The position numbers and the translations under genes are program-made. 64,000 nt of DNA from Cytophaga aurantiaca DSM 3654 (GTDB taxonomy: Bacteria > Bacteroidota > Bacteroidia > Cytophagales > Cytophagaceae). The stretch is taken from contig NZ_KB903630.1 of the NCBI RefSeq assembly GCF_000379725.1, forward strand, positions 11,045 to 75,044, written 5' to 3'. A model generated the notes under the pieces. The model searched no databases. It worked only from the letters and a program-made list of their open reading frames with translations, and was not told the origin of the DNA. Positions 1-64,000 of this stretch are shown here, piece after piece. The first letter of the stretch is position 1. Each line of letters starts with the position of its first letter.

Positions 1-234
1 GTTGCTCCCAATCCATTTGTTGATGAAACACGCATTGATTTTCATTACAAAAAGAATGCAGGTTCTGCGATGTTAAAAGTAATGAATATGCAAGGTGAGA
101 TCGTTTATGAGTCTACCGAATTTGACATTAATGAAACAATCAGTATAGGGAAGGAATTGAAAAGTGGTATTTATATTGTTGTGGTTATATATGAAAACGA
201 AAGTTACGTTCGAACGATAGTAAAGAATCAATAG
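1..234 (+). CDS. C-terminal end of a type IX secreted protein (sorting domain)
   Basis: The frame is open from the first base and stops at TAG 232-234, giving the last 77 residues of a longer protein. It starts near PNPF, runs through short beta-strand-like segments, has GIYIV about two thirds along and ends in VKNQ. That is the layout of the type A C-terminal sorting domain that directs Bacteroidota proteins through the Por/type IX secretion system to the cell surface, where it is usually cleaved. The functional domain lies outside the window, so its role cannot be told. Family assignment is good; exact function unknown. Confidence 0.75.
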   Translation, partial: VAPNPFVDETRIDFHYKKNAGSAMLKVMNMQGEIVYESTEFDINETISIGKELKSGIYIVVVIYENESYVRTIVKNQ

Positions 235-381
235 AGATAAACCATAACGTGTGCAAATTTTTTTCACAAAGAACGCAATAGAATATGGATACCACCTTTG
301 GTGTTCTGTGTACCACAGACCATAGTGGCGGGGTGGAGCAGTAGGTTGTTGGTGCCACTGCGATACTTTCACTCTATAGGT

Positions 382-885
382 TTAGATATGATTTTTACGA
401 AAAATATCTTTGAAAGCATTGAAGTGTGCTATTATAGAGAATAGTAATAGAATACAGCCGGCAATTGTAAGGAGAGATGAAATATTTGTAATGGTATGGG
501 TAATTATGTTTTCGTAGAAATAATCCATGAACATATAGCCTTCAGTATTTTTAGCGAAAAATAATCTGTCTAATGAATTGCCAAGCCATCCCAATAAAAT
601 CAACGTTGATGAGATCATAAAAATAGGTAGCGAGTTTTTTCTTAAGATCAGTATAAATAGAATAAGAGTAAAACCTTTGAAAATCCAGATACCAATTTTA
701 AATACATTAAAACCAGCCATTCCCATGTTGTCAACGTGCGTTAGCATTAATTTGTCTCCAAGAAGCTCTATCATTTGTCCATATTCGAGATGAGTTCTAA
801 CCTGAAATTTGATTAATAAATCAATAGCTACAAGTAAAGCTATTGGAAGAATTATTTTTAAGATTTGAATTGTTCTTTTGTTCAT
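382..885 (-). CDS. Signal peptidase II-like membrane protein lacking one catalytic Asp
   Basis: A 167-residue protein with four hydrophobic segments in the order seen in prolipoprotein signal peptidase LspA. Seen in the sequence: D22xxxK26 in the first segment, a THVDNMGMAGF stretch where LspA has its Asn-Gly-Ala loop, GNSLDR at 102-107, and D121 in the place of the first catalytic Asp. The second catalytic Asp, in the family motif NxAD, is replaced: the sequence reads NISS at 134-137. LspA cleaves lipoprotein signal peptides with an Asp dyad, so this copy is probably inactive as a protease or has another role. It lies 8 bases downstream of the aminotransferase gene on the same strand, so the two may be cotranscribed. 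Confidence 0.65.
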   Translation of the reverse strand: MNKRTIQILKIILPIALLVAIDLLIKFQVRTHLEYGQMIELLGDKLMLTHVDNMGMAGFNVFKIGIWIFKGFTLILFILILRKNSLPIFMISSTLILLGWLGNSLDRLFFAKNTEGYMFMDYFYENIITHTITNISSLLTIAGCILLLFSIIAHFNAFKDIFRKNHI

Positions 886-893
886 GTAATTTA

Positions 894-1709
894 TTATAAA
901 TTTTGTTTCAACGTATCAAACAATTCGTTTTCGATTCTGAATTTCACTTTTTCTATTTGAGCAAAAGGAGTAAGTCCTGCAACATTTCCTGCAAAGACAA
1001 TATCCGATTTTTCTAATTCGGTAATGTTATAAAAGCCAGTTTTAAATTCAATGTTGTTAACGGCACAGTATTGTTGGATCTGTTTACGCATAACCCCATC
1101 AATACAACCTGTTTCAATGCCTGGTGTATAGATCGTATTGTTTTTGATCCAGAAGATGTTTGCCTGTAAGCATTCGCTCACATTGCCATCGATATCTGTA
1201 ATGATGATGTCGTTTGCTTTTCTGCGCTTCATCTCAAGTCCGGCCAGTACGTATCTTCCAGAGCTGAGTAATTTAAACATAGAGCCTTTATGGTAGTGAT
1301 TGCGCACATCGTCTGAAAAAACCACATAGGCTTTACTTGAATGTATCCCAGGTACATATTCTTTTACAAGAACAGTAAGAATGCCATTGGTAGATTCCGG
1401 TGCGTATAATCCGCCCCAGTTTCTATGCACGATTAATTTGATACGTACGTTTGGTCCATATTCATTCCTCTTTATGAGTTCATGAATGATGTACTTCAAT
1501 TCTGTTTCGCTGCTGCATACTTCGTTGCTAAGCTCCAGGCATTCCATGGATTTTTGCAATCGGGCAAAGTGATCTGAAAAATATTGAATGGTATTGTTTT
1601 TACCGAGCATTGTTTCGAAGATGCCATCACCATATTGGAATGCTCTGTTATCTACAGAGAAAAGAGCTTCGCTATCTGAAACGAATTGATCGTTGGAATA
1701 TATAATCAT
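894..1709 (-). CDS. Class IV aminotransferase / aminodeoxychorismate lyase family
   Basis: A 271-residue fold-type IV PLP enzyme, the family of branched-chain aminotransferase (IlvE), D-amino acid aminotransferase and 4-amino-4-deoxychorismate lyase (PabC). Visible marks are FQYGDGIFETML near the N-terminus, the probable PLP lysine in MFKLLSSGRY, and the DGNVSECLQANIF segment that contacts cofactor phosphate. The ATG at 1709 is chosen; an in-frame TTG at 1739 would add ten residues. The substrate cannot be read from these motifs. The gene is followed after 8 bases by the LspA-like gene. Confidence 0.75.
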   Translation of the reverse strand: MIIYSNDQFVSDSEALFSVDNRAFQYGDGIFETMLGKNNTIQYFSDHFARLQKSMECLELSNEVCSSETELKYIIHELIKRNEYGPNVRIKLIVHRNWGGLYAPESTNGILTVLVKEYVPGIHSSKAYVVFSDDVRNHYHKGSMFKLLSSGRYVLAGLEMKRRKANDIIITDIDGNVSECLQANIFWIKNNTIYTPGIETGCIDGVMRKQIQQYCAVNNIEFKTGFYNITELEKSDIVFAGNVAGLTPFAQIEKVKFRIENELFDTLKQNL

Positions 1710-1806
1710 ACGTGTAAAATTATCATTGTAAAGATACAAGCATTTTATTGAAGTGAAAGGATGTTGTTTAGATTGAATGTCGTGACATATTCGATCTTTT
1801 CTAAGA

Positions 1807-1843
1807 CCTCATCCCCAGCCCTTCTCCTAAAAGGAGAAGGGAG
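1807..1843. repeat. Short interspersed repeat, copy 1 (hairpin core)
   Basis: A 37-bp element whose core is an inverted repeat, CCCTTCTCC / GGAGAAGGG around a TAAAA loop, flanked by CCTCATCCCCAG. Its reverse complement recurs at 2801-2836 with changes only in and near the loop. The two copies bracket the 247-residue membrane protein gene. Likely a REP-like intergenic repeat. Confidence 0.7.
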
Positions 1844-1921
1844 GTTTCTCTGTAGTGTATATTGGTGAAAATTAGTGAAATATTTACTACTAATAATGTT
1901 TGTTTCGTTTAGTCAATTCTT

Positions 1922-2665
1922 TTATTGATTTAAGTTAATACTTACTAAGAGAGAACTTTTTGTTTGCCCTTCCTTTTTTACCCGAATGATAAACAATACA
2001 ATTCCATAAACGATCAGTGCTTCACCTGCCCAGAAGATCCACCAGTTATAGGCTTGGGGTATATAACTGGTCATGTCTTTCAATAACGCTTCTTTGCTTG
2101 AGACGGTCCACATTTGTGATAGATCATGCGTTTGAACATAATCCCATATAAAAGATCCGATGATGATCATGCAGCCCAGAATTTGCAACGAGAATTCTTT
2201 TTGTTTGAATGTTACTTTGAAGCCGTTCTCCTGAAGATAGATGATAGCGGCAGTAAGTACGATCATGGTTAGAGAAACGATGCATGGTGCGAGTATCGGT
2301 CCGACCCAAGGAACAGGAATTAAGAAAAGGATGTCCCAGGTAAACACGGATGCAGGCCAGTCTAATAAGACTTTCAAAAAGATATAATAGAAAATATCCC
2401 AGATGGCGAAGGCATAAATAAAGAATGCAAAACGCTGCATCTTATTTTTACCTGCCAGGATACCAATACCTGCTAACATAATAATAGTTGCAGCTTCGCG
2501 TAAGAATTCTGTAAGAGCAATTCTTGGTGCAATCGGCATCAACGGAAAATCAAACCCTTCCGGATAATATAATTCGCGCAGGTCTACAACCACAGCAGTT
2601 TCCATAAATCCCATTGCAATGCTAAAGAACGTGAGCCAGAAGAGTGTTTTAGTGAGTGTGTTCAT
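1922..2665 (-). CDS. Conserved hypothetical multi-pass membrane protein
   Basis: I do not recognise a family with a known function. The 247-residue product starts MNTLTKTLFW and has about six to seven hydrophobic segments separated by short loops, several rich in Trp and Pro (for example FTWDILFLIPVPW and WWIFWAGEAL). It should sit in the inner membrane. Ten exact heptamer repeats lie immediately upstream of its ATG, in the place where the 5' leader should be. The next gene downstream in the window, on the same strand, encodes another membrane protein with the same first six residues, MNTLTK. Function unknown. Confidence 0.7.
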   Translation of the reverse strand: MNTLTKTLFWLTFFSIAMGFMETAVVVDLRELYYPEGFDFPLMPIAPRIALTEFLREAATIIMLAGIGILAGKNKMQRFAFFIYAFAIWDIFYYIFLKVLLDWPASVFTWDILFLIPVPWVGPILAPCIVSLTMIVLTAAIIYLQENGFKVTFKQKEFSLQILGCMIIIGSFIWDYVQTHDLSQMWTVSSKEALLKDMTSYIPQAYNWWIFWAGEALIVYGIVLFIIRVKKEGQTKSSLLVSINLNQ

Positions 2666-2672
2666 TTTTGAT

Positions 2673-2742
2673 AATTATGAATTATGAATTATGAATTATG
2701 AATTATGAATTATGAATTATGAATTATGAATTATGAATTATG
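2673..2742. repeat. Heptanucleotide tandem repeat, ten exact copies of AATTATG
   Basis: Seventy bases made of ten perfect copies of the 7-mer AATTATG (CATAATT on the coding strand of the neighbouring gene). It ends 7 bases before the ATG of the membrane protein gene that starts at 2665. Its position in the leader or promoter means that copy-number change would alter promoter-to-start spacing. Degenerate relatives of the same unit occur near 56575-56605 and 58579-58609. Confidence 0.95.
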
Positions 2743-2800
2743 AATTCGTTTCATTTAGTGAAGCAATTTAATTATACATAAAGAGTTGCGAAGAGAAGCA

Positions 2801-2836
2801 CTCCCTTCTCCTTGAGGAGAAGGGTTGGGGATGAGG
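2801..2836. repeat. Short interspersed repeat, copy 2 (inverted)
   Basis: Reverse complement of the element at 1807-1843: CTCCCTTCTCC, a short loop, GGAGAAGGG, then TTGGGGATGAGG. The hairpin core is preserved with compensating loop changes. Confidence 0.7.
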
Positions 2837-2844
2837 AGTTGCAA

Positions 2845-3330
2845 TTATGCATACTTTTCAAGCAATCGTATTTTTTTATGACAGATGTAAAGAGGGATTA
2901 ATCCGAATACTCCGAAGGAACAATCGATCAGTTGCCAGAAAAAGGGAATGCCTCTGATCGGTCCGCAGATAAAGGCGAGGGGGAATACCATCAAACAGGT
3001 AATCATTCCAAATTCAATTACCCATATATTTTTCACCGGATCTTTTAGCGGTCCGATGAAGGCCACTGCAATAACCAAATGTGCAAATGCAAGCCAGTCG
3101 GTTCCATAGCTTAAATAAGGATATGTTTTATTTGTAATCGCTACAGCCTCATAAATTGTAGTGAGCCACGACTGCATGGTTAATGGTAAAAAAGATTTTA
3201 TGTGAACTAATGCAGCCAATTCTGTTTCGATGGGGAAGGCCGTGATGCCACTTAGTATCAGAAGAACTATAAATACAATGAGTAACGTGCGGATTTCTTT
3301 TGTTATTTTTTGTTTTGTTAATGTGTTCAT
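2845..3330 (-). CDS. Hypothetical membrane protein
   Basis: A 161-residue product from the ATG at 3330; an in-frame TTG at 3363 would add eleven residues and make it overlap the upstream gene. It has about four hydrophobic segments and a short polar C-terminus (CHKKIRLLEKYA). A loop with YPYLSYGTDWLAFAHLVIA and a GPLKDPVKNIW segment look like conserved features, but I cannot assign a family. The start MNTLTK resembles that of the membrane protein at 1922-2665. It may form a unit with the small membrane protein upstream (3351-3656), 20 bases away. Confidence 0.65.
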   Translation of the reverse strand: MNTLTKQKITKEIRTLLIVFIVLLILSGITAFPIETELAALVHIKSFLPLTMQSWLTTIYEAVAITNKTYPYLSYGTDWLAFAHLVIAVAFIGPLKDPVKNIWVIEFGMITCLMVFPLAFICGPIRGIPFFWQLIDCSFGVFGLIPLYICHKKIRLLEKYA

Positions 3331-3350
3331 AATAATTTGTGTTAATGAAG

Positions 3351-3656
3351 TTAAAAATTCCAATCACCGAATATGAAGCAACCCAACATAAAAGCGGGTA
3401 GTAGCAGTAACAGGAATAATAATTTGTTAATAATTAATAATATTGCCAGCCAGGCATTTATTACTTGTATTTTAAAGAAATAATACCAACTGTAACTAAG
3501 TAGAATAGGCTGTAAAAGAAGGTTTGCCATTCCCTGATATATCCAGATTGTAAAGAGTTTATCAATATGACTGTAAAAAATTCCTATCGGTATAATCATG
3601 TATAGCAGTATATGCAAAAGAATACTACCGATTAGGAGTTTAATAAGAACTTTCAT
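3351..3656 (-). CDS. Small hypothetical membrane protein
   Basis: A 101-residue, very hydrophobic product with three predicted membrane spans and little polar sequence, starting at a clear ATG. No recognisable domain. It is on the same strand as, and 20 bases upstream of, the 161-residue membrane protein, so cotranscription is likely. The short length and composition leave some doubt about coding status. Confidence 0.5.
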   Translation of the reverse strand: MKVLIKLLIGSILLHILLYMIIPIGIFYSHIDKLFTIWIYQGMANLLLQPILLSYSWYYFFKIQVINAWLAILLIINKLLFLLLLLPAFMLGCFIFGDWNF

Positions 3657-3772
3657 ATTTGCGTTTTGTCTACCTAATTAGTATTGTAAAGTACTTTGTA
3701 GTTCAAAGTAAATACAAAATTAGTTGAACTGCAAGGAAATTTCAGAAAATATTATGAAGATGAGGGGGGACT

Positions 3773-4675
3773 CTATTTTTTACTCACAAACCAAACTCCT
3801 GTAATAATAAACAGCGTACCGATAGCTTGTCGGATTGTGAAAGGTTCGTTCAGGAAATAATTTGCCAGAGCGATAGTGAATACAGGGCCTAAGGTTGCAA
3901 TGATGGAAGACTTATCCGTGCCGATAAGTTTAATCGATTGCGCTAGAGTAAGCGAAGGGATAACGGTTGCAATAATCGCCATGGCAAATCCGATCCATAA
4001 AACCGGAGTTGAAGCCGTTGAAAAATCGGGTATTCCATTTACTGCTCCTTGATGTATCATTACAGAGATACATGATACAATCATAGCATAGGCAGTATAG
4101 CGTTGCGAACCGATGATGGGAATTAATTTTCCGCTACCGACAATGTAGAATGCATACGTTACTGCGCAGGCAAATACTAAAATACTTCCTTTAATTAAAT
4201 TTTCTGTATTGGATTCTGTATTGCCTAAATAAATAAAGAAGATACCGATGTAAGTAAGTATCAAGGCGAAATAATCCTTGCGCTGCAATTTACTGCCAAA
4301 TAAGATGGTATTAAGAACAACAATTAAGGTTGGGTATATGAATAATATAAGTCGCTCTAAAGAAGCAGAGATATAGGTTAATCCGGTAAAATCGAATAGG
4401 CTTGAAACGTAATAACCAATAAAACCCAAAAATATAATCCATCCCCATTGTGTTTTAGATATAGGAGTTGATGCCTGTTTGGAATAATACCATGCGAGGA
4501 AAATATAGATCGGAAAGGAGAAGAAATATCGAAGGAATAAAATGAAAACAGTATCTGCGCCATACATGTAGGCGTATTTAACCATGATTGCTTTCGTAGA
4601 AAAGCATGCAGCGCTGCAAATACCTAAAAAGACTCCTAAATATTGTTTTTGTATTGAATTTGGTTCTGCAGTCAT
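3773..4675 (-). CDS. EamA-family (DMT superfamily) transporter
   Basis: A 300-residue inner membrane protein with ten hydrophobic segments arranged as two EamA repeats. Typical marks are GICSAACFSTKAIMVKYAY in the first repeat and, in the second, LGPVFTIALANYFLNEPFT followed by GTLFIITGVWFV, the conserved end of EamA proteins. The family moves metabolites, amino acids or nucleotide sugars across the inner membrane; substrate cannot be predicted. It is divergent from gpsA with a 64-bp AT-rich shared promoter region. Confidence 0.85.
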   Translation of the reverse strand: MTAEPNSIQKQYLGVFLGICSAACFSTKAIMVKYAYMYGADTVFILFLRYFFSFPIYIFLAWYYSKQASTPISKTQWGWIIFLGFIGYYVSSLFDFTGLTYISASLERLILFIYPTLIVVLNTILFGSKLQRKDYFALILTYIGIFFIYLGNTESNTENLIKGSILVFACAVTYAFYIVGSGKLIPIIGSQRYTAYAMIVSCISVMIHQGAVNGIPDFSTASTPVLWIGFAMAIIATVIPSLTLAQSIKLIGTDKSSIIATLGPVFTIALANYFLNEPFTIRQAIGTLFIITGVWFVSKK

Positions 4676-4739
4676 TTATAGGTTTAACTTTTATGATGTA
4701 TATTTACATAATCTTTAAACAAACATAATACGAATACTG

Positions 4740-5747
4740 ATGCAGAAAAAGGTAGACGCAACAAAAATTGCAATAATAGGTGGAGGGAGTTGGGCAACCG
4801 CGCTTGTTAAAATACTTTCAGAAAACGATGTACGTATAAATTGGTGGTTAAAAAATAAAAAAGATGTCGATCATATTTTAGAGTTTGGTAAAAACCCAAC
4901 CTATCTGAGTGATGTGGCGATTAATACAAAGAAGGTAAAGCCAACAACCAACGTATTAAAAGCATTAGAAGATGTGTCGGTTGTTATTTTTGTAGTTCCT
5001 GCAGCCTTTATTGGTGATGTATTGGCAACGATTCCTCCTGCAGCTTTAAAAGGGAAAATTATTGTCTCTGCTATCAAGGGGATGATTCCTCTGGAAAATA
5101 TTTTGGTTACAGATCTATTGCAAAAGAATCATGAAATTCCGTCTCAAAAAATCTGTGTGATTGCAGGACCTTGTCATGCAGAAGAAGTTGCCTTAGAAAA
5201 ACGTTCATACTTATCTATAGCAGGAGAGGATTTATCTGTTGCTTCAGTGGTTGCAAATTTACTGCAATGCCGATTTGTTAAGGCCACAGTTGTTGAAGAT
5301 CTGTATGGTGTTGAGTATTGTGCGGTAATGAAGAACATCATTGCAATTGCATGCGGTATAGCACGTGGATTGAATTACGGAGATAATTTTCAGGCGGTAT
5401 TGGTTTCCAATGCCATGCTTGAAATAGAATTGTTTGTGGATGCCGTTGTTAAGAAAGAACGCAACTGGAATGCGTCTGCGTATCTGGGTGATCTGTTGGT
5501 TACTTGTTATTCTCCATACAGTAGAAACCGTACACTAGGTAATATGGTGGGCAGAGGATATTCGGTTAAAGCAGCGCAAGTGGAAATGAATATGGTCGCT
5601 GAAGGCTATTATGCCGTGAAGTGTGTATATGAAATCAATAAAAAATTGAATGTGCAAATGCCGATAACTAAGGCAGTGTATAATATACTTTATGAAAAAA
5701 TTTCTCCTTCAGTTGAATTAAGAATTCTTGAAGATTCGATGTGTTAA
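4740..5747 (+). CDS. gpsA: Glycerol-3-phosphate dehydrogenase [NAD(P)+]
   Basis: Makes sn-glycerol 3-phosphate from dihydroxyacetone phosphate for phospholipid synthesis in the cytoplasm. The 335-residue length is normal. Seen: the nucleotide-binding GGGSWATAL near residue 15, VIFVVPA, the SAIKGM segment, the AGPCHAEEVA motif, and the catalytic-lysine region VMKNIIAIACGIARG. The family motif is usually AGPSFA; here the Ser-Phe-Ala is Cys-His-Ala, as in a Bacteroidota subgroup. It is convergent with maf, one base apart. Confidence 0.93.
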   Translation: MQKKVDATKIAIIGGGSWATALVKILSENDVRINWWLKNKKDVDHILEFGKNPTYLSDVAINTKKVKPTTNVLKALEDVSVVIFVVPAAFIGDVLATIPPAALKGKIIVSAIKGMIPLENILVTDLLQKNHEIPSQKICVIAGPCHAEEVALEKRSYLSIAGEDLSVASVVANLLQCRFVKATVVEDLYGVEYCAVMKNIIAIACGIARGLNYGDNFQAVLVSNAMLEIELFVDAVVKKERNWNASAYLGDLLVTCYSPYSRNRTLGNMVGRGYSVKAAQVEMNMVAEGYYAVKCVYEINKKLNVQMPITKAVYNILYEKISPSVELRILEDSMC

Positions 5748-5748
5748 A

Positions 5749-6399
5749 TTAAATGCCAAAATAAAGATACTTACTTTGATTCTCTCCCGGCTGTTGGTTT
5801 CCTTGATCTAAGCTTGGATTAAATATTTTTTCAAGTTCGTTAACCAATTTAGAAACGGGGAGGCCCATTACATTATAAAAATCTCCTTGTATTTTTTGAA
5901 TGCCAACCATACCAATCCATTCCTGAATGCCATAAGAACCGGCTTTATCAAATGGCTTATAGTGTTCGATATAATAGTTGATATAGTCTTCGCTCAGAGG
6001 TTTGAAAAAAACTTCTGTGATGTCGTAGAAGGAGCGCTCCTGACCTTTATAACAAATTGTAACACCTGTTATAACTTCGTGCATGTTGTTAGACAACTTC
6101 AAGAGCATCTGTTTCGCTTCTTCGGGTGAAGCAGGTTTGTTCAATACATCTCTTCGTTGTACAACAATGGTATCTGCTGCAATAATCAAGCTGTCCGGGA
6201 AATCAGACTTTATTGAATGCGCTTTAATTTTTGAAAGGTAGAGTGGGATTTCTGTGCGTTGAAGATAGACGGGAAAGTTTTCTTCAACTTCTTTAGTAAG
6301 GATGCGGAATGTAATTCCCGCATCCTCTAAAAGTTGTTTTCTTCTGGGAGAACCAGAAGCTAAAATAACATCAATTTCTTTGAGTGAATCTATAAACAC
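5749..6399 (-). CDS. maf: Maf-family nucleotide pyrophosphatase
   Basis: Maf proteins hydrolyse non-canonical or excess nucleoside triphosphates (often dTTP/UTP) to the monophosphate. Seen: the N-terminal ASGSPRRKQLL signature, the ADTIVV acid motif, and KAGSYGIQ near the end of the core. The start is GTG at 6397-6399, chosen because it overlaps the TAG of the TPR gene by one base (TAGTG), a layout that suggests translational coupling. The C-terminus carries about 20 residues beyond the usual Maf end, polar and Gln/Asn-rich. Confidence 0.9.
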   Translation of the reverse strand: MFIDSLKEIDVILASGSPRRKQLLEDAGITFRILTKEVEENFPVYLQRTEIPLYLSKIKAHSIKSDFPDSLIIAADTIVVQRRDVLNKPASPEEAKQMLLKLSNNMHEVITGVTICYKGQERSFYDITEVFFKPLSEDYINYYIEHYKPFDKAGSYGIQEWIGMVGIQKIQGDFYNVMGLPVSKLVNELEKIFNPSLDQGNQQPGENQSKYLYFGI

Positions 6400-7949
6400 T
6401 ATTTCTTACAGATATCTTTTTGCAAAGTGATTGATTCATTATCTCCAAGTGCTACTGCTTTAGCTAAATCAGCACATGCACCATCTTTATCTTTGATCTC
6501 ATTTTTTAAAATCCCACGATATTTATATGCTTCAGCATCATTCGCATCAAGTGATAATGCTTTGTTGAAATCATCCATTGCTTCTTTATCCTTTTTGATA
6601 TTCATATAGAAGTAACCACGGTTGGTGTAGCCTGCAGCTTCATTAGGGAATTTGGCAACTGCTTTATTGAATTCTTCTGTTGCAGCTACTTTGTCTCCCA
6701 TGAAATAAAGCGTATTTGCTTTTTGGTAATAGGCTTCTTCAAAATTTGGCTTTAACGAGATACATTTATTGTAATCTTTTATAGCTTCTTCGTATTCACC
6801 TTCCTGACGTTTTACATATGCTCTGTTGAAGTATGCTGTATGATCGTTCGGATCTAATTGTATAGCTTTGTTGAAATCTTTAATGGCATCTGGGTATTTC
6901 TCTAAATGACTTTCAGAGAAACCTCTATAGAAATATGCATATGTAAAGTTCGGATACAATTGTATCGCTTTGGTGTAATCAGCGATTGCTGCTTCGTGTT
7001 TTCCGAATTCTGCTTTAGATAAACCTCTTCCGTAATATGCCTGAAAATTATCCGGTTGAAGAGCAATCACTTTAGAATAATCCTTTATAGATTCTTCATA
7101 GCGGCTTAATAAAAACAATTCATGGGCTCTGTTCTGATATGCTTCAGAATAAGATGAATCGTATTTGATTGCACTTGTATAATCTGCCAGTGCTTCATCT
7201 CTTGAACCTTCTTTGCTTTCAGAAATACCTCTTTTAGAAAATGCAGCTGCATAGTTTGGTTTGATGTCAATCGCCTTTGTAAATGCAGTGATTGCAGCAG
7301 CATGATCACCTAATTCCGCTTTACATAAGCCTATGTAGTAATACGCTTCATAGCTTTTAGGATCTTCATTTGCTGCTTGTTTGAATTTATTACTTGCATT
7401 GATAAAATCTCCTTTTTTAAATAAGGTCAATGCTTCGTTGAATGTAGCATGCGTATCAACATTAGCAAATAAGGTATATTCAAATTCAATGTAATCGTTG
7501 TTATCGCCGCCGTTCTGTTTTGATTTACCATCATCTTTTATAAACGTGATCTTGATCAACGCAAAACTTTTAGTTTCTCTTACTTTTGCGATAAAAACAT
7601 CTCCGATGTTAACATTTTCGATGCTTGAACTATATTTGCCTGCATTAAAGGCAGATTCAAGTCCGGCGTAAGTTAATGGGGGAAGTTTACCTGTTTCTAC
7701 TTTGATAAAATGAGTAGAATTGTATGATTTGAATGTTTTTTTAAATGCGGGAAGATCTATTGAATCAGTAATGTTTACCAGATCTTTGTGATCCGCTTTA
7801 GCAGTGATAAACTGCTGCTTGTTTTCAATTAGATCCCAGGATGCCGCATTTGGGCCTTGCATGTTAAATATCTTGCCTTTAATTAAGGTTTGGGCTGTTG
7901 TTGAAAAAGCAAACAACAAGAATCCATAAAATAGCAGTGATTTTTTCAT
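6399..7949 (-). CDS. Secreted TPR-repeat protein
   Basis: A 516-residue protein from the ATG at 7949, giving a clean signal peptide (MKKSLLFYGFLLFAFSTTAQ). An upstream frame extension would bury this signal behind 28 residues, so it is rejected. After a roughly 170-residue N-terminal region of unknown fold (residues about 20-190), some nine to ten tetratricopeptide repeats follow, with repeated AYFNRAY, AYYGRGLSK and AIxDYxKAI patterns to the C-terminus. TPR arrays bind proteins; here probably in the periplasm or at the outer membrane. It overlaps the maf start by one base. Partner unknown. Confidence 0.85.
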   Translation of the reverse strand: MKKSLLFYGFLLFAFSTTAQTLIKGKIFNMQGPNAASWDLIENKQQFITAKADHKDLVNITDSIDLPAFKKTFKSYNSTHFIKVETGKLPPLTYAGLESAFNAGKYSSSIENVNIGDVFIAKVRETKSFALIKITFIKDDGKSKQNGGDNNDYIEFEYTLFANVDTHATFNEALTLFKKGDFINASNKFKQAANEDPKSYEAYYYIGLCKAELGDHAAAITAFTKAIDIKPNYAAAFSKRGISESKEGSRDEALADYTSAIKYDSSYSEAYQNRAHELFLLSRYEESIKDYSKVIALQPDNFQAYYGRGLSKAEFGKHEAAIADYTKAIQLYPNFTYAYFYRGFSESHLEKYPDAIKDFNKAIQLDPNDHTAYFNRAYVKRQEGEYEEAIKDYNKCISLKPNFEEAYYQKANTLYFMGDKVAATEEFNKAVAKFPNEAAGYTNRGYFYMNIKKDKEAMDDFNKALSLDANDAEAYKYRGILKNEIKDKDGACADLAKAVALGDNESITLQKDICKK

Positions 7950-8159
7950 ATTATTGAATATATTCCTTTTGTACAAAAAAAGATATGTGAGAATTTTGAG
8001 CCAATGTATTGATTTATTCTCAAAATACCACATTTAACGGATAAGTTGTGTATTTTAATTTAGGATTTTAAGCAGTTGTACAACTTCTTAAATAGGCTTC
8101 TGTCTTACGTTAAACACACTTTTTTATCTACATTTCTTTAAGTTTAACTCAAAAAGTAT

Positions 8160-8199
8160 TAGCTTTGTGGGATTTGATAAATGTGAATGATTTATCAAA
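8160..8199 (+). promoter_or_regulatory. Putative promoter and inverted repeat upstream of the alpha-oxoamine synthase
   Basis: TAGCTTTG at 8160-8167 matches the Bacteroidota -7 consensus TAnnTTTG. Just downstream, TTTGATAAA (8173-8181) and TTTATCAAA (8191-8199) form a perfect 9-bp inverted repeat with a 9-base centre, which could be an operator or a leader hairpin. The coding start is at 8243. Confidence 0.5.
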
Positions 8200-8242
8200 A
8201 TCTTATTATTAGCATAATTTAACTATTTAAATTTATACGACT

Positions 8243-9487
8243 TTGGATCTGTTTGAGAAATTACAGCACGACAGAGGGCCCCTAGGGAAGCACTCAAATA
8301 TCGCTCACGGCTATTTTGCATTTCCTAAACTTGAAGGTGATATTGCTCCTCACATGAAGTTTAGAGGTAAAGATGTATTGAACTGGAGTTTGAATAACTA
8401 CATCGGTTTAGCTAATCACCCTGAAGTTCGTAAGGCAGATGCTCAAGGTTCGGCAGATTATGGTTTGGCTTATCCAATGGGTGCTCGTATGATGTCTGGT
8501 AATTCAAATCTGATTGAAGAATTTGAAGCTCAGTTGTCAAGTTTCATGGGTAAAGAAGATGCAATGGTTTTAAACTTCGGTTACCAGGGGATCATGTCTA
8601 TCATTGATGCTTTATTAGATCGTCACGATATTGTAATTTACGATTCAGAATCTCATGCATGTATCATTGATGGTATGCGTATGCATATCGGTAAGCGTTT
8701 AGTTTTCCCGCACAACGATATCGATAACTTAAAAAGTCAATTAGAGCGTGCAAATAAAATGATCGATCCTACTAAAGGTTCGATCCTAGTTATTACTGAA
8801 GGTGTATTCGGTATGGCTGGTGATATGGGTAGATTGAAGGAAATTGTTGAATTGAAAAAACACTATTCTTTCCGTTTATTAATTGACGATGCACATGGTT
8901 TTGGTACAATGGGTAAAACAGGGGCAGGTGCAGCTGAAGAACAAGGTGTACAGGATGAAGTAGATATATACTTCTCTACATTTGCAAAATCAATGGCTAG
9001 CATTGGAGCATTTGTTGCATCAAAAGAAAACATCATTGAATATTTAAGATACAATACACGTTCTCAGATTTTCGCTAAAACATTGCCTATGGCATTGGTA
9101 GTTGGAAATATGAAACGTTTAGAATTACTTCGTTCTCAGCCTCAGTTAAGAGAAAATCTTTGGAATGTGGTTCGCGCATTGCAAAAAGGTTTAAAAGATA
9201 AAGGCTTTAATATTGGCAAAACTGAATCACCTGTTACTCCGGTATATTTAAGTGGCACAGAATCTGAAGCTGCCCAAATGATCATCGATTTGAGAGAAAA
9301 TTACGGTATCTTCTGTTCAATAGTTATATATCCTGTTGTTCCTAAGGGAGTTATGATGCTTCGCTTAATCCCAACAGCTGAACATACACTTGCCGATGTA
9401 GAAAGAACGATTAGTGCATTTGCAGAAGTTGCTGAAAAATTGAAGCAAGGAGTATACAGCAAAAGCTTAACGAATATTTCTATTTAA
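8243..9487 (+). CDS. Alpha-oxoamine synthase (serine palmitoyltransferase / cysteate acyltransferase type)
   Basis: A 414-residue fold-type I PLP enzyme. The family condenses an amino acid with an acyl-CoA (serine palmitoyltransferase, 8-amino-7-oxononanoate synthase, 2-amino-3-ketobutyrate CoA ligase). Seen: NYIGLANHPEV, DSESHACIIDG with the PLP-stacking His, LLIDDAHGFG with the pyridine-N Asp, and the Schiff-base Lys in TFAKSMASIGAF. The start is TTG at 8243; no ATG lies near. The absence of biotin or threonine genes around it and the likely lineage favour a lipid role: sphinganine or the sulfonolipid capnine of gliding bacteria. That substrate choice is inference. Confidence 0.8.
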   Translation: MDLFEKLQHDRGPLGKHSNIAHGYFAFPKLEGDIAPHMKFRGKDVLNWSLNNYIGLANHPEVRKADAQGSADYGLAYPMGARMMSGNSNLIEEFEAQLSSFMGKEDAMVLNFGYQGIMSIIDALLDRHDIVIYDSESHACIIDGMRMHIGKRLVFPHNDIDNLKSQLERANKMIDPTKGSILVITEGVFGMAGDMGRLKEIVELKKHYSFRLLIDDAHGFGTMGKTGAGAAEEQGVQDEVDIYFSTFAKSMASIGAFVASKENIIEYLRYNTRSQIFAKTLPMALVVGNMKRLELLRSQPQLRENLWNVVRALQKGLKDKGFNIGKTESPVTPVYLSGTESEAAQMIIDLRENYGIFCSIVIYPVVPKGVMMLRLIPTAEHTLADVERTISAFAEVAEKLKQGVYSKSLTNISI

Positions 9488-9589
9488 AAGAAAAAATATA
9501 AATTTATTGGCCCAGAATTGGTCATTTAAAGAATAAATTCGTATTTTCAATTATCAAAACGATTAGTAAACTCAAAATTTTTGGATACA

Positions 9590-9769
9590 ATGAACAGATT
9601 TGAACAACTTAAAGACCTTGTCTCTTCTTTGGAAGCTGACTTTGTTAAATTTTATGACAAGCAGAATAGTGCCGCAGGTACTAGAGTAAGAAAAGGCATG
9701 CAAGATTTAAAAAACATTGCACAAGACATCAGAAAAGAAGTTCAGGATGCTAAAAATGCGGGCGAATAA
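9590..9769 (+). CDS. Histone H1-like small protein
   Basis: A 59-residue product from ATG 9590 (an in-frame TTG at 9581 would add three residues). It reads MNRFEQLKDLVSSLEADF, then NSAAGTRVRKGMQDLKNIAQDIRKEVQDAK, the pattern of the short proteins annotated as histone H1 in many Bacteroidota. It is charged and probably all helical. Likely a nucleoid-associated protein, though binding has to be shown. It is followed by a strong bidirectional terminator. Confidence 0.8.
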   Translation: MNRFEQLKDLVSSLEADFVKFYDKQNSAAGTRVRKGMQDLKNIAQDIRKEVQDAKNAGE

Positions 9770-9794
9770 TTTATAACACTGCTCTGTCTTAAAA

Positions 9795-9834
9795 TAAAAA
9801 AGCCTTCCCGCTAATTGCGAGAAGGCTTTTTTAT
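9795..9834. terminator. Bidirectional rho-independent terminator
   Basis: Stem AGCCTTC / GAAGGCT, a C/A mismatch, then CGC / GCG with loop TAATT, flanked by A-run on the left and T-run on the right. It sits between the H1-like gene and the convergent dapA and can serve both. Confidence 0.9.
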
Positions 9835-9855
9835 TTGCCTGCCGTACAAGCTGAT

Positions 9856-10734
9856 TTATGCTTTTATTTTTTTATGTGCCTCAGCAATTCTGTTTTTTAG
9901 ATTATCAGAAGCTTTTACCAATGGTAAACGTACTTCGTTTGTACAAATCCCTAAGTGCTCTAACAGGCTTTTAACTCCAACAGGATTGCCTTCTTCATAC
10001 ATAAGCGGATTTATTTCTGTAAACGTCATTAACGTCTCTGTTGCTTGCTGAAAACGGGATTGTAAGGCTGCTTTGATCATTTCAGAGAATTTACCCGGGT
10101 ATGGATTGGACAATACTGAAATAGCACCTACAGCTCCGATTGCAATGGTTGGAACGGCAAGTAGATCATCACCCGAAATAACCAAAAAGTTATCCGGCGT
10201 ATTTTTTATGATTTCTAATGCCTGAACAATATCTCCACTTGCTTCTTTTACACCAAAGATGTTTGGTATTTCACTCAAGCGGATAGATGTATTCGCAGAC
10301 ATGTTAATGCCTGTTCTTCCAGGTACATTGTATGCCAATACCGGAACAGGTGTTTTGGCAGCTATTGCTCTGTAGTGTTCAACAACGCCTGCCTGAGAAG
10401 GTTTGTTGTAGTATGGACAAACAGAAAGCAAAGAATCAATGCCTTTGAAGTTTGCTGCACCTATGCGTTGTAAAACTTCAGCAGTATCGTTTCCGCCGAT
10501 GCCATACATAAAAGGTAAACGACCTTTATTTACATCTAAGGCTACTTCAAGGAGTTTCGCCTTTTCTTCTTTTGTTGTTGTCGCAGATTCTGCTGTAGTT
10601 CCATTTACAACTAAATAGTCCACACCAGAAGAAATATTGAATTCAATCAAATTTTTGAAAGCGTCGTAATCAACCGAATGATCTTTTTTAAACGGAGTAA
10701 TTAGAGCTGTACCAGTACCGTAAAACGTATGCAC
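9856..10734 (-). CDS. dapA: 4-hydroxy-tetrahydrodipicolinate synthase
   Basis: Condenses pyruvate with aspartate semialdehyde, the first committed step to lysine and meso-diaminopimelate. The 292-residue TIM barrel shows GTGTALITPF at the start, the NGTTAES substrate loop (Thr46/47), the catalytic Tyr in LAYNVPGRTG and the Schiff-base Lys in FGVKEASGD. Its product feeds peptidoglycan, for which mtgA and mpl elsewhere in the window also act. It ends at the bidirectional terminator. Confidence 0.95.
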   Translation of the reverse strand: MHTFYGTGTALITPFKKDHSVDYDAFKNLIEFNISSGVDYLVVNGTTAESATTTKEEKAKLLEVALDVNKGRLPFMYGIGGNDTAEVLQRIGAANFKGIDSLLSVCPYYNKPSQAGVVEHYRAIAAKTPVPVLAYNVPGRTGINMSANTSIRLSEIPNIFGVKEASGDIVQALEIIKNTPDNFLVISGDDLLAVPTIAIGAVGAISVLSNPYPGKFSEMIKAALQSRFQQATETLMTFTEINPLMYEEGNPVGVKSLLEHLGICTNEVRLPLVKASDNLKNRIAEAHKKIKA

Positions 10735-10825
10735 GATTGTAGTTTTTATTTAATACGCAAAATTGGCAAATTATCAGAACATTAAGAAAATACAGGCACT
10801 GTATTTTTCTATTTGTGTAAAACAA

Positions 10826-12847
<2,022 letters not shown>

Positions 12848-12894
12848 TCAACAATTTACCTATTTTATATTAAATCAAATAACTCTTAAATGGT

Positions 12895-12902
12895 TAGATT
12901 TG
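12895..12902 (+). promoter_or_regulatory. Putative -7 box of mtgA
   Basis: TAGATTTG matches the Bacteroidota TAnnTTTG box and lies 35 bases upstream of the mtgA ATG. No clear -33 TTG is seen at the expected distance. Confidence 0.35.
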
Positions 12903-12937
12903 TAAAGATTTAGTACTCGTGTTCGAATTTCTTTAGA

Positions 12938-13639
12938 ATGAAAAAAATCAGGTTAATTGCTTTAACAAGTGTCATGTACTTTTTTGTGTATACGATTCAG
13001 ATAGTGATCGTACATAGGTTTGTTAATCCAGTTGTTACGCCGCTTATGATCTGGCGTGTTGCTCAAGGTGTTTTCGGAGCAGACCACTCGTTGGTTATAC
13101 ATAAGACCTGGAAACCGATAGAAAAAATTTCACCCAATATGGTGTATGCGGTTATGGCCTCCGAAGATCAGCGGTTTCTGCAGCACAATGGATTTGAGTG
13201 GGACGCCATTAAAAAAGCAATGGCCTACAATAAAAAGCATAAAGGTAAAAAGATGAAAGGTGCTTCTACTATCAGTCAGCAGACCGCTAAAAATGTTTTT
13301 TTATTTCCATCACGCACCTGGATCCGGAAAGGTGCTGAAATGTATTTCACATTTCTCATAGAAGTCATCTGGTCGAAAGAACGGATCATGGAAGTGTATT
13401 TAAATATCATTGAATTAGGAGATGGCATCTATGGGGTTGAAGCAGCATCTGAAATTTATTTTAAAACTACTGCACTAAAACTTTCCAAGAAGCGTGCTGC
13501 ATCACTTGCAGCGATATTGCCCTTGCCATTAGAGTGGTCGCCAACAAAACCGGGAAGGTATACAGCAAATCGTATCATCAAGATCGAGGCGCAAATGAAT
13601 TCGGTTGAACAACCTTCCTGGCTGCTGAAATCAAAGTAA
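12938..13639 (+). CDS. mtgA: Monofunctional peptidoglycan glycosyltransferase
   Basis: Polymerises lipid II into glycan strands. The 233-residue product has an N-terminal membrane anchor ([23 protein letters not shown]) followed by a GT51 domain alone, with no transpeptidase domain. Seen: the catalytic [18 protein letters not shown] motif, [42 protein letters not shown] and the WSPTKPGRY end. The 3' end overlaps the convergent TrpD-like gene by 9 bases. Confidence 0.95.
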
Positions 13640-14926
13640 ACCTTTAGAAAAATGTTCTAGTACTTTCCCTGAAAGAATGTTTGCTTCAATTTTTTCAAGA
13701 ATGGCTTCTTTCGATTCTAATTCAAAGCCAGAAAGTGTCATGCCTGTATAATAGATGATCTGATAGAAGGCTTGATTCTTTTTTCCATGTAATGCATCCA
13801 TTCCTTCGCGTGCAGCATCTTCTGCATGAACAGATTTACTTGGAAGTTGTATATGTTCTCCTTGAATAAAATCCGACGGATTGATTTGCTGATCTATGAT
13901 TGTATTCTTTGAAAGAATTACTTGTATTGTTTCTCGTGTTAAAGGCGCACAGGAAGAACCTTCGAGCCCTTTAATAACCATTGCCGCAGCTACTTTTTGC
14001 TGGGCTTTAAGTTGTTCAGCAACTTCAGTACGGTAATGTGCATGCGTAAATCCGGTTAACAAATGATTGCCATGTTGCGCGCGGATTGGCTGCATCATTT
14101 TTTCAAACGTTGCTAAGAACGGACGTTTAACCATTTCCTTACGAATGGTTTTTAAATTGAATAACAAGGGATGAAAGACAGACTGGTCGATGTATCCCCA
14201 TCCAATAGAAGGATCGCTGAGCTGACTTGAAATCTGTTCACCTGATTTGTGTGTATTTGCATTGCATACATCCAATACTTTTTTACTCGTTACGCCATAT
14301 TTGGGTGCAACTTCGTCTGTACCATGAACAATGCATGGATAGCCACATGAAGCGATTGCTGCTGCATAGAAAGGAGCAAGATTATGAAAACGATTGAAGC
14401 CATCATAATTGTCACTTATGTCAATAAGCAACGGTAATTGTGTTTCAATTCGTTTTGTATGCTTCCATAACACATCAAAGAAGGCTTTGTTTTCATCAAA
14501 ACTTTCACGCTTCAGTCGTTGCGCTTCCAGGAATGCTCCTTTTTGAAAATCAGGGATCGCAGCATCTGTAAGCAATTGAGTCATTGCATCAAAAGCCTCT
14601 TCGTACGTAAGGTCTTTTAATGCAAGCGTATCGCACAGGTACTGTTCAAAAGAAGTTGTTGCATACGATCTGTTCATCATAAAATGCAAACTCTTTGGGA
14701 GTATATCAGTATAGGAAGCATGCAATTGCTTTAACCACAGCGCTTCGCTTTCGGTCGCAGGCAGCATTAATAAAGCTGTTAACAGCGTTGCCCGGGTAGT
14801 AAGGCTATAGGACGCATTCGTGAAGGCAATCTCAACCTCTTCAAGCTCTGTTATCAGTAAACTTTTACTTCCTTCGGGGCCTATTCCTTTTTTCTTAAGA
14901 AGTTCTTCAATCCGATTTAGTGGCAT
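13631..14926 (-). CDS. Anthranilate phosphoribosyltransferase-like (TrpD2/YbiB type) protein
   Basis: A 431-residue protein with the fold of nucleoside phosphorylase/TrpD transferases. The middle shows [12 protein letters not shown] and [36 protein letters not shown], which line up with the TrpD substrate loops, but the classical PRPP motif GTGGD is not seen (the sequence reads [12 protein letters not shown] in that place). That makes true anthranilate transfer unlikely; YbiB-type paralogs bind nucleic acid. It is not in a trp operon. It is divergent from the nitrate-type sensor kinase, 59 bases apart, which may point to a nitrate link. Function uncertain. Confidence 0.6.
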
Positions 14927-14969
14927 TGCTGTGTAGCTGATTTTGATTTCCTATAAAATTAGGTATTTT

Positions 14970-14975
14970 TACGTA
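14970..14975. promoter_or_regulatory. TACGTA site upstream of the sensor kinase
   Basis: One TTACGTAA palindrome lies 10 bases before the ATG of the kinase gene. It is the same site that is repeated before the porin operon, narK and nirB, so it may mark autoregulation. Confidence 0.4.
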
Positions 14976-14985
14976 AATAGTAATC

Positions 14986-16773
14986 ATGGAGCTCGGTAAT
15001 ATAAAAGACGTAGAAGTACAAAAGCATTCCTCAGGAAGATTAACAAAACTATATATTGTTGCGTTATCTGCTGTTGCATTACTGACTATTGCCGGACAAT
15101 TGTTGATTCAACGTGCCATTACCAATCAGCTGAGTGATTCCTATGTAGTAAACATGGCTGGGCGGCAACGCTATACCAGTCAAGAGATCTGCAAGTTGTG
15201 TTTATTGATCCAGGGTAATGTTCCGCATAATTCGTATCCGGATATAGGAATCAAGCTTGACTCTTTATTAGATCAATGGAAAGAAAGACATATAGGTTTA
15301 TTAGAAGGTAATGAAAGACTGAAGCTTCCTGCAACGGAAAGCAAGGTTGTAAAGGAAATGTTCGGAGTTCTTGATCCCTATTTTTATAAGGTATATGAAA
15401 ACGCTTCTGTCATTGCTACCGAGTCTAAACATACGCCTCGTGATGCTGCGAAAATAGAAGCTGCATTAAGAGGATTAGTTGATAATGAGAAAATATTTTT
15501 AGAGCACATGAACGAAATCGTATATCAATACGATCATGAGGCGCGAGCTAAAGTGTTGTTTTTGAAAAATGTTGAATGGGTATTGTTTGTTCTGACAATT
15601 TTAATTTTGCTGGCAGAAGGGCTTTTTATCTTTCGACCTGTTTCTAAAAAGATAAAGTCTGTCATTTCAGAATTGATCGATTCCGAACAGAAAGCTTTGG
15701 CTTTGACACATAAAATTAAAATTGCGAATAACTCGTTGAATAAGTCATTAAAAGATATTAAAGGAATAAATTTTGCACTGGAGCTTGCAACCATTATGAT
15801 CCGTACAGATCGGTTTGGCGTGATCACGTATGCCAATGATAAATTCTGTGAGATCCTTAAATATGATAAAGAAGAATTGATCGGTCAGCGATTGGATATA
15901 TTAAGCAGTCATTATCATACGCAGCAATTCTTTGATGTGTTATGGGAAACAATTTCAAGCGGACAGGTATGGAACGATGAGATCAGAAACAAAGCGAAAG
16001 ATGGATCTTATGTATGGCTGGATACGACAATCATACCGGTGTTGAACGATGAACATGTGCCCAATCAATACATTGCTATTTATACAGATCTTTCAGAAAA
16101 GTTCAGACACAGTGTGAATGAACATAAGATCAGAACTTCGTCTGTATTGGAAGGACAGGAAAGAGAGCGACGAAAAATTGCACGCGAACTTCACGATGGA
16201 TTAGGGCAGATGTTAACGGCATTGAAATTCAATATTCAAGGAATAAAACCTGCATCAAGTCCGGAAGAACAAGAATATGTTGATGGAATAAAAAACTTAC
16301 TTCAGGAAACCATACTGGAAGTACGAAGGATATCTTTTGATTTAATGCCAAGCGTATTAAGCGATTTTGGATTAGGGGCAGCATTGTTGCATTTAAGTGA
16401 ACGCTATTCTGTGAATGGTTCAAATAATGTTTCGATTGAATTTGTTGGGGTGAAGGATATTGGAAGGTTTGAAAAAAATATAGAAATTAACACCTATCGG
16501 ATTATTCAGGAAGCATTAAACAATGCCATTAAGTATGCTGATGCCACAAATATTGTTTTGGATCTTCAGTTTGAGGCAGGCCGGATTCGATTTTCTGTAG
16601 AGGATAATGGAAAAGGATTTACGCCTCAGGATAAAAGAAAGACGGATGGAAGCGGCAGAGGGATGACGAATATTCGCGAAAGAGTAAGTTTATTAAATGG
16701 AAATCTTATATTTAATAGTATAATTGAAGAGGGAACTACTATAACCGTAGAAATTCCTGCAATAATAATTTAG
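14986..16773 (+). CDS. PilJ/PAS sensor histidine kinase (NarX-like layout)
   Basis: A 595-residue membrane sensor. Order: a first membrane span (about 22-42); an extracytoplasmic region that starts with VVNMAGRQRYTSQ at 54-66, matching the P-box of nitrate sensors NarX/NarQ within a PilJ-type domain; a second span near 190-208; a coiled stretch; a PAS domain (about 255-375); then a HisKA_3 dimerisation domain with H403 in ARELHDGLGQML and an HATPase domain with NALNNAIKYA and a Gly-rich GSGRGMTNIRERV. It is 4 bases upstream of the response regulator. Gene context and the P-box suggest nitrate sensing; ligand not proven. Confidence 0.85.
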   Translation: MELGNIKDVEVQKHSSGRLTKLYIVALSAVALLTIAGQLLIQRAITNQLSDSYVVNMAGRQRYTSQEICKLCLLIQGNVPHNSYPDIGIKLDSLLDQWKERHIGLLEGNERLKLPATESKVVKEMFGVLDPYFYKVYENASVIATESKHTPRDAAKIEAALRGLVDNEKIFLEHMNEIVYQYDHEARAKVLFLKNVEWVLFVLTILILLAEGLFIFRPVSKKIKSVISELIDSEQKALALTHKIKIANNSLNKSLKDIKGINFALELATIMIRTDRFGVITYANDKFCEILKYDKEELIGQRLDILSSHYHTQQFFDVLWETISSGQVWNDEIRNKAKDGSYVWLDTTIIPVLNDEHVPNQYIAIYTDLSEKFRHSVNEHKIRTSSVLEGQERERRKIARELHDGLGQMLTALKFNIQGIKPASSPEEQEYVDGIKNLLQETILEVRRISFDLMPSVLSDFGLGAALLHLSERYSVNGSNNVSIEFVGVKDIGRFEKNIEINTYRIIQEALNNAIKYADATNIVLDLQFEAGRIRFSVEDNGKGFTPQDKRKTDGSGRGMTNIRERVSLLNGNLIFNSIIEEGTTITVEIPAIII

Positions 16774-16777
16774 TATC

Positions 16778-17443
16778 ATGGAGAAAATTAATATTTTATT
16801 AGTAGATGACCATACGATTGTACGGGATGGGATTAAGGCTACTTTGAAAGACCAAACAAATTTTGTTATTGTTGGTGAAGCAGTAAATGGTGTTGAAGCG
16901 ATTGAGTCTGTAAAGCAATTGAATCCTGATGTAGTTATTATGGACATCACAATGCCTGAAATGAATGGTATTGATGCAGCCATGACGATCTCTAAAAAGT
17001 ATCCGCATTCTAAGGTGTTGATTCTGTCGATGCATGATAATGAAACTTATATTTTGAAGTCTGTTGAAGCGGGTGCTTACGGGTATCTATTGAAAGACGT
17101 TGATAAGCTTGAGTTTGTTAAGGCAATCAATGCTGTTTATAACGGTGAAAAATATTTCAATACTGCGATATCAAGTTTGTTGGTTGCGGGTTATCTGAAT
17201 AAGGTGAAGCAGAATGATTTTCAACAGACAAGCGGCGGTACCAACGATGATTATGAACTGACGAAAAGAGAAAAAGGTATTTTGAAAATGATCACAGTTG
17301 GAAAAAACAATCGTGAGATCGCAGATGGTTTAGGTATCAGTATCCGAACAATTGAAACACATCGTGCAAATATTATGAAAAAATTAAAAGTAAAAAATGC
17401 GGTAGAACTTGTTCGTGTTGCCTTAGACGATAACATCGTTTAG
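16778..17443 (+). CDS. NarL/FixJ-family response regulator
   Basis: A 221-residue two-domain regulator: receiver domain with acidic pair D10-D11, phospho-acceptor D56 in VVIMDITMPEMNG, and Lys in GYLLKD; then a LuxR-type helix-turn-helix with LTKREKGILKMI, NREIADGLGISIRTIETHRANIMKKL. It is paired with the HisKA_3 kinase directly upstream. The TACGTA/TACTTA sites in front of nearby nitrate genes resemble NarL heptamers (TACYYMT), so it is the best candidate to bind them; this is inference. Confidence 0.92.
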   Translation: MEKINILLVDDHTIVRDGIKATLKDQTNFVIVGEAVNGVEAIESVKQLNPDVVIMDITMPEMNGIDAAMTISKKYPHSKVLILSMHDNETYILKSVEAGAYGYLLKDVDKLEFVKAINAVYNGEKYFNTAISSLLVAGYLNKVKQNDFQQTSGGTNDDYELTKREKGILKMITVGKNNREIADGLGISIRTIETHRANIMKKLKVKNAVELVRVALDDNIV

Positions 17444-17470
17444 TTCTTACGTATTGATTTTAACAGGTTA

Positions 17471-17516
17471 AAAGAGTCCCGACCCCGATAACTATCGGGG
17501 TCGGGACTCTTTTTTG
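17471..17516 (+). terminator. Strong rho-independent terminator after the two-component pair
   Basis: A perfect 20-bp inverted repeat (17471-17490 and 17493-17512), GC-rich in the middle (GTCCCGACCCCG), followed by a T-run. It separates the regulators from the porin operon. Confidence 0.93.
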
Positions 17517-17520
17517 TTTG

Positions 17521-17898
17521 GGTTATTTTTTGAAGTATTTCAATAATAGTATAGACTTAGAATAAAGGTTTTTTGAGCTGGATTTTCCTCGTTTTTCATA
17601 TTTTTTGAGTTTTATGGGTGAAAAATGAAGGGCCTTTTCCTATTTGTATATGTTTTTTAGTTAAAAGTACTTATAAATTATACGTATTATTCTTAATTTT
17701 TATTCTTTTATCATACGTAAAAGTACCTAAAAATTGTATTTAGCGAATATACTGCGGTGTTTTATAAAGAACTTTTTGTTATACGTACAAATATTAAGTA
17801 TAAATACGTACAAGTGATACGTATTTTATTTACTATTGTGACGTGGATGTATTGAACGTCCCCGAAAAGAAAACGAAACACCTAATCGAAACACATTT
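17521..17898 (+). promoter_or_regulatory. Long AT-rich control region of the porin/ABC operon with five TACGTA sites
   Basis: No gene is seen in this stretch. It holds TACGTA at 17681, 17714, 17782, 17805 and 17818, plus TACTTAT at 17668-17674, an exact match to the NarL heptamer TACYYMT, and AAAAGTACC just after the 17714 site. A TACTATTG at 17831-17838 is one base from the TAnnTTTG box and lies 60 bases before the ATG. The cluster of sites suggests a regulated, probably nitrate-responsive promoter. Confidence 0.6.
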
Positions 17899-19434
17899 AT
17901 GATGAAGAGAAGTAATACAGTTGCAAGAGTGATGTTGGCGCTGACAGCGTTTTTTTTCACTTCGAGTTTGTTTGCTCAATTTACATTGACGGGTCAGTAT
18001 AGAACGCGTACAGAATTAAGAGCAGGACAGGGAACATTACCACAGGCAGGTTATGAACCAACTTTATTTACCAATAGCAGATTGAGATTGAATGTAGGCT
18101 TGACTGCAGATCGATTTAAATTTTTTGCTTCTATACAAGACATCCGTACATGGGGACAAGATGCATCTACCATATCAAACCTTGATGGGAGCAGATTGTT
18201 TATGCACGAAGCCTGGGGCGAAGTACAAATCAATGATTCAACGTTTCTTAAAAAGGTCGATTTTTTAGGATTTAAAGTTGGTCGTCAGGAAATCATGTAT
18301 GATGATTCTAAATTATTGGGAAACCTGGATTGGTTGCAACAAGGAAGAAGTCATGATGCAATTGTTTTAAAATTCGCTGAAAAAGCATGGAGAGCAGATG
18401 CAGGTTTTGCATTCAATCAATCGAGAGAATATAAAAATACAGGTACCGTATATACGGGCGTTCCTGCTGCACAATTAGGTCCGGATGGTTTACCAATCCA
18501 AGCTGCAGCAGGCACCAATGGAATTGGTGTTATGTACAAAGCAATGCAGTATTTGTATGTAAGCAAAGAGTTCGGTTTTACTAAGATCACCGGTTTATAC
18601 TTCAATGAAAATTTTCAAAAAAGAAATGGTGCAAATACAGCTTATATACCAGGAACAAACAATAGAACAACTGTTGGGTTGAGTGTGTATGGAACATTGT
18701 TCCGCAAACATAAAATCGACGGACAGGCATTCTATCAAGGCAACGAAGATAAAAACGGAAAAACTATGGATGGGTATATGTTTAGCTTATCTACACAATT
18801 TGCGGTAGGCAGAAAATTAATGACTGGCCCTGGAGCTGATTTCTTATCAGGTAACAACACAATGGATTCTACATCGAAAGTAAACAGAAGTTTTGATCCA
18901 CTGTACGGTACACCGCATAAATTCTGGGGTTTTATGGATTACTTCTACGTTGCAGATCCATACGGTCTACAAGCTGCAAATGGTTCAGCAAACAGATTGT
19001 CTCCGGGTTTGATCGATCTTTACTGGAAATCAAAATACAGATTGCGTGATAACTTAATTCTGACATTAGACATTCATGAATTCTTTGCAGGTAATCAAGT
19101 AGCCAATATTGCTACAGCCGCAGATAAATCTGATAAAATGAATACACGCTTGGGTACAGAAATTGATTTTGTATTGAACTACAACTTAACGAAAGCTGTA
19201 GGATTTGAATTCGGCTATTCAGCAATGTTTGGAACTGAAACATTGTCTGCATTGAAGTTGCCTGTAAACACTGCAACGAAAGGTAAGTATCTGACAGGAC
19301 AGTGGGCATATGTTATGATCAACATCCGTCCGGACTTTACAAATATGCTCAATACAGGCATGAAGGATATGAAGAAAAGTATTGATGAGTTGAATAAAAA
19401 AGTAGCAGCACTTGAAGCACCTTCACAATTTTAA
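17899..19434 (+). CDS. Outer-membrane porin, alginate-export-like beta barrel
   Basis: A 511-residue protein with a signal peptide ending at LFAQ, followed by FTLTGQYRTRTELRAG and alternating amphipathic strands to the C-terminus, as in the alginate-export/OprD-like porins of Bacteroidota. Phrases such as GFKVGRQEIMYDDSKLLGN and DWLQQGRSHDAIVLKF are typical. The last 30 residues (MKDMKKSIDELNKKVAALEAP) form a short coiled coil rather than a beta strand. It is first in an operon with a nitrate-type ABC importer 31 bases downstream, so it probably lets nitrate through the outer membrane. Confidence 0.75.
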   Translation: MMKRSNTVARVMLALTAFFFTSSLFAQFTLTGQYRTRTELRAGQGTLPQAGYEPTLFTNSRLRLNVGLTADRFKFFASIQDIRTWGQDASTISNLDGSRLFMHEAWGEVQINDSTFLKKVDFLGFKVGRQEIMYDDSKLLGNLDWLQQGRSHDAIVLKFAEKAWRADAGFAFNQSREYKNTGTVYTGVPAAQLGPDGLPIQAAAGTNGIGVMYKAMQYLYVSKEFGFTKITGLYFNENFQKRNGANTAYIPGTNNRTTVGLSVYGTLFRKHKIDGQAFYQGNEDKNGKTMDGYMFSLSTQFAVGRKLMTGPGADFLSGNNTMDSTSKVNRSFDPLYGTPHKFWGFMDYFYVADPYGLQAANGSANRLSPGLIDLYWKSKYRLRDNLILTLDIHEFFAGNQVANIATAADKSDKMNTRLGTEIDFVLNYNLTKAVGFEFGYSAMFGTETLSALKLPVNTATKGKYLTGQWAYVMINIRPDFTNMLNTGMKDMKKSIDELNKKVAALEAPSQF

Positions 19435-19465
19435 TTACTAATTAAAACATTAAAAGTTTAAAAAT

Positions 19466-20695
19466 ATGAGAGTATCTAAAACAGTTAAGAATACAATTTT
19501 GGGTTTGGGTTTAGCGGGTTCGTTATTTGTGTTTCCGTCCGCAAAATCAATTCACCAACAATCGGAAGTTATAAAGTTGGGTTTCATTCCTCTAACAGAT
19601 TGTTCTCCCGTAGTAATGGCAAAAGAGTACGGCTATTACAAAAAGTATGGAGTAAATGTTGAATTGAGTAAAGAAGCTTCGTGGGCAAACGTTCGTGATA
19701 AAATATTAACAGGCGAACTTCAGGGTGCACACTGTTTAGCAAGTATGCCATTTTCTGTATACACTGGTGTTGGCGGTAAGGCTGGTTCTGAAATGAAAGT
19801 TGCTATGATCATCAATACAAACGGACAGGCGATCACACTCTCCAATGAATTTTGTGGTAAAGTTGGTTACAAACAAACCGGAAAAGTTAAAGGTGTTGTT
19901 GATGCACGTAAAGCTGCTGGAAAAGAGTTGACATTTGCCATGACGTTTCCGGGTGGTACACACGATCTATGGTTGAGAAACTGGTTGGTGAATTCAGGTG
20001 TGGATCAAAAAAGTGTAAAGATCATTACCATACCACCTCCGCAAATGGTTGCGAACATGAAAGTAGGGAACATGGATGGTTTCAGTGTAGGTGAGCCATG
20101 GAACGGTGTTGCTGTAAAACAAGGCGTTGGTTTTACACACATTGCAAGTCAGGATATCTGGAAGCATCATCCTGAAAAAGCATTGGTAGTGAACAAAGCA
20201 TTTTCTGAAAGCAGAAGAGATGATTTGAAAAAAGTAATGAAAGCGGTGTTGGACGCATGCAAAATTTTGGATGTAATGGCGAACAGAAAACAAGCAGCGC
20301 CGATTGTTGGCGGACCTAATTACATCAATGCTCCATCAGATGTTATTGATAACCGTTTAGCAGGTATCTATGATTTAGGTTGCAATCAAGGTCAGGTTAC
20401 GTATGCTGATGATTATATGTTGTTCCATAAAAAAGGTGCTGTAAACTTTCCTCGTAAGGCACATGCTATGTGGTTTATGGCACAATATGTTCGTTTTGGA
20501 TATTTAGAAACTGCTCCTGATTACAGCGCGATTGCTGATAAATTATTGATGCAGGATTTATACAAAGAAGTTGCCGGTGAAATGGGAATTGCAATCCCAG
20601 CAGATGACATGAAACCATTCGCTCTAACGATTGAGCCGGGTGCGTTATTTGATCCTACGAATATTGCAGCCTATTTAAAAGTTTGCAAAAAATAA
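19466..20695 (+). CDS. nrtA: ABC transporter substrate-binding protein, nitrate type (NrtA/CmpA family)
   Basis: A 409-residue periplasmic binding protein with an N-terminal signal (MRVSKTVKNTILGLGLAGSL...). Seen: LGFIPLTDCSPVVMAKEYGYYKKYGVNVEL, GAHCLASMPFSVYTGVGG, FPGGTHDLWLRNWLV and GFSVGEPWNGVAV, all typical of NrtA/CmpA/NasF proteins that bind nitrate, nitrite or bicarbonate. The nearby nitrate reductase favours nitrate. It is followed directly by the permease and ATPase genes. Confidence 0.88.
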   Translation: MRVSKTVKNTILGLGLAGSLFVFPSAKSIHQQSEVIKLGFIPLTDCSPVVMAKEYGYYKKYGVNVELSKEASWANVRDKILTGELQGAHCLASMPFSVYTGVGGKAGSEMKVAMIINTNGQAITLSNEFCGKVGYKQTGKVKGVVDARKAAGKELTFAMTFPGGTHDLWLRNWLVNSGVDQKSVKIITIPPPQMVANMKVGNMDGFSVGEPWNGVAVKQGVGFTHIASQDIWKHHPEKALVVNKAFSESRRDDLKKVMKAVLDACKILDVMANRKQAAPIVGGPNYINAPSDVIDNRLAGIYDLGCNQGQVTYADDYMLFHKKGAVNFPRKAHAMWFMAQYVRFGYLETAPDYSAIADKLLMQDLYKEVAGEMGIAIPADDMKPFALTIEPGALFDPTNIAAYLKVCKK

Positions 20696-20724
20696 ATAAC
20701 AACTTGATTAATCTCGTGTATACT

Positions 20725-21594
20725 ATGAAAACGATGATACTTAAAAAGTTTATACCTGGGTTAACAGTAACTGGATCTGATGCTTCTCAAGAAGCATCAG
20801 GTACCGCTGCTGTTCTGTTTAAGAAAATTTGGAATCAACTTCAACCAGTATTGCTGGCGTTTGTTGGTATTGGAATGTTTTTGCTTTTCTGGGAAGGAAT
20901 CAGTGTGTTTCTAAAACGCGAAATGCCCGGACCTGCATCTACACTTTCTGTTTTATTCAGTATGTTGGTAAATCCCTTTTACGACTACGGACCTAATGAT
21001 AAAGGTATAGGATTACAGTTATGGTATTCAATGATTCGTGTAGCAATGGGTTTTGGCTTAGCTACGATATTTGCCATTCCGATTGGAATGTTGTTAGGTG
21101 CAAGTAAATTGTTTTATAAAATGTTTGATCCGATCGTTCAGATATTAAAACCGGTTTCACCGCTTGCATGGTTCCCGATTGGCTTGGTGGCATTTCAGAA
21201 TTCAGCTTCTGCAACAACGTTTATCATCTTCGTTACTTCGTTGTGGCCAACACTTATTAATACGGCAGTAGGCGTTGCTTCTATTCCGGATGATTTTAAA
21301 AACGTAAGTAAAGCATTTGGTTTCTCGAGAACCAAATATGTAATGAAGATTATGATCCCGTATGCATTGCCTCATATCATTACAGGATTACGTTTGAGTA
21401 TTGGTGTAGCATGGCTTGTAATTGTAGCCGGTGAAATGTTGTCTGGCGGTACAGGTATTGGTTTCTTTGTATGGGATAGCTGGAATGCATTAAGTCTTGA
21501 AAAAGTAATTTCGGCAATTATTATTATAGGGGTTGTGGGTTTAATTCTGGACCGTCTTTTCTTATCACTTGGTAAATTGGTTACGTACAAATAA
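20725..21594 (+). CDS. nrtB: Nitrate ABC transporter permease
   Basis: A 289-residue inner membrane permease of the BPD_transp_1 family. After a soluble N-terminus it has about six spans and the EAA-type loop VSKAFGFSRTKYVMKIMIPYALPHIITGLRLSIGVAW that docks the ATPase. The ATG at 20725 is used; an upstream TTG-like extension would overlap nrtA by 13 bases. Strong match to NrtB/CmpB. The ATPase gene starts 12 bases downstream. Confidence 0.88.
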   Translation: MKTMILKKFIPGLTVTGSDASQEASGTAAVLFKKIWNQLQPVLLAFVGIGMFLLFWEGISVFLKREMPGPASTLSVLFSMLVNPFYDYGPNDKGIGLQLWYSMIRVAMGFGLATIFAIPIGMLLGASKLFYKMFDPIVQILKPVSPLAWFPIGLVAFQNSASATTFIIFVTSLWPTLINTAVGVASIPDDFKNVSKAFGFSRTKYVMKIMIPYALPHIITGLRLSIGVAWLVIVAGEMLSGGTGIGFFVWDSWNALSLEKVISAIIIIGVVGLILDRLFLSLGKLVTYK

Positions 21595-21606
21595 ATTATT
21601 CGACTT

Positions 21607-22446
21607 ATGGAAAATGCAACTGATAAATTAGATATAAATAATACAAAGGTATATCATTCTGCTCTTGGAATTCAGATCAGAGATATGACGATCTCTTTCC
21701 CAACTCCTGCAGGAACTTATGTAGCAGTTAAGAATGTAAACCTGAATATTAAAAAAGGGGAGATCGTTTCAGTGATCGGACATTCAGGTTGTGGTAAGTC
21801 CACAATACTGAATGCAATTGCAGGAATGGTAAAACCAAGCAAAGGAGAAGTTGTTGTAAATTATAAAACCATTTCTGCACCGGGACCGGATAGAGGAATT
21901 GTGTTTCAGAATTATTCATTGCTGCCTTGGTTAACAGTTCAGAAGAATATTTATGAAGCGGTTGACTCTGTGTTTTCATCTAAATCAAAAACTGAAAAAA
22001 ATGAAATAGTAGATTACTATTTGCATAAAGTAGGTTTGTATGTGCATAAAAATAAATTGCCTCAACAGATCTCCGGCGGGATGAAACAGCGTACAGCTAT
22101 TGCACGTGCGTTCTCTATCAATCCGAGTATATTATTATTGGATGAACCATTCGGAGCATTGGATGCATTGACTAAGACTTCTTTGCATGAAGAGTTAACG
22201 CAGCTTTGGGCATCGGATGAACATAAAAAAACAATTCTAATGGTTACACACGATATTGAAGAAGCTATTTATCTGTCTGATAAAATTGTTGTAATGACCA
22301 ACGGTCCGGCTGCTACAATAGGTGATGTAATTGAAGTGAACATCCCGAGACCTCGAGAGAAAAAATCATTTGTTGCAAGTCCTGAATATAAGGCAATACG
22401 AGACAAGCTGCTATATCTGTTAATGGACGCATACGCGGCCGCTTAA
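21607..22446 (+). CDS. nrtD: Nitrate ABC transporter ATPase
   Basis: A 279-residue ATPase with Walker A GHSGCGKST, Q-loop VFQNYSLLPW, signature ISGGMKQRTAIARA, Walker B ILLLDEP and the H-loop VTHDIEEA. The LLPWLTV wording after the Q-loop is typical of the nitrate/sulfonate/taurine family. It drives uptake with nrtA and nrtB. No second ATPase (NrtC type with a fused binding domain) is present. A terminator follows. Confidence 0.9.
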   Translation: MENATDKLDINNTKVYHSALGIQIRDMTISFPTPAGTYVAVKNVNLNIKKGEIVSVIGHSGCGKSTILNAIAGMVKPSKGEVVVNYKTISAPGPDRGIVFQNYSLLPWLTVQKNIYEAVDSVFSSKSKTEKNEIVDYYLHKVGLYVHKNKLPQQISGGMKQRTAIARAFSINPSILLLDEPFGALDALTKTSLHEELTQLWASDEHKKTILMVTHDIEEAIYLSDKIVVMTNGPAATIGDVIEVNIPRPREKKSFVASPEYKAIRDKLLYLLMDAYAAA

Positions 22447-22462
22447 TAGTGTTGTAGTTCGT

Positions 22463-22503
22463 AAAAGGGGGAGGGAGTATCTGTGATGCTCCCTCTTTTA
22501 TTT
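22463..22503 (+). terminator. Rho-independent terminator after nrtD
   Basis: GAGGGAG / CTCCCTC stem, with AAAAG pairing CTTTT outside, followed by TTTTATTTTA. It ends the porin-nrtABD operon. Confidence 0.85.
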
Positions 22504-22656
22504 TATAGGGTTGAAATGTTATTTTTTAATCCAATTCCACTTTTAAGTTTTTTATGAATAATTAAAATTCAGACTCTCGTCAGAATCTTTCTCCATATTT
22601 AATCTATTCAATAGTATTATCTAATGAATACATAACATCTTTTAAAATATTTTGAA

Positions 22657-23196
22657 ATGGAAAAAGACATAAACAACCTGCTGAAATCCGAAGCTGAAAA
22701 ATTAACTAAACTTCAGCAAATTGTTCAGCAGGCAATTGATGAAGAAAAACTGATCGTAGAAAATCTGTTGCATCAACCCGATGAGGTATTGAGTTGGGGG
22801 CAACGTGTATCAGATGGAGTTGCAAGCTTTGGCGGTAGCTGGAAATTCATCATATCCTTTAGTATTCTTCTCACCGGTTGGATCTTATTTAATACACTTG
22901 CTCCGAATAGAGATGATTTCGATCCCTATCCATTTATTCTGATGAATCTTGTACTCTCCACTGTAGCGGCTTTTCAAGCACCTATTATTATGATGAGTCA
23001 AAATAGAAAGGAAGAGAAAGACAGAAAGCGAACAGAAAATAATCATTTGATCAATCTCAAAGCCGAATTGGAAGTTCGCAGTTTGCATCAGAAAATAGAT
23101 CTGCTTCTGGAAGAACAAATTCAGATTTTATTTGAAGTGCAGGCAGAGCAATTGGGAATTCTGAAAAATATTGAATCGAAGCTGGAAAATAAATAA
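22657..23196 (+). CDS. DUF1003 membrane protein
   Basis: A 179-residue protein: a charged, coiled-coil-like N-terminus (about 1-45), the DUF1003 core with GQRVSDGVASFGGSWKFII, two membrane spans around DPYPFILMNLVLSTVAAFQAPIIMMSQNR, then a charged helical tail. DUF1003 has no established function. It stands alone after the nrt terminator. A paralog lies at 57807-58505. Confidence 0.85.
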   Translation: MEKDINNLLKSEAEKLTKLQQIVQQAIDEEKLIVENLLHQPDEVLSWGQRVSDGVASFGGSWKFIISFSILLTGWILFNTLAPNRDDFDPYPFILMNLVLSTVAAFQAPIIMMSQNRKEEKDRKRTENNHLINLKAELEVRSLHQKIDLLLEEQIQILFEVQAEQLGILKNIESKLENK

Positions 23197-23214
23197 TGAA
23201 CGAGAAAAGACTTT

Positions 23215-24231
23215 TTACTTATATGAATGAAGTAATAGATATGCTTTTGTGCGTTCTATTGCATTTTCCCTGATGTTGATATAGAATAAACTATAGTCGC
23301 ATAAATGATAGCTTTTGCCCAGGCGTGTATAGCCACTCGGTTTTACTTTATGTACCCAGAGAATTCCGTTATTGATTTTTGCATCTGAAACATGCAGATC
23401 AATACGGTTTAGTTGTTTAGGTGCTCCACCTAAGTTGTATGCAGAAGGTATGTAGCTTGTATCTGTTTTCCATGACAATGGATTTACACAGTTACCACCA
23501 TTAAAATATTCATTTGTTTTTAATCTGGTACCGTAGGTAAATGTATTCCATGAAATAAAACAATTTACAGAAGAAGCATTTTTTGCAATCGGAATATTTT
23601 TAAATGTAGTATCTGCTATCGGCATTCCAATTAGATAAGCAGCTACCAGTTGTTTCTGAATATCTTTTCCATCGATTTCTTCTTTTAACAGACGCGTTAG
23701 ATGATTGGACCCTTGACTATGTCCTGCAATAATAAATGGCCGTCCTTTGTTCCAGTGTTTCATATAATAATCAAAGGCTGCTTTGACATCCGAGTAGGCA
23801 AGATCAAGAGCTAAAGGACCGCTTTTTTTATTGATAAAAGATTTCAGAATGGCTTGTCTGTATAATGGTGCATATACTTTTGCACACGCATTGTATACGC
23901 TTGCCTGAGATTCTATTAAGTGGCCGATCCGGAAAAGTACATGTTGGTTGTCGTATCTGGCGTTCCATTTTGTTCCGAATACATATGCTGTGGGATATAC
24001 ATAAAAAACATCTACTTGTGCGCTATCCTGTTTGTCTGCACTTGAACAGTTTTGTGGGGTGCAATCTGCAGCATCAAATCTCCATGGTAATGCAGCCCAA
24101 CTATTTTCATCTGAATAATCCGGCGCAACAGGATGTTTGGCGTGCTCAAACTTTTTACTTGGCAAACAGCTTTGAAGGTTGAGAAGCAAAAGGAAGAAAA
24201 ATAACAGACGGTTGATTATGCGGGGATTCAT
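23215..24231 (-). CDS. DUF3089 alpha/beta-hydrolase-like lipoprotein
   Basis: A 338-residue protein with a lipoprotein-type signal (LLLLNLQSC). Its DUF3089 core shows DVFYVYPTAYVFG, YAPLYRQAI, and the nucleophile elbow GHSQG, so a serine hydrolase fold is likely. The substrate is unknown. It is probably anchored in the outer membrane. It lies on the opposite strand between the nrt operon and narK and may be unrelated to nitrate. Confidence 0.8.
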   Translation of the reverse strand: MNPRIINRLLFFFLLLLNLQSCLPSKKFEHAKHPVAPDYSDENSWAALPWRFDAADCTPQNCSSADKQDSAQVDVFYVYPTAYVFGTKWNARYDNQHVLFRIGHLIESQASVYNACAKVYAPLYRQAILKSFINKKSGPLALDLAYSDVKAAFDYYMKHWNKGRPFIIAGHSQGSNHLTRLLKEEIDGKDIQKQLVAAYLIGMPIADTTFKNIPIAKNASSVNCFISWNTFTYGTRLKTNEYFNGGNCVNPLSWKTDTSYIPSAYNLGGAPKQLNRIDLHVSDAKINNGILWVHKVKPSGYTRLGKSYHLCDYSLFYINIRENAIERTKAYLLLHSYK

Positions 24232-24322
24232 ACCAATAATTTACTCAATATTCAGATATATATTTCCTGTAAATCAGCTTTTAAGTCGGTTTTTAGCTGG
24301 TTTTTCAATAAAGTATCATTTT

Positions 24323-24384
24323 TACGTAAAATAAATAGGTATAATTACTTAGTTATTACGTAAAGTTGCTTATATTTGTACGTA
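24323..24384 (+). promoter_or_regulatory. narK promoter with three TACGTA sites
   Basis: TATATTTG at 24371-24378 is an exact TAnnTTTG box. TACGTA occurs at 24323-24328, 24357-24362 (between the expected -33 and -7) and 24379-24384 (at the expected transcription start). A TACTTA is at 24346-24351. The arrangement suggests direct control of narK by the factor that binds TACGTA. Confidence 0.6.
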
Positions 24385-24414
24385 AGTATTGATAACCCTT
24401 TTACTCGTACCCTT

Positions 24415-25737
24415 ATGAACTCGTTAAAAGCAACTAAAATTAACTTATTTAGTTTTAAAACACCGAATATGAAAGCGTTCCACTTAACATGGATGGCTTT
24501 TTTCTTATGTTTTTTTGGCTGGTTTGGTATTGCACCGCTTATGGTTATTGTTCGTGAAGAACTTCATTTAACCAAAGGAGAGATTGGTAATATCATGATT
24601 GCGTCGGTATCGATTACCATATTTGCACGCTTGCTGATCGGATATTTATGTGATCGCATCGGGCCGCGCATCATGTATTCAGCCTTGTTGATCATCGGTG
24701 CATTTCCGGTTATGTTTATCGGTTTAAGTAACGATTATACTTCGTTCTTATTATTCAGATTGGTAATCGGTGTGATCGGTGCATCTTTTGTAATTACACA
24801 ATTTCATACTTCATCTATGTTTGCTCCAAATGTAATTGGTACAGCAAATGCAGTAACTGCGGGCTGGGGAAATTTAGGCGGCGGAGTTACACAGCTTGTA
24901 ATGCCTTTGATCTTTGCAGGTTTTGTTGCCTTAGGTTTTACAAACAGTGAATCATGGAGATTGGCGATGGTTGTTCCCGGTGTAGCATTGTTTATTATGG
25001 GGATCATTTATTTTTTGTATACAACAGATACTCCGGAAGGAAATCTTGCTGATCTGAAAAAGAAAGATCCGACGTTCACATTAAAGAAAAAACAATCACA
25101 GGTATCTTTTGCAACTGTATTAAAAGATTATCGTGTATGGGTGTTGGCATTTTGTTACGGAGCATGTTTTGGTATTGAAATTACGATCGATAACATTGCA
25201 GCGTTGTACTTTAAAGATAAATTCAATTTGTCGTTAGCGGCTGCAGGTTTGATTGCTGCATCGTTTGGTATGATGAATATTTTTGCCCGCGCATTAGGTG
25301 GTATGTTAAGTGATAAAGTAAGTATTACAAAAGGTTTAAACGGCAGAGTGCTAGTATTGGGCAGTTGTATTCTGTTAGAAGCTATCGGTATTTTGATATT
25401 TGCAAACATGGAAGTTCTTGTATTTTCAGTTATCTCCATGATCTGTTTTGCATTGTTTGTTAAAATGTCAAATGGTGCAACGTATGCCGTTGTTCCGTTC
25501 ATCAATAAAAATGCGGTAGGAAGTGTAGCAGGTATTGTAGGTGCAGGTGGTAATCTCGGTGCTGTGTTGATGGGCTTCTTATTTAAAAGTGAAGATTTAA
25601 CATACAACGATGCATTTAAGATCATTGGATATTGTATATTAGGAATAGCTGCGCTAGCCTTTACCATTCGATTTGTTACCTCAACAGCATCGGTATCTTC
25701 TAAATCTGAAATAGTGATTGAAGAAGTTGTAGCATAG
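24415..25737 (+). CDS. narK: Nitrate/nitrite transporter, NarK family (MFS)
   Basis: A 440-residue inner membrane protein with twelve predicted spans. Seen: FFLCFFGWFGIAPLMVIVREELHLTK, the MFS loop motif CDRIGPRIMY, the nitrate signature AGWGNLGGG (first half) and GAGGNLGAVLMG (second half) that line the substrate path in NarK/NasA/NRT2 proteins. ATG 24415 is chosen because the upstream TTG at 24376 lies inside the promoter. It is 44 bases from the nitrate reductase gene, so the two probably share a transcript. Confidence 0.92.
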   Translation: MNSLKATKINLFSFKTPNMKAFHLTWMAFFLCFFGWFGIAPLMVIVREELHLTKGEIGNIMIASVSITIFARLLIGYLCDRIGPRIMYSALLIIGAFPVMFIGLSNDYTSFLLFRLVIGVIGASFVITQFHTSSMFAPNVIGTANAVTAGWGNLGGGVTQLVMPLIFAGFVALGFTNSESWRLAMVVPGVALFIMGIIYFLYTTDTPEGNLADLKKKDPTFTLKKKQSQVSFATVLKDYRVWVLAFCYGACFGIEITIDNIAALYFKDKFNLSLAAAGLIAASFGMMNIFARALGGMLSDKVSITKGLNGRVLVLGSCILLEAIGILIFANMEVLVFSVISMICFALFVKMSNGATYAVVPFINKNAVGSVAGIVGAGGNLGAVLMGFLFKSEDLTYNDAFKIIGYCILGIAALAFTIRFVTSTASVSSKSEIVIEEVVA

Positions 25738-25781
25738 CAAATGAATTTTATTCGATTACACCCTTTTAAACGAATACAATC

Positions 25782-28700
25782 ATGGCTGCTTCAAATAAAA
25801 CATATACATCTACGTGTTCTTATTGCGGCGTAGGCTGCGGCGTTAAGATACACAAATCTGTATCCGGCTCTCTTCAGATCGAAGGGGATGAATCACATCC
25901 TGCCAATAAAGGCATGTTGTGTTCAAAAGGAATGAATCTGCATTATGCTGCGATGGATCAATCCGATCGGTTGCTGTATCCGGAGATGCGAGGCAATCGC
26001 AGTATGCCTTTGCAGCGTGTTACATGGGACACAGCATTAGATAGAGCAGCAGCGGTGTTTAAATCATTGATCTCAACATATGGACCCGACTCAGTTGGGT
26101 ATTATGTTTCCGGTCAATGCTTAACAGAAGAATATTATATCGCTAATAAAATCACGAAAGGTTTTATTGGGACAAATAATATAGATACTAATTCCAGATT
26201 GTGCATGAGTTCGGCGGTGGCGGGATACAAGCTAGCCTTAGGCGAAGATTCTGTTCCGCTGAGCTATGACGATATTGAATTGGCAGATTGTTTTTTTATT
26301 GCCGGTGCAAATCCTGCCTGGTGTCATCCGATCTTATTCAGAAGATTAGAAAATCACAAAGCGGCAAATCCGGATATTAAAATAATTGTTGTAGATCCGC
26401 GCAAGACTCAATCCTGTTCGCTTGCAGACATTCATTTACAGATACAACCAGGAACAGATATTGTATTATATCATGCAATCGCACGTAGGTTAATTGAAAC
26501 CGGAAAAATTGATTTAGAATTTATTGTAAATCATACGAGTGGATTTGAAGCGTTTAAAGATAAAGTATCTGTTCTGAGCATTCAGGAAGCTGCAGATATT
26601 TGTGTTGTAGAAAGTGATTTAATCATCAAAGCTGCCGATATGATCGGAGCTTCCAAAGCCTTCATATCTATGTGGGCAATGGGATTGAATCAAAGCGTGA
26701 TTGGAGTAAATAAAAATGTTTCCTTATTAAATTTATCTTTAATTACAGGGCAGATTGGTAAGCCGGGAGCAGGGCCGCTTTCATTGACCGGGCAACCGAA
26801 TGCAATGGGCGGAAGAGAAGTTGGAGGCTTATCAAATATGTTGCCTGCACACAAAAATCTTGCAAACCCTGAACACAGACAAGAGGTAGCAGATTTTTGG
26901 GGTGTTCCCAAGATCAGTGAGAAAGCAGGATTAACTGCTACAGAAATGTTTGATCAATTGCTTTCAGGAAAGATGAAAGCAGTGTGGATCATTTGTACCA
27001 ACCCTTTGGTTAGTTTGCCGGATGCGCGCAATGCAGAAGCTGCGCTGCGTAACGCACGTTTTGTAGTTGTTCAGGATATTTCGGATAAGCATGAAGCTAT
27101 TCCATATGCTGATTTAGTTTTACCTGCAGCAGGATACATGGAGAAAGAAGGCGTGATGACCAATTCGGATCGTCGAATGAGCTATCTTTCTAAAGTAATG
27201 GAACCGCCCGGGGAAGCATTACCGGATGTTGAAATTCTTTGTCGTTTTGCTGCCAAAATGGGTTGGAAAGATTCGTTTAATTATTCTTCCAATGCAGAAA
27301 TTTTTGAAGAATATACACGCATCACAAAGAATACCAATATTGATATCAGCGGCCTAACGTATGCAGATCTGATCGAACGCAGAAGCGTGCAGTGGCCGGT
27401 GCCTACACCCGGACATCCGGGGACACCGCGGTTATTCACCGATCATAAATTTTATACGCCTACAGGATTGGCAAATATTATTTCAGTTGATTCAATGAAT
27501 CATTCTGAACAATTAGATGCGGATCATCCCTTGATACTTACTACTGGACGCATTCGGGATCAGTGGCATACGATGACACGTACCGGAAAAGTACGTAAAC
27601 TGAATAAGCATATTTCTAAACCTTTCCTTGAGATGCATCCTGTAGATGCTAAAAAGCGTGGCATTAAACAGGATGATATTGTTACGATTGAAAGCAGAAG
27701 AGGAGATGTTCGTGTAACTGTAATTCTTACAGAAGACATTAAGCCCGGTGTCGTATTTCTTCCGATGCATTGGGGAAGATTGTTAAGTACTGATTTGACA
27801 CGCGCCAACAATCTTACCAATAATTTAGTTGATCCGATTTCTAAAGAACCGGATTTTAAATACACGGCTGTAGAAGTTACGAAGTATGTTAAAAAGAAAG
27901 AGCATATTGTTATTGTTGGTGCAGGTGCAGCTGCTTGTCAGTTTATTAAACGTCATCGTGAATTAGGATCTGAAGATACACTTACGGTATTCAGTGCAGA
28001 GAATTATCATTTTTATAACAGAGTATTGCTGCCTGAGTATGTTAGTAAACACAAGCATTGGGAAAATTTAGAAAAGCTACGTAAAGCAGAATGGCTGGAA
28101 TTGGGTGTGAAACTTATTCCGAAAAAAATAACAAAATTAATTACGGAGTCAAATTCTATTGTTGATGAATCAGGCGAAGTGCATCATTATGATCGCTTGG
28201 TTGTAGCAACGGGTAGTCGTGCTGCTACGATGAAAAATCTTCCTACGTTGAATGGTGTTTTTACCATGCGGCGAAGAGAAGATGCAGATGGTTTAATGCA
28301 TCATATTTCCCCGGGCGATTCGGTTGTTGTTGTTGGAGGTGGTTTGTTGGGTCTGGAAATGGCCGATGCTCTGGTGGAAATTGGCATGAAGGTTTCAGTT
28401 CTTCAACGGTCGTCCCGTTTGATGGACAGGCAACTGGATAAAACAGCTGCAAGTCTGTTAGCGAAAGAGCTTCGCGATCGTGGTATGGATTTATACTTTG
28501 ATGATGAAGTGTTGTATATAAACGGTGAATATTCCGTTGAAAGCATTCGTTTGAAAAGTAGCCGTAAGATTGATTGCAAAGCAATTCTGTTTGCAATCGG
28601 TACACAACCCAATGTCGAATTCCTGAAACAAGCCGGATTGACTGTGAATAGAGGTGTAGTGGTAGATGAACATTTACAGACTTCAAATGAGCATGTGTAC

Positions 28701-29312
28701 GCAATGGGCGAAATTGCTGAACGCAATGGAGCGCTCTTTGGTATTACTGCTGCGGCAGAAGAGCAAGCAAATGTATTGGCTGAATATTTGAATGGCAGCA
28801 CCACTTCAAATTATCTGAGCACACTTAGTATGAACATTCTGAAAGTTCATGGAGTAGAATTATGTTCGATCGGTATGGTAGAAACACCGACAAATGATCC
28901 TGCATACGAAGAAATTATTTTCCTGGATAAAACACGAAAATATTATAAGAAATGTATTGTGTATCAGGATCGCCTGGTGGGTGCGCTTCTCATGGGTGAT
29001 AAATCTGAATTCAATGAATTCAGAGATTGGATAAAATCAGGAGTAGAGCTTGGTGAGAAACGCGAAAGCTTATTGATGTCCGGAAGTATTTCCAAAGAAG
29101 CGATGTTGGGAAAACTGGTATGTTCTTGCAACACCGTAGGCAGTGGAAATATTGAAAACGCAATAAAAGGTGGCTGCAAAGATGTAACATCTATTTGTAA
29201 TACAACCGGTGCAGGTACAGGATGCGGAAGCTGTAAACCTGAAGTGAAAGCAATTTTAGATCGTTTGAATGCTGAATTAGAAACTTCTAAACCCCGAGAG
29301 TCTTATGCCTAA
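25782..29312 (+). CDS. nasA: Assimilatory nitrate reductase fused to FAD reductase and [2Fe-2S] domain
   Basis: A 1176-residue fusion. Residues 1-690: molybdopterin oxidoreductase with the [4Fe-4S] ligands C12, C15, C19 and C47, Mo ligand C141 in SRLCMSS, and C-terminal molydopterin-dinucleotide binding domain (TTGRIRDQWHTMTRTG). Residues about 705-1090: pyridine-nucleotide-disulfide-type FAD reductase with VIVGAGAAACQF and a second Rossmann motif VVVVGGGLLGLEMA. Residues about 1110-1150: BFD-like [2Fe-2S] domain with C1114xC1116 and a later CGSC. In other bacteria the catalytic and FAD subunits are usually separate (NasC/NasA or NasA/NasB). This one likely takes electrons from NAD(P)H by itself. 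It overlaps the next gene by 8 bases. Confidence 0.93.
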   Translation: MAASNKTYTSTCSYCGVGCGVKIHKSVSGSLQIEGDESHPANKGMLCSKGMNLHYAAMDQSDRLLYPEMRGNRSMPLQRVTWDTALDRAAAVFKSLISTYGPDSVGYYVSGQCLTEEYYIANKITKGFIGTNNIDTNSRLCMSSAVAGYKLALGEDSVPLSYDDIELADCFFIAGANPAWCHPILFRRLENHKAANPDIKIIVVDPRKTQSCSLADIHLQIQPGTDIVLYHAIARRLIETGKIDLEFIVNHTSGFEAFKDKVSVLSIQEAADICVVESDLIIKAADMIGASKAFISMWAMGLNQSVIGVNKNVSLLNLSLITGQIGKPGAGPLSLTGQPNAMGGREVGGLSNMLPAHKNLANPEHRQEVADFWGVPKISEKAGLTATEMFDQLLSGKMKAVWIICTNPLVSLPDARNAEAALRNARFVVVQDISDKHEAIPYADLVLPAAGYMEKEGVMTNSDRRMSYLSKVMEPPGEALPDVEILCRFAAKMGWKDSFNYSSNAEIFEEYTRITKNTNIDISGLTYADLIERRSVQWPVPTPGHPGTPRLFTDHKFYTPTGLANIISVDSMNHSEQLDADHPLILTTGRIRDQWHTMTRTGKVRKLNKHISKPFLEMHPVDAKKRGIKQDDIVTIESRRGDVRVTVILTEDIKPGVVFLPMHWGRLLSTDLTRANNLTNNLVDPISKEPDFKYTAVEVTKYVKKKEHIVIVGAGAAACQFIKRHRELGSEDTLTVFSAENYHFYNRVLLPEYVSKHKHWENLEKLRKAEWLELGVKLIPKKITKLITESNSIVDESGEVHHYDRLVVATGSRAATMKNLPTLNGVFTMRRREDADGLMHHISPGDSVVVVGGGLLGLEMADALVEIGMKVSVLQRSSRLMDRQLDKTAASLLAKELRDRGMDLYFDDEVLYINGEYSVESIRLKSSRKIDCKAILFAIGTQPNVEFLKQAGLTVNRGVVVDEHLQTSNEHVYAMGEIAERNGALFGITAAAEEQANVLAEYLNGSTTSNYLSTLSMNILKVHGVELCSIGMVETPTNDPAYEEIIFLDKTRKYYKKCIVYQDRLVGALLMGDKSEFNEFRDWIKSGVELGEKRESLLMSGSISKEAMLGKLVCSCNTVGSGNIENAIKGGCKDVTSICNTTGAGTGCGSCKPEVKAILDRLNAELETSKPRESYA

Positions 29313-30771
29313 ACAAGTATCGATTCAGGTTTATTGCAACGGAGGTTTTGTATCTCCGGGAGAATTGAGAAAGATTGCTATGCTGGCACAGCAGTTTGGT
29401 GCGAATTGTCTGCAATTAGGGATACGTCAGGAAATTCGTTTTTCAATTGACAAAGATCAGGTTGAGCAATTCAAAGTACGTATGAAATTGCTGTCCTTGC
29501 AATATTCTATCAGCGTTCATGAATCCTATAATATTATTTGTTCTGCTTTAGTAAAAGATATACTCAAAACGAAAGTTTGGTTAACAGAAGGAGATTATCG
29601 GGATATTTTAGATAGCTTTGATTTTCAGCCACGCATTGCGATCAATATTGTTGATCCCGATCAGCATGCCATTCCTTTATTTACAGGAGTATTGAATTTT
29701 GTGGCATCTTCCACAGAAAATTACTGGAATGTGTATTTTTCTTTGCCTCAACAAAAGGAGCAAGGCTGGATGCCGATCCTGATCCAATCCGATAAGATTG
29801 CTAACTTTAGTATGTTTATTCAAACATGTATTCAGGCTCAGGATAAGATTTCGTTATCTGAATTGATGGAAGAATTATATCAATTGGATACATGGAATTT
29901 TAAAAAGGTGGATAGTTATCCGGCTATTCCGGATTATCATTTTTTTCCTGTAGAAGGTTTTCATACCAATGGAAATGCGCAGTGGTTGGGTATATTTAAT
30001 AAATCGAACGAGTTTTCAATTGCATTGATCGATGCTATTTGTGTCGAAGCATTGGAGTCGAATATCGGTACAATTTACATCACTCCCTGGGATAGTTTTT
30101 TATTGAAAAATATAGCACCTACACGAATTCTGTTTTGGGAAAATTTACTTGGCTTGTATAATGTGAATACAGGGCATGCTGCTCATGAGCTGAATTGGAA
30201 CATGAATGAATGGAATGAAAACAGCAATGAGGTGCGAACCTATGTGAATGATTATTTCCGAGTAAAAGATGAACGCACGGAAGGTTTGATCATAGGTGTG
30301 AACAATGAGGCCAACGATAATTTTTATTCCATTAAAATTGTTGAGGAGCCATTGTTTAGTTTATTCGGAAGAAATTATTTTTCAGTATACCATATTCGAT
30401 ATAAAGAAAATTTCAATCCCAATAATCCGGTAGATAAATCCTTTATGGATTATGTTAAAAAGAAAAATTTACCAGAATTTATCTGTTATTTGACACGGGA
30501 ATTTTACAGAAAGAAAAATGCTCAGTCTGAAAAAGTTGAAGTGAAGCAAAAGGCTACGCCTTCAGTTATAAAGCGTAAAGAGAGCTTTGAGTTTGTGTAT
30601 CAGTGTACTAGTTGTTTAACATTGTATGATCCGGAATTTGGAGATCCGGATGAAGGTATTGTTGCAGGTACATCGTATGATGAATTACCTGAAAATTATT
30701 GCTGCTCTATCTGTTCAAATCCAAAAAAAGGCTTTAAATTGTTTTTAGGTTTCGATAAAGAACATGCATAG
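29305..30771 (+). CDS. Protein with nitrite/sulfite-reductase-like half-domain and C-terminal rubredoxin
   Basis: A 488-residue protein that I cannot match to a named family. The C-terminus (about 428-482) is a clear rubredoxin: C434xxC437 and C467xxC470, with YDPEFGDPDEGI and the Tyr/Pro pattern between. The N-terminus (about 8-75), GGFVSPGELRKIAMLAQQFG then LQLGIRQEIRF, resembles the ferredoxin-like half-domain of siroheme nitrite/sulfite reductases, but no siroheme/[4Fe-4S] Cys cluster follows. It overlaps nasA by 8 bases and moaA by 8 bases (ATG inside the stop region), so it is tightly coupled to nitrate reductase. Role as an electron carrier or assembly factor for nitrate reductase is inference. 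Confidence 0.8.
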   Translation: MPKQVSIQVYCNGGFVSPGELRKIAMLAQQFGANCLQLGIRQEIRFSIDKDQVEQFKVRMKLLSLQYSISVHESYNIICSALVKDILKTKVWLTEGDYRDILDSFDFQPRIAINIVDPDQHAIPLFTGVLNFVASSTENYWNVYFSLPQQKEQGWMPILIQSDKIANFSMFIQTCIQAQDKISLSELMEELYQLDTWNFKKVDSYPAIPDYHFFPVEGFHTNGNAQWLGIFNKSNEFSIALIDAICVEALESNIGTIYITPWDSFLLKNIAPTRILFWENLLGLYNVNTGHAAHELNWNMNEWNENSNEVRTYVNDYFRVKDERTEGLIIGVNNEANDNFYSIKIVEEPLFSLFGRNYFSVYHIRYKENFNPNNPVDKSFMDYVKKKNLPEFICYLTREFYRKKNAQSEKVEVKQKATPSVIKRKESFEFVYQCTSCLTLYDPEFGDPDEGIVAGTSYDELPENYCCSICSNPKKGFKLFLGFDKEHA

Positions 30772-31714
30772 CACACTTATAAAGGATTCATTCGGACGGG
30801 AATTTAAAACACTTCGCGTGAGTTTAACTTCTTTGTGTAATATGGCGTGTGTGTATTGTGTAACACCTGGTGTTGTTCAAACAGAAAACAAACAAACCGT
30901 ACTTACTACTGCAGAATATCTTTCTATAATTAAAAAAATTCATGAGCAGGTTGGTTTGAAAACAATACGATTAACAGGAGGAGAACCATTGTTATTTAAT
31001 GAGATCTCTACACTGATTAAAGGTATTGTTGAACTTGGAATTACAGACATCAAACTTACTACAAATGGCTTGAGATTATCTGCAATGCTGGATGATTTGG
31101 TTGATGCGGGTTTAAGATCTGTAAATATTTCCTTGGATGCACTCGATCCTACAGTATTTCGGTCTATTACAAAAGTTCATAATATTCGTTTGGTATTGGA
31201 TGCAATTGAAAATGCCATTGCAAAAGGATTGGAAGTAAAGATCAATACAGTTGTATTAAGAGGAGTGAACGACCATCAGATCATTCCGTTGTTCGAATAC
31301 GCTTCAAGTAGAAATATTTCCATTCGTTTTTTGGAACTCATGAAGATGGGCTACTTGCATTACAACGAAACAGATCATTTTTATGGAATGGATGAGATCG
31401 TAGAAAAGATATCTTCTGTTACAACTATTGCTAAAATGGAACGGGCCGGGTCTAACACAGCTACATACTGGCAAACAAGCAAGGGGATGGTGTTTGGTAT
31501 TATTGCCAATGAATCAGAGCCTTTCTGTTCAGATTGCAACAGACTTCGTTTGGATAGCTTAGGTAAAATATATGGCTGCATCAGTGCTGCAGAAGGTATT
31601 GATGTTAAAACAAGTGCCGATGCTTTTTTAACAGAAGCTTTAGAGACTGCCTTAGCACAAAAACAAGATCACTTTACAGGAAGTGAAATAAGCATGAAAT
31701 ATATTGGAGGATAA
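30764..31714 (+). CDS. moaA: GTP 3',8-cyclase
   Basis: Radical SAM enzyme for the first step of molybdenum cofactor synthesis. The 316-residue product has C25xxxC29xxC32 in LTSLCNMACVYC for the SAM cluster, RLTGGEPLL, and the C-terminal cluster ligands in EPFCSDCNRLR and IYGC. It ends in GG, the conserved end of MoaA, so it is full length. Start overlaps the preceding rubredoxin gene by 8 bases. The cofactor is needed by the adjacent nitrate reductase. Confidence 0.95.
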   Translation: MHSTLIKDSFGREFKTLRVSLTSLCNMACVYCVTPGVVQTENKQTVLTTAEYLSIIKKIHEQVGLKTIRLTGGEPLLFNEISTLIKGIVELGITDIKLTTNGLRLSAMLDDLVDAGLRSVNISLDALDPTVFRSITKVHNIRLVLDAIENAIAKGLEVKINTVVLRGVNDHQIIPLFEYASSRNISIRFLELMKMGYLHYNETDHFYGMDEIVEKISSVTTIAKMERAGSNTATYWQTSKGMVFGIIANESEPFCSDCNRLRLDSLGKIYGCISAAEGIDVKTSADAFLTEALETALAQKQDHFTGSEISMKYIGG

Positions 31715-31719
31715 ATGCG

Positions 31720-31956
31720 ATGAACATTCATGTATTTGCTGCACTTAAGGATTTTATGCCATCTGAATGGAAGTTGACTGAAACATCTGTCAAGACGATC
31801 AAAGATCTTAAAGAATATTTAAAAGTAACATACCCTGCTGCAGAAAATCTATTGGAAGCATGTCGCTTCTCAACAGATGTACAAATGCTGTCGCTGGATC
31901 AGGAAATAAAAAACTATGAAAACATATTCGTTATCCCACCCTCAAGCGGTGGTTAA
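31720..31956 (+). CDS. moaD: Molybdopterin synthase sulfur carrier subunit
   Basis: A 78-residue beta-grasp protein that ends in PPSSGG; the terminal Gly-Gly is thiocarboxylated to donate sulfur to precursor Z. It lies 5 bases after moaA and overlaps moaE. The MoeB-type activating enzyme is not in the window. Confidence 0.92.
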   Translation: MNIHVFAALKDFMPSEWKLTETSVKTIKDLKEYLKVTYPAAENLLEACRFSTDVQMLSLDQEIKNYENIFVIPPSSGG

Positions 31957-32380
31957 TGACATACATATTTCTTCGGTTGATATTTCTCCGGCAGATCTGT
32001 TGAAAGAATATCACCATCCCGAAGCTGGCGCAATTTTGTTGTTCAGTGGTGAAGTACGTACGGACAGTGATAAAGAAGTCTTGTATCTGGATTACGAAGT
32101 ACACACATCTTTAGCAGAAAAAATGATCCATGATATTCTGCTTGAGGCATCTTCTAAATGGAATTTAAAAATGGCCCTCTGTATACACCGCTCTGGAAGA
32201 GTTGGTATAAGCGAAGCCGCAGTAGTAGTTATTACAGCTTCACGTCATCGGAAAGAAGCATATGAAGCAAACCAATACATCATTAATAAAGTGAAACACG
32301 AAGCTCCAATCTGGAAACGTGAATATTTTGCAGATGGTACAAGCGAGTGGGGACATAATTGTTCTTGTTCAACTTCTTAA
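31916..32380 (+). CDS. moaE: Molybdopterin synthase catalytic subunit
   Basis: Converts precursor Z to molybdopterin with MoaD. Seen: GAILLFSGEVR, LDYEVHTSLAEKM, IHRSGRVGISEAAVVV, SRHRKEAYEANQYIINKVKHEAPIWKREYF with the conserved catalytic Lys, and GTSEW near the end. The ATG at 31916 gives 154 residues and a 41-base overlap with moaD; an in-frame GTG at 31949, next to the moaD stop, would give 143 residues and is equally plausible. Confidence 0.93.
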   Translation: MKTYSLSHPQAVVNDIHISSVDISPADLLKEYHHPEAGAILLFSGEVRTDSDKEVLYLDYEVHTSLAEKMIHDILLEASSKWNLKMALCIHRSGRVGISEAAVVVITASRHRKEAYEANQYIINKVKHEAPIWKREYFADGTSEWGHNCSCSTS

Positions 32381-32395
32381 TAGACTAACAAACGA

Positions 32396-32428
32396 AATCC
32401 TCCAAGGTTTTAAAAACCTTGGAGGATT
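32396..32428. repeat. Perfect 16-bp inverted repeat between moaE and the TauE gene
   Basis: AATCCTCCAAGG and CCTTGGAGGATT arms extended by TTTT/AAAA around a single central base. No T-run follows on either strand, so it is not a standard terminator; it could be an attenuating hairpin or REP-like repeat. Confidence 0.75.
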
Positions 32429-32444
32429 GGATAAACTATAATTC

Positions 32445-33185
32445 ATGCTCGACTTTATTCTTATTGGTACGTTCGCCTTATTTTTATTTGTTGCCTTTAT
32501 TTATTCCTCAGTCGGACATGCCGGTGCTTCAGGCTATTTAGCAGTGATGGCGTTACTCTCATTTCCTTTAATAGAAATTAAATCAACTTCATTACTATTG
32601 AATATTATAGTTGCCGCAATTGCATCCTATAAATTCATATCTGCCGGTTATTTTGATAAAAAGGTTTTCTTTTCTTTTGCTGCTACGTCCATACCCGCGG
32701 CATTTTTGGGTGGTGCAATTACATTAGATCCACATTGGTTTAAAGTCCTGGCCGGTCTCTTTTTATTATTGTCTGCTGTTGGTTTAATTATTAAAAGTAA
32801 ACGCATTGATCAGGATAAAGTCTCCGAAGTAAATATCTATACTGCCTTATGCATAGGTGCAGTGATTGGTTTGTTCTGTGGATTGATCGGAGTGGGTGGT
32901 GGTATTTTTCTTTCACCATTGATCATACTCATGGGCTGGACTTCATTGAAAAAAACATCGGGTATTGCGGCTTTGTTTATTTTATGTAATTCTATTACCA
33001 GCCTTATTGGTCATATATATACCAACGCATTTCATGTACACAACATACAATATTGGATTGCCGCAGTTGTTATAGGCGGATTTGCCGGATCTCATTTGGG
33101 ATCCACCTTGTATAACAACAAAATATTGATGGGAATTCTGTTTGTTGTATTGTGTTCCGCAGGATTGAAATTTTTACTTGTATAA
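32445..33185 (+). CDS. TauE/SafE-family membrane transporter
   Basis: A 246-residue inner membrane protein with about eight spans. Two homologous motifs, YSSVGHAGASGYLAVMALL in the first half and FCGLIGVGGGIFLSPLIILMG in the second, define TauE/SafE (DUF81) proteins, exporters or importers of sulfite, sulfoacetate and other small anions. In this island it might move nitrite, molybdate-related anions or sulfite; the sequence does not decide. It lies within the moa-mob gene row. Confidence 0.85.
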   Translation: MLDFILIGTFALFLFVAFIYSSVGHAGASGYLAVMALLSFPLIEIKSTSLLLNIIVAAIASYKFISAGYFDKKVFFSFAATSIPAAFLGGAITLDPHWFKVLAGLFLLLSAVGLIIKSKRIDQDKVSEVNIYTALCIGAVIGLFCGLIGVGGGIFLSPLIILMGWTSLKKTSGIAALFILCNSITSLIGHIYTNAFHVHNIQYWIAAVVIGGFAGSHLGSTLYNNKILMGILFVVLCSAGLKFLLV

Positions 33186-33211
33186 AAAAAACTTTTATTA
33201 ACATCCATATT

Positions 33212-33577
33212 ATGAAATTATTATTGAAATCTACATCTATCATAGAAGGTTTGACGGGATTGGCTCTTATTTTTATTCCCAATGTGTTAACGAATCTATT
33301 GCTAGGGCACTCTATTACTGAAGTAAGTGGCTTGATCCTTTCTATGGTTGGAGGCTCAGCATTACTGTCGATTGCAATTGTGTGTTGGTTGATCTCAGAA
33401 AGTGCGAATGCGCAGGCTCTTGTTAAAGGGCTGATGTTTTATAACATCGCTGTTGTTGGAATCGTGCTCTATAGTTCGATACATTTTTCTGTTAATAATA
33501 TAATATTTTTTACTATTGCCGGTTTTCATTTTGTCTACGGAACGTGGTGTCTTATTATTATTCGAAAAACCACATAA
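33212..33577 (+). CDS. Small hypothetical membrane protein
   Basis: A 121-residue protein with four predicted membrane spans (MKLLLKSTSIIEGLTGLALIF at the start). The ATG at 33212 is chosen; the longer frame from 33152 overlaps the TauE gene. No domain I can name. Its position between TauE and mobA suggests it is part of the same transcript. Confidence 0.6.
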   Translation: MKLLLKSTSIIEGLTGLALIFIPNVLTNLLLGHSITEVSGLILSMVGGSALLSIAIVCWLISESANAQALVKGLMFYNIAVVGIVLYSSIHFSVNNIIFFTIAGFHFVYGTWCLIIIRKTT

Positions 33578-33690
33578 ATTTCTCAGCATTTTTTTGATTT
33601 AGCTGGCATATCTGAAAATTGCTTTACCTCACAAATTGACTGTTTTTCAATAGAAATATCTATCTTGTAATTGAAAAAACAAGATAGATT

Positions 33691-34314
33691 ATGTATTGTG
33701 GCGTACCTGAAGAAGACCCCGATAAATTGATGGCTTTAGTGCTTTCTGGTGGTAAAAGTTCCCGCATGGGCCAGGATAAAGGCACGCTGGATCTGAATGG
33801 CGAACGCTGGGCACAGCATGCAGGCAATTTATGCACTTCATTAAACTTGTCGGTCGTATATTCCATTCAACCATCACAAATGGAGACTTATGCTACTTTT
33901 CTTGCTGCAAATTCAATTCTTATTGATGCCGTAGATGTCAAAGGTCCGCTTGCAGGTTTGTTGTCATTTTATCTGAAATATCCCTCAACCGATGTATTGC
34001 TTCTGCCGTGCGATATGATTCAACTGGATAAAAAGATCCTGAATGAATTGGTAGATGCGTATGATCAAATAAGTATCGGGCATGATATACTTGTGTACCA
34101 ACATACAGATGGTACTATTGAACCCATGCCAGGTATTTATACTTCTGAAGCATTAAAGAAAATATACTGGCTATTTTCAGCAGGTGAATTAACAAAGTTC
34201 AGTATGAAGCACTGTATTGAAATCAGTAACAGTTTTTTTATTCCGATTGAAAAAGGAAATGAAGAATATTTTAAGAATGCAAATACACCTGAAGATATCA
34301 ATCATTCAAACTAA
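33691..34314 (+). CDS. mobA: Molybdenum cofactor guanylyltransferase
   Basis: Attaches GMP to molybdopterin to form the MGD cofactor used by NasA-type nitrate reductases. The 207-residue product shows the nucleotide-binding LVLSGGKSSRMGQDKGTLDLNG, GPLAGLLSF and LLPCDMIQLD with the metal-binding Asp, and NANTPED near the end. Matches the need of the bis-MGD enzyme encoded upstream. Confidence 0.92.
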   Translation: MYCGVPEEDPDKLMALVLSGGKSSRMGQDKGTLDLNGERWAQHAGNLCTSLNLSVVYSIQPSQMETYATFLAANSILIDAVDVKGPLAGLLSFYLKYPSTDVLLLPCDMIQLDKKILNELVDAYDQISIGHDILVYQHTDGTIEPMPGIYTSEALKKIYWLFSAGELTKFSMKHCIEISNSFFIPIEKGNEEYFKNANTPEDINHSN

Positions 34315-34325
34315 AAATACATTCA

Positions 34326-35015
34326 ATGAATTTTAATTTCCTGAAGTTGCTAAAAAGATTTTTTAAATACTTTCTGTACGTTTTGATTGGTCTGGTTGCG
34401 TATGCTGCAATCGTAGTTTCGATCGCTTACATTCCTGTAAATACTGACTTCAAATCCTGTAGTGAAGATTGTGTTGAGGTGTATATCCGTTCTAATGGTG
34501 TACACACAGATATTGTATTGCCAATAAAAAATGAATTGAAAGATTGGTCACTCCAACTGGATTCCAAAAAAACGAAAGCAGGTAAAACGAATTTTAAGTA
34601 TGTATCTATTGGCTGGGGAGATAAAGGGTTTTATCTGGATACTCCAACCTGGGGTGATCTTACATTTAAAACTGCATTTAATGCGTTGTTTTATTTAAGC
34701 AGTTCTGCCATGCATGTTACTTTTTTTGATCAATTAAAAGAAGGAGAACGCTGTAAGAAAATTTTAATTTCAAAAACGGATTATATGAAAATCGTTTCTT
34801 TTGTCGAATCAAGTTTTCAGGTAAACGAATCGAATGCGTATATGCAGATTCCGAATGTTTCGTATGGCAACAACGATGTGTTTTATGAAGCAAAAGGACG
34901 GTATAATTTATTTTATACCTGCAATACCTGGACAAATAATTGTTTGAAGTCCGGAGGTTTGAAAGCATGTTTATGGACGGTTTTGGATAAAGGTTTTTTC
35001 TATCACTATCAGTAA
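34326..35015 (+). CDS. DUF2459/TIGR02117-family protein
   Basis: A 229-residue protein with one N-terminal membrane anchor (about 12-36) and a soluble part with CVEVYIRSNGVHTDIVLPI, a signature of the TIGR02117 family, then GWGDKGFYLDTPTWGDLT and FYTCNTWTNNCLKSGGL. The conserved Cys/His/Asn pattern in the last motif hints at a papain-like hydrolase fold, but no activity is known to me. It starts 12 bases after mobA. Confidence 0.75.
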   Translation: MNFNFLKLLKRFFKYFLYVLIGLVAYAAIVVSIAYIPVNTDFKSCSEDCVEVYIRSNGVHTDIVLPIKNELKDWSLQLDSKKTKAGKTNFKYVSIGWGDKGFYLDTPTWGDLTFKTAFNALFYLSSSAMHVTFFDQLKEGERCKKILISKTDYMKIVSFVESSFQVNESNAYMQIPNVSYGNNDVFYEAKGRYNLFYTCNTWTNNCLKSGGLKACLWTVLDKGFFYHYQ

Positions 35016-35075
35016 ATCCTTGCGAGTGGATTGTGTAGTCATATCAGCATTAAATCAAGATTGGTACGTTTGTAA

Positions 35076-36713
35076 ATGAATCACATGAAGATTACTCTAA
35101 AGATTTTATTCATTTCAATAGTAACGTTGCTCATAGGATGCTTTGTTATGACCATGTTTTGGGGTTATGAAAAAACAATGCTTCTACTATTGGGCGATAG
35201 TCCGAATGTAGAGAAGATTTTAAACATGGTTTCTCCAAAGAAATTTTTAATTCTTCAACTGATGTGTGTGGCAGTTGCAGCTGGTTTTACATTCTTACTC
35301 TTTATTCTGGATCGGATAATTCTATTCTTTAAGAGCGTTTATACGTTTATTAAAAGAAATGTATATATACTACTGAATGAACTCAGATATACAGAGATTA
35401 AATGGTTACTGATATTTCCTCTTGGGAGCTCTGTTTTCTTTGCGATTGTTATGCCTGTTTCATACGATGAAGCTTATACTTATTTGCAATTCACTTCAAA
35501 ATCGATATTCGTTTCACTTAGCTTTTATCCGTTGCCCAATAATCACGTATTGCATTCAATCATTACAAACATAACACGCTACATTCCTTTTTTACCCATA
35601 TTGTTTTGCCTGAGGGTTTCGAGTATTGTTGTTTCTTTTTTTACTTGGCTATTGTGTTTTTCGTTTCTCAAAAAATACTATTCGAAACATATTTCCTTGC
35701 TTATTACAGGTATTTCATCCATGTTGTTTATGTCGATGTATTATAGTTACATGTCTCGCGGATATGGACTGGTGATGTTGTTTTTTGTTTTATCTTTTTA
35801 TACTTCATATAAAATTATTTTTGAAAACGATAGCAGAAAAAACTGGTTGTTGTTTTCTGTGAGTAACATACTTGGCTTCTTTACAATGCCTTCTTACTTA
35901 TATGTGTTCATTATACTGAATGTATTTATTCTATGGAACAATCGGCTACAATTGAAAAAACAGTTTTTGTATAATGTGTTTACCGTATTCGTTGTTGTGA
36001 TTTTATATATGCCCATTATTATTGTAAATGGGGCAGGAGCATTGATCAGTAATCGATTTGTCGCTCCTATCAGCAGAACAGAATTAATGAATCAGTTGGT
36101 TGATTTCTTTAGAAATGCAGTTGTCGAAATTACGGGTGTAAACTATATCTTTATATGTTTCCTATTACTTATTTCGCTGGCTCTGTTAATTAAGTTTAAG
36201 ATGAAATTTGAACTTAAAACCTTTGTTGTTTTTATTGTAAGTCCATTCCTGTTGCTTATAGGTCATTCTGTGATTCCGTTTCCAAGAACATTTAATTATT
36301 ATGCTGTCGTACTGATATTTCTGGTTTGTATTCCTTATTGGAAGTTGATACAGGAAATATCTGTTAAGTATGTGATTGCTGTTGTGCTATTGATTCAGCT
36401 TTCTTTATTCTTGAACTTTTATTTCAATATTAAAAAATATGAGACGTTCAATATTCCTTATCATACTATAAATACTAAGATTGTTGGTAATGGGAGTTAT
36501 TTTTTCTCATCCGACTTTTTCGAAATAAATTTTCTGTTTGAAAATAAAATCCGTGGGTATATGTCTTCTCAATCATATAATTTCCCTGGTGGCAAGGTAG
36601 ATACGGATACGCTGCGTGGATTTGATTATTATGTCATTGATAAAAAATTCGATCTTACAAAAAATAGAAAACCTGTTTACAATACAGAAGAGATCAATGT
36701 TTATAGTAAATAA
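35076..36713 (+). CDS. Multi-pass GT-C-type glycosyltransferase-like membrane protein
   Basis: A 545-residue membrane protein with about eleven to twelve spans. The first large outer loop carries YDEAYTY and then PLPNNHVLHS, a layout like the acidic metal/substrate motif of GT39/ArnT-type enzymes that use polyprenyl-phosphate sugars. A soluble C-terminal part follows. The donor and acceptor are unknown. No lipid or sugar genes lie beside it, so its role here is unclear. Confidence 0.6.
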   Translation: MNHMKITLKILFISIVTLLIGCFVMTMFWGYEKTMLLLLGDSPNVEKILNMVSPKKFLILQLMCVAVAAGFTFLLFILDRIILFFKSVYTFIKRNVYILLNELRYTEIKWLLIFPLGSSVFFAIVMPVSYDEAYTYLQFTSKSIFVSLSFYPLPNNHVLHSIITNITRYIPFLPILFCLRVSSIVVSFFTWLLCFSFLKKYYSKHISLLITGISSMLFMSMYYSYMSRGYGLVMLFFVLSFYTSYKIIFENDSRKNWLLFSVSNILGFFTMPSYLYVFIILNVFILWNNRLQLKKQFLYNVFTVFVVVILYMPIIIVNGAGALISNRFVAPISRTELMNQLVDFFRNAVVEITGVNYIFICFLLLISLALLIKFKMKFELKTFVVFIVSPFLLLIGHSVIPFPRTFNYYAVVLIFLVCIPYWKLIQEISVKYVIAVVLLIQLSLFLNFYFNIKKYETFNIPYHTINTKIVGNGSYFFSSDFFEINFLFENKIRGYMSSQSYNFPGGKVDTDTLRGFDYYVIDKKFDLTKNRKPVYNTEEINVYSK

Positions 36714-36811
36714 CTGTTTCTGGTTTTTTTTGTGTTATATTGATTTGACAAAAAAAGATATACGCCTTACTATTTTCCTTAAAAAGAAATCACAATCATT
36801 ATAAAAAAACA

Positions 36812-37543
36812 ATGAAATATATTATCAGTAGTTTCTTTTTATTACTGTTTGCGTCTTCAATCGTGAACACGCAGAATGATGCGATTGCAACTGGTGATAG
36901 ATATTTCACCCTTATGCGTTACCGCGATGCCATTGCCTGGTATAATCTGGATTCTTCAAAAGCTGAAGCGCAATGGAAAATTTCGAAGGCAAATATATGT
37001 TATGGAGATGTAGCAGTGAGTACTGAAAAAGAAGTGTATTTCAGAGCTGCGGAAAAAGCTGCGAACAGGTGTATAGCATTAGATCCTTCGAATAGTAATG
37101 GATATACATGGAGAGCTGCTGCCCTTGGTAATATTGCGATCTATGAAGGAAGTACTGCCCGTGTGAAGTTGTGTAACAGTATAAAGGCCGATGCATTAAA
37201 AGCTGTTCAATTAAATCCGAAAGACGATATTGCATATTCCATTTTGGGTTCTTTGTATAGAGAAATAGGGAATATCAGTTGGGTTGAAAAGAAACTGGCA
37301 ATAACTTTTATAGGAAAAATACCTGATGGAGGATATGTTGAATCTGAACAAAATTTTAATAAAGCGATTGCTATCGACCCTACATTAATGCGCCATTGGT
37401 ATGAATTGGGTTTGTTGTATACCTATTGGGGCAAAGAAGAACAGGCTATTTCGGCTTTTCAGCGTGCTAAAATGTGTCCGGTTGTAATCGCAAGCGATAA
37501 AAATAAATTGGTTGAGATAGAAAAAAGAATTAGTGGTCAGTAA
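36812..37543 (+). CDS. TPR protein, RMDN-like
   Basis: A 243-residue protein with a signal peptide (MKYIISSFFLLLFASSIVNTQ). The rest is helical repeats of TPR type. The segment LGSLYREIGNISWVEKKLAITFIGKIPDGGYVESEQNF resembles eukaryotic regulator of microtubule dynamics (RMDN) proteins and their bacterial relatives. Probably periplasmic and involved in protein binding. Its last codons (Ser-Gly-Gln-stop) lie inside the repeat element that follows. Confidence 0.7.
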   Translation: MKYIISSFFLLLFASSIVNTQNDAIATGDRYFTLMRYRDAIAWYNLDSSKAEAQWKISKANICYGDVAVSTEKEVYFRAAEKAANRCIALDPSNSNGYTWRAAALGNIAIYEGSTARVKLCNSIKADALKAVQLNPKDDIAYSILGSLYREIGNISWVEKKLAITFIGKIPDGGYVESEQNFNKAIAIDPTLMRHWYELGLLYTYWGKEEQAISAFQRAKMCPVVIASDKNKLVEIEKRISGQ

Positions 37544-37793
37544 ACAGTGGTCAGTTGTCAGTATGAAAAACGAGTGGTCTGACCAATTCTATATTATAGC
37601 TCATCTATTTCTATTCTCCTGTGCATCATTCTAGGGAGTGGTCTGACCACTGTTTACTGTTTAGTGTTTACTAACTCACTGGCGCTAGTCTTAGCGCAGC
37701 GGGACTAGTACCAGTGAGGCAGTCTTTAACTGTATTTTACTTTTACTAAATTTTTATTACTGGCCACTGTTCACTGACCACTGACAACTAATT
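37527..37793. repeat. MITE-like repeat element between convergent genes
   Basis: About 265 bp bounded by imperfect inverted repeats: GAATTAGTGGTCAGTAAAC on the left, and at the right end the reverse complement of GAATTAGTTGTCAGTGG...GTGAACAGTGG. GTGGTCAG/CTGACCAC units recur inside (near 37571 and 37637). A 44-bp hairpin, CTCACTGGCGCTAGTC paired with GACTAGTACCAGTGAG, sits at 37675-37718. No coding frame is seen. It abuts the stop codons of both neighbours. Confidence 0.6.
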
Positions 37794-37795
37794 CA

Positions 37796-38989
37796 CTAGT
37801 CCACCTTTATCCATGGATAATAGTTCACCGACATTCCAGCTTCCATTTTTTTTATACTTGCATTGTGTCGCAGCATACCTGTGCTGAATAAGGTTGCTGA
37901 AATATCTCCCGAGCCATTGTGCTTCTTTACTTCAACACCTGTTGCTGTTTCGTTTGCAACAATAAATTCATCGAAGTCGATCTTTTGCAAACGTTCGTGC
38001 GTAAATACTTTGTTTGTGAATGTATTATCCGAATTTGAAAAACAAGCACGTATAAATGGTTCAACTAAAACTTTAATTCCGATCTGAACAGAATACGGAT
38101 TTCCAGGTAATCCAAAAGCCACGCAGCCATTGGGATGTGTGCCGAACCAAATGGGTTTGCCAGGTCTGATTCGTACTTTATGAAAGTGACAGGTAAAGCC
38201 GCACGCAACAAGTGCTTCGGGTACATAGTCTGCGTCTCCCGCCGATACACCACCTGTTAAGATTAAGATATTCGATTCTTTACCGGCTTCGATCTGTTCT
38301 TTTAAAGCATCAATCGTATCCAGAGCAGAACGTACATCAATATTTAACGGATAATCTTTTAACAGTGCACGTATGGTAAATGAATTTGAATCACGTATCT
38401 GCCAGCTTGCTATGGTATCAGTTGTAGGCTCAATAATTTCATTACCTGTGCGGATAATGGTTGTTGTTAAAAAATCATACGAAGGAACAAATCCATATCC
38501 CAAGGATGCAAGCGTACCAACATGCTGCGGTGTTACACGCATTCCTTTTTTTAACACAACAGTACTCTTTAAAACATCTTCACCTTCCTTTGCAATGTTT
38601 TGCATCGGAGTAAAAGTTATACCTTTTTTGAAATAGATGCTGTTGTTCTCTGCTGAAATATCTTCGACACGTACAAGAACATTTAACTGTTTAGGTACCG
38701 GTGCACCTGTCATGATACGCAAACACTCAAACTCCTGAATTTCTGTTTGCCACATTTCTCCGGCAAATACTGTTCCTGCTAATTTGTATGATTCCTTAAC
38801 AGGAGAGGTGCCATCCCAATAAAAAGCAATCCCATCTACTGCAGCTCTGTTAAAGGGCGGATAATTTCTATCCGCAACAATATCTTCTGAATAAAAATTT
38901 CCAATGCTTTCAAGCAGCGTAATGTTATTAGGAGAGGCTTTAAGTTTTTTACTTAAAACAATTTTCTGTGCATCTTCAAATGATATCAT
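37796..38989 (-). CDS. moeA: Molybdopterin molybdenumtransferase
   Basis: Inserts molybdate into adenylated molybdopterin. The 397-residue product from ATG 38989 has YPPFNRAAVDGIAF (domain I), the TGAPVP turn, RTGNEIIEP, TGGVSAGDADYVPEAL (catalytic domain III), IRPGKPIWFG and FGLPGNPYSV. It starts 2 bases after the stop of the moaC-moaB fusion on the same strand, so the two form an operon. Confidence 0.95.
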   Translation of the reverse strand: MISFEDAQKIVLSKKLKASPNNITLLESIGNFYSEDIVADRNYPPFNRAAVDGIAFYWDGTSPVKESYKLAGTVFAGEMWQTEIQEFECLRIMTGAPVPKQLNVLVRVEDISAENNSIYFKKGITFTPMQNIAKEGEDVLKSTVVLKKGMRVTPQHVGTLASLGYGFVPSYDFLTTTIIRTGNEIIEPTTDTIASWQIRDSNSFTIRALLKDYPLNIDVRSALDTIDALKEQIEAGKESNILILTGGVSAGDADYVPEALVACGFTCHFHKVRIRPGKPIWFGTHPNGCVAFGLPGNPYSVQIGIKVLVEPFIRACFSNSDNTFTNKVFTHERLQKIDFDEFIVANETATGVEVKKHNGSGDISATLFSTGMLRHNASIKKMEAGMSVNYYPWIKVD

Positions 38990-38991
38990 AA

Positions 38992-39939
38992 TCAATGTCC
39001 TCCGCCTTTCATCATTTTCCGTGCATGAAATACTGCCGGTAAAATTGCTTCCAAGCATTCGCGCACGCCGTTGCTGCTGCCCGGTAAAGTAACAATCAAT
39101 GTTTCATGGATCGCACCTGCCACCGCCCGCGACATCATCGCAAGTGGTGTACGCATTTGCCCGTATACACGCATTGCTTCTGTGATTCCATCGGCATCAC
39201 GTTCTATAATTGCTTTTACTGCTTCAACGGTTTTATCTCTTGGACCTAAACCGGTACCGCCCGTAGTAAATATGTAGGCATAATCTTCGGCTACCCATGC
39301 ACGTATTTTTTCCTGAATATGCATCGGTTCGTCTGGCACAATATCATACGAGACATTTGTAATGCCATGCTCGTTTAACATTTCTAGGATCTTTTTCCCG
39401 GAACTGTCTTCGCGTTTTCCTTCAAAAGTGGAATCGGAGCAAACCAATACAGCACATCTCGGTGGTGTGTTAAAATATTTCTGTCCGCTTTTACCACCTG
39501 TTTTTTCAAGCAATCGAATAGGACCTATACTTAGATTTTTATCAATATTTTTTAATAGATCATAGACCGTTAACGCTGCAATTGAAATACCTGTTAGTGC
39601 TTCAATTTCAATTCCCGTCCTGCCGATTGATTTTATTTGTGAACGTATAACAACACCGTGTAAGCCTTCTAATGAAATGCCAAGTTCATCTGTATGTTTT
39701 ACAGGATCCAGTATTTCAAAATCAACAGACATGCCATCGATACCAACCGGGTGACAATGCGGAATAAGTTGTGATGTATTTTTGGCTGCTAAAAATGCTG
39801 CAGCACGAGCCACATCAAACATGTTTCCTTTTGGTAAGGTGTCGTTTTTTATATGATCAATCGTGGATGCAGAACAGGTAACCATACCAATTCCGGTTGC
39901 TGTACGCAGAGTAATCTGTTTGCCGCTGATATCACGCAT
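38992..39939 (-). CDS. moaC: MoaC-MoaB (MogA-type) fusion
   Basis: A 315-residue bifunctional protein. Residues 1-150 are MoaC, cyclic pyranopterin monophosphate synthase, with LIPHCHPVGIDGMSVDF and TGIEIEALTGISIAALTVYDL. Residues about 160-305 are a MoaB/MogA domain that adenylates molybdopterin, with VCSDST, FTTGGTGLGPRDKTVEA and LPGSSNGVRECLEAILP. The two steps flank MoaDE in the pathway, so fusion does not channel consecutive intermediates. It forms an operon with moeA. Confidence 0.95.
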   Translation of the reverse strand: MRDISGKQITLRTATGIGMVTCSASTIDHIKNDTLPKGNMFDVARAAAFLAAKNTSQLIPHCHPVGIDGMSVDFEILDPVKHTDELGISLEGLHGVVIRSQIKSIGRTGIEIEALTGISIAALTVYDLLKNIDKNLSIGPIRLLEKTGGKSGQKYFNTPPRCAVLVCSDSTFEGKREDSSGKKILEMLNEHGITNVSYDIVPDEPMHIQEKIRAWVAEDYAYIFTTGGTGLGPRDKTVEAVKAIIERDADGITEAMRVYGQMRTPLAMMSRAVAGAIHETLIVTLPGSSNGVRECLEAILPAVFHARKMMKGGGH

Positions 39940-39965
39940 AAGGGTAATAAGTTTTATGTAATAGT

Positions 39966-39981
39966 TACTAAGTACGGAGTA
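39966..39981 (-). promoter_or_regulatory. TAC-rich site upstream of moaC-moeA
   Basis: On the coding strand it reads TACTCCGTACTTAGTA, about 27 bases before the ATG. It has GTACTTA half-sites like those near the porin and nirB promoters but lacks the TACGTA palindrome, so a shared regulator is only a possibility. Confidence 0.3.
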
Positions 39982-40056
39982 TTCAACTTTAATAGCAAGC
40001 CTTCGTATTAAATTAAGGTGAAACGTAATATTATATAATGTATTTATTTAATTACT

Positions 40057-40950
40057 TCAAAACTTTAGATACCAATCAAAATTTGATTTTAATATGTTTT
40101 TCTTTTCTACTTGAATGAATTTTAAGAATGCTTGGCTGACAGGTGAAAGTTTTTTTCCTTTTAACCAAATTAGATGCCATTCCGTTTTTATGGGCAAATT
40201 TTTTGTTTTTAAAATATACATTTGCTTATTAAGCAATTCATTTTTAATTCCGATTAGAGGCATAATAGAATATCCCAAGCCAGCAATTACAGCTTGTTTG
40301 ACAGCTTCGTTTGATGTGAGTTCCATCTGTTTTCGTTTTTTTCCTTCATGTAAGTTAAAATACTTCTCCATTGCCATCCTCGTAGCAGAACCTTCTTCTC
40401 TATAAATTAAAGGTTTACTTTCATCTCGGATATTTTTATTTCCAATCAGATATAATTTATTTTCAATTAAAAATTCTTTTTCGATAGGAAGATTGTCGGG
40501 TAGTACAGATACCAATGCAAAATCAGTTTCATTGTTTTTTAAACTTTCAATTACTTTACTTTTATTGGTTACATCTAGTATCAGATCTATCCCCGAATTT
40601 TTTTCCAGAAACTCAGATAAAAAGAAAGGGATAACATATTTGCCGGTTGATGCGGAGGAAATCCTAAGTTTTCCTGTCATTATTCCTTCATACAAATTTG
40701 TTTTATAGTTAATCACTTCCAATTCCTCAATTACATTTTCAGCAATTTTTGCGATCTCTTTTCCAAAATCAGTAATATATAATTGTCGTCCTATAACCTC
40801 AGTTAAAGGTACTGCAAATTGATCTTGAAAATTTTTCAATTGAATGGAAACGGCCGGCTGTGTCATGAAGAGCTCTTCTGAAGCCTTTGTTATACTTTTT
40901 GTTTGAACAACCTTAATAAATATCTGGAGTTGATGTATTGTATAATTCAT
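40057..40950 (-). CDS. LysR-family regulator, CbbR/CmpR-like
   Basis: A 297-residue LysR-type protein: N-terminal winged helix (LQIFIKVVQTKSITKASEELFMTQPAVSIQLKNFQ), linker helix, then an effector-binding domain (about 90-295) with TGKLRISSASTGKYVIPFFLSEF. It is divergent from the dab genes with an 89-bp spacer that contains LysR-type palindromes. Related regulators sense metabolites of carbon fixation or inorganic carbon shortage; that it controls dabXBA is inference from position. Confidence 0.88.
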   Translation of the reverse strand: MNYTIHQLQIFIKVVQTKSITKASEELFMTQPAVSIQLKNFQDQFAVPLTEVIGRQLYITDFGKEIAKIAENVIEELEVINYKTNLYEGIMTGKLRISSASTGKYVIPFFLSEFLEKNSGIDLILDVTNKSKVIESLKNNETDFALVSVLPDNLPIEKEFLIENKLYLIGNKNIRDESKPLIYREEGSATRMAMEKYFNLHEGKKRKQMELTSNEAVKQAVIAGLGYSIMPLIGIKNELLNKQMYILKTKNLPIKTEWHLIWLKGKKLSPVSQAFLKFIQVEKKNILKSNFDWYLKF

Positions 40951-40999
40951 AAATATATTTTATGTATTCCATAATAAATATAAATAAAAATTTATGAAT
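40945..40999. promoter_or_regulatory. LysR-type operator region between the regulator and dab genes
   Basis: TTATG-N5-CATAA at 40960-40974 is a perfect inverted repeat with the T-N11-A form of LysR sites, 10 bases before the regulator ATG. A wider pair, ATTCATAAAT (40945-40954) and ATTTATGAAT (40990-40999), frames it. Such a layout fits an autoregulated divergent promoter. Confidence 0.6.
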
Positions 41000-41039
41000 C
41001 AAAAAACTCAGATTTGTAAAAATAATATGTAAAGGAATT

Positions 41040-41345
41040 ATGGAAAAATCACATCAAAAAACAACTCCGCAAATTGTTAAAGACAATTTTGTTCTTATTA
41101 AAGGGGAATTTGCTCCTGATGAGGCACTGGAAGTAACCACTCATCTTATAACTGAAAAAATTCAATTTCATAAACTTCGAATTTTTAGTAGAGAAATTCG
41201 ATTTGGATATGTTGATAAATCATCTTTAGCAAGAATAGAGGAATTAAGGTTGTGTAAAGAGTCTATAAACGATCTTATTCAAGTTGCTAAGAATGCTGAA
41301 AAAAAAATAAAAATAGATTCCTCAATTACTATTCAAATTATTTAA
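41040..41345 (+). CDS. Small hypothetical protein of the dab operon
   Basis: A 101-residue soluble protein without membrane segment or signal. It reads as a mixed alpha/beta small domain (FVLIKGEFAPDEALEVTTHLITEKIQFHKLRIFS). I do not recognise a family. It is first in the row, 25 bases before dabB and downstream of the LysR operator, so it likely takes part in inorganic carbon uptake or its control. Confidence 0.7.
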   Translation: MEKSHQKTTPQIVKDNFVLIKGEFAPDEALEVTTHLITEKIQFHKLRIFSREIRFGYVDKSSLARIEELRLCKESINDLIQVAKNAEKKIKIDSSITIQII

Positions 41346-41370
41346 TAAAACATCTATAAATAAAATAGTT

Positions 41371-43014
41371 ATGACTGAACAATATCTTGCTCTGATTTCT
41401 TTGATTGCTCCATTAACTTTTGTTGTCACAGCAATTGTCTCTTGGTTTCAACCAGGCATGCGTCCAGAATTTATGAAGGGAATAAGTACGTTAACAACCG
41501 GGGTTAGTATAATCGTTGCTGCTGTATGTGCTTATTTGGTTTTTATAAACGGGCTTTTAGAAACATCCTTATTAGGAATGAATCAACTTGGGTTTAGTAT
41601 CCGACTAGATACATTAAGTGTATTGATGTTGTCGATGATTTCTTTAATTAGTTTCATTGTAGTTAAGTTTAGTTTAAATTATTTAGACGGTGATAAGCGA
41701 CAAGGCATATTTATTGGTCGATTAGCAGCAACCATCGCATCTGTACAATTATTAGTTCTTTCAGGCAATTTGGCATTGTTATTTGCCTCTTGGGTTTTAA
41801 CAAGTGTTTCGTTACACCGCTTACTGGTATTTTACTCCGAACGTCCTGGTGCTATTGTTGTTGCTCGTAAAAAGTTTATCGTTGCTCGCTTAGGAGATGG
41901 TTGTTTGCTTGGTGCAATTATCGTATTATATTCAATATTCAAGACTGGTAATTTAGAAGTTATATTTCAATCCATAAAACTATCAATGGATTTAGGTATT
42001 GGAATTGTAAACATAGAATATGCAGCTATACTTTTAGTTTTTGCAGCGTTATTAAAGTCTGCTCAATTCCCTACGCATGGTTGGTTGATAGAAGTAATGG
42101 AAACACCAACCCCTGTTTCTGCACTCTTACATGCCGGATTGTTAAATGCAGGTCCATTTTTGATTGTTCGAATGGCATATATAATGGAAGTAAGTATGTA
42201 CTCTTCTTATATATTAATCATTGTTGGTGGATTTACAGCACTGTTTGCTTCAGTCGTATTTCTTACTCAAACATCTCTTAAAACGGCACTGGGTTACTCA
42301 AGTGTTGCACACATGGGATTTAGCTTACTTGTTTGTGGTCTTGGGTTGTATCCTGCTGCCATGTTGCATCTTGTAGCTCATTCTTTTTATAAAGCTCATG
42401 CCTTCCTTTCTTCAGGGAGTTTGATTGAGGTTATACGCACTTCACCAATTTTACAACCTAAACGAACAGGAAATCCTTTTAATATTGTGTTGGGAATTGT
42501 CTTAGCAATCTGTGTCTATATAATTTTCGCGTTACTTTGGGGGATTGATTTTGAAAATCAATTATCACTCTTAGCTATTGGAGCGATAATCGTAATGGGA
42601 CTTTCAACGTTATTTGCTTCTGCGCTTGATTCAAATGGAAGCTATAAGTTGATACTAAAAACTTCTTTATTAGCGATCGTTGTTGTGGCATTATTTTTCA
42701 CTCTCGAGTCGGGTATGCACTATTTGTTACATTCAGGTTTACCTCAACTACGCATATTAAGTACAGGTGAAATGATTTTAGTATGTCTTATTACGATCAT
42801 ATTTTCTGCTGCCGTATTTCTGCAAATTTATTCCCCTTTAACATCTTCGTCCTTATTCAGTAAATCGATCATACTTCATTTAAGAAACGGGCTTTACGCA
42901 AATACATTATTTGATAGACTGGTCGGGTCATTAAAGATTCATTTACAACCTCAGCATATTGAAATTTCAGACAATAATAAAATTGCTAATAAAGGACAAT
43001 CAGTAGAAGTATAA
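41371..43014 (+). CDS. dabB: DabB, proton-coupling membrane subunit of DAB inorganic carbon pump
   Basis: A 547-residue membrane protein of the NuoL/MrpA antiporter family with about 13 or more spans. Seen: the Proton_antipo_M core with LLKSAQFPTHGWLIEVMETPTPVSALLHAGLLNAGPFLIVRMA, the Glu/Lys/His set that carries protons, and YSSVAHMGF. No other complex I gene is near, and the next gene is dabA, so this is DabB, which couples ion flow to DabA. Cyanobacterial or complex I roles are thereby unlikely. Confidence 0.92.
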   Translation: MTEQYLALISLIAPLTFVVTAIVSWFQPGMRPEFMKGISTLTTGVSIIVAAVCAYLVFINGLLETSLLGMNQLGFSIRLDTLSVLMLSMISLISFIVVKFSLNYLDGDKRQGIFIGRLAATIASVQLLVLSGNLALLFASWVLTSVSLHRLLVFYSERPGAIVVARKKFIVARLGDGCLLGAIIVLYSIFKTGNLEVIFQSIKLSMDLGIGIVNIEYAAILLVFAALLKSAQFPTHGWLIEVMETPTPVSALLHAGLLNAGPFLIVRMAYIMEVSMYSSYILIIVGGFTALFASVVFLTQTSLKTALGYSSVAHMGFSLLVCGLGLYPAAMLHLVAHSFYKAHAFLSSGSLIEVIRTSPILQPKRTGNPFNIVLGIVLAICVYIIFALLWGIDFENQLSLLAIGAIIVMGLSTLFASALDSNGSYKLILKTSLLAIVVVALFFTLESGMHYLLHSGLPQLRILSTGEMILVCLITIIFSAAVFLQIYSPLTSSSLFSKSIILHLRNGLYANTLFDRLVGSLKIHLQPQHIEISDNNKIANKGQSVEV

Positions 43015-43049
43015 AAATATTTATTGAAACATTTAATCTTAAAAATAAT

Positions 43050-45560
43050 ATGACAGATCAACATATTTCGAAACAAATTTTATTTGAAGGTTTAACTGCT
43101 AAGCAACTTGACTTATTAGGGATAGTTCGAAAAGCATGTAAAAAAATTGCTCCCGTTTGGCCACTTGAGAATTTTGTTGCCGTCAACCCTTACTTAGGGT
43201 TGACCAATCTATCGTTTGAAAATGCAGCAAGAGAATTGGCAGCTGCCGGAGGAATACAAATGACTTTACCTACGTCGTTTTACTTACAAAAAATTAAAAC
43301 AGATGAAATTATCCATGAAGATTTAGAAAAGGTTTTAATCAAAAACGAATATTATTTAGGTGCACATGAATTTATAAAAGCGATCGAAAATTATTCCAGC
43401 AATTCCGAAGAACTTCAATCCATTTCTTCTCTTTCCGATATTGCTACAGAAGTGACTCAAAAAGATTGGAATCGATTTATGATTGCACGAATTTCTCTAT
43501 GGGCTGCATCCTATTTTGATAAAGGTCAGGCTGTTTGGGCGGTAGCAAATCAAACAGAAAGTTTATTTATGTCATGGAAAAATGAAGCGACAATAGATCT
43601 TACACCACAGTTAAGTGGCCTGAAAGATTTCAGAAAAAAAGTTTCGAAAATTCCGGATCATCCTATTGATGCTATACAGTACTCGTTAGATATATTAGGT
43701 GTGCCAGAAAAAGGATTGTCCATATATTTACATCGTTTACTCGTTAAAGTTGGCGGTTGGTCTGCTTATGCTGGTCAGCTAGATTGGGAAAACAATTTGT
43801 ATAATGGGAAAGATGGGAAGTTGATTGAGTTTTTAGCAGTTCTTGTATGTTGGGAAGCATGTTTGCTTGAAACCCTGAACAACGATCTTCTAAAAGAAAA
43901 ATGGAATGCGTCGATACAAATACTAACAATAGATGAAGTTTCTCAAAAAATGAATCATCAACTTTTTTACAAGTTGATTTTACAAGGAGCTTTTGATGTA
44001 TCTGCACAACGGAAAATTGTAAATAAATTCCAATTCAACAAAAAAAATAATATAAAAAAAATAGTTAAACCCAAAGCACAAGCAATATTCTGTATCGATG
44101 TTCGCTCAGAAGTTTACCGTAGAAATCTTGAATTAGTGGATACTAAAATCAAAACATATGGCTTTGCTGGTTTCTTTGGTTTATCAATCAAATATGTGCC
44201 GCTTGGACACATAGGTGGTGAAGCACAATGTCCAGTACTTCTTAAGACAGGGCCAACGATATTGGAAGAACTAATTGATATAAAACAAAATCAAATAGCA
44301 ATTCAAAATCGAGTACTGAATCAACAAGTGAATCAGATATGGAAATCTTTCAAAGCAGGAGCAGTTACGTGTTTTAGCTTTGTAAGTCCAATGGGCTTGA
44401 CCTATTTACCTAAACTCTTTACGGATTCATTTGGATTAACAAGACCTATACCTCATCCAGATAAAATTGGTTTAAAGAAGTCTTTTAATGAAAATAAAAC
44501 AGTCCGATTGGCTTTCAATACATACAATAATGAAAATGTAGGTATTGAAATAGCAAGTCAAATTGAAATGGCTAAAAATGCTTTGGTCGGAATGTCATTG
44601 ACAGATAATTTTGCTGGGTTTGTGTTACTTGTTGGTCATGGTTCAACCACAGTGAATAATCCCCATGCAACAGGCTTAGATTGTGGTGCATGTGGCGGAC
44701 ATACGGGTGAAGCAAATGCAAAAGTCGCTGCAGCCATTTTGAACAATACACTTGTGAGAGCAGGTTTGCAGACACATAATATTTACATTCCTGAAAATAC
44801 CATATTTCTAGCCTGTCTTCATGATACTACAACAGATGAAGTGAGAATCTTAAATCTACAAGATGTACCTGCCAATCGGAAAAATGAACTGATTGATCTT
44901 GAACAATCTTTGATTTACGCTGGTAAGGAATCTCGATCCGAGCGTTTTTTGCGTATGTATTCGAACTCAAAAGGGGATGTAGATAAACGTGTAATCGAAC
45001 GAAGTAAAGATTGGTCACAAATACGTCCGGAATGGGGGCTTGCCGGTTGCTCAACTTTTGTAATAGCACCTCGCGAAAAATCTTTGGGTATTGATTTAGA
45101 AGGTAAATCTTTTTTACATACATATGATTGGAAAAAAGATTCTAACTTTTCTGTTCTGGAAGCTATTATGACAGCACCAATGGTTGTTACAAGTTGGATT
45201 AACTTACAGTACTACGCATCTACGGTAGACAATAAAAATTTTGGTTCGGGTAATAAAACACTTCATAATATCACAGCAGGGTTAGGAGTGCTTGAGGGAT
45301 ATTCGGGTGATTTACGAGTGGGGCTTCCATGGCAATCTGTTCATGATGGCGAAAACTTTCAACACGAACCACTTAAATTAAATGTAATAATTGCAGCTCC
45401 AATGTCTGCTATAAATAATGTAATACAGAAGCATAATAGTGTAAGAGATCTCTGTGATAATGGTTGGTTGCAACTTTTAATAATGGATGAAGTAGGAGAG
45501 ATTTCACATCGATATGAGGGTAATCTAATTTGGGAAGAATTAAATAAAAATGTAGCATAA
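43050..45560 (+). CDS. dabA: DabA, DUF2309 carbonic-anhydrase-like subunit of DAB pump
   Basis: An 836-residue cytoplasmic protein of the UPF0753/DUF2309 family. It is thought to hydrate CO2 in one direction when powered by DabB, so bicarbonate accumulates. The zinc site is intact: C348 and D350 in FCIDVRSE, H530 in VGHGST, and C545 in GLDCGACGG; the H-to-C distance of 15 residues equals that of the studied Halothiobacillus DabA. VAVNPYLGL near the N-terminus is also a family mark. It lies 35 bases after dabB. Confidence 0.95.
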   Translation: MTDQHISKQILFEGLTAKQLDLLGIVRKACKKIAPVWPLENFVAVNPYLGLTNLSFENAARELAAAGGIQMTLPTSFYLQKIKTDEIIHEDLEKVLIKNEYYLGAHEFIKAIENYSSNSEELQSISSLSDIATEVTQKDWNRFMIARISLWAASYFDKGQAVWAVANQTESLFMSWKNEATIDLTPQLSGLKDFRKKVSKIPDHPIDAIQYSLDILGVPEKGLSIYLHRLLVKVGGWSAYAGQLDWENNLYNGKDGKLIEFLAVLVCWEACLLETLNNDLLKEKWNASIQILTIDEVSQKMNHQLFYKLILQGAFDVSAQRKIVNKFQFNKKNNIKKIVKPKAQAIFCIDVRSEVYRRNLELVDTKIKTYGFAGFFGLSIKYVPLGHIGGEAQCPVLLKTGPTILEELIDIKQNQIAIQNRVLNQQVNQIWKSFKAGAVTCFSFVSPMGLTYLPKLFTDSFGLTRPIPHPDKIGLKKSFNENKTVRLAFNTYNNENVGIEIASQIEMAKNALVGMSLTDNFAGFVLLVGHGSTTVNNPHATGLDCGACGGHTGEANAKVAAAILNNTLVRAGLQTHNIYIPENTIFLACLHDTTTDEVRILNLQDVPANRKNELIDLEQSLIYAGKESRSERFLRMYSNSKGDVDKRVIERSKDWSQIRPEWGLAGCSTFVIAPREKSLGIDLEGKSFLHTYDWKKDSNFSVLEAIMTAPMVVTSWINLQYYASTVDNKNFGSGNKTLHNITAGLGVLEGYSGDLRVGLPWQSVHDGENFQHEPLKLNVIIAAPMSAINNVIQKHNSVRDLCDNGWLQLLIMDEVGEISHRYEGNLIWEELNKNVA

Positions 45561-45565
45561 ATATT

Positions 45566-45637
45566 GATTTGCCTTAATCGTTGACTATCTAACTTATTTG
45601 TGTTTATTAGTTGGATTGCTGATTATTGAGGCAAATC
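45566..45637 (+). other. Imperfect hairpin after dabA
   Basis: GATTTGCCTTAAT (45566-45578) pairs with ATTGAGGCAAATC (45625-45637) with one mismatch, enclosing a 46-base centre. No T-run follows, so termination is only possible. Confidence 0.3.
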
Positions 45638-45690
45638 ATATGTATTAGTTTATTCTCATCCTCCAATTCTACTATCGACAACCTCATCTA

Positions 45691-45725
45691 TAAAAAAAGA
45701 CGGTGACGCCCTTTTCGTCACCGTC
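45691..45725 (-). terminator. Rho-independent terminator of nirB-nirD
   Basis: On the minus strand GACGGTGACG, a short loop, CGTCACCGTC, then a run of seven T. It lies about 30 bases after the nirD stop. Confidence 0.9.
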
Positions 45726-45756
45726 CCAACTAAACCAATTAATCAGAAGATTTTAA

Positions 45757-46116
45757 TTATTCATTTAGGCCAATAAAAATTAAACCGTCTTCTACTTTGA
45801 TTGGATAGGTCTTTATAGTGTAGTCATCGCCAGACATGCAATGACCGTCCTTTAGGGAAAATGATTTTTTATGAAATGGACAGGCAACTTTAGGTTCGTC
45901 GCTCATATCACCGATCATACCACGCGATAAGATCATTTGTTGTTTATGCGGACATAGATTGTCTGTTGCAAACCATTCATTGCGACGTGTAAAATTGAAG
46001 ATCGCAATTTGTTTTCCCTGGATCATGGCACATGCGCCACCGTTTTCCGGTACATCTGAAATCGTACCGGCTTTATACCAGGTTGTATCTGTAGTTGTGA
46101 TTGTTGCGTTTGTCAT
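45757..46116 (-). CDS. nirD: Nitrite reductase small subunit
   Basis: A 119-residue Rieske-fold protein that partners NirB. It shows DNLCPHKQQMILSRG and ACPFHKKSFSLKDGHC; NirD proteins have a Rieske fold, but here the CxH...CxxH ligand pairs are present (CPH and CPFHK), so a cluster could bind. It is 24 bases after nirB and ends the operon before a terminator. Confidence 0.9.
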   Translation of the reverse strand: MTNATITTTDTTWYKAGTISDVPENGGACAMIQGKQIAIFNFTRRNEWFATDNLCPHKQQMILSRGMIGDMSDEPKVACPFHKKSFSLKDGHCMSGDDYTIKTYPIKVEDGLIFIGLNE

Positions 46117-46140
46117 ATTAGTAAGTGGTTTAAGGGTGAA

Positions 46141-48654
46141 TTACGCTTTCCAGTTTGCCGGTTTTTTCTGTGTTCGCATTTCTGTGAAAGCCATTGTTTC
46201 ATCGGATTCATCCGAATTGATAAATGTGCTGAAGCGTTTTCTCAACTCAGGGTTCTCAACAACTTCTTTCCATTCGCAATGATACGTGTCTACAAGTAAC
46301 TGCAACTCTTTTTCGAATTGGCTGTTCAAGCCAAGACTGTCGTTGATAATTACTTCACGTAAATATTCAATACCACCTTCTAATTTATTTAACCATGTAG
46401 CCGTACGCATTAAAGGCTCTGCTGTACGGATATAAAAGATCATGATACGATCGATGTATTTAATACAGGTTTCATCGTCTAAGTCTGAAGCGAATAAGAT
46501 TGCGTGCTGTGGTTTTGCACCACCATTCCCGCAAACATATAAGTTCCATCCTTTGTCAGTTGCAATGATACCAAAGTCTTTCCCTTGTGCTTCTGCGCAC
46601 TCACGCACACAGCCCGATACGGCCATCTTTACTTTATGCGGAGAGCGTATTCCCTTGTAGCGCTCTTCTATGCGTATTGCGTACGAAACTGCATCTTGTA
46701 CTCCAAATCTACACCACGTTGAACCCACACAACTTTTTACAGTACGCAATGATTTTCCGTACGCATGTCCGCTTTCAAAACCAGCATCAATAAGCTCTTC
46801 CCAGATATCCGGTAACTGATGTACCGGTGCACCAAACAAATCGATGCGCTGTCCGCCGGTAATCTTACAATACAAATCGTATTTTTTTGCAACTTGTCCT
46901 AGTACAATCAATTTCTCAGCAGTAATTTCTCCACCTGCTACACGAGGCACAACAGAGTAGGTGCCACCTTTCTGTAAGTTCGCAAGGAAACGATCATTCG
47001 AATCCTGAATGGTAGCTTGTTTTAATATTACTTCATTCCAAACACTTGCAAGGATAGAACCTACAGCCGGTTTACATATTTCACAGCCATCACCTTTTCC
47101 TAATTCATCCAGAATGACATCGTAATTTTTATATTCATGAATTTTGATCAGATCCAATAATTCCTGACGGGAATAGTCAAAGTGTTCACACAACACTTTT
47201 TTAATAACCTTTCCTTGAGACTTTAATGTTTCAGAAATTAAATCATTGACCATTGGTACGCAGCCGCCACAACCTGTTCCGGCTTTGGTACATTTTTTCA
47301 TGCCTGCCAGATCGGTTACATTCTGATCTGTAACTGCTCCGCAGATCGCACCTTTGGTAACCCCTTCGCATGAGCAGATCAATGCTTCATCCGGAAGATT
47401 CATTACACCCGCATTACCACCTTCAGATTTGCCATCACCACGTGAACCCAGAATTAAATCTTCCGGATCCGGTGGTAAAGCCATCTTGTTGTTAACCATC
47501 TGCAGCAACATGTTATAGCTTTCAGCATCGCCCACTAATATCCCACCTATAACACGTTTTTTATCTGCCGATAAGTTCAGGCGTTTGTAAATGCCTTTAT
47601 CTTTATTCTCATATGTAATTGCTACCGAACCTTCTTCTGCACCGAAGGCATCACCGAAGCTTGCTACATCAACACCAATTAATTTTAACTTGGTAGACAT
47701 ATCAAACGAACGGAATTCTTTGCTATGTTCCTTGATTAAATTTTCTGCAACAACTTCCGCCATTTCATAACCAGGTGCAACCAGGCCATAGATCATTCCC
47801 CAGTGCAAGGCACATTCACCGATTGCATAAATATCTTCATCAGAAGTTTGAAGTATATCGTTCACTTCAATACCACCTCTCGGACCTACTGTTAAACCTG
47901 CTTTTTTAGCAACTTCATCTCGTGGTTTGATACCTGCTGAGATAACAACCATATCAAGTTCTAAACGTGTATCGTCTGCAAACTGCATCGCAGTTACAGT
48001 TGCATCTCCGTCAAAGTAAGAAGTGTTTTTATTTAAATGGATTGTTAATCCCAAGGATTCTAATTTTTCCTGTAGAATCTTAGAGCCAGCTTCGTCCAAT
48101 TGGCGTGGCATCAAGCGTGATGCAAATTCAATTACATGTGGCTTTATACCTAGATCCAACAATGCTTTAGCTGCTTCTAAACCTAATAACCCGCCACCAA
48201 TTACAGCACCGACTTTCGATTTCTGAGCCTGATTGATCATCATCTCCAGATCTTCAATGGTGCGGTATACAAAAATACCGTCTTTATCAACGCCTTTAAT
48301 AGGAGGTACAAAGGCTGCAGAGCCAGTTGCAAGTATTAATTTATCGTAAGAATAGACGTCACCGGAAAACGTTGTAACAGATTTTTTTTCTCTGTCAATC
48401 GATACAACCGGATTGCCTAAGACCAGGTTGATGTTGTTTTCTGCATACCATTCTTTCGGTGCCATGGTTAAATGATCTGCCGAACGGGTACTGAAATATT
48501 CACTTAAGTGAACCCGATCGTATGCAGGTCTTGGTTCTTCCCCAAGTACGGTAATTTTGAAAGCGCCGGAAGGATCTTTTTTCTTCAGCTTTTCGCAAAA
48601 CTTGTAACCAACCATTCCGTTGCCAACGACCAGGATTTGAGTTTCGTTTTTCAT
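46141..48654 (-). CDS. nirB: NAD(P)H-dependent siroheme nitrite reductase large subunit
   Basis: Reduces nitrite to ammonium in the cytoplasm. The 837-residue length is standard. Order: FAD/NAD(P)H domain (VVGNGMVGYKFCEKL; second Rossmann at IGGGLLGLEAA), two BFD-like [2Fe-2S] segments (CSCEGV ... CGGC; then CEHFDYS ... CEIC), the ferredoxin-like half-domain (QVAKKYDLYCKITGGQRIDLFG), and the [4Fe-4S]-siroheme site CVGSTWCRFG with SGCVRECAEA. All four cluster Cys are present. It needs siroheme, whose synthase is not in the window. Its promoter carries four TACGTA sites. Confidence 0.96.
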   Translation of the reverse strand: MKNETQILVVGNGMVGYKFCEKLKKKDPSGAFKITVLGEEPRPAYDRVHLSEYFSTRSADHLTMAPKEWYAENNINLVLGNPVVSIDREKKSVTTFSGDVYSYDKLILATGSAAFVPPIKGVDKDGIFVYRTIEDLEMMINQAQKSKVGAVIGGGLLGLEAAKALLDLGIKPHVIEFASRLMPRQLDEAGSKILQEKLESLGLTIHLNKNTSYFDGDATVTAMQFADDTRLELDMVVISAGIKPRDEVAKKAGLTVGPRGGIEVNDILQTSDEDIYAIGECALHWGMIYGLVAPGYEMAEVVAENLIKEHSKEFRSFDMSTKLKLIGVDVASFGDAFGAEEGSVAITYENKDKGIYKRLNLSADKKRVIGGILVGDAESYNMLLQMVNNKMALPPDPEDLILGSRGDGKSEGGNAGVMNLPDEALICSCEGVTKGAICGAVTDQNVTDLAGMKKCTKAGTGCGGCVPMVNDLISETLKSQGKVIKKVLCEHFDYSRQELLDLIKIHEYKNYDVILDELGKGDGCEICKPAVGSILASVWNEVILKQATIQDSNDRFLANLQKGGTYSVVPRVAGGEITAEKLIVLGQVAKKYDLYCKITGGQRIDLFGAPVHQLPDIWEELIDAGFESGHAYGKSLRTVKSCVGSTWCRFGVQDAVSYAIRIEERYKGIRSPHKVKMAVSGCVRECAEAQGKDFGIIATDKGWNLYVCGNGGAKPQHAILFASDLDDETCIKYIDRIMIFYIRTAEPLMRTATWLNKLEGGIEYLREVIINDSLGLNSQFEKELQLLVDTYHCEWKEVVENPELRKRFSTFINSDESDETMAFTEMRTQKKPANWKA

Positions 48655-48677
48655 AAGTAAAAGGGACTAATGTTAAC

Positions 48678-48728
48678 TACGTAGGCAAAATTACGTAATT
48701 GTTACGTAAAAGCAAGTATTTATACGTA
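48678..48728 (-). promoter_or_regulatory. nirB promoter with four TACGTA sites
   Basis: On the minus strand, TTG (48713-48715) then 19 bases then TAATTTTG (48686-48693) is a full Bacteroidota-type promoter. TACGTA occurs at 48723-48728 upstream of the -33 box, 48703-48708 and 48692-48697 in the spacer, and 48678-48683 at the expected start of transcription, 24 bases before the ATG. Confidence 0.7.
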
Positions 48729-48749
48729 AAAATACTTAATAAAATAATT

Positions 48750-48802
48750 TTGTTTAAAAAAATCGCATGGGAGCTAAACAAAAGAGAGTACATTTGTTTA
48801 AA
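48750..48802 (+). promoter_or_regulatory. TTGTTTAA-type repeats before the MerR gene
   Basis: TTGTTTAAA at 48750-48758 and 48794-48802 in one direction and CTAAACAAAA at 48774-48783 in the other, about 20-24 bases apart. The same motif occurs before the ECF sigma gene, so it is probably the operator of the MerR protein. Confidence 0.55.
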
Positions 48803-48824
48803 TCTTCATATAATCAGGAAATAA

Positions 48825-49697
48825 GTGGTTCAGTTTTCAATAAAGGACTTAGAGCGGATTACAGGTATTAAGGCTCATACGATTCGTATTTGGGAGCAAA
48901 GGTATAATATCATTACACCCCAACGAATGAGCAATAACATTCGCTTTTACTCTAATGAGGATTTAAAGCGGATTTTGAATGTTAGTGTTCTTAATAAAAA
49001 TGGACTTAAAATTTCAAAAATTGCTCACTTAACTCCTGATCAATTAAATTCAGAAGTTAAAAAAATTATTGATACAAGTATTTATGAGGATAATCAGATT
49101 GAAGGTTTGATCGTGAGCATGATTGAATTGAATGAGGATAATTTTCAGGAAATTATTTCTAATACAGTTTCAAAACATGGTTTAATAAAAACAATTGAGC
49201 ATACTATTTATCCATTTTTTGAGAAGATAGGTATATTGTGGCAAACCGGAGCCATTAATCCTGCTCAAGAGCATTTTATAAGTAATCTGATTCGCCAAAA
49301 GATAATTGTATCTATTGATTCTGTTTCGATTAAACCTGACCCAACTAAAGAGACTTTTTTGCTTTTTTTGCCCGAATCAGAATTGCATGAAATAAGCTTG
49401 TTGGTATATACCTATTTATTAAAGTCAAAAGGGTATAAGGTTATTTATTTAGGACAATCTGTTCCTTACGTTGATTTATTAGCTGTTGTTCATAGCATTC
49501 AACCTCAAAAAATAGTTACCGCATTTACCAATCCTTTTGCCGAAGGGATGTTACAGGAGTATTTGAATAAATTAAGTTGTGATTTCCCTGACTGTATATT
49601 TTTTGTTTCAGGTTATCAGTTTATCAGGGAATCAGTAAAACTACCTACTAACATAATTCTGCATAAGGGCTTAGATGCTTTTAAAAAACTTGTTTAA
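48825..49697 (+). CDS. MerR-family regulator with B12-binding domain (CarH/LitR-like)
   Basis: A 290-residue protein from GTG 48825. Residues 1-70 are a MerR helix-turn-helix (ITGIKAHTIRIWEQRY, IRFYSNEDLKRIL). Residues about 85-165 are the helical cap with W139 and E149-H150, an exact Wx9EH signature of adenosylcobalamin photoreceptors. Residues about 175-290 are a Rossmann-like B12 domain with H188 in SELHEIS (the lower axial ligand position; family DxHxxG, so Gly is Ser here) and YKVIYLGQSVP. It likely represses neighbouring genes until light breaks the cobalamin bond. Ligand binding is inferred. Confidence 0.85.
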   Translation: MVQFSIKDLERITGIKAHTIRIWEQRYNIITPQRMSNNIRFYSNEDLKRILNVSVLNKNGLKISKIAHLTPDQLNSEVKKIIDTSIYEDNQIEGLIVSMIELNEDNFQEIISNTVSKHGLIKTIEHTIYPFFEKIGILWQTGAINPAQEHFISNLIRQKIIVSIDSVSIKPDPTKETFLLFLPESELHEISLLVYTYLLKSKGYKVIYLGQSVPYVDLLAVVHSIQPQKIVTAFTNPFAEGMLQEYLNKLSCDFPDCIFFVSGYQFIRESVKLPTNIILHKGLDAFKKLV

Positions 49698-49749
49698 TTT
49701 TTAAAAATCTATATTTTTATAATCCTGTTTATCAGCATGTTAATTATTT

Positions 49750-49825
49750 TGTTTAATTAAGTGTATTTTTTGTTAAACAAAAATGACTATTTTTGTTTAA
49801 CAAAATGGTGTAAATGTTAAACAAA
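49750..49825 (+). promoter_or_regulatory. Four phased TTGTTTAA-type repeats before the ECF gene
   Basis: TTGTTTAAT (49750), TTGTTAAACAA (49771-49781), TTGTTTAACAA (49794-49804) and TGTTAAACAA (49816-49825) follow each other at 21-23 bp, two helical turns, just before the ATG at 49833. This spacing fits cooperative binding of an oligomeric repressor on one face of the DNA. Confidence 0.65.
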
Positions 49826-49832
49826 TAAATTT

Positions 49833-50349
49833 ATGTCAACAACTGAATTTTATACGCTGGTAATGAATGAGCAGCATCTGCTGAAAAATTTTGCTTTAAA
49901 ATTAACAGCAGATCAAGACGATGCTAAAGATTTGATTCAGGATACAATACTTAAAGCAATTAAGTATAAAGACAAATTTATCAGCTCAACAAATTTGAAA
50001 GGCTGGCTGTGTGTCATCATGAAGAATACATTCATCAATACATACAGAAGATCTGTTCGAAAAAATACATTAGTAAACAACTCATTTGATTTATTGAAAG
50101 ATGAAATTCAAACGACGATACATTCTAATACAACGGATGCCCAAATTAACTTACAAGGAACTTCTTCGTGTTATTGATTTGTTAAAGGATGAATTCAAAT
50201 TGCCATTTCTGCGTTATGTGGATGGGTATAAATACAAAGAAATTTCAGAAGAACTCGACATACCAATAGGCACAGTAAAAAGTCGAATATTTATTGCTAG
50301 AAAAGAGTTAATAGCACGACTTAAAACTGAATATAGTTTAACTCGATAA
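49833..50349 (+). pseudogene. ECF sigma factor gene interrupted by a frameshift
   Basis: The first frame (49833 on) gives sigma region 2: LKNFALKLTADQDDAKDLIQDTILKAIKY and LKGWLCVIMKNTFINTYRR. It hits a TGA at 50175. Region 4 is in the next frame: LLRVIDLLKDEFKLPFLRYVDGYKYKEISEELDIPIGTVKSRIFIARKEL, ending at 50349. One extra base near 50150-50156 (AACTTACAAGG) explains the split; without it the gene encodes 171 residues, normal for an ECF factor. The cause may be a true mutation, a sequence error or programmed frameshifting. Its position next to a CarH-like gene matches the LitR/LitS type of light-response pair. Confidence 0.75.
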
Positions 50350-50385
50350 ATTGTTGCAGCTATTTGTTATATAATATTAAATAGG

Positions 50386-51057
50386 ATGAATATGAAGATT
50401 ACTAAAGGTATACAGACGTTGATTGAAGAAATAAATGAGGATCATTATTCATCCAATCCCAATACTCCCATACGTATTGATGCATTTGATTTAGATGATG
50501 ATCTTAAAATTGAATTGATTAGTAAAAAGTTTAAAGATATCATGGATATTCTTGGCTTAGATCTTACAGACGATAGTTTAAAAGATACTCCAAAGCGTGT
50601 GGCTAAGATGTATGTAAAAGAAATATTCAGTGGTTTAAACCCTGCGAATAAGCCAGCCATCGCTTTATTTGAAAATAAGTATAAGTACGATGAAATGGTG
50701 TTGGAGAAAAATATTACTTTTTATTCTAATTGTGAGCACCACTTTGTACCAATCATTGGTAAGGCCCATGTGGCATATATTTCAAACGGTAACGTAATTG
50801 GTTTGTCGAAGTTGAATCGTATTGTAGAATACTTTTCAAAACGTCCGCAAGTTCAGGAAAGACTTACCATGCAAATTGCAAATGAATTAAAGAAGATATT
50901 GAATACTGAAGATGTTGCAGTTGTGATTGATGCAAAGCATTTGTGTGTATCTATGCGTGGTGTAAAGGATGAATCAAGTACAACAATTACTGCCAGCTAT
51001 TCCGGTAAGTTTAAAGAAGATTCTGTTAAAAATGAATTTCTATCGCATATCAAATAA
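50386..51057 (+). CDS. folE: GTP cyclohydrolase I
   Basis: Converts GTP to dihydroneopterin triphosphate for folate or pterin synthesis. The 223-residue product shows DTPKRVAKMYV, the zinc/catalytic motif NCEHHFVPIIGKAHVAYI, GLSKLNRIVEYFSKRPQVQERLT and AKHLCVSMRGVKD with the second zinc Cys. It lies 36 bases after the ECF gene. folE copies next to LitR/CarH regulators may supply pterin to photolyases or other light-response proteins. Confidence 0.96.
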   Translation: MNMKITKGIQTLIEEINEDHYSSNPNTPIRIDAFDLDDDLKIELISKKFKDIMDILGLDLTDDSLKDTPKRVAKMYVKEIFSGLNPANKPAIALFENKYKYDEMVLEKNITFYSNCEHHFVPIIGKAHVAYISNGNVIGLSKLNRIVEYFSKRPQVQERLTMQIANELKKILNTEDVAVVIDAKHLCVSMRGVKDESSTTITASYSGKFKEDSVKNEFLSHIK

Positions 51058-51060
51058 CGA

Positions 51061-51744
51061 ATGAATTATTTACTTGTTGGCAGTAACTCAGCGATTGCTT
51101 CTGAAGTGATTGGCAAATTAAAAGAAGACGGTCATGACTTGTGGACGGTCAGCAGGTTGGAAATGAATGTTACTGAACATCATCAGGTGCTTGATATTGT
51201 CACTGCTTCAATACCTGAAAATTTCTTACCGGATACCTTACATGGCTTGATCTATTTTCCAGGAACAATCATCTTAAAGCCATTTCATAGAATCTCCATT
51301 GAAGAATTTACTTCGGACTATCAAATCAATTTCTTAGGTGCTGTAAAATCCATTCAAACTGCTTTGCCTGCGTTGAAAAAAGGGAATGGGTCTGTTGTAT
51401 TGATTAGTACCGTAGCGGCAACTATTGGCTTGGGTTTTCATGCATCGATTGCTTCTTCAAAAGCTGCACTTGAAGGCTTGTCTAGGTCCTTGGCCGCTGA
51501 ATATGCACCTACGATCCGTTTTAATGTTGTTGCACCTTCCATTACAGATACTCCATTGGCAGAAAAATTATTGAATACCGAAGAAAAGAAATTAAACTCA
51601 GGTAAACGTCATCCATTGGGGAGAGTTGGAGAAGCTGGTGATATCGCATCATCGATTCTTTTTTTATTGGGAAATAAATCCACCTGGATTACCGGGCAAA
51701 CGTTTCATGTTGATGGAGGTATGTCAACAGTAAAAGTTCTTTAG
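51061..51744 (+). CDS. Short-chain dehydrogenase-like protein lacking the catalytic Tyr
   Basis: A 227-residue SDR fold. Seen: an altered cofactor loop LVGSNSAIASEV in place of TGxxxGIG, S116 in VLISTVAA, then ASIASSKAALEGL, where the YxxxK motif reads I130-A-S-S-K134: the Lys is kept but Tyr is Ile. The end, WITGQTFHVDGGMS, is a typical SDR C-terminus. Such changes make a normal oxidoreductase mechanism doubtful. It follows folE by 3 bases. Confidence 0.85.
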   Translation: MNYLLVGSNSAIASEVIGKLKEDGHDLWTVSRLEMNVTEHHQVLDIVTASIPENFLPDTLHGLIYFPGTIILKPFHRISIEEFTSDYQINFLGAVKSIQTALPALKKGNGSVVLISTVAATIGLGFHASIASSKAALEGLSRSLAAEYAPTIRFNVVAPSITDTPLAEKLLNTEEKKLNSGKRHPLGRVGEAGDIASSILFLLGNKSTWITGQTFHVDGGMSTVKVL

Positions 51745-51780
51745 TTGAAATTATTTATTCATTATTAACTCATACACAAC

Positions 51781-52239
51781 ATGCATACATTAGAAAGAAC
51801 GCAACGTTTACCAATTACTATTGAAGAAGCATGGGATTTTTTTTCTTCCCCTAAAAATTTAAAAGTAATTACTCCGCCTTATATGGGTTTTAATATAAAG
51901 TCTGGTGGTGAAAGTCCAATGTATGCGGGCATGCTTATTAAGTATACCGTAACACCATTACTTGGTATCCCAATGAAATGGGTGACAGAAATTACGCATG
52001 TAGAGGATAAGAAATTTTTTGTTGATGAACAACGTGTAGGTCCTTATGCAATCTGGCACCACGAACATCATTTCAGGGCAATTCCTAATGGCGTTGAAAT
52101 GACGGATATCGTTAACTATAAACTGCCTTTGGGTATTATAGGAGAGTGGCTTGAACCAATTATTGTTAAACACAAAGTTCAGGAAATTTTTGAATATCGA
52201 AATGTTAAAATGTTGGAGTTGTTTGGGGAATATAAATAA
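51781..52239 (+). CDS. SRPBCC-family ligand-binding protein
   Basis: A 152-residue helix-grip (START/Bet v1-like) protein: ERTQRLPITIEEAWDFFSSPKNLKVITPP at the start and KLPLGIIGEWLEPIIVKHKVQEIFEYR at the end. Such proteins bind hydrophobic ligands. It ends the folE-SDR row and is followed by a terminator. A close paralog lies at 55109-55591. Members of this family often sit in LitR/CarH light-response clusters; ligand unknown. Confidence 0.85.
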   Translation: MHTLERTQRLPITIEEAWDFFSSPKNLKVITPPYMGFNIKSGGESPMYAGMLIKYTVTPLLGIPMKWVTEITHVEDKKFFVDEQRVGPYAIWHHEHHFRAIPNGVEMTDIVNYKLPLGIIGEWLEPIIVKHKVQEIFEYRNVKMLELFGEYK

Positions 52240-52285
52240 TTGTCTGAATTTGGATTTGTTGGATTAATTGAAAAAAAGGATTAAT

Positions 52286-52325
52286 AAAAAAATGCGAATA
52301 GATATTTACCTATTCGCATTTTTTT
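52286..52325. terminator. Rho-independent terminator after the SRPBCC gene
   Basis: A 16-bp stem, AAAAAAATGCGAATAG with CTATTCGCATTTTTTT, and an 8-base loop. The A- and T-runs on either side allow termination from both directions. Confidence 0.9.
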
Positions 52326-52376
52326 ATGTCTGGCAGTAAAGTTTAAATATTATGAACAGGTTAGATTACTAACTTT

Positions 52377-52411
52377 AATCCAATAATCTTTAAAATCCAA
52401 TAAATCCAAAT
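52377..52411. repeat. 35-bp interspersed repeat (AATCCAATAA type)
   Basis: AATCCAATAATC, five variable bases, then AATCCAATAAATCCAAAT. It is 32/35 identical to 61039-61073. Related reverse copies are at 52242-52270 and within the inverted repeat at 54325-54590. Confidence 0.7.
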
Positions 52412-54276
52412 CAATAGTCCTCTTCATCAAACACAAGATCAGCATCCTTCTCCCAGATCTCCATTTCGCAAGGCTTGCAATTGAATTTTAATTTGTATTC
52501 GTTTTCCCCATGCTTTAAAACCAAGGGTTCAACTACTTTTTCACCCATGGTATCGCGTTGGTACCTCGGACATTTACCCAATTCGTATTTAACACAATAC
52601 TTGGTTGTCATCACGCGTGCCTTGCCAGGATCCCATTGCAGCTCAAATGCTTTTTCAATTTCGGTTACACCGTGTCTGTGATAAAATGTTCTAGCCATTT
52701 TGTTTGACACGTTGTACATGAAATCCAGTTTTTCAACCGGGTAGGGATGTTCTGTTTTTTGAATCTTATATTCCTTGCGCTGATACGCATTTACGCGTAC
52801 GTCAATAAGATCTTCCAGAACGATTCTTCTGATCTCATTTATTTTTGAAATAGGTAAGAACCAGCTTGCAGAAAGTTCTACTTCTAAATGATCTACAATA
52901 AATGGTGTATTTCCTGTTTTTGAAAGATTCTTTTTAATGTTCTCTACAACACCATCGCTATTCTTACTTAATTCTTTTGCAACCTCTAATGTAGAAATAC
53001 TTGTATGTCCGTCTTCATCTACAGCTTTTAACTCAAAGCCTGCAGCGGTTTCTGTAAAGAATAATGAAACACCGATCTTACGGATTGCGCTGTCTTCACG
53101 TTCAACTAATTTGTTAAACTCCGCATCCGCATTGCGGTAGATCATGGTGCCTACAGCTAATGGCTTGAATGTATTTGGAATGACGATACCATTTTCAATG
53201 GTGTTTATCTGCGCACCGTCTGCTTCACCGGCTTCGTTGATGAAGTATAAACCATCACCATTATTTAATTTGTCGGAGTTCTCAATTACGTATCCGTTTT
53301 TCTTAACTGCTGTTACTTTTCCGATTACTTGTCCCTGCGACTTTGGTGTGTCCCATGAACCGATGCTTTGTGTACGTTTGTTTACAAAATAATCGGTATA
53401 GCCACGGTTGAAGCTACGATCCATTTCTGCATCGAAGTTGAAGAACGTACGGCCGGAAGATGCTTTTTCAAAACGTTCGTTATTTTCTAAAAACGCGTCT
53501 AATTTTTTACGCAGATAGGATACATTGTTTTTTACATAAACTATATCTTTTAATCTACCTTCAATTTTGAAAGACGTAATTCCTGCTTCAATCAGATTTG
53601 GTAATTGATCGCTTAAGTCAAGATCTTTGATCGATAACAAGTGACTGTTTGCGATCAATGTTTTTCCTGTACCATCAATAAGGTTGTATGGCAAACGACA
53701 GTTCTGCGCACAAGAGCCTCTGTTAGCACTGCGCTCACCGCCTGCAATACTCATATAGCAGTTGCCGCTAAATGAAACACACAACGCACCAGATACAAAA
53801 AATTCTAATTCAACATCCGTTGCATTTGCGATGTCTTTGATCTGATCTAGATTTAATTCGCGCGCTAATACGGCACGTTTCATTCCTGCATCTGCAAGAA
53901 ACTTTACATGCTTGGGATCACGGTTGTTTGCCTGCGTACTTGCATGGATTACAATAGGAGGGATATTCATTTCCATGATTGCCATATCCTGAATGATCAA
54001 TGCATCCACACCGATGTGATACAGTTCATGTATCAATTTTTCGCAGGTCTCTAATTCGTTATCGTATAAGATTGTGTTCAATACAACAAACACCTGTGCC
54101 TTGAATAAATGCGCATAACGCACCAATTCTGCAATGTCTTCAACCGGATTGGTTGCATTGGTACGGGCACCAAATTGAGGAGCACCGATGTATACCGCAT
54201 CTGCACCGGCATTGATGGCAGCCATTCCCTGATATAGGTTTTTGGCAGGAGCAAGTATTTCAACTTTCTTTTTCAT
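52411..54276 (-). CDS. U32-family peptidase-like protein (RlhA/YdcP type)
   Basis: A 621-residue protein: N-terminal TIM-barrel of the U32 family (ILAPAKNLYQGMAAINAGADAVYIGAPQFGAR), the Cys-rich signature GALCVSFSGNCYMS...RSANRGSCAQNCRLPY (about 165-200), and a C-terminal region with further Cys (YCVKYELGKCPRY, CKPCEM). Conserved Cys ligands suggest an Fe-S cluster. Members include the 23S rRNA C2501 hydroxylase RlhA and prephenate-dependent tRNA hydroxylase TrhP, so an RNA-modification role is more likely than proteolysis. Which RNA cannot be told here. Confidence 0.88.
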   Translation of the reverse strand: MKKKVEILAPAKNLYQGMAAINAGADAVYIGAPQFGARTNATNPVEDIAELVRYAHLFKAQVFVVLNTILYDNELETCEKLIHELYHIGVDALIIQDMAIMEMNIPPIVIHASTQANNRDPKHVKFLADAGMKRAVLARELNLDQIKDIANATDVELEFFVSGALCVSFSGNCYMSIAGGERSANRGSCAQNCRLPYNLIDGTGKTLIANSHLLSIKDLDLSDQLPNLIEAGITSFKIEGRLKDIVYVKNNVSYLRKKLDAFLENNERFEKASSGRTFFNFDAEMDRSFNRGYTDYFVNKRTQSIGSWDTPKSQGQVIGKVTAVKKNGYVIENSDKLNNGDGLYFINEAGEADGAQINTIENGIVIPNTFKPLAVGTMIYRNADAEFNKLVEREDSAIRKIGVSLFFTETAAGFELKAVDEDGHTSISTLEVAKELSKNSDGVVENIKKNLSKTGNTPFIVDHLEVELSASWFLPISKINEIRRIVLEDLIDVRVNAYQRKEYKIQKTEHPYPVEKLDFMYNVSNKMARTFYHRHGVTEIEKAFELQWDPGKARVMTTKYCVKYELGKCPRYQRDTMGEKVVEPLVLKHGENEYKLKFNCKPCEMEIWEKDADLVFDEEDY

Positions 54277-54324
54277 AGGAGATGCAAAGTTCCGTAATTA
54301 TTTACGGGTTTACAAGCAGGATTT

Positions 54325-54590
54325 GGATTCATTGGATTCTTTGGAAAGATGGGATTACAGGCTACTAAACCATTGCTTATATCTTCTAATGACGGTTTAT
54401 TGCTGAAGATTGTGATACGAACCTGCATAGCCCACGATTTTAATCATGGGAGGAAAAGGATTGAAATTGTGTTTATGTGTGGATTATATAATTCCAAATT
54501 GAAGTATGGTTTCATGGAGATTTAATTATGGGAGATACAGGTTCTATTAGTCGCCCATAATCCCATTTTTCCAAAGAATCCAATGAATCC
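54325..54590. repeat. MITE-like element with 33-bp inverted termini
   Basis: The termini 54325-54357 and 54558-54590 are inverted copies with one mismatch (GGATTCATTGGATTC at the left end). The 200-bp interior has no long frame and contains a small palindrome, CCCACGATT/AATCATGGG. The element fills the gap between the U32 gene and yjdM and ends 3 bases before the yjdM stop. The termini share the GGATT(C/T)ATTGGATT core with other repeats in the window. Confidence 0.65.
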
Positions 54591-54593
54591 GAA

Positions 54594-54938
54594 TCAGCCT
54601 TTCCGCACAAACTCCGACTTCAATGCCATAGCACCGAAACCATCGATCTTGCAATCAATATTGTGGTCACCGTCTTTCAAGCGGATGTTCTTAACCTTTG
54701 TGCCTGCTTTGATTGCTTTCGGAGCACCTTTAACGGGCAGATCTTTAATGATCACAACAGTGTCGCCATCCTGCAGGATTGCACCATTAGAATCCTTTAT
54801 AACGTTATCCGTACTGAGTGCTTCTGCAATTTCTGCGGGATTCCATTCATAATTACATTCCGGGCAAACCATTAACGAATCAGCTTCGTATGCGTAGGGA
54901 GATTTGCATTTTGGACAAGGAGTAGCGTCGTCAGACAT
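54594..54938 (-). CDS. yjdM: YjdM/PhnA zinc-ribbon protein
   Basis: A 114-residue protein from ATG 54938: an N-terminal zinc ribbon ([25 protein letters not shown]) and the PhnA-type SH3-like domain with [23 protein letters not shown] and [20 protein letters not shown]. Despite the old name it is not a proven phosphonate enzyme; function is not settled. A longer frame start upstream is rejected because it adds a hydrophobic stretch not found in the family. Confidence 0.9.
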
Positions 54939-55108
54939 AAAGGAGGGAGTTAATTTGAAGGCGCAATATACTAAAAAGTGCCTGATTTGTCTTGAAAATG
55001 AATGTTTGGACATCTTAAGTGTTTTACAATAAGCCGCTTAAGTAAAAATTGGTATAGGGCTTTGATGCTAAAGATGTATATTGCGTGTCTATTTTGAATT
55101 TTAAAATG

Positions 55109-55591
55109 ATGTATAGAATAGAACGTACTCAACAATTGCCGGTAAGTCTGGATGAGATCTGGAAGTTTTTTTTATATCCCGGTAATTTAAAAAAGGTCAC
55201 TCCGCCCGATTTAGGGTTTCATATTGTAGCAGGTGGAGAAGGTATGATGTATAAAGGAATGATTGTTACCTATGATATTGATTCCATCTTCAGAATGCCT
55301 TTTACATGGGTTACAGAAATAACAGAGATGGAAGAGAAAAAACTTTTTGTAGATTTTCAACGCTCGGGTCCTTATGCATACTGGAATCATCAGCATCATT
55401 TCAAGGCAATAGCAAACGGCGTTGAGATTACCGATATATTGGAATATAAAATGCCTTTGGGAATATTGGGCAGTATTGTTCACCCGTTTTTGGTGAAAGG
55501 AAAGATCGAAAAAATATTTGCATACAGAATGGAAAAATTAGAAGAACTGTTCGGTGTATACATTACTCCGGCTGTGATCCAGGGTATCTGA
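55109..55591 (+). CDS. SRPBCC-family protein, paralog of the one at 51781
   Basis: A 160-residue protein that reads like the product of 51781-52239 throughout (MYRIERTQQLPVSLDEIWKFFLYPGNLKKVTPP; YKMPLGILGSIVHPFLVKGKIEKIFAYR). ATG 55109 is chosen because it aligns with the paralog start; ATG 55106 and GTG 55085 are alternatives. It stands alone before a bidirectional terminator. Confidence 0.82.
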   Translation: MYRIERTQQLPVSLDEIWKFFLYPGNLKKVTPPDLGFHIVAGGEGMMYKGMIVTYDIDSIFRMPFTWVTEITEMEEKKLFVDFQRSGPYAYWNHQHHFKAIANGVEITDILEYKMPLGILGSIVHPFLVKGKIEKIFAYRMEKLEELFGVYITPAVIQGI

Positions 55592-55613
55592 GAATCGACA
55601 TTACTGCGTTCTC

Positions 55614-55661
55614 AAAAGAAAAGAGCTTCTGATCTTATGTGATCGGAAGCTCTTTTCTTTT
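55614..55661. terminator. Bidirectional rho-independent terminator
   Basis: A 21-bp stem (AAAGAGCTTCTGATC with GATCGGAAGCTCTTT, one G-T pair) and TTATGT loop, with A- and T-runs at the ends. It lies between the SRPBCC gene and the convergent aldolase gene. Confidence 0.92.
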
Positions 55662-55677
55662 ATTAGAAGTTTACTTC

Positions 55678-56568
55678 TTATGTAATCGATGCATTGTATA
55701 TCACGTCAATGGCTGTTGATAGTACCTTCGAAAATTCTTCCGGTGTTTGGTTTACACGAAGATCGTCTAATAAGGCTCTTGAAAAACTTGCGATTGTACC
55801 TTTATTCGCAGCAAGTAGCTGCGTTGCTTTTTCAAGATCGTAGCCGCCTGATAAAGCAACCACACGTACTACCTGAGAATGTTTTGTAAATTCATTGTAG
55901 AAATTATCAACGGTAGGTAAGGTCAGCTTTAACATTACTTTTTCATTCGGAGCAAGGGTGTTTAATTGTTCCAGAATGTATTTCTTCAACGAAGCTTCGA
56001 TCTCTTTTTTATCGGGAGAATGAATATCTACTTCAGGTTCAATAATAGGAACAAGACCATTTGCAATGATGATCCGTGCAAAATCAAATTGCTGCTTCAC
56101 GACTGCTGCAATACCAGTTTGATTGTTTTCAAAAATTACCGAACGCATTTTTGTGCCGAATACACCTTTGCTTCCAGCATCTTGAATCACTGCAGCCAAA
56201 TTGGGGATCGGCTTCATCAACTGTACGCCATTTACTTTTTCTTCCAGACCTTTATCTATTTTCAAAAACGAAAGAATGTTTTTCTTCCATAGATATTCTG
56301 TCGTTGGCAAACCTTCAACTTTAGAATTTAATGTTTTTTCGAATAGAATAACACCAAGGATTTTATCTCCGGTAAACGATTTATCCGTCATTACTCGTGA
56401 ACGCATGGCATGTATCAGCGCATACATTTCATCTTCGTTTTTGTAGGCTGTTTCCTGAATGCCGTATCCTACCAATGCTTTAGGTGTACTTCCACCACTT
56501 TGATCCAATGCGGCAATGAAGCCAGCACCTTCGTGCATACGTTTTAGTTGTTGTTCAAAAGTTGACAT
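55678..56568 (-). CDS. Fructose-bisphosphate aldolase, class I
   Basis: Cleaves fructose 1,6-bisphosphate in glycolysis or makes it in gluconeogenesis through a Lys Schiff base. The 296-residue barrel shows GAGFIAALDQSGGSTPKAL, MRSRVMTD, GVILFEKTL, IIEPEVDIHSPDK and the Schiff-base Lys in MLKLTLPT, then the phosphate-binding VALSGGYDLEKA. It is the metal-free bacterial class I type. The neighbours do not form a pathway with it. Confidence 0.93.
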   Translation of the reverse strand: MSTFEQQLKRMHEGAGFIAALDQSGGSTPKALVGYGIQETAYKNEDEMYALIHAMRSRVMTDKSFTGDKILGVILFEKTLNSKVEGLPTTEYLWKKNILSFLKIDKGLEEKVNGVQLMKPIPNLAAVIQDAGSKGVFGTKMRSVIFENNQTGIAAVVKQQFDFARIIIANGLVPIIEPEVDIHSPDKKEIEASLKKYILEQLNTLAPNEKVMLKLTLPTVDNFYNEFTKHSQVVRVVALSGGYDLEKATQLLAANKGTIASFSRALLDDLRVNQTPEEFSKVLSTAIDVIYNASIT

Positions 56569-56679
56569 AAGAATTGTAAATTATGAGTTATAAATTATAA
56601 ATGGCGGATTCGGTATTGCAAAATGAATTATATAATATAAAGATATTTGGGCAGAGAATAAAGCAGAATATGTTATGTT

Positions 56680-57330
56680 TTAAGGTTCCGTATAATTTGT
56701 CCAGTTATTTTTTTTGATCAAATCTTCGTGGTATATAATGTAGGGGTTAAACATATTGGCGTAGATATCTGCGGCATTTATTTCTAGCGATTTCTGAACA
56801 GCATTTTTTGCATTTTTATTTGCTTCCAAAGCTTTCTCTTTTTTATTAGCTCCATATAAGAACCAGCTGTATTTGTCCCATGCTTGATAATTTACCGTAT
56901 TAAATTCTTCATTTAAAACGGGATTTAAATTGAAGAAGTAATAGATGCGATAACTCTGTGTATAGGCTAATATCCCTAAAGCTAAGATGTAAGTGAATAG
57001 GATAGTCTGAGGATAACGAATTTTAGACTTATTAACAGCAAGTAAAACGGTATATATGAATGTTAGACAGACACAAACCGTGAATAGAATCTGAGCGAAA
57101 GGCCAATACATATAACGAAACATGAAGTAGGTTGTCCAGATAAAAATATTCAAATGAAAAAATACTTCTGGCATATTTTTATCTGCATTTTTTATCACAA
57201 AAATGACCGTATATATGAAAAGCAAGAATACGCCTAACACAATCAGTGGACCCGCAAAAGGATAGTGCAGGAATTTGAAAACAAAGCTAAGGCAGATGGA
57301 TATCCAGGAGCAGATGCGAAGTGATTTCAT
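56680..57330 (-). CDS. Hypothetical membrane protein
   Basis: A 216-residue protein with four to five membrane spans in the first 130 residues and a soluble C-terminal half (about 135-216) rich in Asn, Lys and Tyr, with a KALEANKNAKNAVQKSLEI segment that could be one helical hairpin. I do not recognise a family. It is on the same strand as two further genes upstream (57371, 57807) and may be cotranscribed. Confidence 0.6.
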   Translation of the reverse strand: MKSLRICSWISICLSFVFKFLHYPFAGPLIVLGVFLLFIYTVIFVIKNADKNMPEVFFHLNIFIWTTYFMFRYMYWPFAQILFTVCVCLTFIYTVLLAVNKSKIRYPQTILFTYILALGILAYTQSYRIYYFFNLNPVLNEEFNTVNYQAWDKYSWFLYGANKKEKALEANKNAKNAVQKSLEINAADIYANMFNPYIIYHEDLIKKNNWTNYTEP

Positions 57331-57370
57331 AGTTAACTAAATTATATTAAATAAGATTATGTAATCTGTT

Positions 57371-57802
57371 TCAATCCAATACAAATCTTTCGAAATATTT
57401 TTCTTTGTTTTTACAGGCAAATTCTAATCTCAGTGTATCTGTTTGAAAATATTCTGAATTCGGTTCGAAAATATTTTTTAAGTCAGAATATTCAGGTGAA
57501 TTAAGTATGTTTATAATCTCGATCGAATCGCTAGCTGTTTTTCTGATGAGATAATTATCACAAAGGCATTTTGCAATTTCCATTTTGGCCCAGCCCACTT
57601 CCATAATATTGTTGGGCGCATGTCCATGGGTTTCTGCAATATTTTTGATGTTATCGTTTTTATAATGTACATACTCAGCAGTACAATTATTAACGGTTAT
57701 ACTTTTTCTCGTGATCGTCTCCGTATTTACATGGGTTGCATAATAATATAATACCAAACACAAAAGGATTAGGATCAATACAACAGATAAAATTTTCTTC
57801 AT
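57371..57802 (-). CDS. Hypothetical membrane-anchored protein
   Basis: A 143-residue protein with one N-terminal hydrophobic segment (ILSVVLILILLCLVLYYY) and a soluble part outside the membrane with six Cys in all, several in pairs (KCLCDNY). No recognisable domain. It starts 4 bases after the stop of the DUF1003 gene, so both are likely in one operon. Confidence 0.6.
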   Translation of the reverse strand: MKKILSVVLILILLCLVLYYYATHVNTETITRKSITVNNCTAEYVHYKNDNIKNIAETHGHAPNNIMEVGWAKMEIAKCLCDNYLIRKTASDSIEIINILNSPEYSDLKNIFEPNSEYFQTDTLRLEFACKNKEKYFERFVLD

Positions 57803-57806
57803 ATAA

Positions 57807-58505
57807 TTAAGAATTATTTTTCTTTACCTCTTTCATCAGATCTTCCAGGTAATCAATTTGAACTTCCTGTATCTCTAATAATTTTTTATTCTGATGAACA
57901 AGTAAATGATCCATCTTTTCACTTAATAGTTTTATTTCAAGCTCTGCCTTTAAATTGATTTTGTAATCGTGCTCTCCACGTTGACGGTCTTTTTGTTCTT
58001 GCCTGTTTTGGCTCATCATGATGATGGGAGCCTGTATTGCTGCTAAACAGGAGAGGATTAGGTTCAGTAAGATGAATGGATACGGATCAAAGGACTTTGT
58101 TGCTAAGAACCAGATATTGATTATGATCCAAAAGACAATAAATGAAAAAAATGTGATAATAAATGCCCAGCTGCCTCCAAATGTTGCAACCTTATCCGCA
58201 ATTTTTTGACCAGTAGTCAATTCGGTGTCTTGATCATCTTGAATGTTTTCAGAAAGGATGGAATTATTTTTAATAGCATTCATTACATCCTGATCGATTA
58301 CTGCTATTTCTCCTTTTTCCTGAACAATTAAAGACGTTAAATAAGATCGTCTGTATTGATTCAGTTCATCAAGCGAAATGTATTTTTCTGTATCGAAGCC
58401 TGTAAACTCAGATTGGATCAGATCAAAAACTCCTTTCCGTATATCACAGCCTTTGATGGCTTCACTTGAAGTAATTTCTTTTTTACTGATGTAACTTGTT
58501 ATCAT
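57807..58505 (-). CDS. DUF1003 membrane protein, second copy
   Basis: A 232-residue protein. Residues 1-100 are a polar N-terminal region longer than in the copy at 22657, then GQKIADKVATFGGSWAFII, two spans around FDPYPFILLNLILSCLAAIQAPIIMMSQNRQEQKDRQR, and a helical charged tail. Identity with the other copy is high in the core. Function unknown. Confidence 0.85.
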   Translation of the reverse strand: MITSYISKKEITSSEAIKGCDIRKGVFDLIQSEFTGFDTEKYISLDELNQYRRSYLTSLIVQEKGEIAVIDQDVMNAIKNNSILSENIQDDQDTELTTGQKIADKVATFGGSWAFIITFFSFIVFWIIINIWFLATKSFDPYPFILLNLILSCLAAIQAPIIMMSQNRQEQKDRQRGEHDYKINLKAELEIKLLSEKMDHLLVHQNKKLLEIQEVQIDYLEDLMKEVKKNNS

Positions 58506-58546
58506 AAGAGTCTTTTAAATGATTTAATAATCACATATAAACAAAC

Positions 58547-58576
58547 AAGTCCCGCAGCAATCAAACCACGGGACTC
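58547..58576 (-). terminator. Probable terminator of glgB
   Basis: On the minus strand AGTCCCG, a 14-base loop, CGGGACT, then TGTTTGTTTATA. It lies about 30 bases after the glgB stop, past an AT-rich stretch of degenerate AATTATG units. Confidence 0.6.
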
Positions 58577-58605
58577 ATTCATAATTTATAAATCATAATT
58601 CATAA

Positions 58606-60624
58606 TTATTCTTCAACTTCCTTTTTCTTAAACACCAACACACTTCTGCTTGGTGTATAGATACTCAGTTGACCTTCTTCGTTGGTATGGTATTCAAGTG
58701 TATCGTCTACACGTCCATGACCGCCAAAACGAATGTCATCGCTGTTCAATACAATCTCAAATGTACCCGGACCGAAGGATTTGAATTTATAATCAAAGAC
58801 TGAATTACTAACACTGAAATTGAATACAAAGATCATGTTGTTGCGTTCGAAGATCACAACCTTATTGTGATCGTCCATATTCAATTGCGTTGCAGCTTCG
58901 GAAGCAAGCAAACGGGTTCTGCGTACCACACGCATCATGGCTTCATCAAAGGCTCCAAGGTATTGGTATTTCAAACGCGGATTATCAACCAGCGACCACT
59001 GTCTGCGTGCATACTGATAACTCCATCCGTTTCCTTCTCTTGGGAAATCGATCCATTCCGGATGGCCGAATTCGTTACCCATGAAATTCAAATACCCTTC
59101 ACCTCCTAACGCAAAGGTGAACATGCGCAGCAGTTTATGGATTGCAATTCCACGATCAATTACCGGATTTGCATCATCTACCTGCATGTGGAAATACATT
59201 TCCTTATCCATCAACCAAAAGGCAATGGTCTTATCACCAACCATGGCCTGATCGTGAGATTCGGCATAGGCAATGGTTTTTTCTTTATAACGACGATTCG
59301 TTAACGTACTCCACATTTCATAAATGTTCCATTCTTCATCTTTCAAGTGTTTTAAATACTTGATCCAGAAATCCGGAATACCCATTGCTAAACGATAATC
59401 GAAACCAACGCCGCCATCTTTGATAGAGCGCGATAAGCCAGGCATACCGCTTACATCTTCTGCAATGGTGATGGAATCTTTTAAATATCTATGTGTAACC
59501 TCGTTTGCTAATTGCAGATACGTAACAGCATCGTAGTCTACACCGCCTTTAAAATAGGTGTCGTAGCTGTCGAACGTACGTAAGCCGTGATCGAAATACA
59601 GCATCGATGTAACTCCATCAAAACGGAACCCATCGAAGTGAAACTCTTCCAGCCAGTAACGTAAGTTTGAAAGTAAAAAACGTTTTACTTCAAGCTTTCC
59701 GTAATCAAATAATTTGGAATCCCAGCCCGGATGATTTCCTCTTTCGCCCGGATGGAAGTATTGATGATCGCTGCCATCAAATTCTGCCAAACCTTCAGAT
59801 AGATTTTTTACAGCATGTGAATGCACTACATCCATGATTACTGCTAATCCATATTTATGCGCACGGTCAACCAGATATTTTAGGTCTTCCGGTGTTCCGA
59901 AACGGGAAGAAGGAGCAAAGAAATTTGAAACGTGATAACCGAATGAACCATAATACGGGTGTTCCATAACAGCCATAAGCTGTATACTGTTATAGCCCAT
60001 CTGACGTATGCGCGGAACGATCTTGTCAGCAAATTCTCTATATGTACCAACACCTTCTTTTTCCTGCGCCATACCAACGTGCGCTTCGTAGATTATTGGA
60101 TTTTTTATTTTACGTAAATTGAAATCACGGTCTGTCCATTCAAATTGTTTTTGAGGGAACCACAACTGCCCGGAAAAGTCTGTTGTTTCGATATCCTGAA
60201 CAACGCGTGTAATGTATGCAGGAATGCGGTCGTGTGTGCCATTCGCACCAACGATCTGTACCTTGATCTTACTTTTATGAACAAAACGTTTTTGATATAA
60301 ATCGTATGGAAGAAATATTTGCCATACACCAAACTTATTACGTGTTAAAGGGTGCGAGCGTCTGTCCCAATCATTGAAATCGCCTGTAAGATATACTTCA
60401 TAAGCTTCCGGAGCCCACTCTCTGTAATACCAGCCGCGCTCGTCCTCATCGAAGTTTACACCATAGTATTTATGTCCGGTAGCAAAGGTTAGTAAGTCAC
60501 CGTAATGTTCTTTGATTTCTTTTAATGCGCGCTTGTATCTGGTAATGCGATCTTGAATTTCACCTTCGTAAGGTTCCAACCATGGGTCATCTTCAATCAA
60601 TGCGATTCCTTTTTTCTCTTTCAT
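58606..60624 (-). CDS. glgB: 1,4-alpha-glucan branching enzyme
   Basis: Makes alpha-1,6 branches in glycogen. The 672-residue product has an N-terminal CBM48 domain (FDEDERGWYYREWAPEAYEVYLTGDFNDW), a GH13 barrel with VIMDVVHSHA, GFRFDGVTSMLY (catalytic Asp), ITIAEDVSG (acid Glu) and AYAESHDQAMVGDKT, and a C-terminal beta domain. ATG 60624 is chosen since the frame upstream lacks family sequence. Like eukaryotic and Bacteroidota branching enzymes it lacks the extra N-terminal module of the E. coli protein. No other glg gene is near. Confidence 0.95.
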   Translation of the reverse strand: MKEKKGIALIEDDPWLEPYEGEIQDRITRYKRALKEIKEHYGDLLTFATGHKYYGVNFDEDERGWYYREWAPEAYEVYLTGDFNDWDRRSHPLTRNKFGVWQIFLPYDLYQKRFVHKSKIKVQIVGANGTHDRIPAYITRVVQDIETTDFSGQLWFPQKQFEWTDRDFNLRKIKNPIIYEAHVGMAQEKEGVGTYREFADKIVPRIRQMGYNSIQLMAVMEHPYYGSFGYHVSNFFAPSSRFGTPEDLKYLVDRAHKYGLAVIMDVVHSHAVKNLSEGLAEFDGSDHQYFHPGERGNHPGWDSKLFDYGKLEVKRFLLSNLRYWLEEFHFDGFRFDGVTSMLYFDHGLRTFDSYDTYFKGGVDYDAVTYLQLANEVTHRYLKDSITIAEDVSGMPGLSRSIKDGGVGFDYRLAMGIPDFWIKYLKHLKDEEWNIYEMWSTLTNRRYKEKTIAYAESHDQAMVGDKTIAFWLMDKEMYFHMQVDDANPVIDRGIAIHKLLRMFTFALGGEGYLNFMGNEFGHPEWIDFPREGNGWSYQYARRQWSLVDNPRLKYQYLGAFDEAMMRVVRRTRLLASEAATQLNMDDHNKVVIFERNNMIFVFNFSVSNSVFDYKFKSFGPGTFEIVLNSDDIRFGGHGRVDDTLEYHTNEEGQLSIYTPSRSVLVFKKKEVEE

Positions 60625-61080
60625 GTGTACTTCTATATCGTTCGCGTAAAAATTCTGTAATAAATACTGCACTAAACAGCATGAGTCAACCTGCATACGG
60701 TACCTGCATATGTATACTCTCTACTAAAATAAATTTTTAAAGCGTAAGGAACTAGTAAAAAATGAAAATGTGTATAGGTATTTGGAGTGGTTAGTAAGAT
60801 ATTGTATAAGATGCTTATTTACAATAGAATATGTGATATTGGGTAGATTTCTGTTTAACTGGATTTAATACATCAATTGTAATAACGAAGAAGAAAAATC
60901 AAGAAAATCCTTTAATTCTGTAAATCCTGATTCAGACAAAATTTAACCGCAAAGAGCGTAAACTTGAAATCGCAAAGAACGCAAGAAAAAAACTCTTATA
61001 AGCAGCATAACAATTTACTTATGCTGCTTATAAGTTACAATCCAATAATCTCTTCAATCCAATAAATCCAAATTCAGACA
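60625..61080. other. Gene-free stretch with hairpin and repeats
   Basis: No coding frame is supported. It contains two CGCAAAGA(A/G)CG units (60945-60985), a perfect 16-bp hairpin at 60995-61034 (CTTATAAGCAGC with GCTGCTTATAAG, 8-base loop), and the interspersed repeat 61039-61073. A CACAAAGAACGC unit like the first two is also at 265-275. Confidence 0.6.
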
Positions 61081-61332
61081 TTAACACACAATCCCTTTCT
61101 TACCACGTTCAACACTTTTATGAATGTGCTCGAACATGTAGATCCGTTTTAAATCTTTGGGAGAGTATTTGTTTTTTTGCTGTGGTGCGTATTGTTCGGA
61201 CGGTATTTGAGGCGATATTTTTAACGGTAATAATTTAGTTATATCACCTCTTAACAATGTGTTAAACATGAAATATACACAGCCTAGAGAAAAAAACAGT
61301 AACGCAACGATATGGAGTAATTTCTTTTTCAT
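61081..61332 (-). CDS. Small hypothetical membrane-anchored protein
   Basis: An 83-residue protein from ATG 61332 with one N-terminal hydrophobic segment (LLHIVALLFFSLGCVYFMF; the Cys could be a lipid site but lacks a clean lipobox) and a basic, Pro/Lys-rich tail ending in Cys. GGAG-rich bases upstream on its strand (GAAAGGAG) could act as a ribosome site. No family known to me. Confidence 0.5.
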   Translation of the reverse strand: MKKKLLHIVALLFFSLGCVYFMFNTLLRGDITKLLPLKISPQIPSEQYAPQQKNKYSPKDLKRIYMFEHIHKSVERGKKGIVC

Positions 61333-61372
61333 AATCAATCTCCTTTCTATAAGTTAACCTTAAGTCTATAAA

Positions 61373-61418
61373 CGAAAAAGAGTACATATTGGTTTCTTTA
61401 AACCGATATGTACTCTTT
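61373..61418 (-). terminator. Terminator of the exonuclease gene
   Basis: A 19-bp stem (AAAGAGTACATATC side on the minus strand, one G-T pair) with a 4-base AAAG loop, followed by a T-run. It lies 37 bases after the exonuclease stop. Confidence 0.85.
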
Positions 61419-61454
61419 GGAGAGCGCTATTTTGTTGCTTTAAAGCGTTTAAAC

Positions 61455-62306
61455 CTATTTTAGTCCGCCAAAGTTTTTTAATTTGATTTGAGTTAATTTT
61501 TTCTTCGTATCCTGAGGAAAATCACCTTTCATTATCCAATCGTAATACATCGGATCTTTCAGTAAGGTGTCCTTAACTTTCATGCCTTTGTATTTTCCAA
61601 AATTAAAAAGCTCTTCGCCTTTATCGCTTAGTACCATTCGACCAGCAAGGTCAACCATGTTGCCTACAGAGAAATCATGCAACACCTGCATATCATTTTT
61701 GATCGGAACACTTACTTTGCCTTCCGCATCTTTCACTTGCTTGTCTGCATATTTTTCAATCTGTGCTTTTAAAATATGATACGTTGCAAGCGTGTCTGCT
61801 TCTGCACTGTGTGCATTTTCAAGATCTTTGTTGCAGTAAAATCTATATGCAGCGCCAAGCGTTCTTGGCTCCATTAAATGGAAAATACGCTGCGAGTCGA
61901 TTAGTTTTCTTTTTGAAATATCGAATTCAATTCCTGCTCTGAAAAATTCTTCGATCAACAAGGGGATATCAAAACGTATGCTATTAAATCCGCCCAGATC
62001 ACAGTCTTTCATAAATTGAAAAACCTGCTGTGCAATGTCTGCAAATGGTGGTTTATCTGCTACATCTTTGTCGTAAATGCCATGGATTGCACTGGATTGG
62101 TCGGGTATAGGCATGCCCGGATTTACACGGAATGTTTTTACTTCAACTGTTTCGTTTGGCGGTGAAACACGAACAATACAAATCTCAATTATTCGATCGG
62201 TAGAAATGTTTACACCTGTTGTTTCTAAATCAAAGAACGCAATAGGCTTATTGATCTTTATTTTGAATGCATTTCCGGCATCGAATAGGGGAAGTTGATC
62301 TGTCAT
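61455..62306 (-). CDS. DnaQ-family 3'-5' exonuclease
   Basis: A 283-residue protein. Residues about 15-185 are a DEDDh exonuclease: FFDLETTGVN (ExoI, Asp and Glu), FNSIRFDIPLL (ExoII), and HSAEADTLATYHIL (ExoIII, His and Asp). The last 90 residues, with ELFNFGKYKGMKVKD and YYDWIMKGDFP, form the short domain often found after this exonuclease in Bacteroidota. It could be a proofreading epsilon subunit or a repair enzyme. Its ATG overlaps the mpl stop by one base. Confidence 0.9.
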   Translation of the reverse strand: MTDQLPLFDAGNAFKIKINKPIAFFDLETTGVNISTDRIIEICIVRVSPPNETVEVKTFRVNPGMPIPDQSSAIHGIYDKDVADKPPFADIAQQVFQFMKDCDLGGFNSIRFDIPLLIEEFFRAGIEFDISKRKLIDSQRIFHLMEPRTLGAAYRFYCNKDLENAHSAEADTLATYHILKAQIEKYADKQVKDAEGKVSVPIKNDMQVLHDFSVGNMVDLAGRMVLSDKGEELFNFGKYKGMKVKDTLLKDPMYYDWIMKGDFPQDTKKKLTQIKLKNFGGLK

Positions 62307-63682
62307 TATGCGTGTTGATTCAATACGTGAGATGTTAATTGTTTTAAGTCGATGCCGCCAAAGTTGCCTGAACTCATAAGAAGTAAGTTTGTTTGCTTCC
62401 AGTTTTGTTCAAACAAAAAAGCTTCCAGTTTTTTACTATCTGTGAATACTTTCAACTTCGGATTGTCAAATGCTTCAATGATGTCTGCTTCTGTAATTTC
62501 TTCCAGACGCTTATGTTTAACAGTTTCTGGGTTGAAGTAAACAATCGGTTCATCCGGAGCTTTGTAGGTATCTTTATACTGAGATAAAAACTCTTTGTTC
62601 AAACTGCTGAAGGTGTGAAGTTCTAAAACACCAACTAATTTACGATCGGTAAATTGTTTTTTTACAGCTTTAGAAGTTGCTTTCAATTTTGAAGGTGCGT
62701 GTGCAAAATCTTTAAACACAACATTGTGTTTACCTCTTCCTAAAATTTCTAAACGGTTTGCAGCACCTTTAAATGTTTTGATTGCATCATAGAACATTTG
62801 TTCTGTGATGCCAATTTTAATACAAACATTTTTAGCCGCGTTGATATTTTTCAAGTTGTGTTTGCCGAAAACTTCTAATTCAACCTTGCCTTTGTCAGTC
62901 AATAAATATGTAATGCCGTTAACAATTTCATGTTTGGCAGCAGAGTAAGGAACAGCCAGTACATCCGTTCTTGGTTTTCCACCGATAAGGGTAGCGATAT
63001 CATCCGATTCGCTGTAAATTAAAATACCCCCTTTAGGTGTTGAATCTGCAAACAGATCGAACTGCATTACATATTCTTCAAACGTTGGATACACATTGAT
63101 GTGATCCCAGGCTACACCACTGATCAAGCCGATGTGGTGGTGATAATGCAAGAACTTCGGTGTTAGATCCAAGGGCGATGTTAAGTATTCATCGCCTTCA
63201 ATGATGATGATCGGAGCATCATCTGTGATCTGTACCATGGTGTCAAAACCATCCAGCTTAGCGCCCACTAAATAATCAAACTTGCGGTTGTGTGTTTTTA
63301 ACACGTGCATGATCATTGCGGTAATGGTTGTTTTGCCATGGCTGCCGCCGATTACAATGCGTTGTTTGTCTTTCGATTGCTCGTATATGTATTCAGGGAA
63401 CGAATAGATCTTAATGCCCAGCTCACGTGCTCTAGCCAATTCGGTGTTGTCATTCCGTGCATGCATTCCTAAAATAACTGCCTCCAGATCTGTTGTGATC
63501 TTTTCCGGAAACCAACCCATTTCAGCGGGTAGGAGGTTGTATGCAGCAAGTCTCGTTTTTGAAGGCTCGAAAATTTCATCATCAGAACCTGTAACCTTAT
63601 ATCCCTTATGATGAAGTGCCAATGCCAAATTGTGCATGACTGCACCACCAATTGCGATGAAATGAACTCTATTCTTTTCCAT
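62306..63682 (-). CDS. mpl: UDP-MurNAc:tripeptide ligase (Mpl type) of peptidoglycan recycling
   Basis: A 458-residue Mur ligase. Seen: HFIAIGGAVMHNLALALHHKGYKVTGSDDEIFEPS, ATP loop VIGGSHGKTTITAM, EGDEYLTSPLD, NVYPTFEEY, and GAANRLEILG with DFAHAPSKLKATSKAVK near the C-terminus. DDEIFEPS and the DFAHAP segment favour Mpl, which attaches L-Ala-gamma-D-Glu-meso-DAP to UDP-MurNAc, over MurC, which would be in a mur cluster. It is coupled to the exonuclease gene by a one-base overlap. Confidence 0.88.
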   Translation of the reverse strand: MEKNRVHFIAIGGAVMHNLALALHHKGYKVTGSDDEIFEPSKTRLAAYNLLPAEMGWFPEKITTDLEAVILGMHARNDNTELARARELGIKIYSFPEYIYEQSKDKQRIVIGGSHGKTTITAMIMHVLKTHNRKFDYLVGAKLDGFDTMVQITDDAPIIIIEGDEYLTSPLDLTPKFLHYHHHIGLISGVAWDHINVYPTFEEYVMQFDLFADSTPKGGILIYSESDDIATLIGGKPRTDVLAVPYSAAKHEIVNGITYLLTDKGKVELEVFGKHNLKNINAAKNVCIKIGITEQMFYDAIKTFKGAANRLEILGRGKHNVVFKDFAHAPSKLKATSKAVKKQFTDRKLVGVLELHTFSSLNKEFLSQYKDTYKAPDEPIVYFNPETVKHKRLEEITEADIIEAFDNPKLKVFTDSKKLEAFLFEQNWKQTNLLLMSSGNFGGIDLKQLTSHVLNQHA

Positions 63683-63918
63683 TATTTTTAAAAACTAATC
63701 AAGCAAAAATAAAAGAATTCAGGATAAAACAGTAAAAGTGGATAAAGGAAAATGAATAGTGTTGATAAGTATATAATTTATAATTGAATTTTAATCGGAT
63801 GCTAATGTTTACTTAATATTCAGGCATGTTGATAAGAATGTTAGTATGATGTTATAATTAGGGAGAACTCATGGATATGCTGCCTGATTCGATGGATAAT
63901 AAGAAGTATATTTGAAGT

Positions 63919-64000
63919 ATGGAGTTTGGAAAATCGAGAACGAAGTCTACCGGATTTGTAGCTAAGAATACCATTGCGAATGATCTGTTAGCAGGTATGG
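63919..64000 (+). CDS. Start of an unidentified gene cut by the window edge
   Basis: An open frame begins at ATG 63919 and runs off the end after 27 codons (MEFGKSRTKSTGFVAKNTIAND...). A 14-codon frame (63871-63915) in the same phase precedes it. Too short to identify; it is divergent from mpl across a 236-bp AT-rich gap in which I see no other gene. Confidence 0.4.
   Translation, partial: MEFGKSRTKSTGFVAKNTIANDLLAGM

Follow-up and report, generated by a model that had tools for sequence, protein, structure and literature searches.

A NasA-linked protein of Cytophaga aurantiaca with a cluster-less siroheme-reductase fold and a C-terminal rubredoxin

Nitrate assimilation in Bacteroidota is generally interpreted through the schemes of other phyla. 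The nitrate-assimilation locus of Cytophaga aurantiaca raises the question of what a protein that ends in a rubredoxin does beside an assimilatory nitrate reductase. The gene for this protein lies at positions 29305 to 30771 (forward strand) of the window, i.e., the whole 64,000-nucleotide stretch of DNA analysed.

The gene and its nitrate-assimilation neighbors

The open reading frame encodes 488 residues and overlaps both of its neighbors by 8 bases, as the earlier note had claimed: the last base of nasA is 29312 and the first of moaA 30764. Relatives are open at equal length in many genomes, and dN is far below dS in the comparison with the two nearest genomes (for which dS is large), indicating that the reading frame is not a chance one. 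In one genome (G018), both copies of the gene appear interrupted. Pfam matched only PF03460 and PF00301 in the protein; FAD and BFD domains of the NirB kind are absent from the chain, and no Pfam or NCBIfam model spans it as a whole. A Spirosoma plasmid record labels a relative "rubredoxin," which hides the remainder of the protein. Searching genome contigs with the alignment of wider relatives (A2) gave 464 relatives, and a single-sequence scan gave none. By their names, the best 80 of the 464 were taken as Bacteroidota or Balneolota, except for one locus (L096) labelled Rickettsiales.

The upstream gene nasA (25782 to 29312, forward strand) encodes 1,176 residues in which Pfam domains and motifs mark a molybdopterin nitrate reductase, a NirB-type FAD/NAD(P)H reductase and a BFD [2Fe-2S] domain. 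Its NCBIfam scores are below the curated cutoffs of the named nitrate reductases. The C-terminal half of NasA matches the N-terminal half of NirB (TIGR02374, positions 1 to 470), and within its FAD half lies PF18267, the C-terminal domain of rubredoxin reductase. The downstream moaA (30764 to 31714, forward strand) matches PF04055 and PF06463, with TIGR02666 just below the cutoff. On the same strand, a gene for a NarK-type nitrate/nitrite transporter is located at 24376 to 25737 (TIGR00886 at the cutoff, 311.9 versus 311.7 bits), and genes for an nrtA, nrtB, nrtC-type nitrate ABC transporter are located at 19466 to 22446 (PF13379, PF00005, TIGR01184, and PF00528). The reverse strand carries nirB (46141 to 48654), for the large subunit of siroheme nitrite reductase with NIR_SIR domains (Pfam; PF01077) and its own FAD/BFD part, and nirD (45757 to 46116; PF13806), for the Rieske-type small subunit. 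PF18267 is present in NirB too, so NasA is not alone in having a flavin of the rubredoxin-reductase type.

A siroheme-reductase fold without cluster cysteines

The AlphaFold model of the 488-residue protein (pLDDT 88) has a core with the complete two-fold sulfite/nitrite reductase fold (residues 6 to 408; 29320 to 30528, forward strand). In the VIA comparison, this core matched E. coli SiRHP (4g38) with a Z score of 25.6 over 378 residues (root mean square deviation [rmsd], 3.6). The likeness to the ferredoxin-like half-domain of siroheme reductases noted earlier was correct at residues 6 to 56, where PF03460 scored 26.8 bits (cutoff, 24), but it was drawn too narrowly, since the resemblance covers residues 6 to 408. 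A match to PF01077 was absent at the thresholds used.

The closest affinity of the core depends on the method. Global profile comparison over the full core gave an E value of 1.5e-8 for NirA and values of 2.3e-6 and 6.6e-7 for two CysI sets, whereas local comparison reversed the order (4.1e-6 and 1.2e-6 for the CysI sets versus 4.2e-5 for NirA). NCBIfam matches among 60 members were also split, with weak matches to the CobG model TIGR02435 in 32/60 (best, 9.3e-8), to CysI models in 21 and 15, and to NirA in 20. Identity to reductases of the NirA/CysI type is about 11%. The core may descend from a NirA that belonged to an ancestral NasA operon; the profile scores favor NirA globally and CysI locally. 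Because the C-terminal half of NasA is NirB-like, the core was also considered as a split-off siroheme half of NirB. This origin was rejected because NirA and CysI align across most of the core, whereas the best match to the NirB half covers 35 columns (E = 0.004).

Residue counts were made in sets of 60 (alignment A3), 49 (family f24) and 27 rows, 136 in all, although the sets may share genomes. The claimed absence of the siroheme cluster cysteines was borne out throughout: no relative has both parts of the motif CX5CXnCX3C (0/60, 0/49, and 0/27), and the core of the 488-residue protein contains neither CX5C nor CX3C. Stray parts occur elsewhere as CX5C in 6/60 rows (with no CX3C) and as two CX5C and one CX3C in the 27 rows; the 49 rows have none. 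Other positions are strongly conserved. Arg41, Gln42 and Gln120 are invariant in all three sets, His291 and Glu217 are each kept in 135/136 rows, and the equivalents of CysI Arg117 and Asn154 are kept in 60/60 relatives. Residues 288 to 298 (NTGHAAHELNW) occupy the place of NxRHSSLELNW in most relatives. A CxxC pair at 246/249 is found in 50/60, 41/49 and 16/27 relatives; the 488-residue protein is without its second Cys.

Siroheme nitrite and sulfite reductases have four basic substrate-binding residues (PMC10229431). By residue counts, this complete set is not found in the relatives. We take the four residues to be CysI Arg83, Arg153, Lys215 and Lys217. In the 60-row set, basic residues predominate at three of these positions (58/60, 42/60, and 55/60), and the Arg153 position holds Arg in 0/136 rows. 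The f24 counts are lower, with basic residues in 32/49 rows at the first position and in 28/49 at the third. At three of the four positions, the 488-residue protein itself has Gln8, Tyr75 and Ala112.

The C-terminal rubredoxin proposed in the earlier note is genuine. It spans residues 432 to 477 (30598 to 30735, forward strand), with Cys 434, 437, 467 and 470 forming the two CxxC pairs (PF00301; E = 4.9e-14), and residues 429 to 480 matched rubredoxin 1rdg in the VIA comparison (Z = 11.0; rmsd, 0.7). The full PF00301 match and the four cysteines are each found in 60/60 rows of A3. This tail is the sole rubredoxin found in the genome. A match of the protein to PRK05452 covers only residues 403 to 478. 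Four genomes, all NasA bearing (G028, G005, G422, and G499), have compact tails in which most of the rubredoxin loop is missing and only the four cysteines are retained.

Linkage to nasA and a clade without the rubredoxin

In an even sample of the phylum (392 genomes), the search matched 110 genomes, of which 33 match the core; the best E value of the other 77 is 4e-16 or weaker. The possibility that all 110 belong to this family was rejected, as the 77 match the rubredoxin part only, among the matches listed. The coupling to nitrate reductase suggested earlier held in this sample: 31/33 core genomes also have the NasA-diaphorase fusion, with NasA upstream on the same strand in 31/31. Relatives share 29 to 33% identity with the 488-residue protein, versus 60 to 66% for the MopB part of NasA in the phylum sample.

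Among the best 80 of the 464 relatives, the FAD part of NasA is upstream on the same strand in 80/80. The MopB part is also present in 78, the other two being on contigs of approximately 3 kb. The gap between nasA and the gene has a median of 40.5 bases (78 loci) and is ≤500 bases in 76/78; in some loci, 1 to 2.4 kb separate the two genes. moaA is near the core gene in only 17/80 loci. In the phylum sample, 31/36 genomes with the NasA fusion have the core. In the five without it, the locus instead contains genes for NirA, a flavodoxin and a flavin reductase, and one of these five loci (L136) has a globin beside nasA. A weak globin match was also found in L119, a locus that has the core protein.

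Ten copies are without the rubredoxin, and they form one clade (support, 100/100); for eight of them, the search found no NasA fusion in the genome. In family f24, 44 genomes have the core. A four-Cys copy is present in 35/35 of those with the NasA fusion (33 full and 2 compact) and in 1/9 of those without it. Two-by-two tests of rubredoxin against NasA fusion gave P values of 2e-6 and 2e-38 with kinship ignored and are therefore not relied on here; these tests scored the compact tails of G422 and G499 as rubredoxin-less, whereas the f24 counts take them as four-Cys. Since the rubredoxin-less clade is one event, the correlation between rubredoxin and nasA counts once. The refuting observation named in the earlier note, wide occurrence of the gene without nitrate reductase, was made in part, in this one clade.

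The core of the rubredoxin-less clade stays conserved under purifying selection. All ten copies keep Arg41, Gln42, Gln120, His291 and Glu217, as well as the CxxC pair at 246/249. The eight genomes contain neither a NasA fusion nor a gene of NirB size that could be found, and in G459, which has a rubredoxin-less copy, no siroheme reductase was found. The rubredoxin tracks nasA, and the core has a second use. Its conservation in this clade, mostly without nasA, means that the core does more than tether the rubredoxin. One locus (L140) suggested that the rubredoxin-less copies are part of a sulfite-reductase operon; this is weak, as 0/7 other loci show such genes in view. Two genomes (G497 and G580) share a small open reading frame of about 91 residues beside the rubredoxin-less gene. 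In three f24 genomes (G482, G463, and G440), heme and siroheme biosynthesis genes are located downstream of the gene; G440 also has a CysI-type sulfite reductase on the opposite side. As the heme and siroheme genes beside L140 are found beside rubredoxin-bearing copies too (G482 and G463), they look like an ancestral position.

Proposed role and comparison with known systems

Relatives of the 488-residue protein hold the same place in many related bacteria, so the protein is probably an overlooked functional component of their use of nitrate as a nitrogen source. With slightly less than even confidence, we favor a degenerate member of the NirA/CysI fold that acts as an accessory redox partner of NasA, its rubredoxin being served by the FAD domain of NasA. 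Such a protein would no longer bind the coupled [4Fe-4S]-siroheme center in the known way and would have gained the rubredoxin; where nitrite is reduced by NirBD, it would serve the NasA-diaphorase fusion as an accessory subunit. This reading draws on the predicted fold, the missing cluster ligands, the four-Cys rubredoxin, the close linkage to nasA, the rubredoxin reductase domain in NasA, the lack of any other rubredoxin found in the genome, the loss of the rubredoxin in the one clade mostly without a NasA fusion, and the NirA, flavodoxin and flavin reductase that stand in for the core in five genomes. The core may dock on NasA and place the rubredoxin at the NirB/rubredoxin-reductase-type FAD domain, where single electrons could be exchanged with the flavin. 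We lean toward electron flow from the NasA FAD to the rubredoxin because NasA already owns a chain to molybdenum. Its FAD-[2Fe-2S]-[4Fe-4S]-Mo domains and motifs are present whether or not the core gene is, leaving no gap to fill, which counts against the accessory-partner reading and makes an obligatory electron donor, as judged from these motifs, unlikely. Further points count against the accessory partner: the core is conserved in the rubredoxin-less clade, NirB has PF18267 too, the predicted rubredoxin site is as compatible by sequence with zinc as with iron (the compact tails keeping just the four cysteines), nasA and the core gene are 1 to 2.4 kb apart in some loci and on different contigs in G037, and both copies in G018 appear interrupted.

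Three other explanations were weighed. The old siroheme pocket may bind a new ligand (a tetrapyrrole, nitrite, NO, or hydroxylamine) to which the rubredoxin feeds electrons, as in flavorubredoxin NO reductase. The polar residues kept even in the rubredoxin-less copies, the three mostly basic positions and the widespread CxxC pair are consistent with this. NO arises when Bradyrhizobium assimilates nitrate, and a hemoglobin is encoded in its nasC operon (PMC4724949); L136, which is without the core protein, has a globin beside nasA, but the globin match in L119 accompanies the protein. The residue mapping comes from a profile alignment at 12 to 14% identity; the missing Arg153 equivalent, the lower f24 counts, and the substitutions and lost second Cys of the 488-residue protein weigh against the new ligand, and we consider it unlikely. 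A more specific version, in which the cluster segment became the segment with the nearly invariant His, the ligand of the pocket is a cluster-free tetrapyrrole or an N-oxide (e.g., NO), and the rubredoxin passes on electrons from the NasA flavin, would be a re-tooled siroheme-reductase fold and is quite improbable. If true, nitrate assimilation in Bacteroidota would have a built-in side branch, e.g., for NO removal or nitrite control.

Alternatively, the protein could be a pseudoenzyme scaffold whose core acts only as a stabilizer of NasA or as a tether between NasA and NirBD, the four-Cys tail being a structural metal site. The lost cluster ligands, the divergence that is fast relative to the MopB part and the compact tails of NasA-bearing genomes agree with a scaffold; the conserved polar residues, the full rubredoxin match in every row of A3 and the core conserved in eight genomes without NasA fusion and NirB-size gene do not, and this explanation is also rather unlikely. 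Little points to the cofactor-insertion factor offered in the earlier note. A maturation factor for NasA or NirB would suit the place of the gene, flanked in the window by nasA and moaA, and the heme and siroheme genes (and sulfite reductase) near three f24 copies, but five NasA fusions manage without the gene, moaA is rarely near it, and G459 has a copy with no siroheme reductase found, so that we regard such a factor as very unlikely.

No description of the protein was found in the open-licence PMC literature (titles and abstract openings, among the matches listed). The extra redox protein accompanies most sampled NasA-diaphorase fusions masked as a "rubredoxin" or a bare half-domain, and a siroheme-reductase fold has here retained its shape while the cluster ligands are gone. 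Copies that have the rubredoxin occur with nasA and those that lack it mostly do not, which provides a natural comparison for the role of each half.

The protein has the complete two-fold core in common with NirA and CysI (PF03460 plus PF01077), as well as the Arg117 and Asn154 equivalents, but differs in its low identity, the unmatched PF01077, the absent cluster motif and Arg153 equivalent, and the extra rubredoxin. CobG, the precorrin-3B synthase, is a siroheme-reductase relative that retains the cluster cysteines, in contrast to the core and its relatives. As with NirB, a siroheme-reductase-like partner adjoins a NirB-like diaphorase, but here it forms a chain of its own that contains two repeats and has almost no profile similarity to the NirB siroheme half. 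The rubredoxin shares the fold, the four cysteines and the GD and LP consensus positions of plain rubredoxins (PF00301), except that it is a domain of 50 residues ending a 488-residue protein. Flavorubredoxin NorV, which works with the NADH reductase NorW, is likewise a larger protein that ends in a rubredoxin; here, the rubredoxin is paired with an FAD domain of the rubredoxin-reductase type. The NorV core is a diiron/flavodoxin module (metallo-beta-lactamase/flavodoxin), whereas the core here has a siroheme-reductase fold and the reductase domain belongs to NasA.

A siroheme-reductase-like core with a rubredoxin tail

The 488-aa protein encoded at 29305-30771 (+) carries a C-terminal rubredoxin domain (residues 432-477, Pfam), the sole rubredoxin found in the whole Cytophaga genome in a PF00301 search. 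The ORF overlaps the upstream nasA by 8 bases at its start and moaA by 8 bases at its end, and this layout suggests translational coupling. Residues 6-56 matched the NIR_SIR_ferr half-domain weakly, above the Pfam cut-off, and no further Pfam domain was found between residues 56 and 432. The earlier note, made from the sequence alone, had likewise proposed a half-domain; the relation to siroheme reductases stood, but the limitation to one half did not. A 60-sequence alignment (the window protein and 59 of the 80 loci kept in a wide contig scan) gave an AlphaFold model with a mean pLDDT of 87.9 and a pTM of 0.77, and the model's top PDB match in Foldseek was M. tuberculosis NirA (E 7.4e-17). 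In VIA-align, model residues 6-408 matched residues 81-546 of the E. coli sulfite reductase hemoprotein (4g38) over 378 residues (Z 25.6, rmsd 3.6, 11% identity), and residues 429-480 matched rubredoxin (Z 11.0, rmsd 0.7). Global profile comparison gave NirA at E 1.5e-8 over 407 columns and CysI at 2.3e-6; locally CysI was ahead (4.1e-6 versus 4.2e-5 for NirA). A mixed CysI/NirA profile gave 4.5e-9, and the siroheme half of NirB aligned over 35 columns (E 0.004). The profiles agree with the structure match, so that residues 6-408 are predicted to form a complete two-fold siroheme reductase core rather than a half-domain.

No Pfam or NCBIfam model covering the whole protein was found. CobG, CysI and NirA models give weak matches to family members, and one copy lacking the rubredoxin had no Pfam match at E 0.001. 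No published description of the protein was found among the matches listed from the open-licence literature. We regard the folds as known and their combination, degeneracy and context as new.

Cluster ligands and substrate-binding residues

The four cluster Cys were present in all 21 rows of the reductase reference set (one of its 20 different proteins appears in duplicate). The siroheme cluster Cys, which the earlier note had found missing from the window protein, are absent across the family: the complete motif occurred in 0/60 rows of the family alignment, in 0/49 copies from f24 (a family-level genome set, presumably Chitinophagaceae) and in 0/27 rows of a third set. In the first set, CX3C was never found in the core and CX5C occurred elsewhere in 6 rows; the 49 rows had neither in the core; in the 27 rows, CX5C alone occurred twice and CX3C once, never together. 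An RHxxxELNW-type segment occupies the expected place of CX5C. His291, kept in 135 of 136 rows (60 + 49 + 27, sets that may share genomes), pairs with a different Cys depending on the profile alignment.

Sulfite reductases have four basic substrate-binding residues, according to PMC10229431; the positions are taken here to correspond to CysI Arg83, Arg153, Lys215 and Lys217. At three of these four places the window protein carries Gln, Tyr and Ala instead. Arg was never found at the Arg153-equivalent position in the 136 rows. The remaining three positions were basic in 58, 42 and 55 of the 60 family rows and in just 32, 28 and 47 of the 49 f24 rows. The CysI Arg117 and Asn154 equivalents were conserved in 60/60 rows. 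A CxxC pair at 246/249, in a helix of the core away from the siroheme cluster site, was present in 50/60, 41/49 and 16/27 rows, including all ten rubredoxin-less copies; the window protein keeps its first Cys alone.

Linkage to the nitrate reductase fusion

The upstream nasA (25782-29312, +) encodes 1176 aa with molybdopterin oxidoreductase, NirB-type FAD/NAD(P)H reductase and BFD [2Fe-2S] domains (Pfam), and its flavin part includes PF18267, the rubredoxin-reductase C-terminal domain. Named NCBIfam nitrate reductase models match it under their cut-offs. Its surroundings (NarK, a nitrate ABC transporter, an alginate-type porin, nirBD and moa/mob/moe genes), together with the annotation of a plasmid homologue, make it very likely a nitrate reductase. 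That plasmid, Spirosoma oryzicola NZ_CP089539.1, carries a compact nitrate module of nirB, cobA, alginate-type porin, NarK, nitrate reductase and a homologue of the 488-aa protein; this homologue is annotated 'rubredoxin' and that of NasA 'nitrate reductase'. The siroheme nitrite reductase genes nirBD occupy 45757-48654 (-), and another contig encodes a distinct CysI-type protein of 714 aa. Between the molybdenum cofactor genes and nirBD, 41371-45560 (+) encodes a Proton_antipo_M protein and DabA (PF10070, E 1.5e-250), an apparent DabAB-type inorganic carbon transporter. A single 315-aa protein at 38992-39939 (-) fuses MoaC with a molybdopterin-binding (MoCF_biosynth) domain.

A search of 59 near genomes located relatives in 24 (30 loci), and the NasA fusion, with nitrate reductase and diaphorase in one chain, lay upstream in 19 of the 20 neighbourhoods fetched; in the exception, G037, it sits on another contig. 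The wide scan yielded 464 relatives. In the best 80 of these, kept for locus analysis, the NasA FAD part was upstream on the same strand in 80/80 and the MopB part in 78; the remaining two loci sit on contigs about 3 kb long. In an evenly drawn phylum sample of 392 genomes, the core occurred in 33, the fusion, in an ORF of at least 1169 aa, in 36 and both in 31, the core gene being downstream on the same strand every time. The two genomes with the core and no fusion, G440 and G181, have copies without rubredoxin. The five with the fusion and no core (G272, G066, G107, G210 and G233) all carry at the NasA locus a flavodoxin, an FAD/NAD reductase and a NirA whose cluster Cys are intact (tblastn; domains checked in one), and no NirB-size match was found in them. 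Such a match was present in 21/21 f24 genomes with both genes (sampled from 35 known), in 0/8 with rubredoxin-less copies alone and in 1/19 without the core.

At one core-less NasA fusion, a globin gene (PF00042; L136:7787-8233, +) lies between the fusion and a flavin reductase gene, reminiscent of the Bradyrhizobium narK-bjgb-flp-nasC operon. In G018 (L027, L032-L034) a core copy of interrupted appearance lies near each of the two NasA fusions, and at the second rubredoxin-bearing copy of G450 (L223) none of the nitrate genes searched for was found alongside. The contig that carries one relative (L096) bears a Rickettsiales MAG label, probably through an error of labelling or binning; the gene order of this relative is like that of Marinoscillum neighbours in the match list.

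The rubredoxin-less clade and the proposed role

In f24 the core occurred in 44 of 195 genomes (49 copies), and ten copies stop after the core. These form one clade (support 100/100) nested among rubredoxin-bearing copies, and the loss of rubredoxin is therefore one event, not eight. Eight are in genomes where the NasA fusion was not found; the other two genomes, G572 and G532, also keep a rubredoxin-bearing copy adjoining NasA. Co-occurrence with nasA across Bacteroidota, a check put forward in the earlier note, was borne out by 31 of 33 core-bearing genomes in the phylum sample; wide occurrence without nitrate reductase, which that note set against the coupling, was seen in part, in these eight copies. 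Among f24 genomes with the fusion, 33 of 35 have a full rubredoxin, the other two having a compact four-Cys tail; among the nine core genomes without it, rubredoxin occurred in G463 alone, on a 7,969-base contig beginning 654 bases upstream of the gene. Compact tails, with two CxxC pairs kept and most of the rubredoxin loop gone, were seen at L026, L028, L230 and L236, all in NasA-bearing genomes.

Arg41, Gln42, Asn76, Gln120, Glu217, His291 and Asn297 are kept in all ten rubredoxin-less copies, and dN was far below dS in two of five pairs, those with estimable dS. The G440 copy (L140:9825-11120, -) is divergent from a CysI-type sulfite reductase gene (L140:11418-13547, +), whose product has a C-terminal HEPN domain (residues 592-652, PF05168, E 1.9e-7); the 714-aa CysI-type protein of the Cytophaga genome is of similar length. 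On the opposite side of the G440 copy, haem/siroheme genes follow the same order as at two rubredoxin-bearing copies, those of G482 and G463, and this suggests that the G440 copy remained at its old place after nasA was lost. At seven other rubredoxin-less loci inspected, no nitrate or sulfite reductase genes were in view, and nothing was shared except one small ORF common to two. No siroheme reductase was found in G459, which has a rubredoxin-less copy. Because these copies are conserved, mostly without nasA and in G459 without a detected siroheme reductase, the core serves a purpose of its own apart from rubredoxin.

Both the [4Fe-4S] and BFD motifs were found in 80 of 84 NasA sequences, with and without the 488-aa protein. 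In three of the other four the sequence is truncated where the contig begins; in the fourth, L139, the MopB part is spread over two frames. The 488-aa protein therefore fills no missing step in the NasA electron chain. Its gene occupies the genomic place held in other lineages by NirA, flavodoxin and reductase, and the core may therefore trace back to a nitrite or sulfite reductase whose metal centre was lost once NirBD took over nitrite reduction. In the simplest reading, the rubredoxin tail would exchange electrons with the NasA flavin domain, of the rubredoxin reductase/NirB type, and the reductase-like core would position it. NirB is a possible second partner, since its flavin domain is of the same kind. 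The proposed arrangement would work like NorW-NorV, although the 488-aa protein is not a member of that family.
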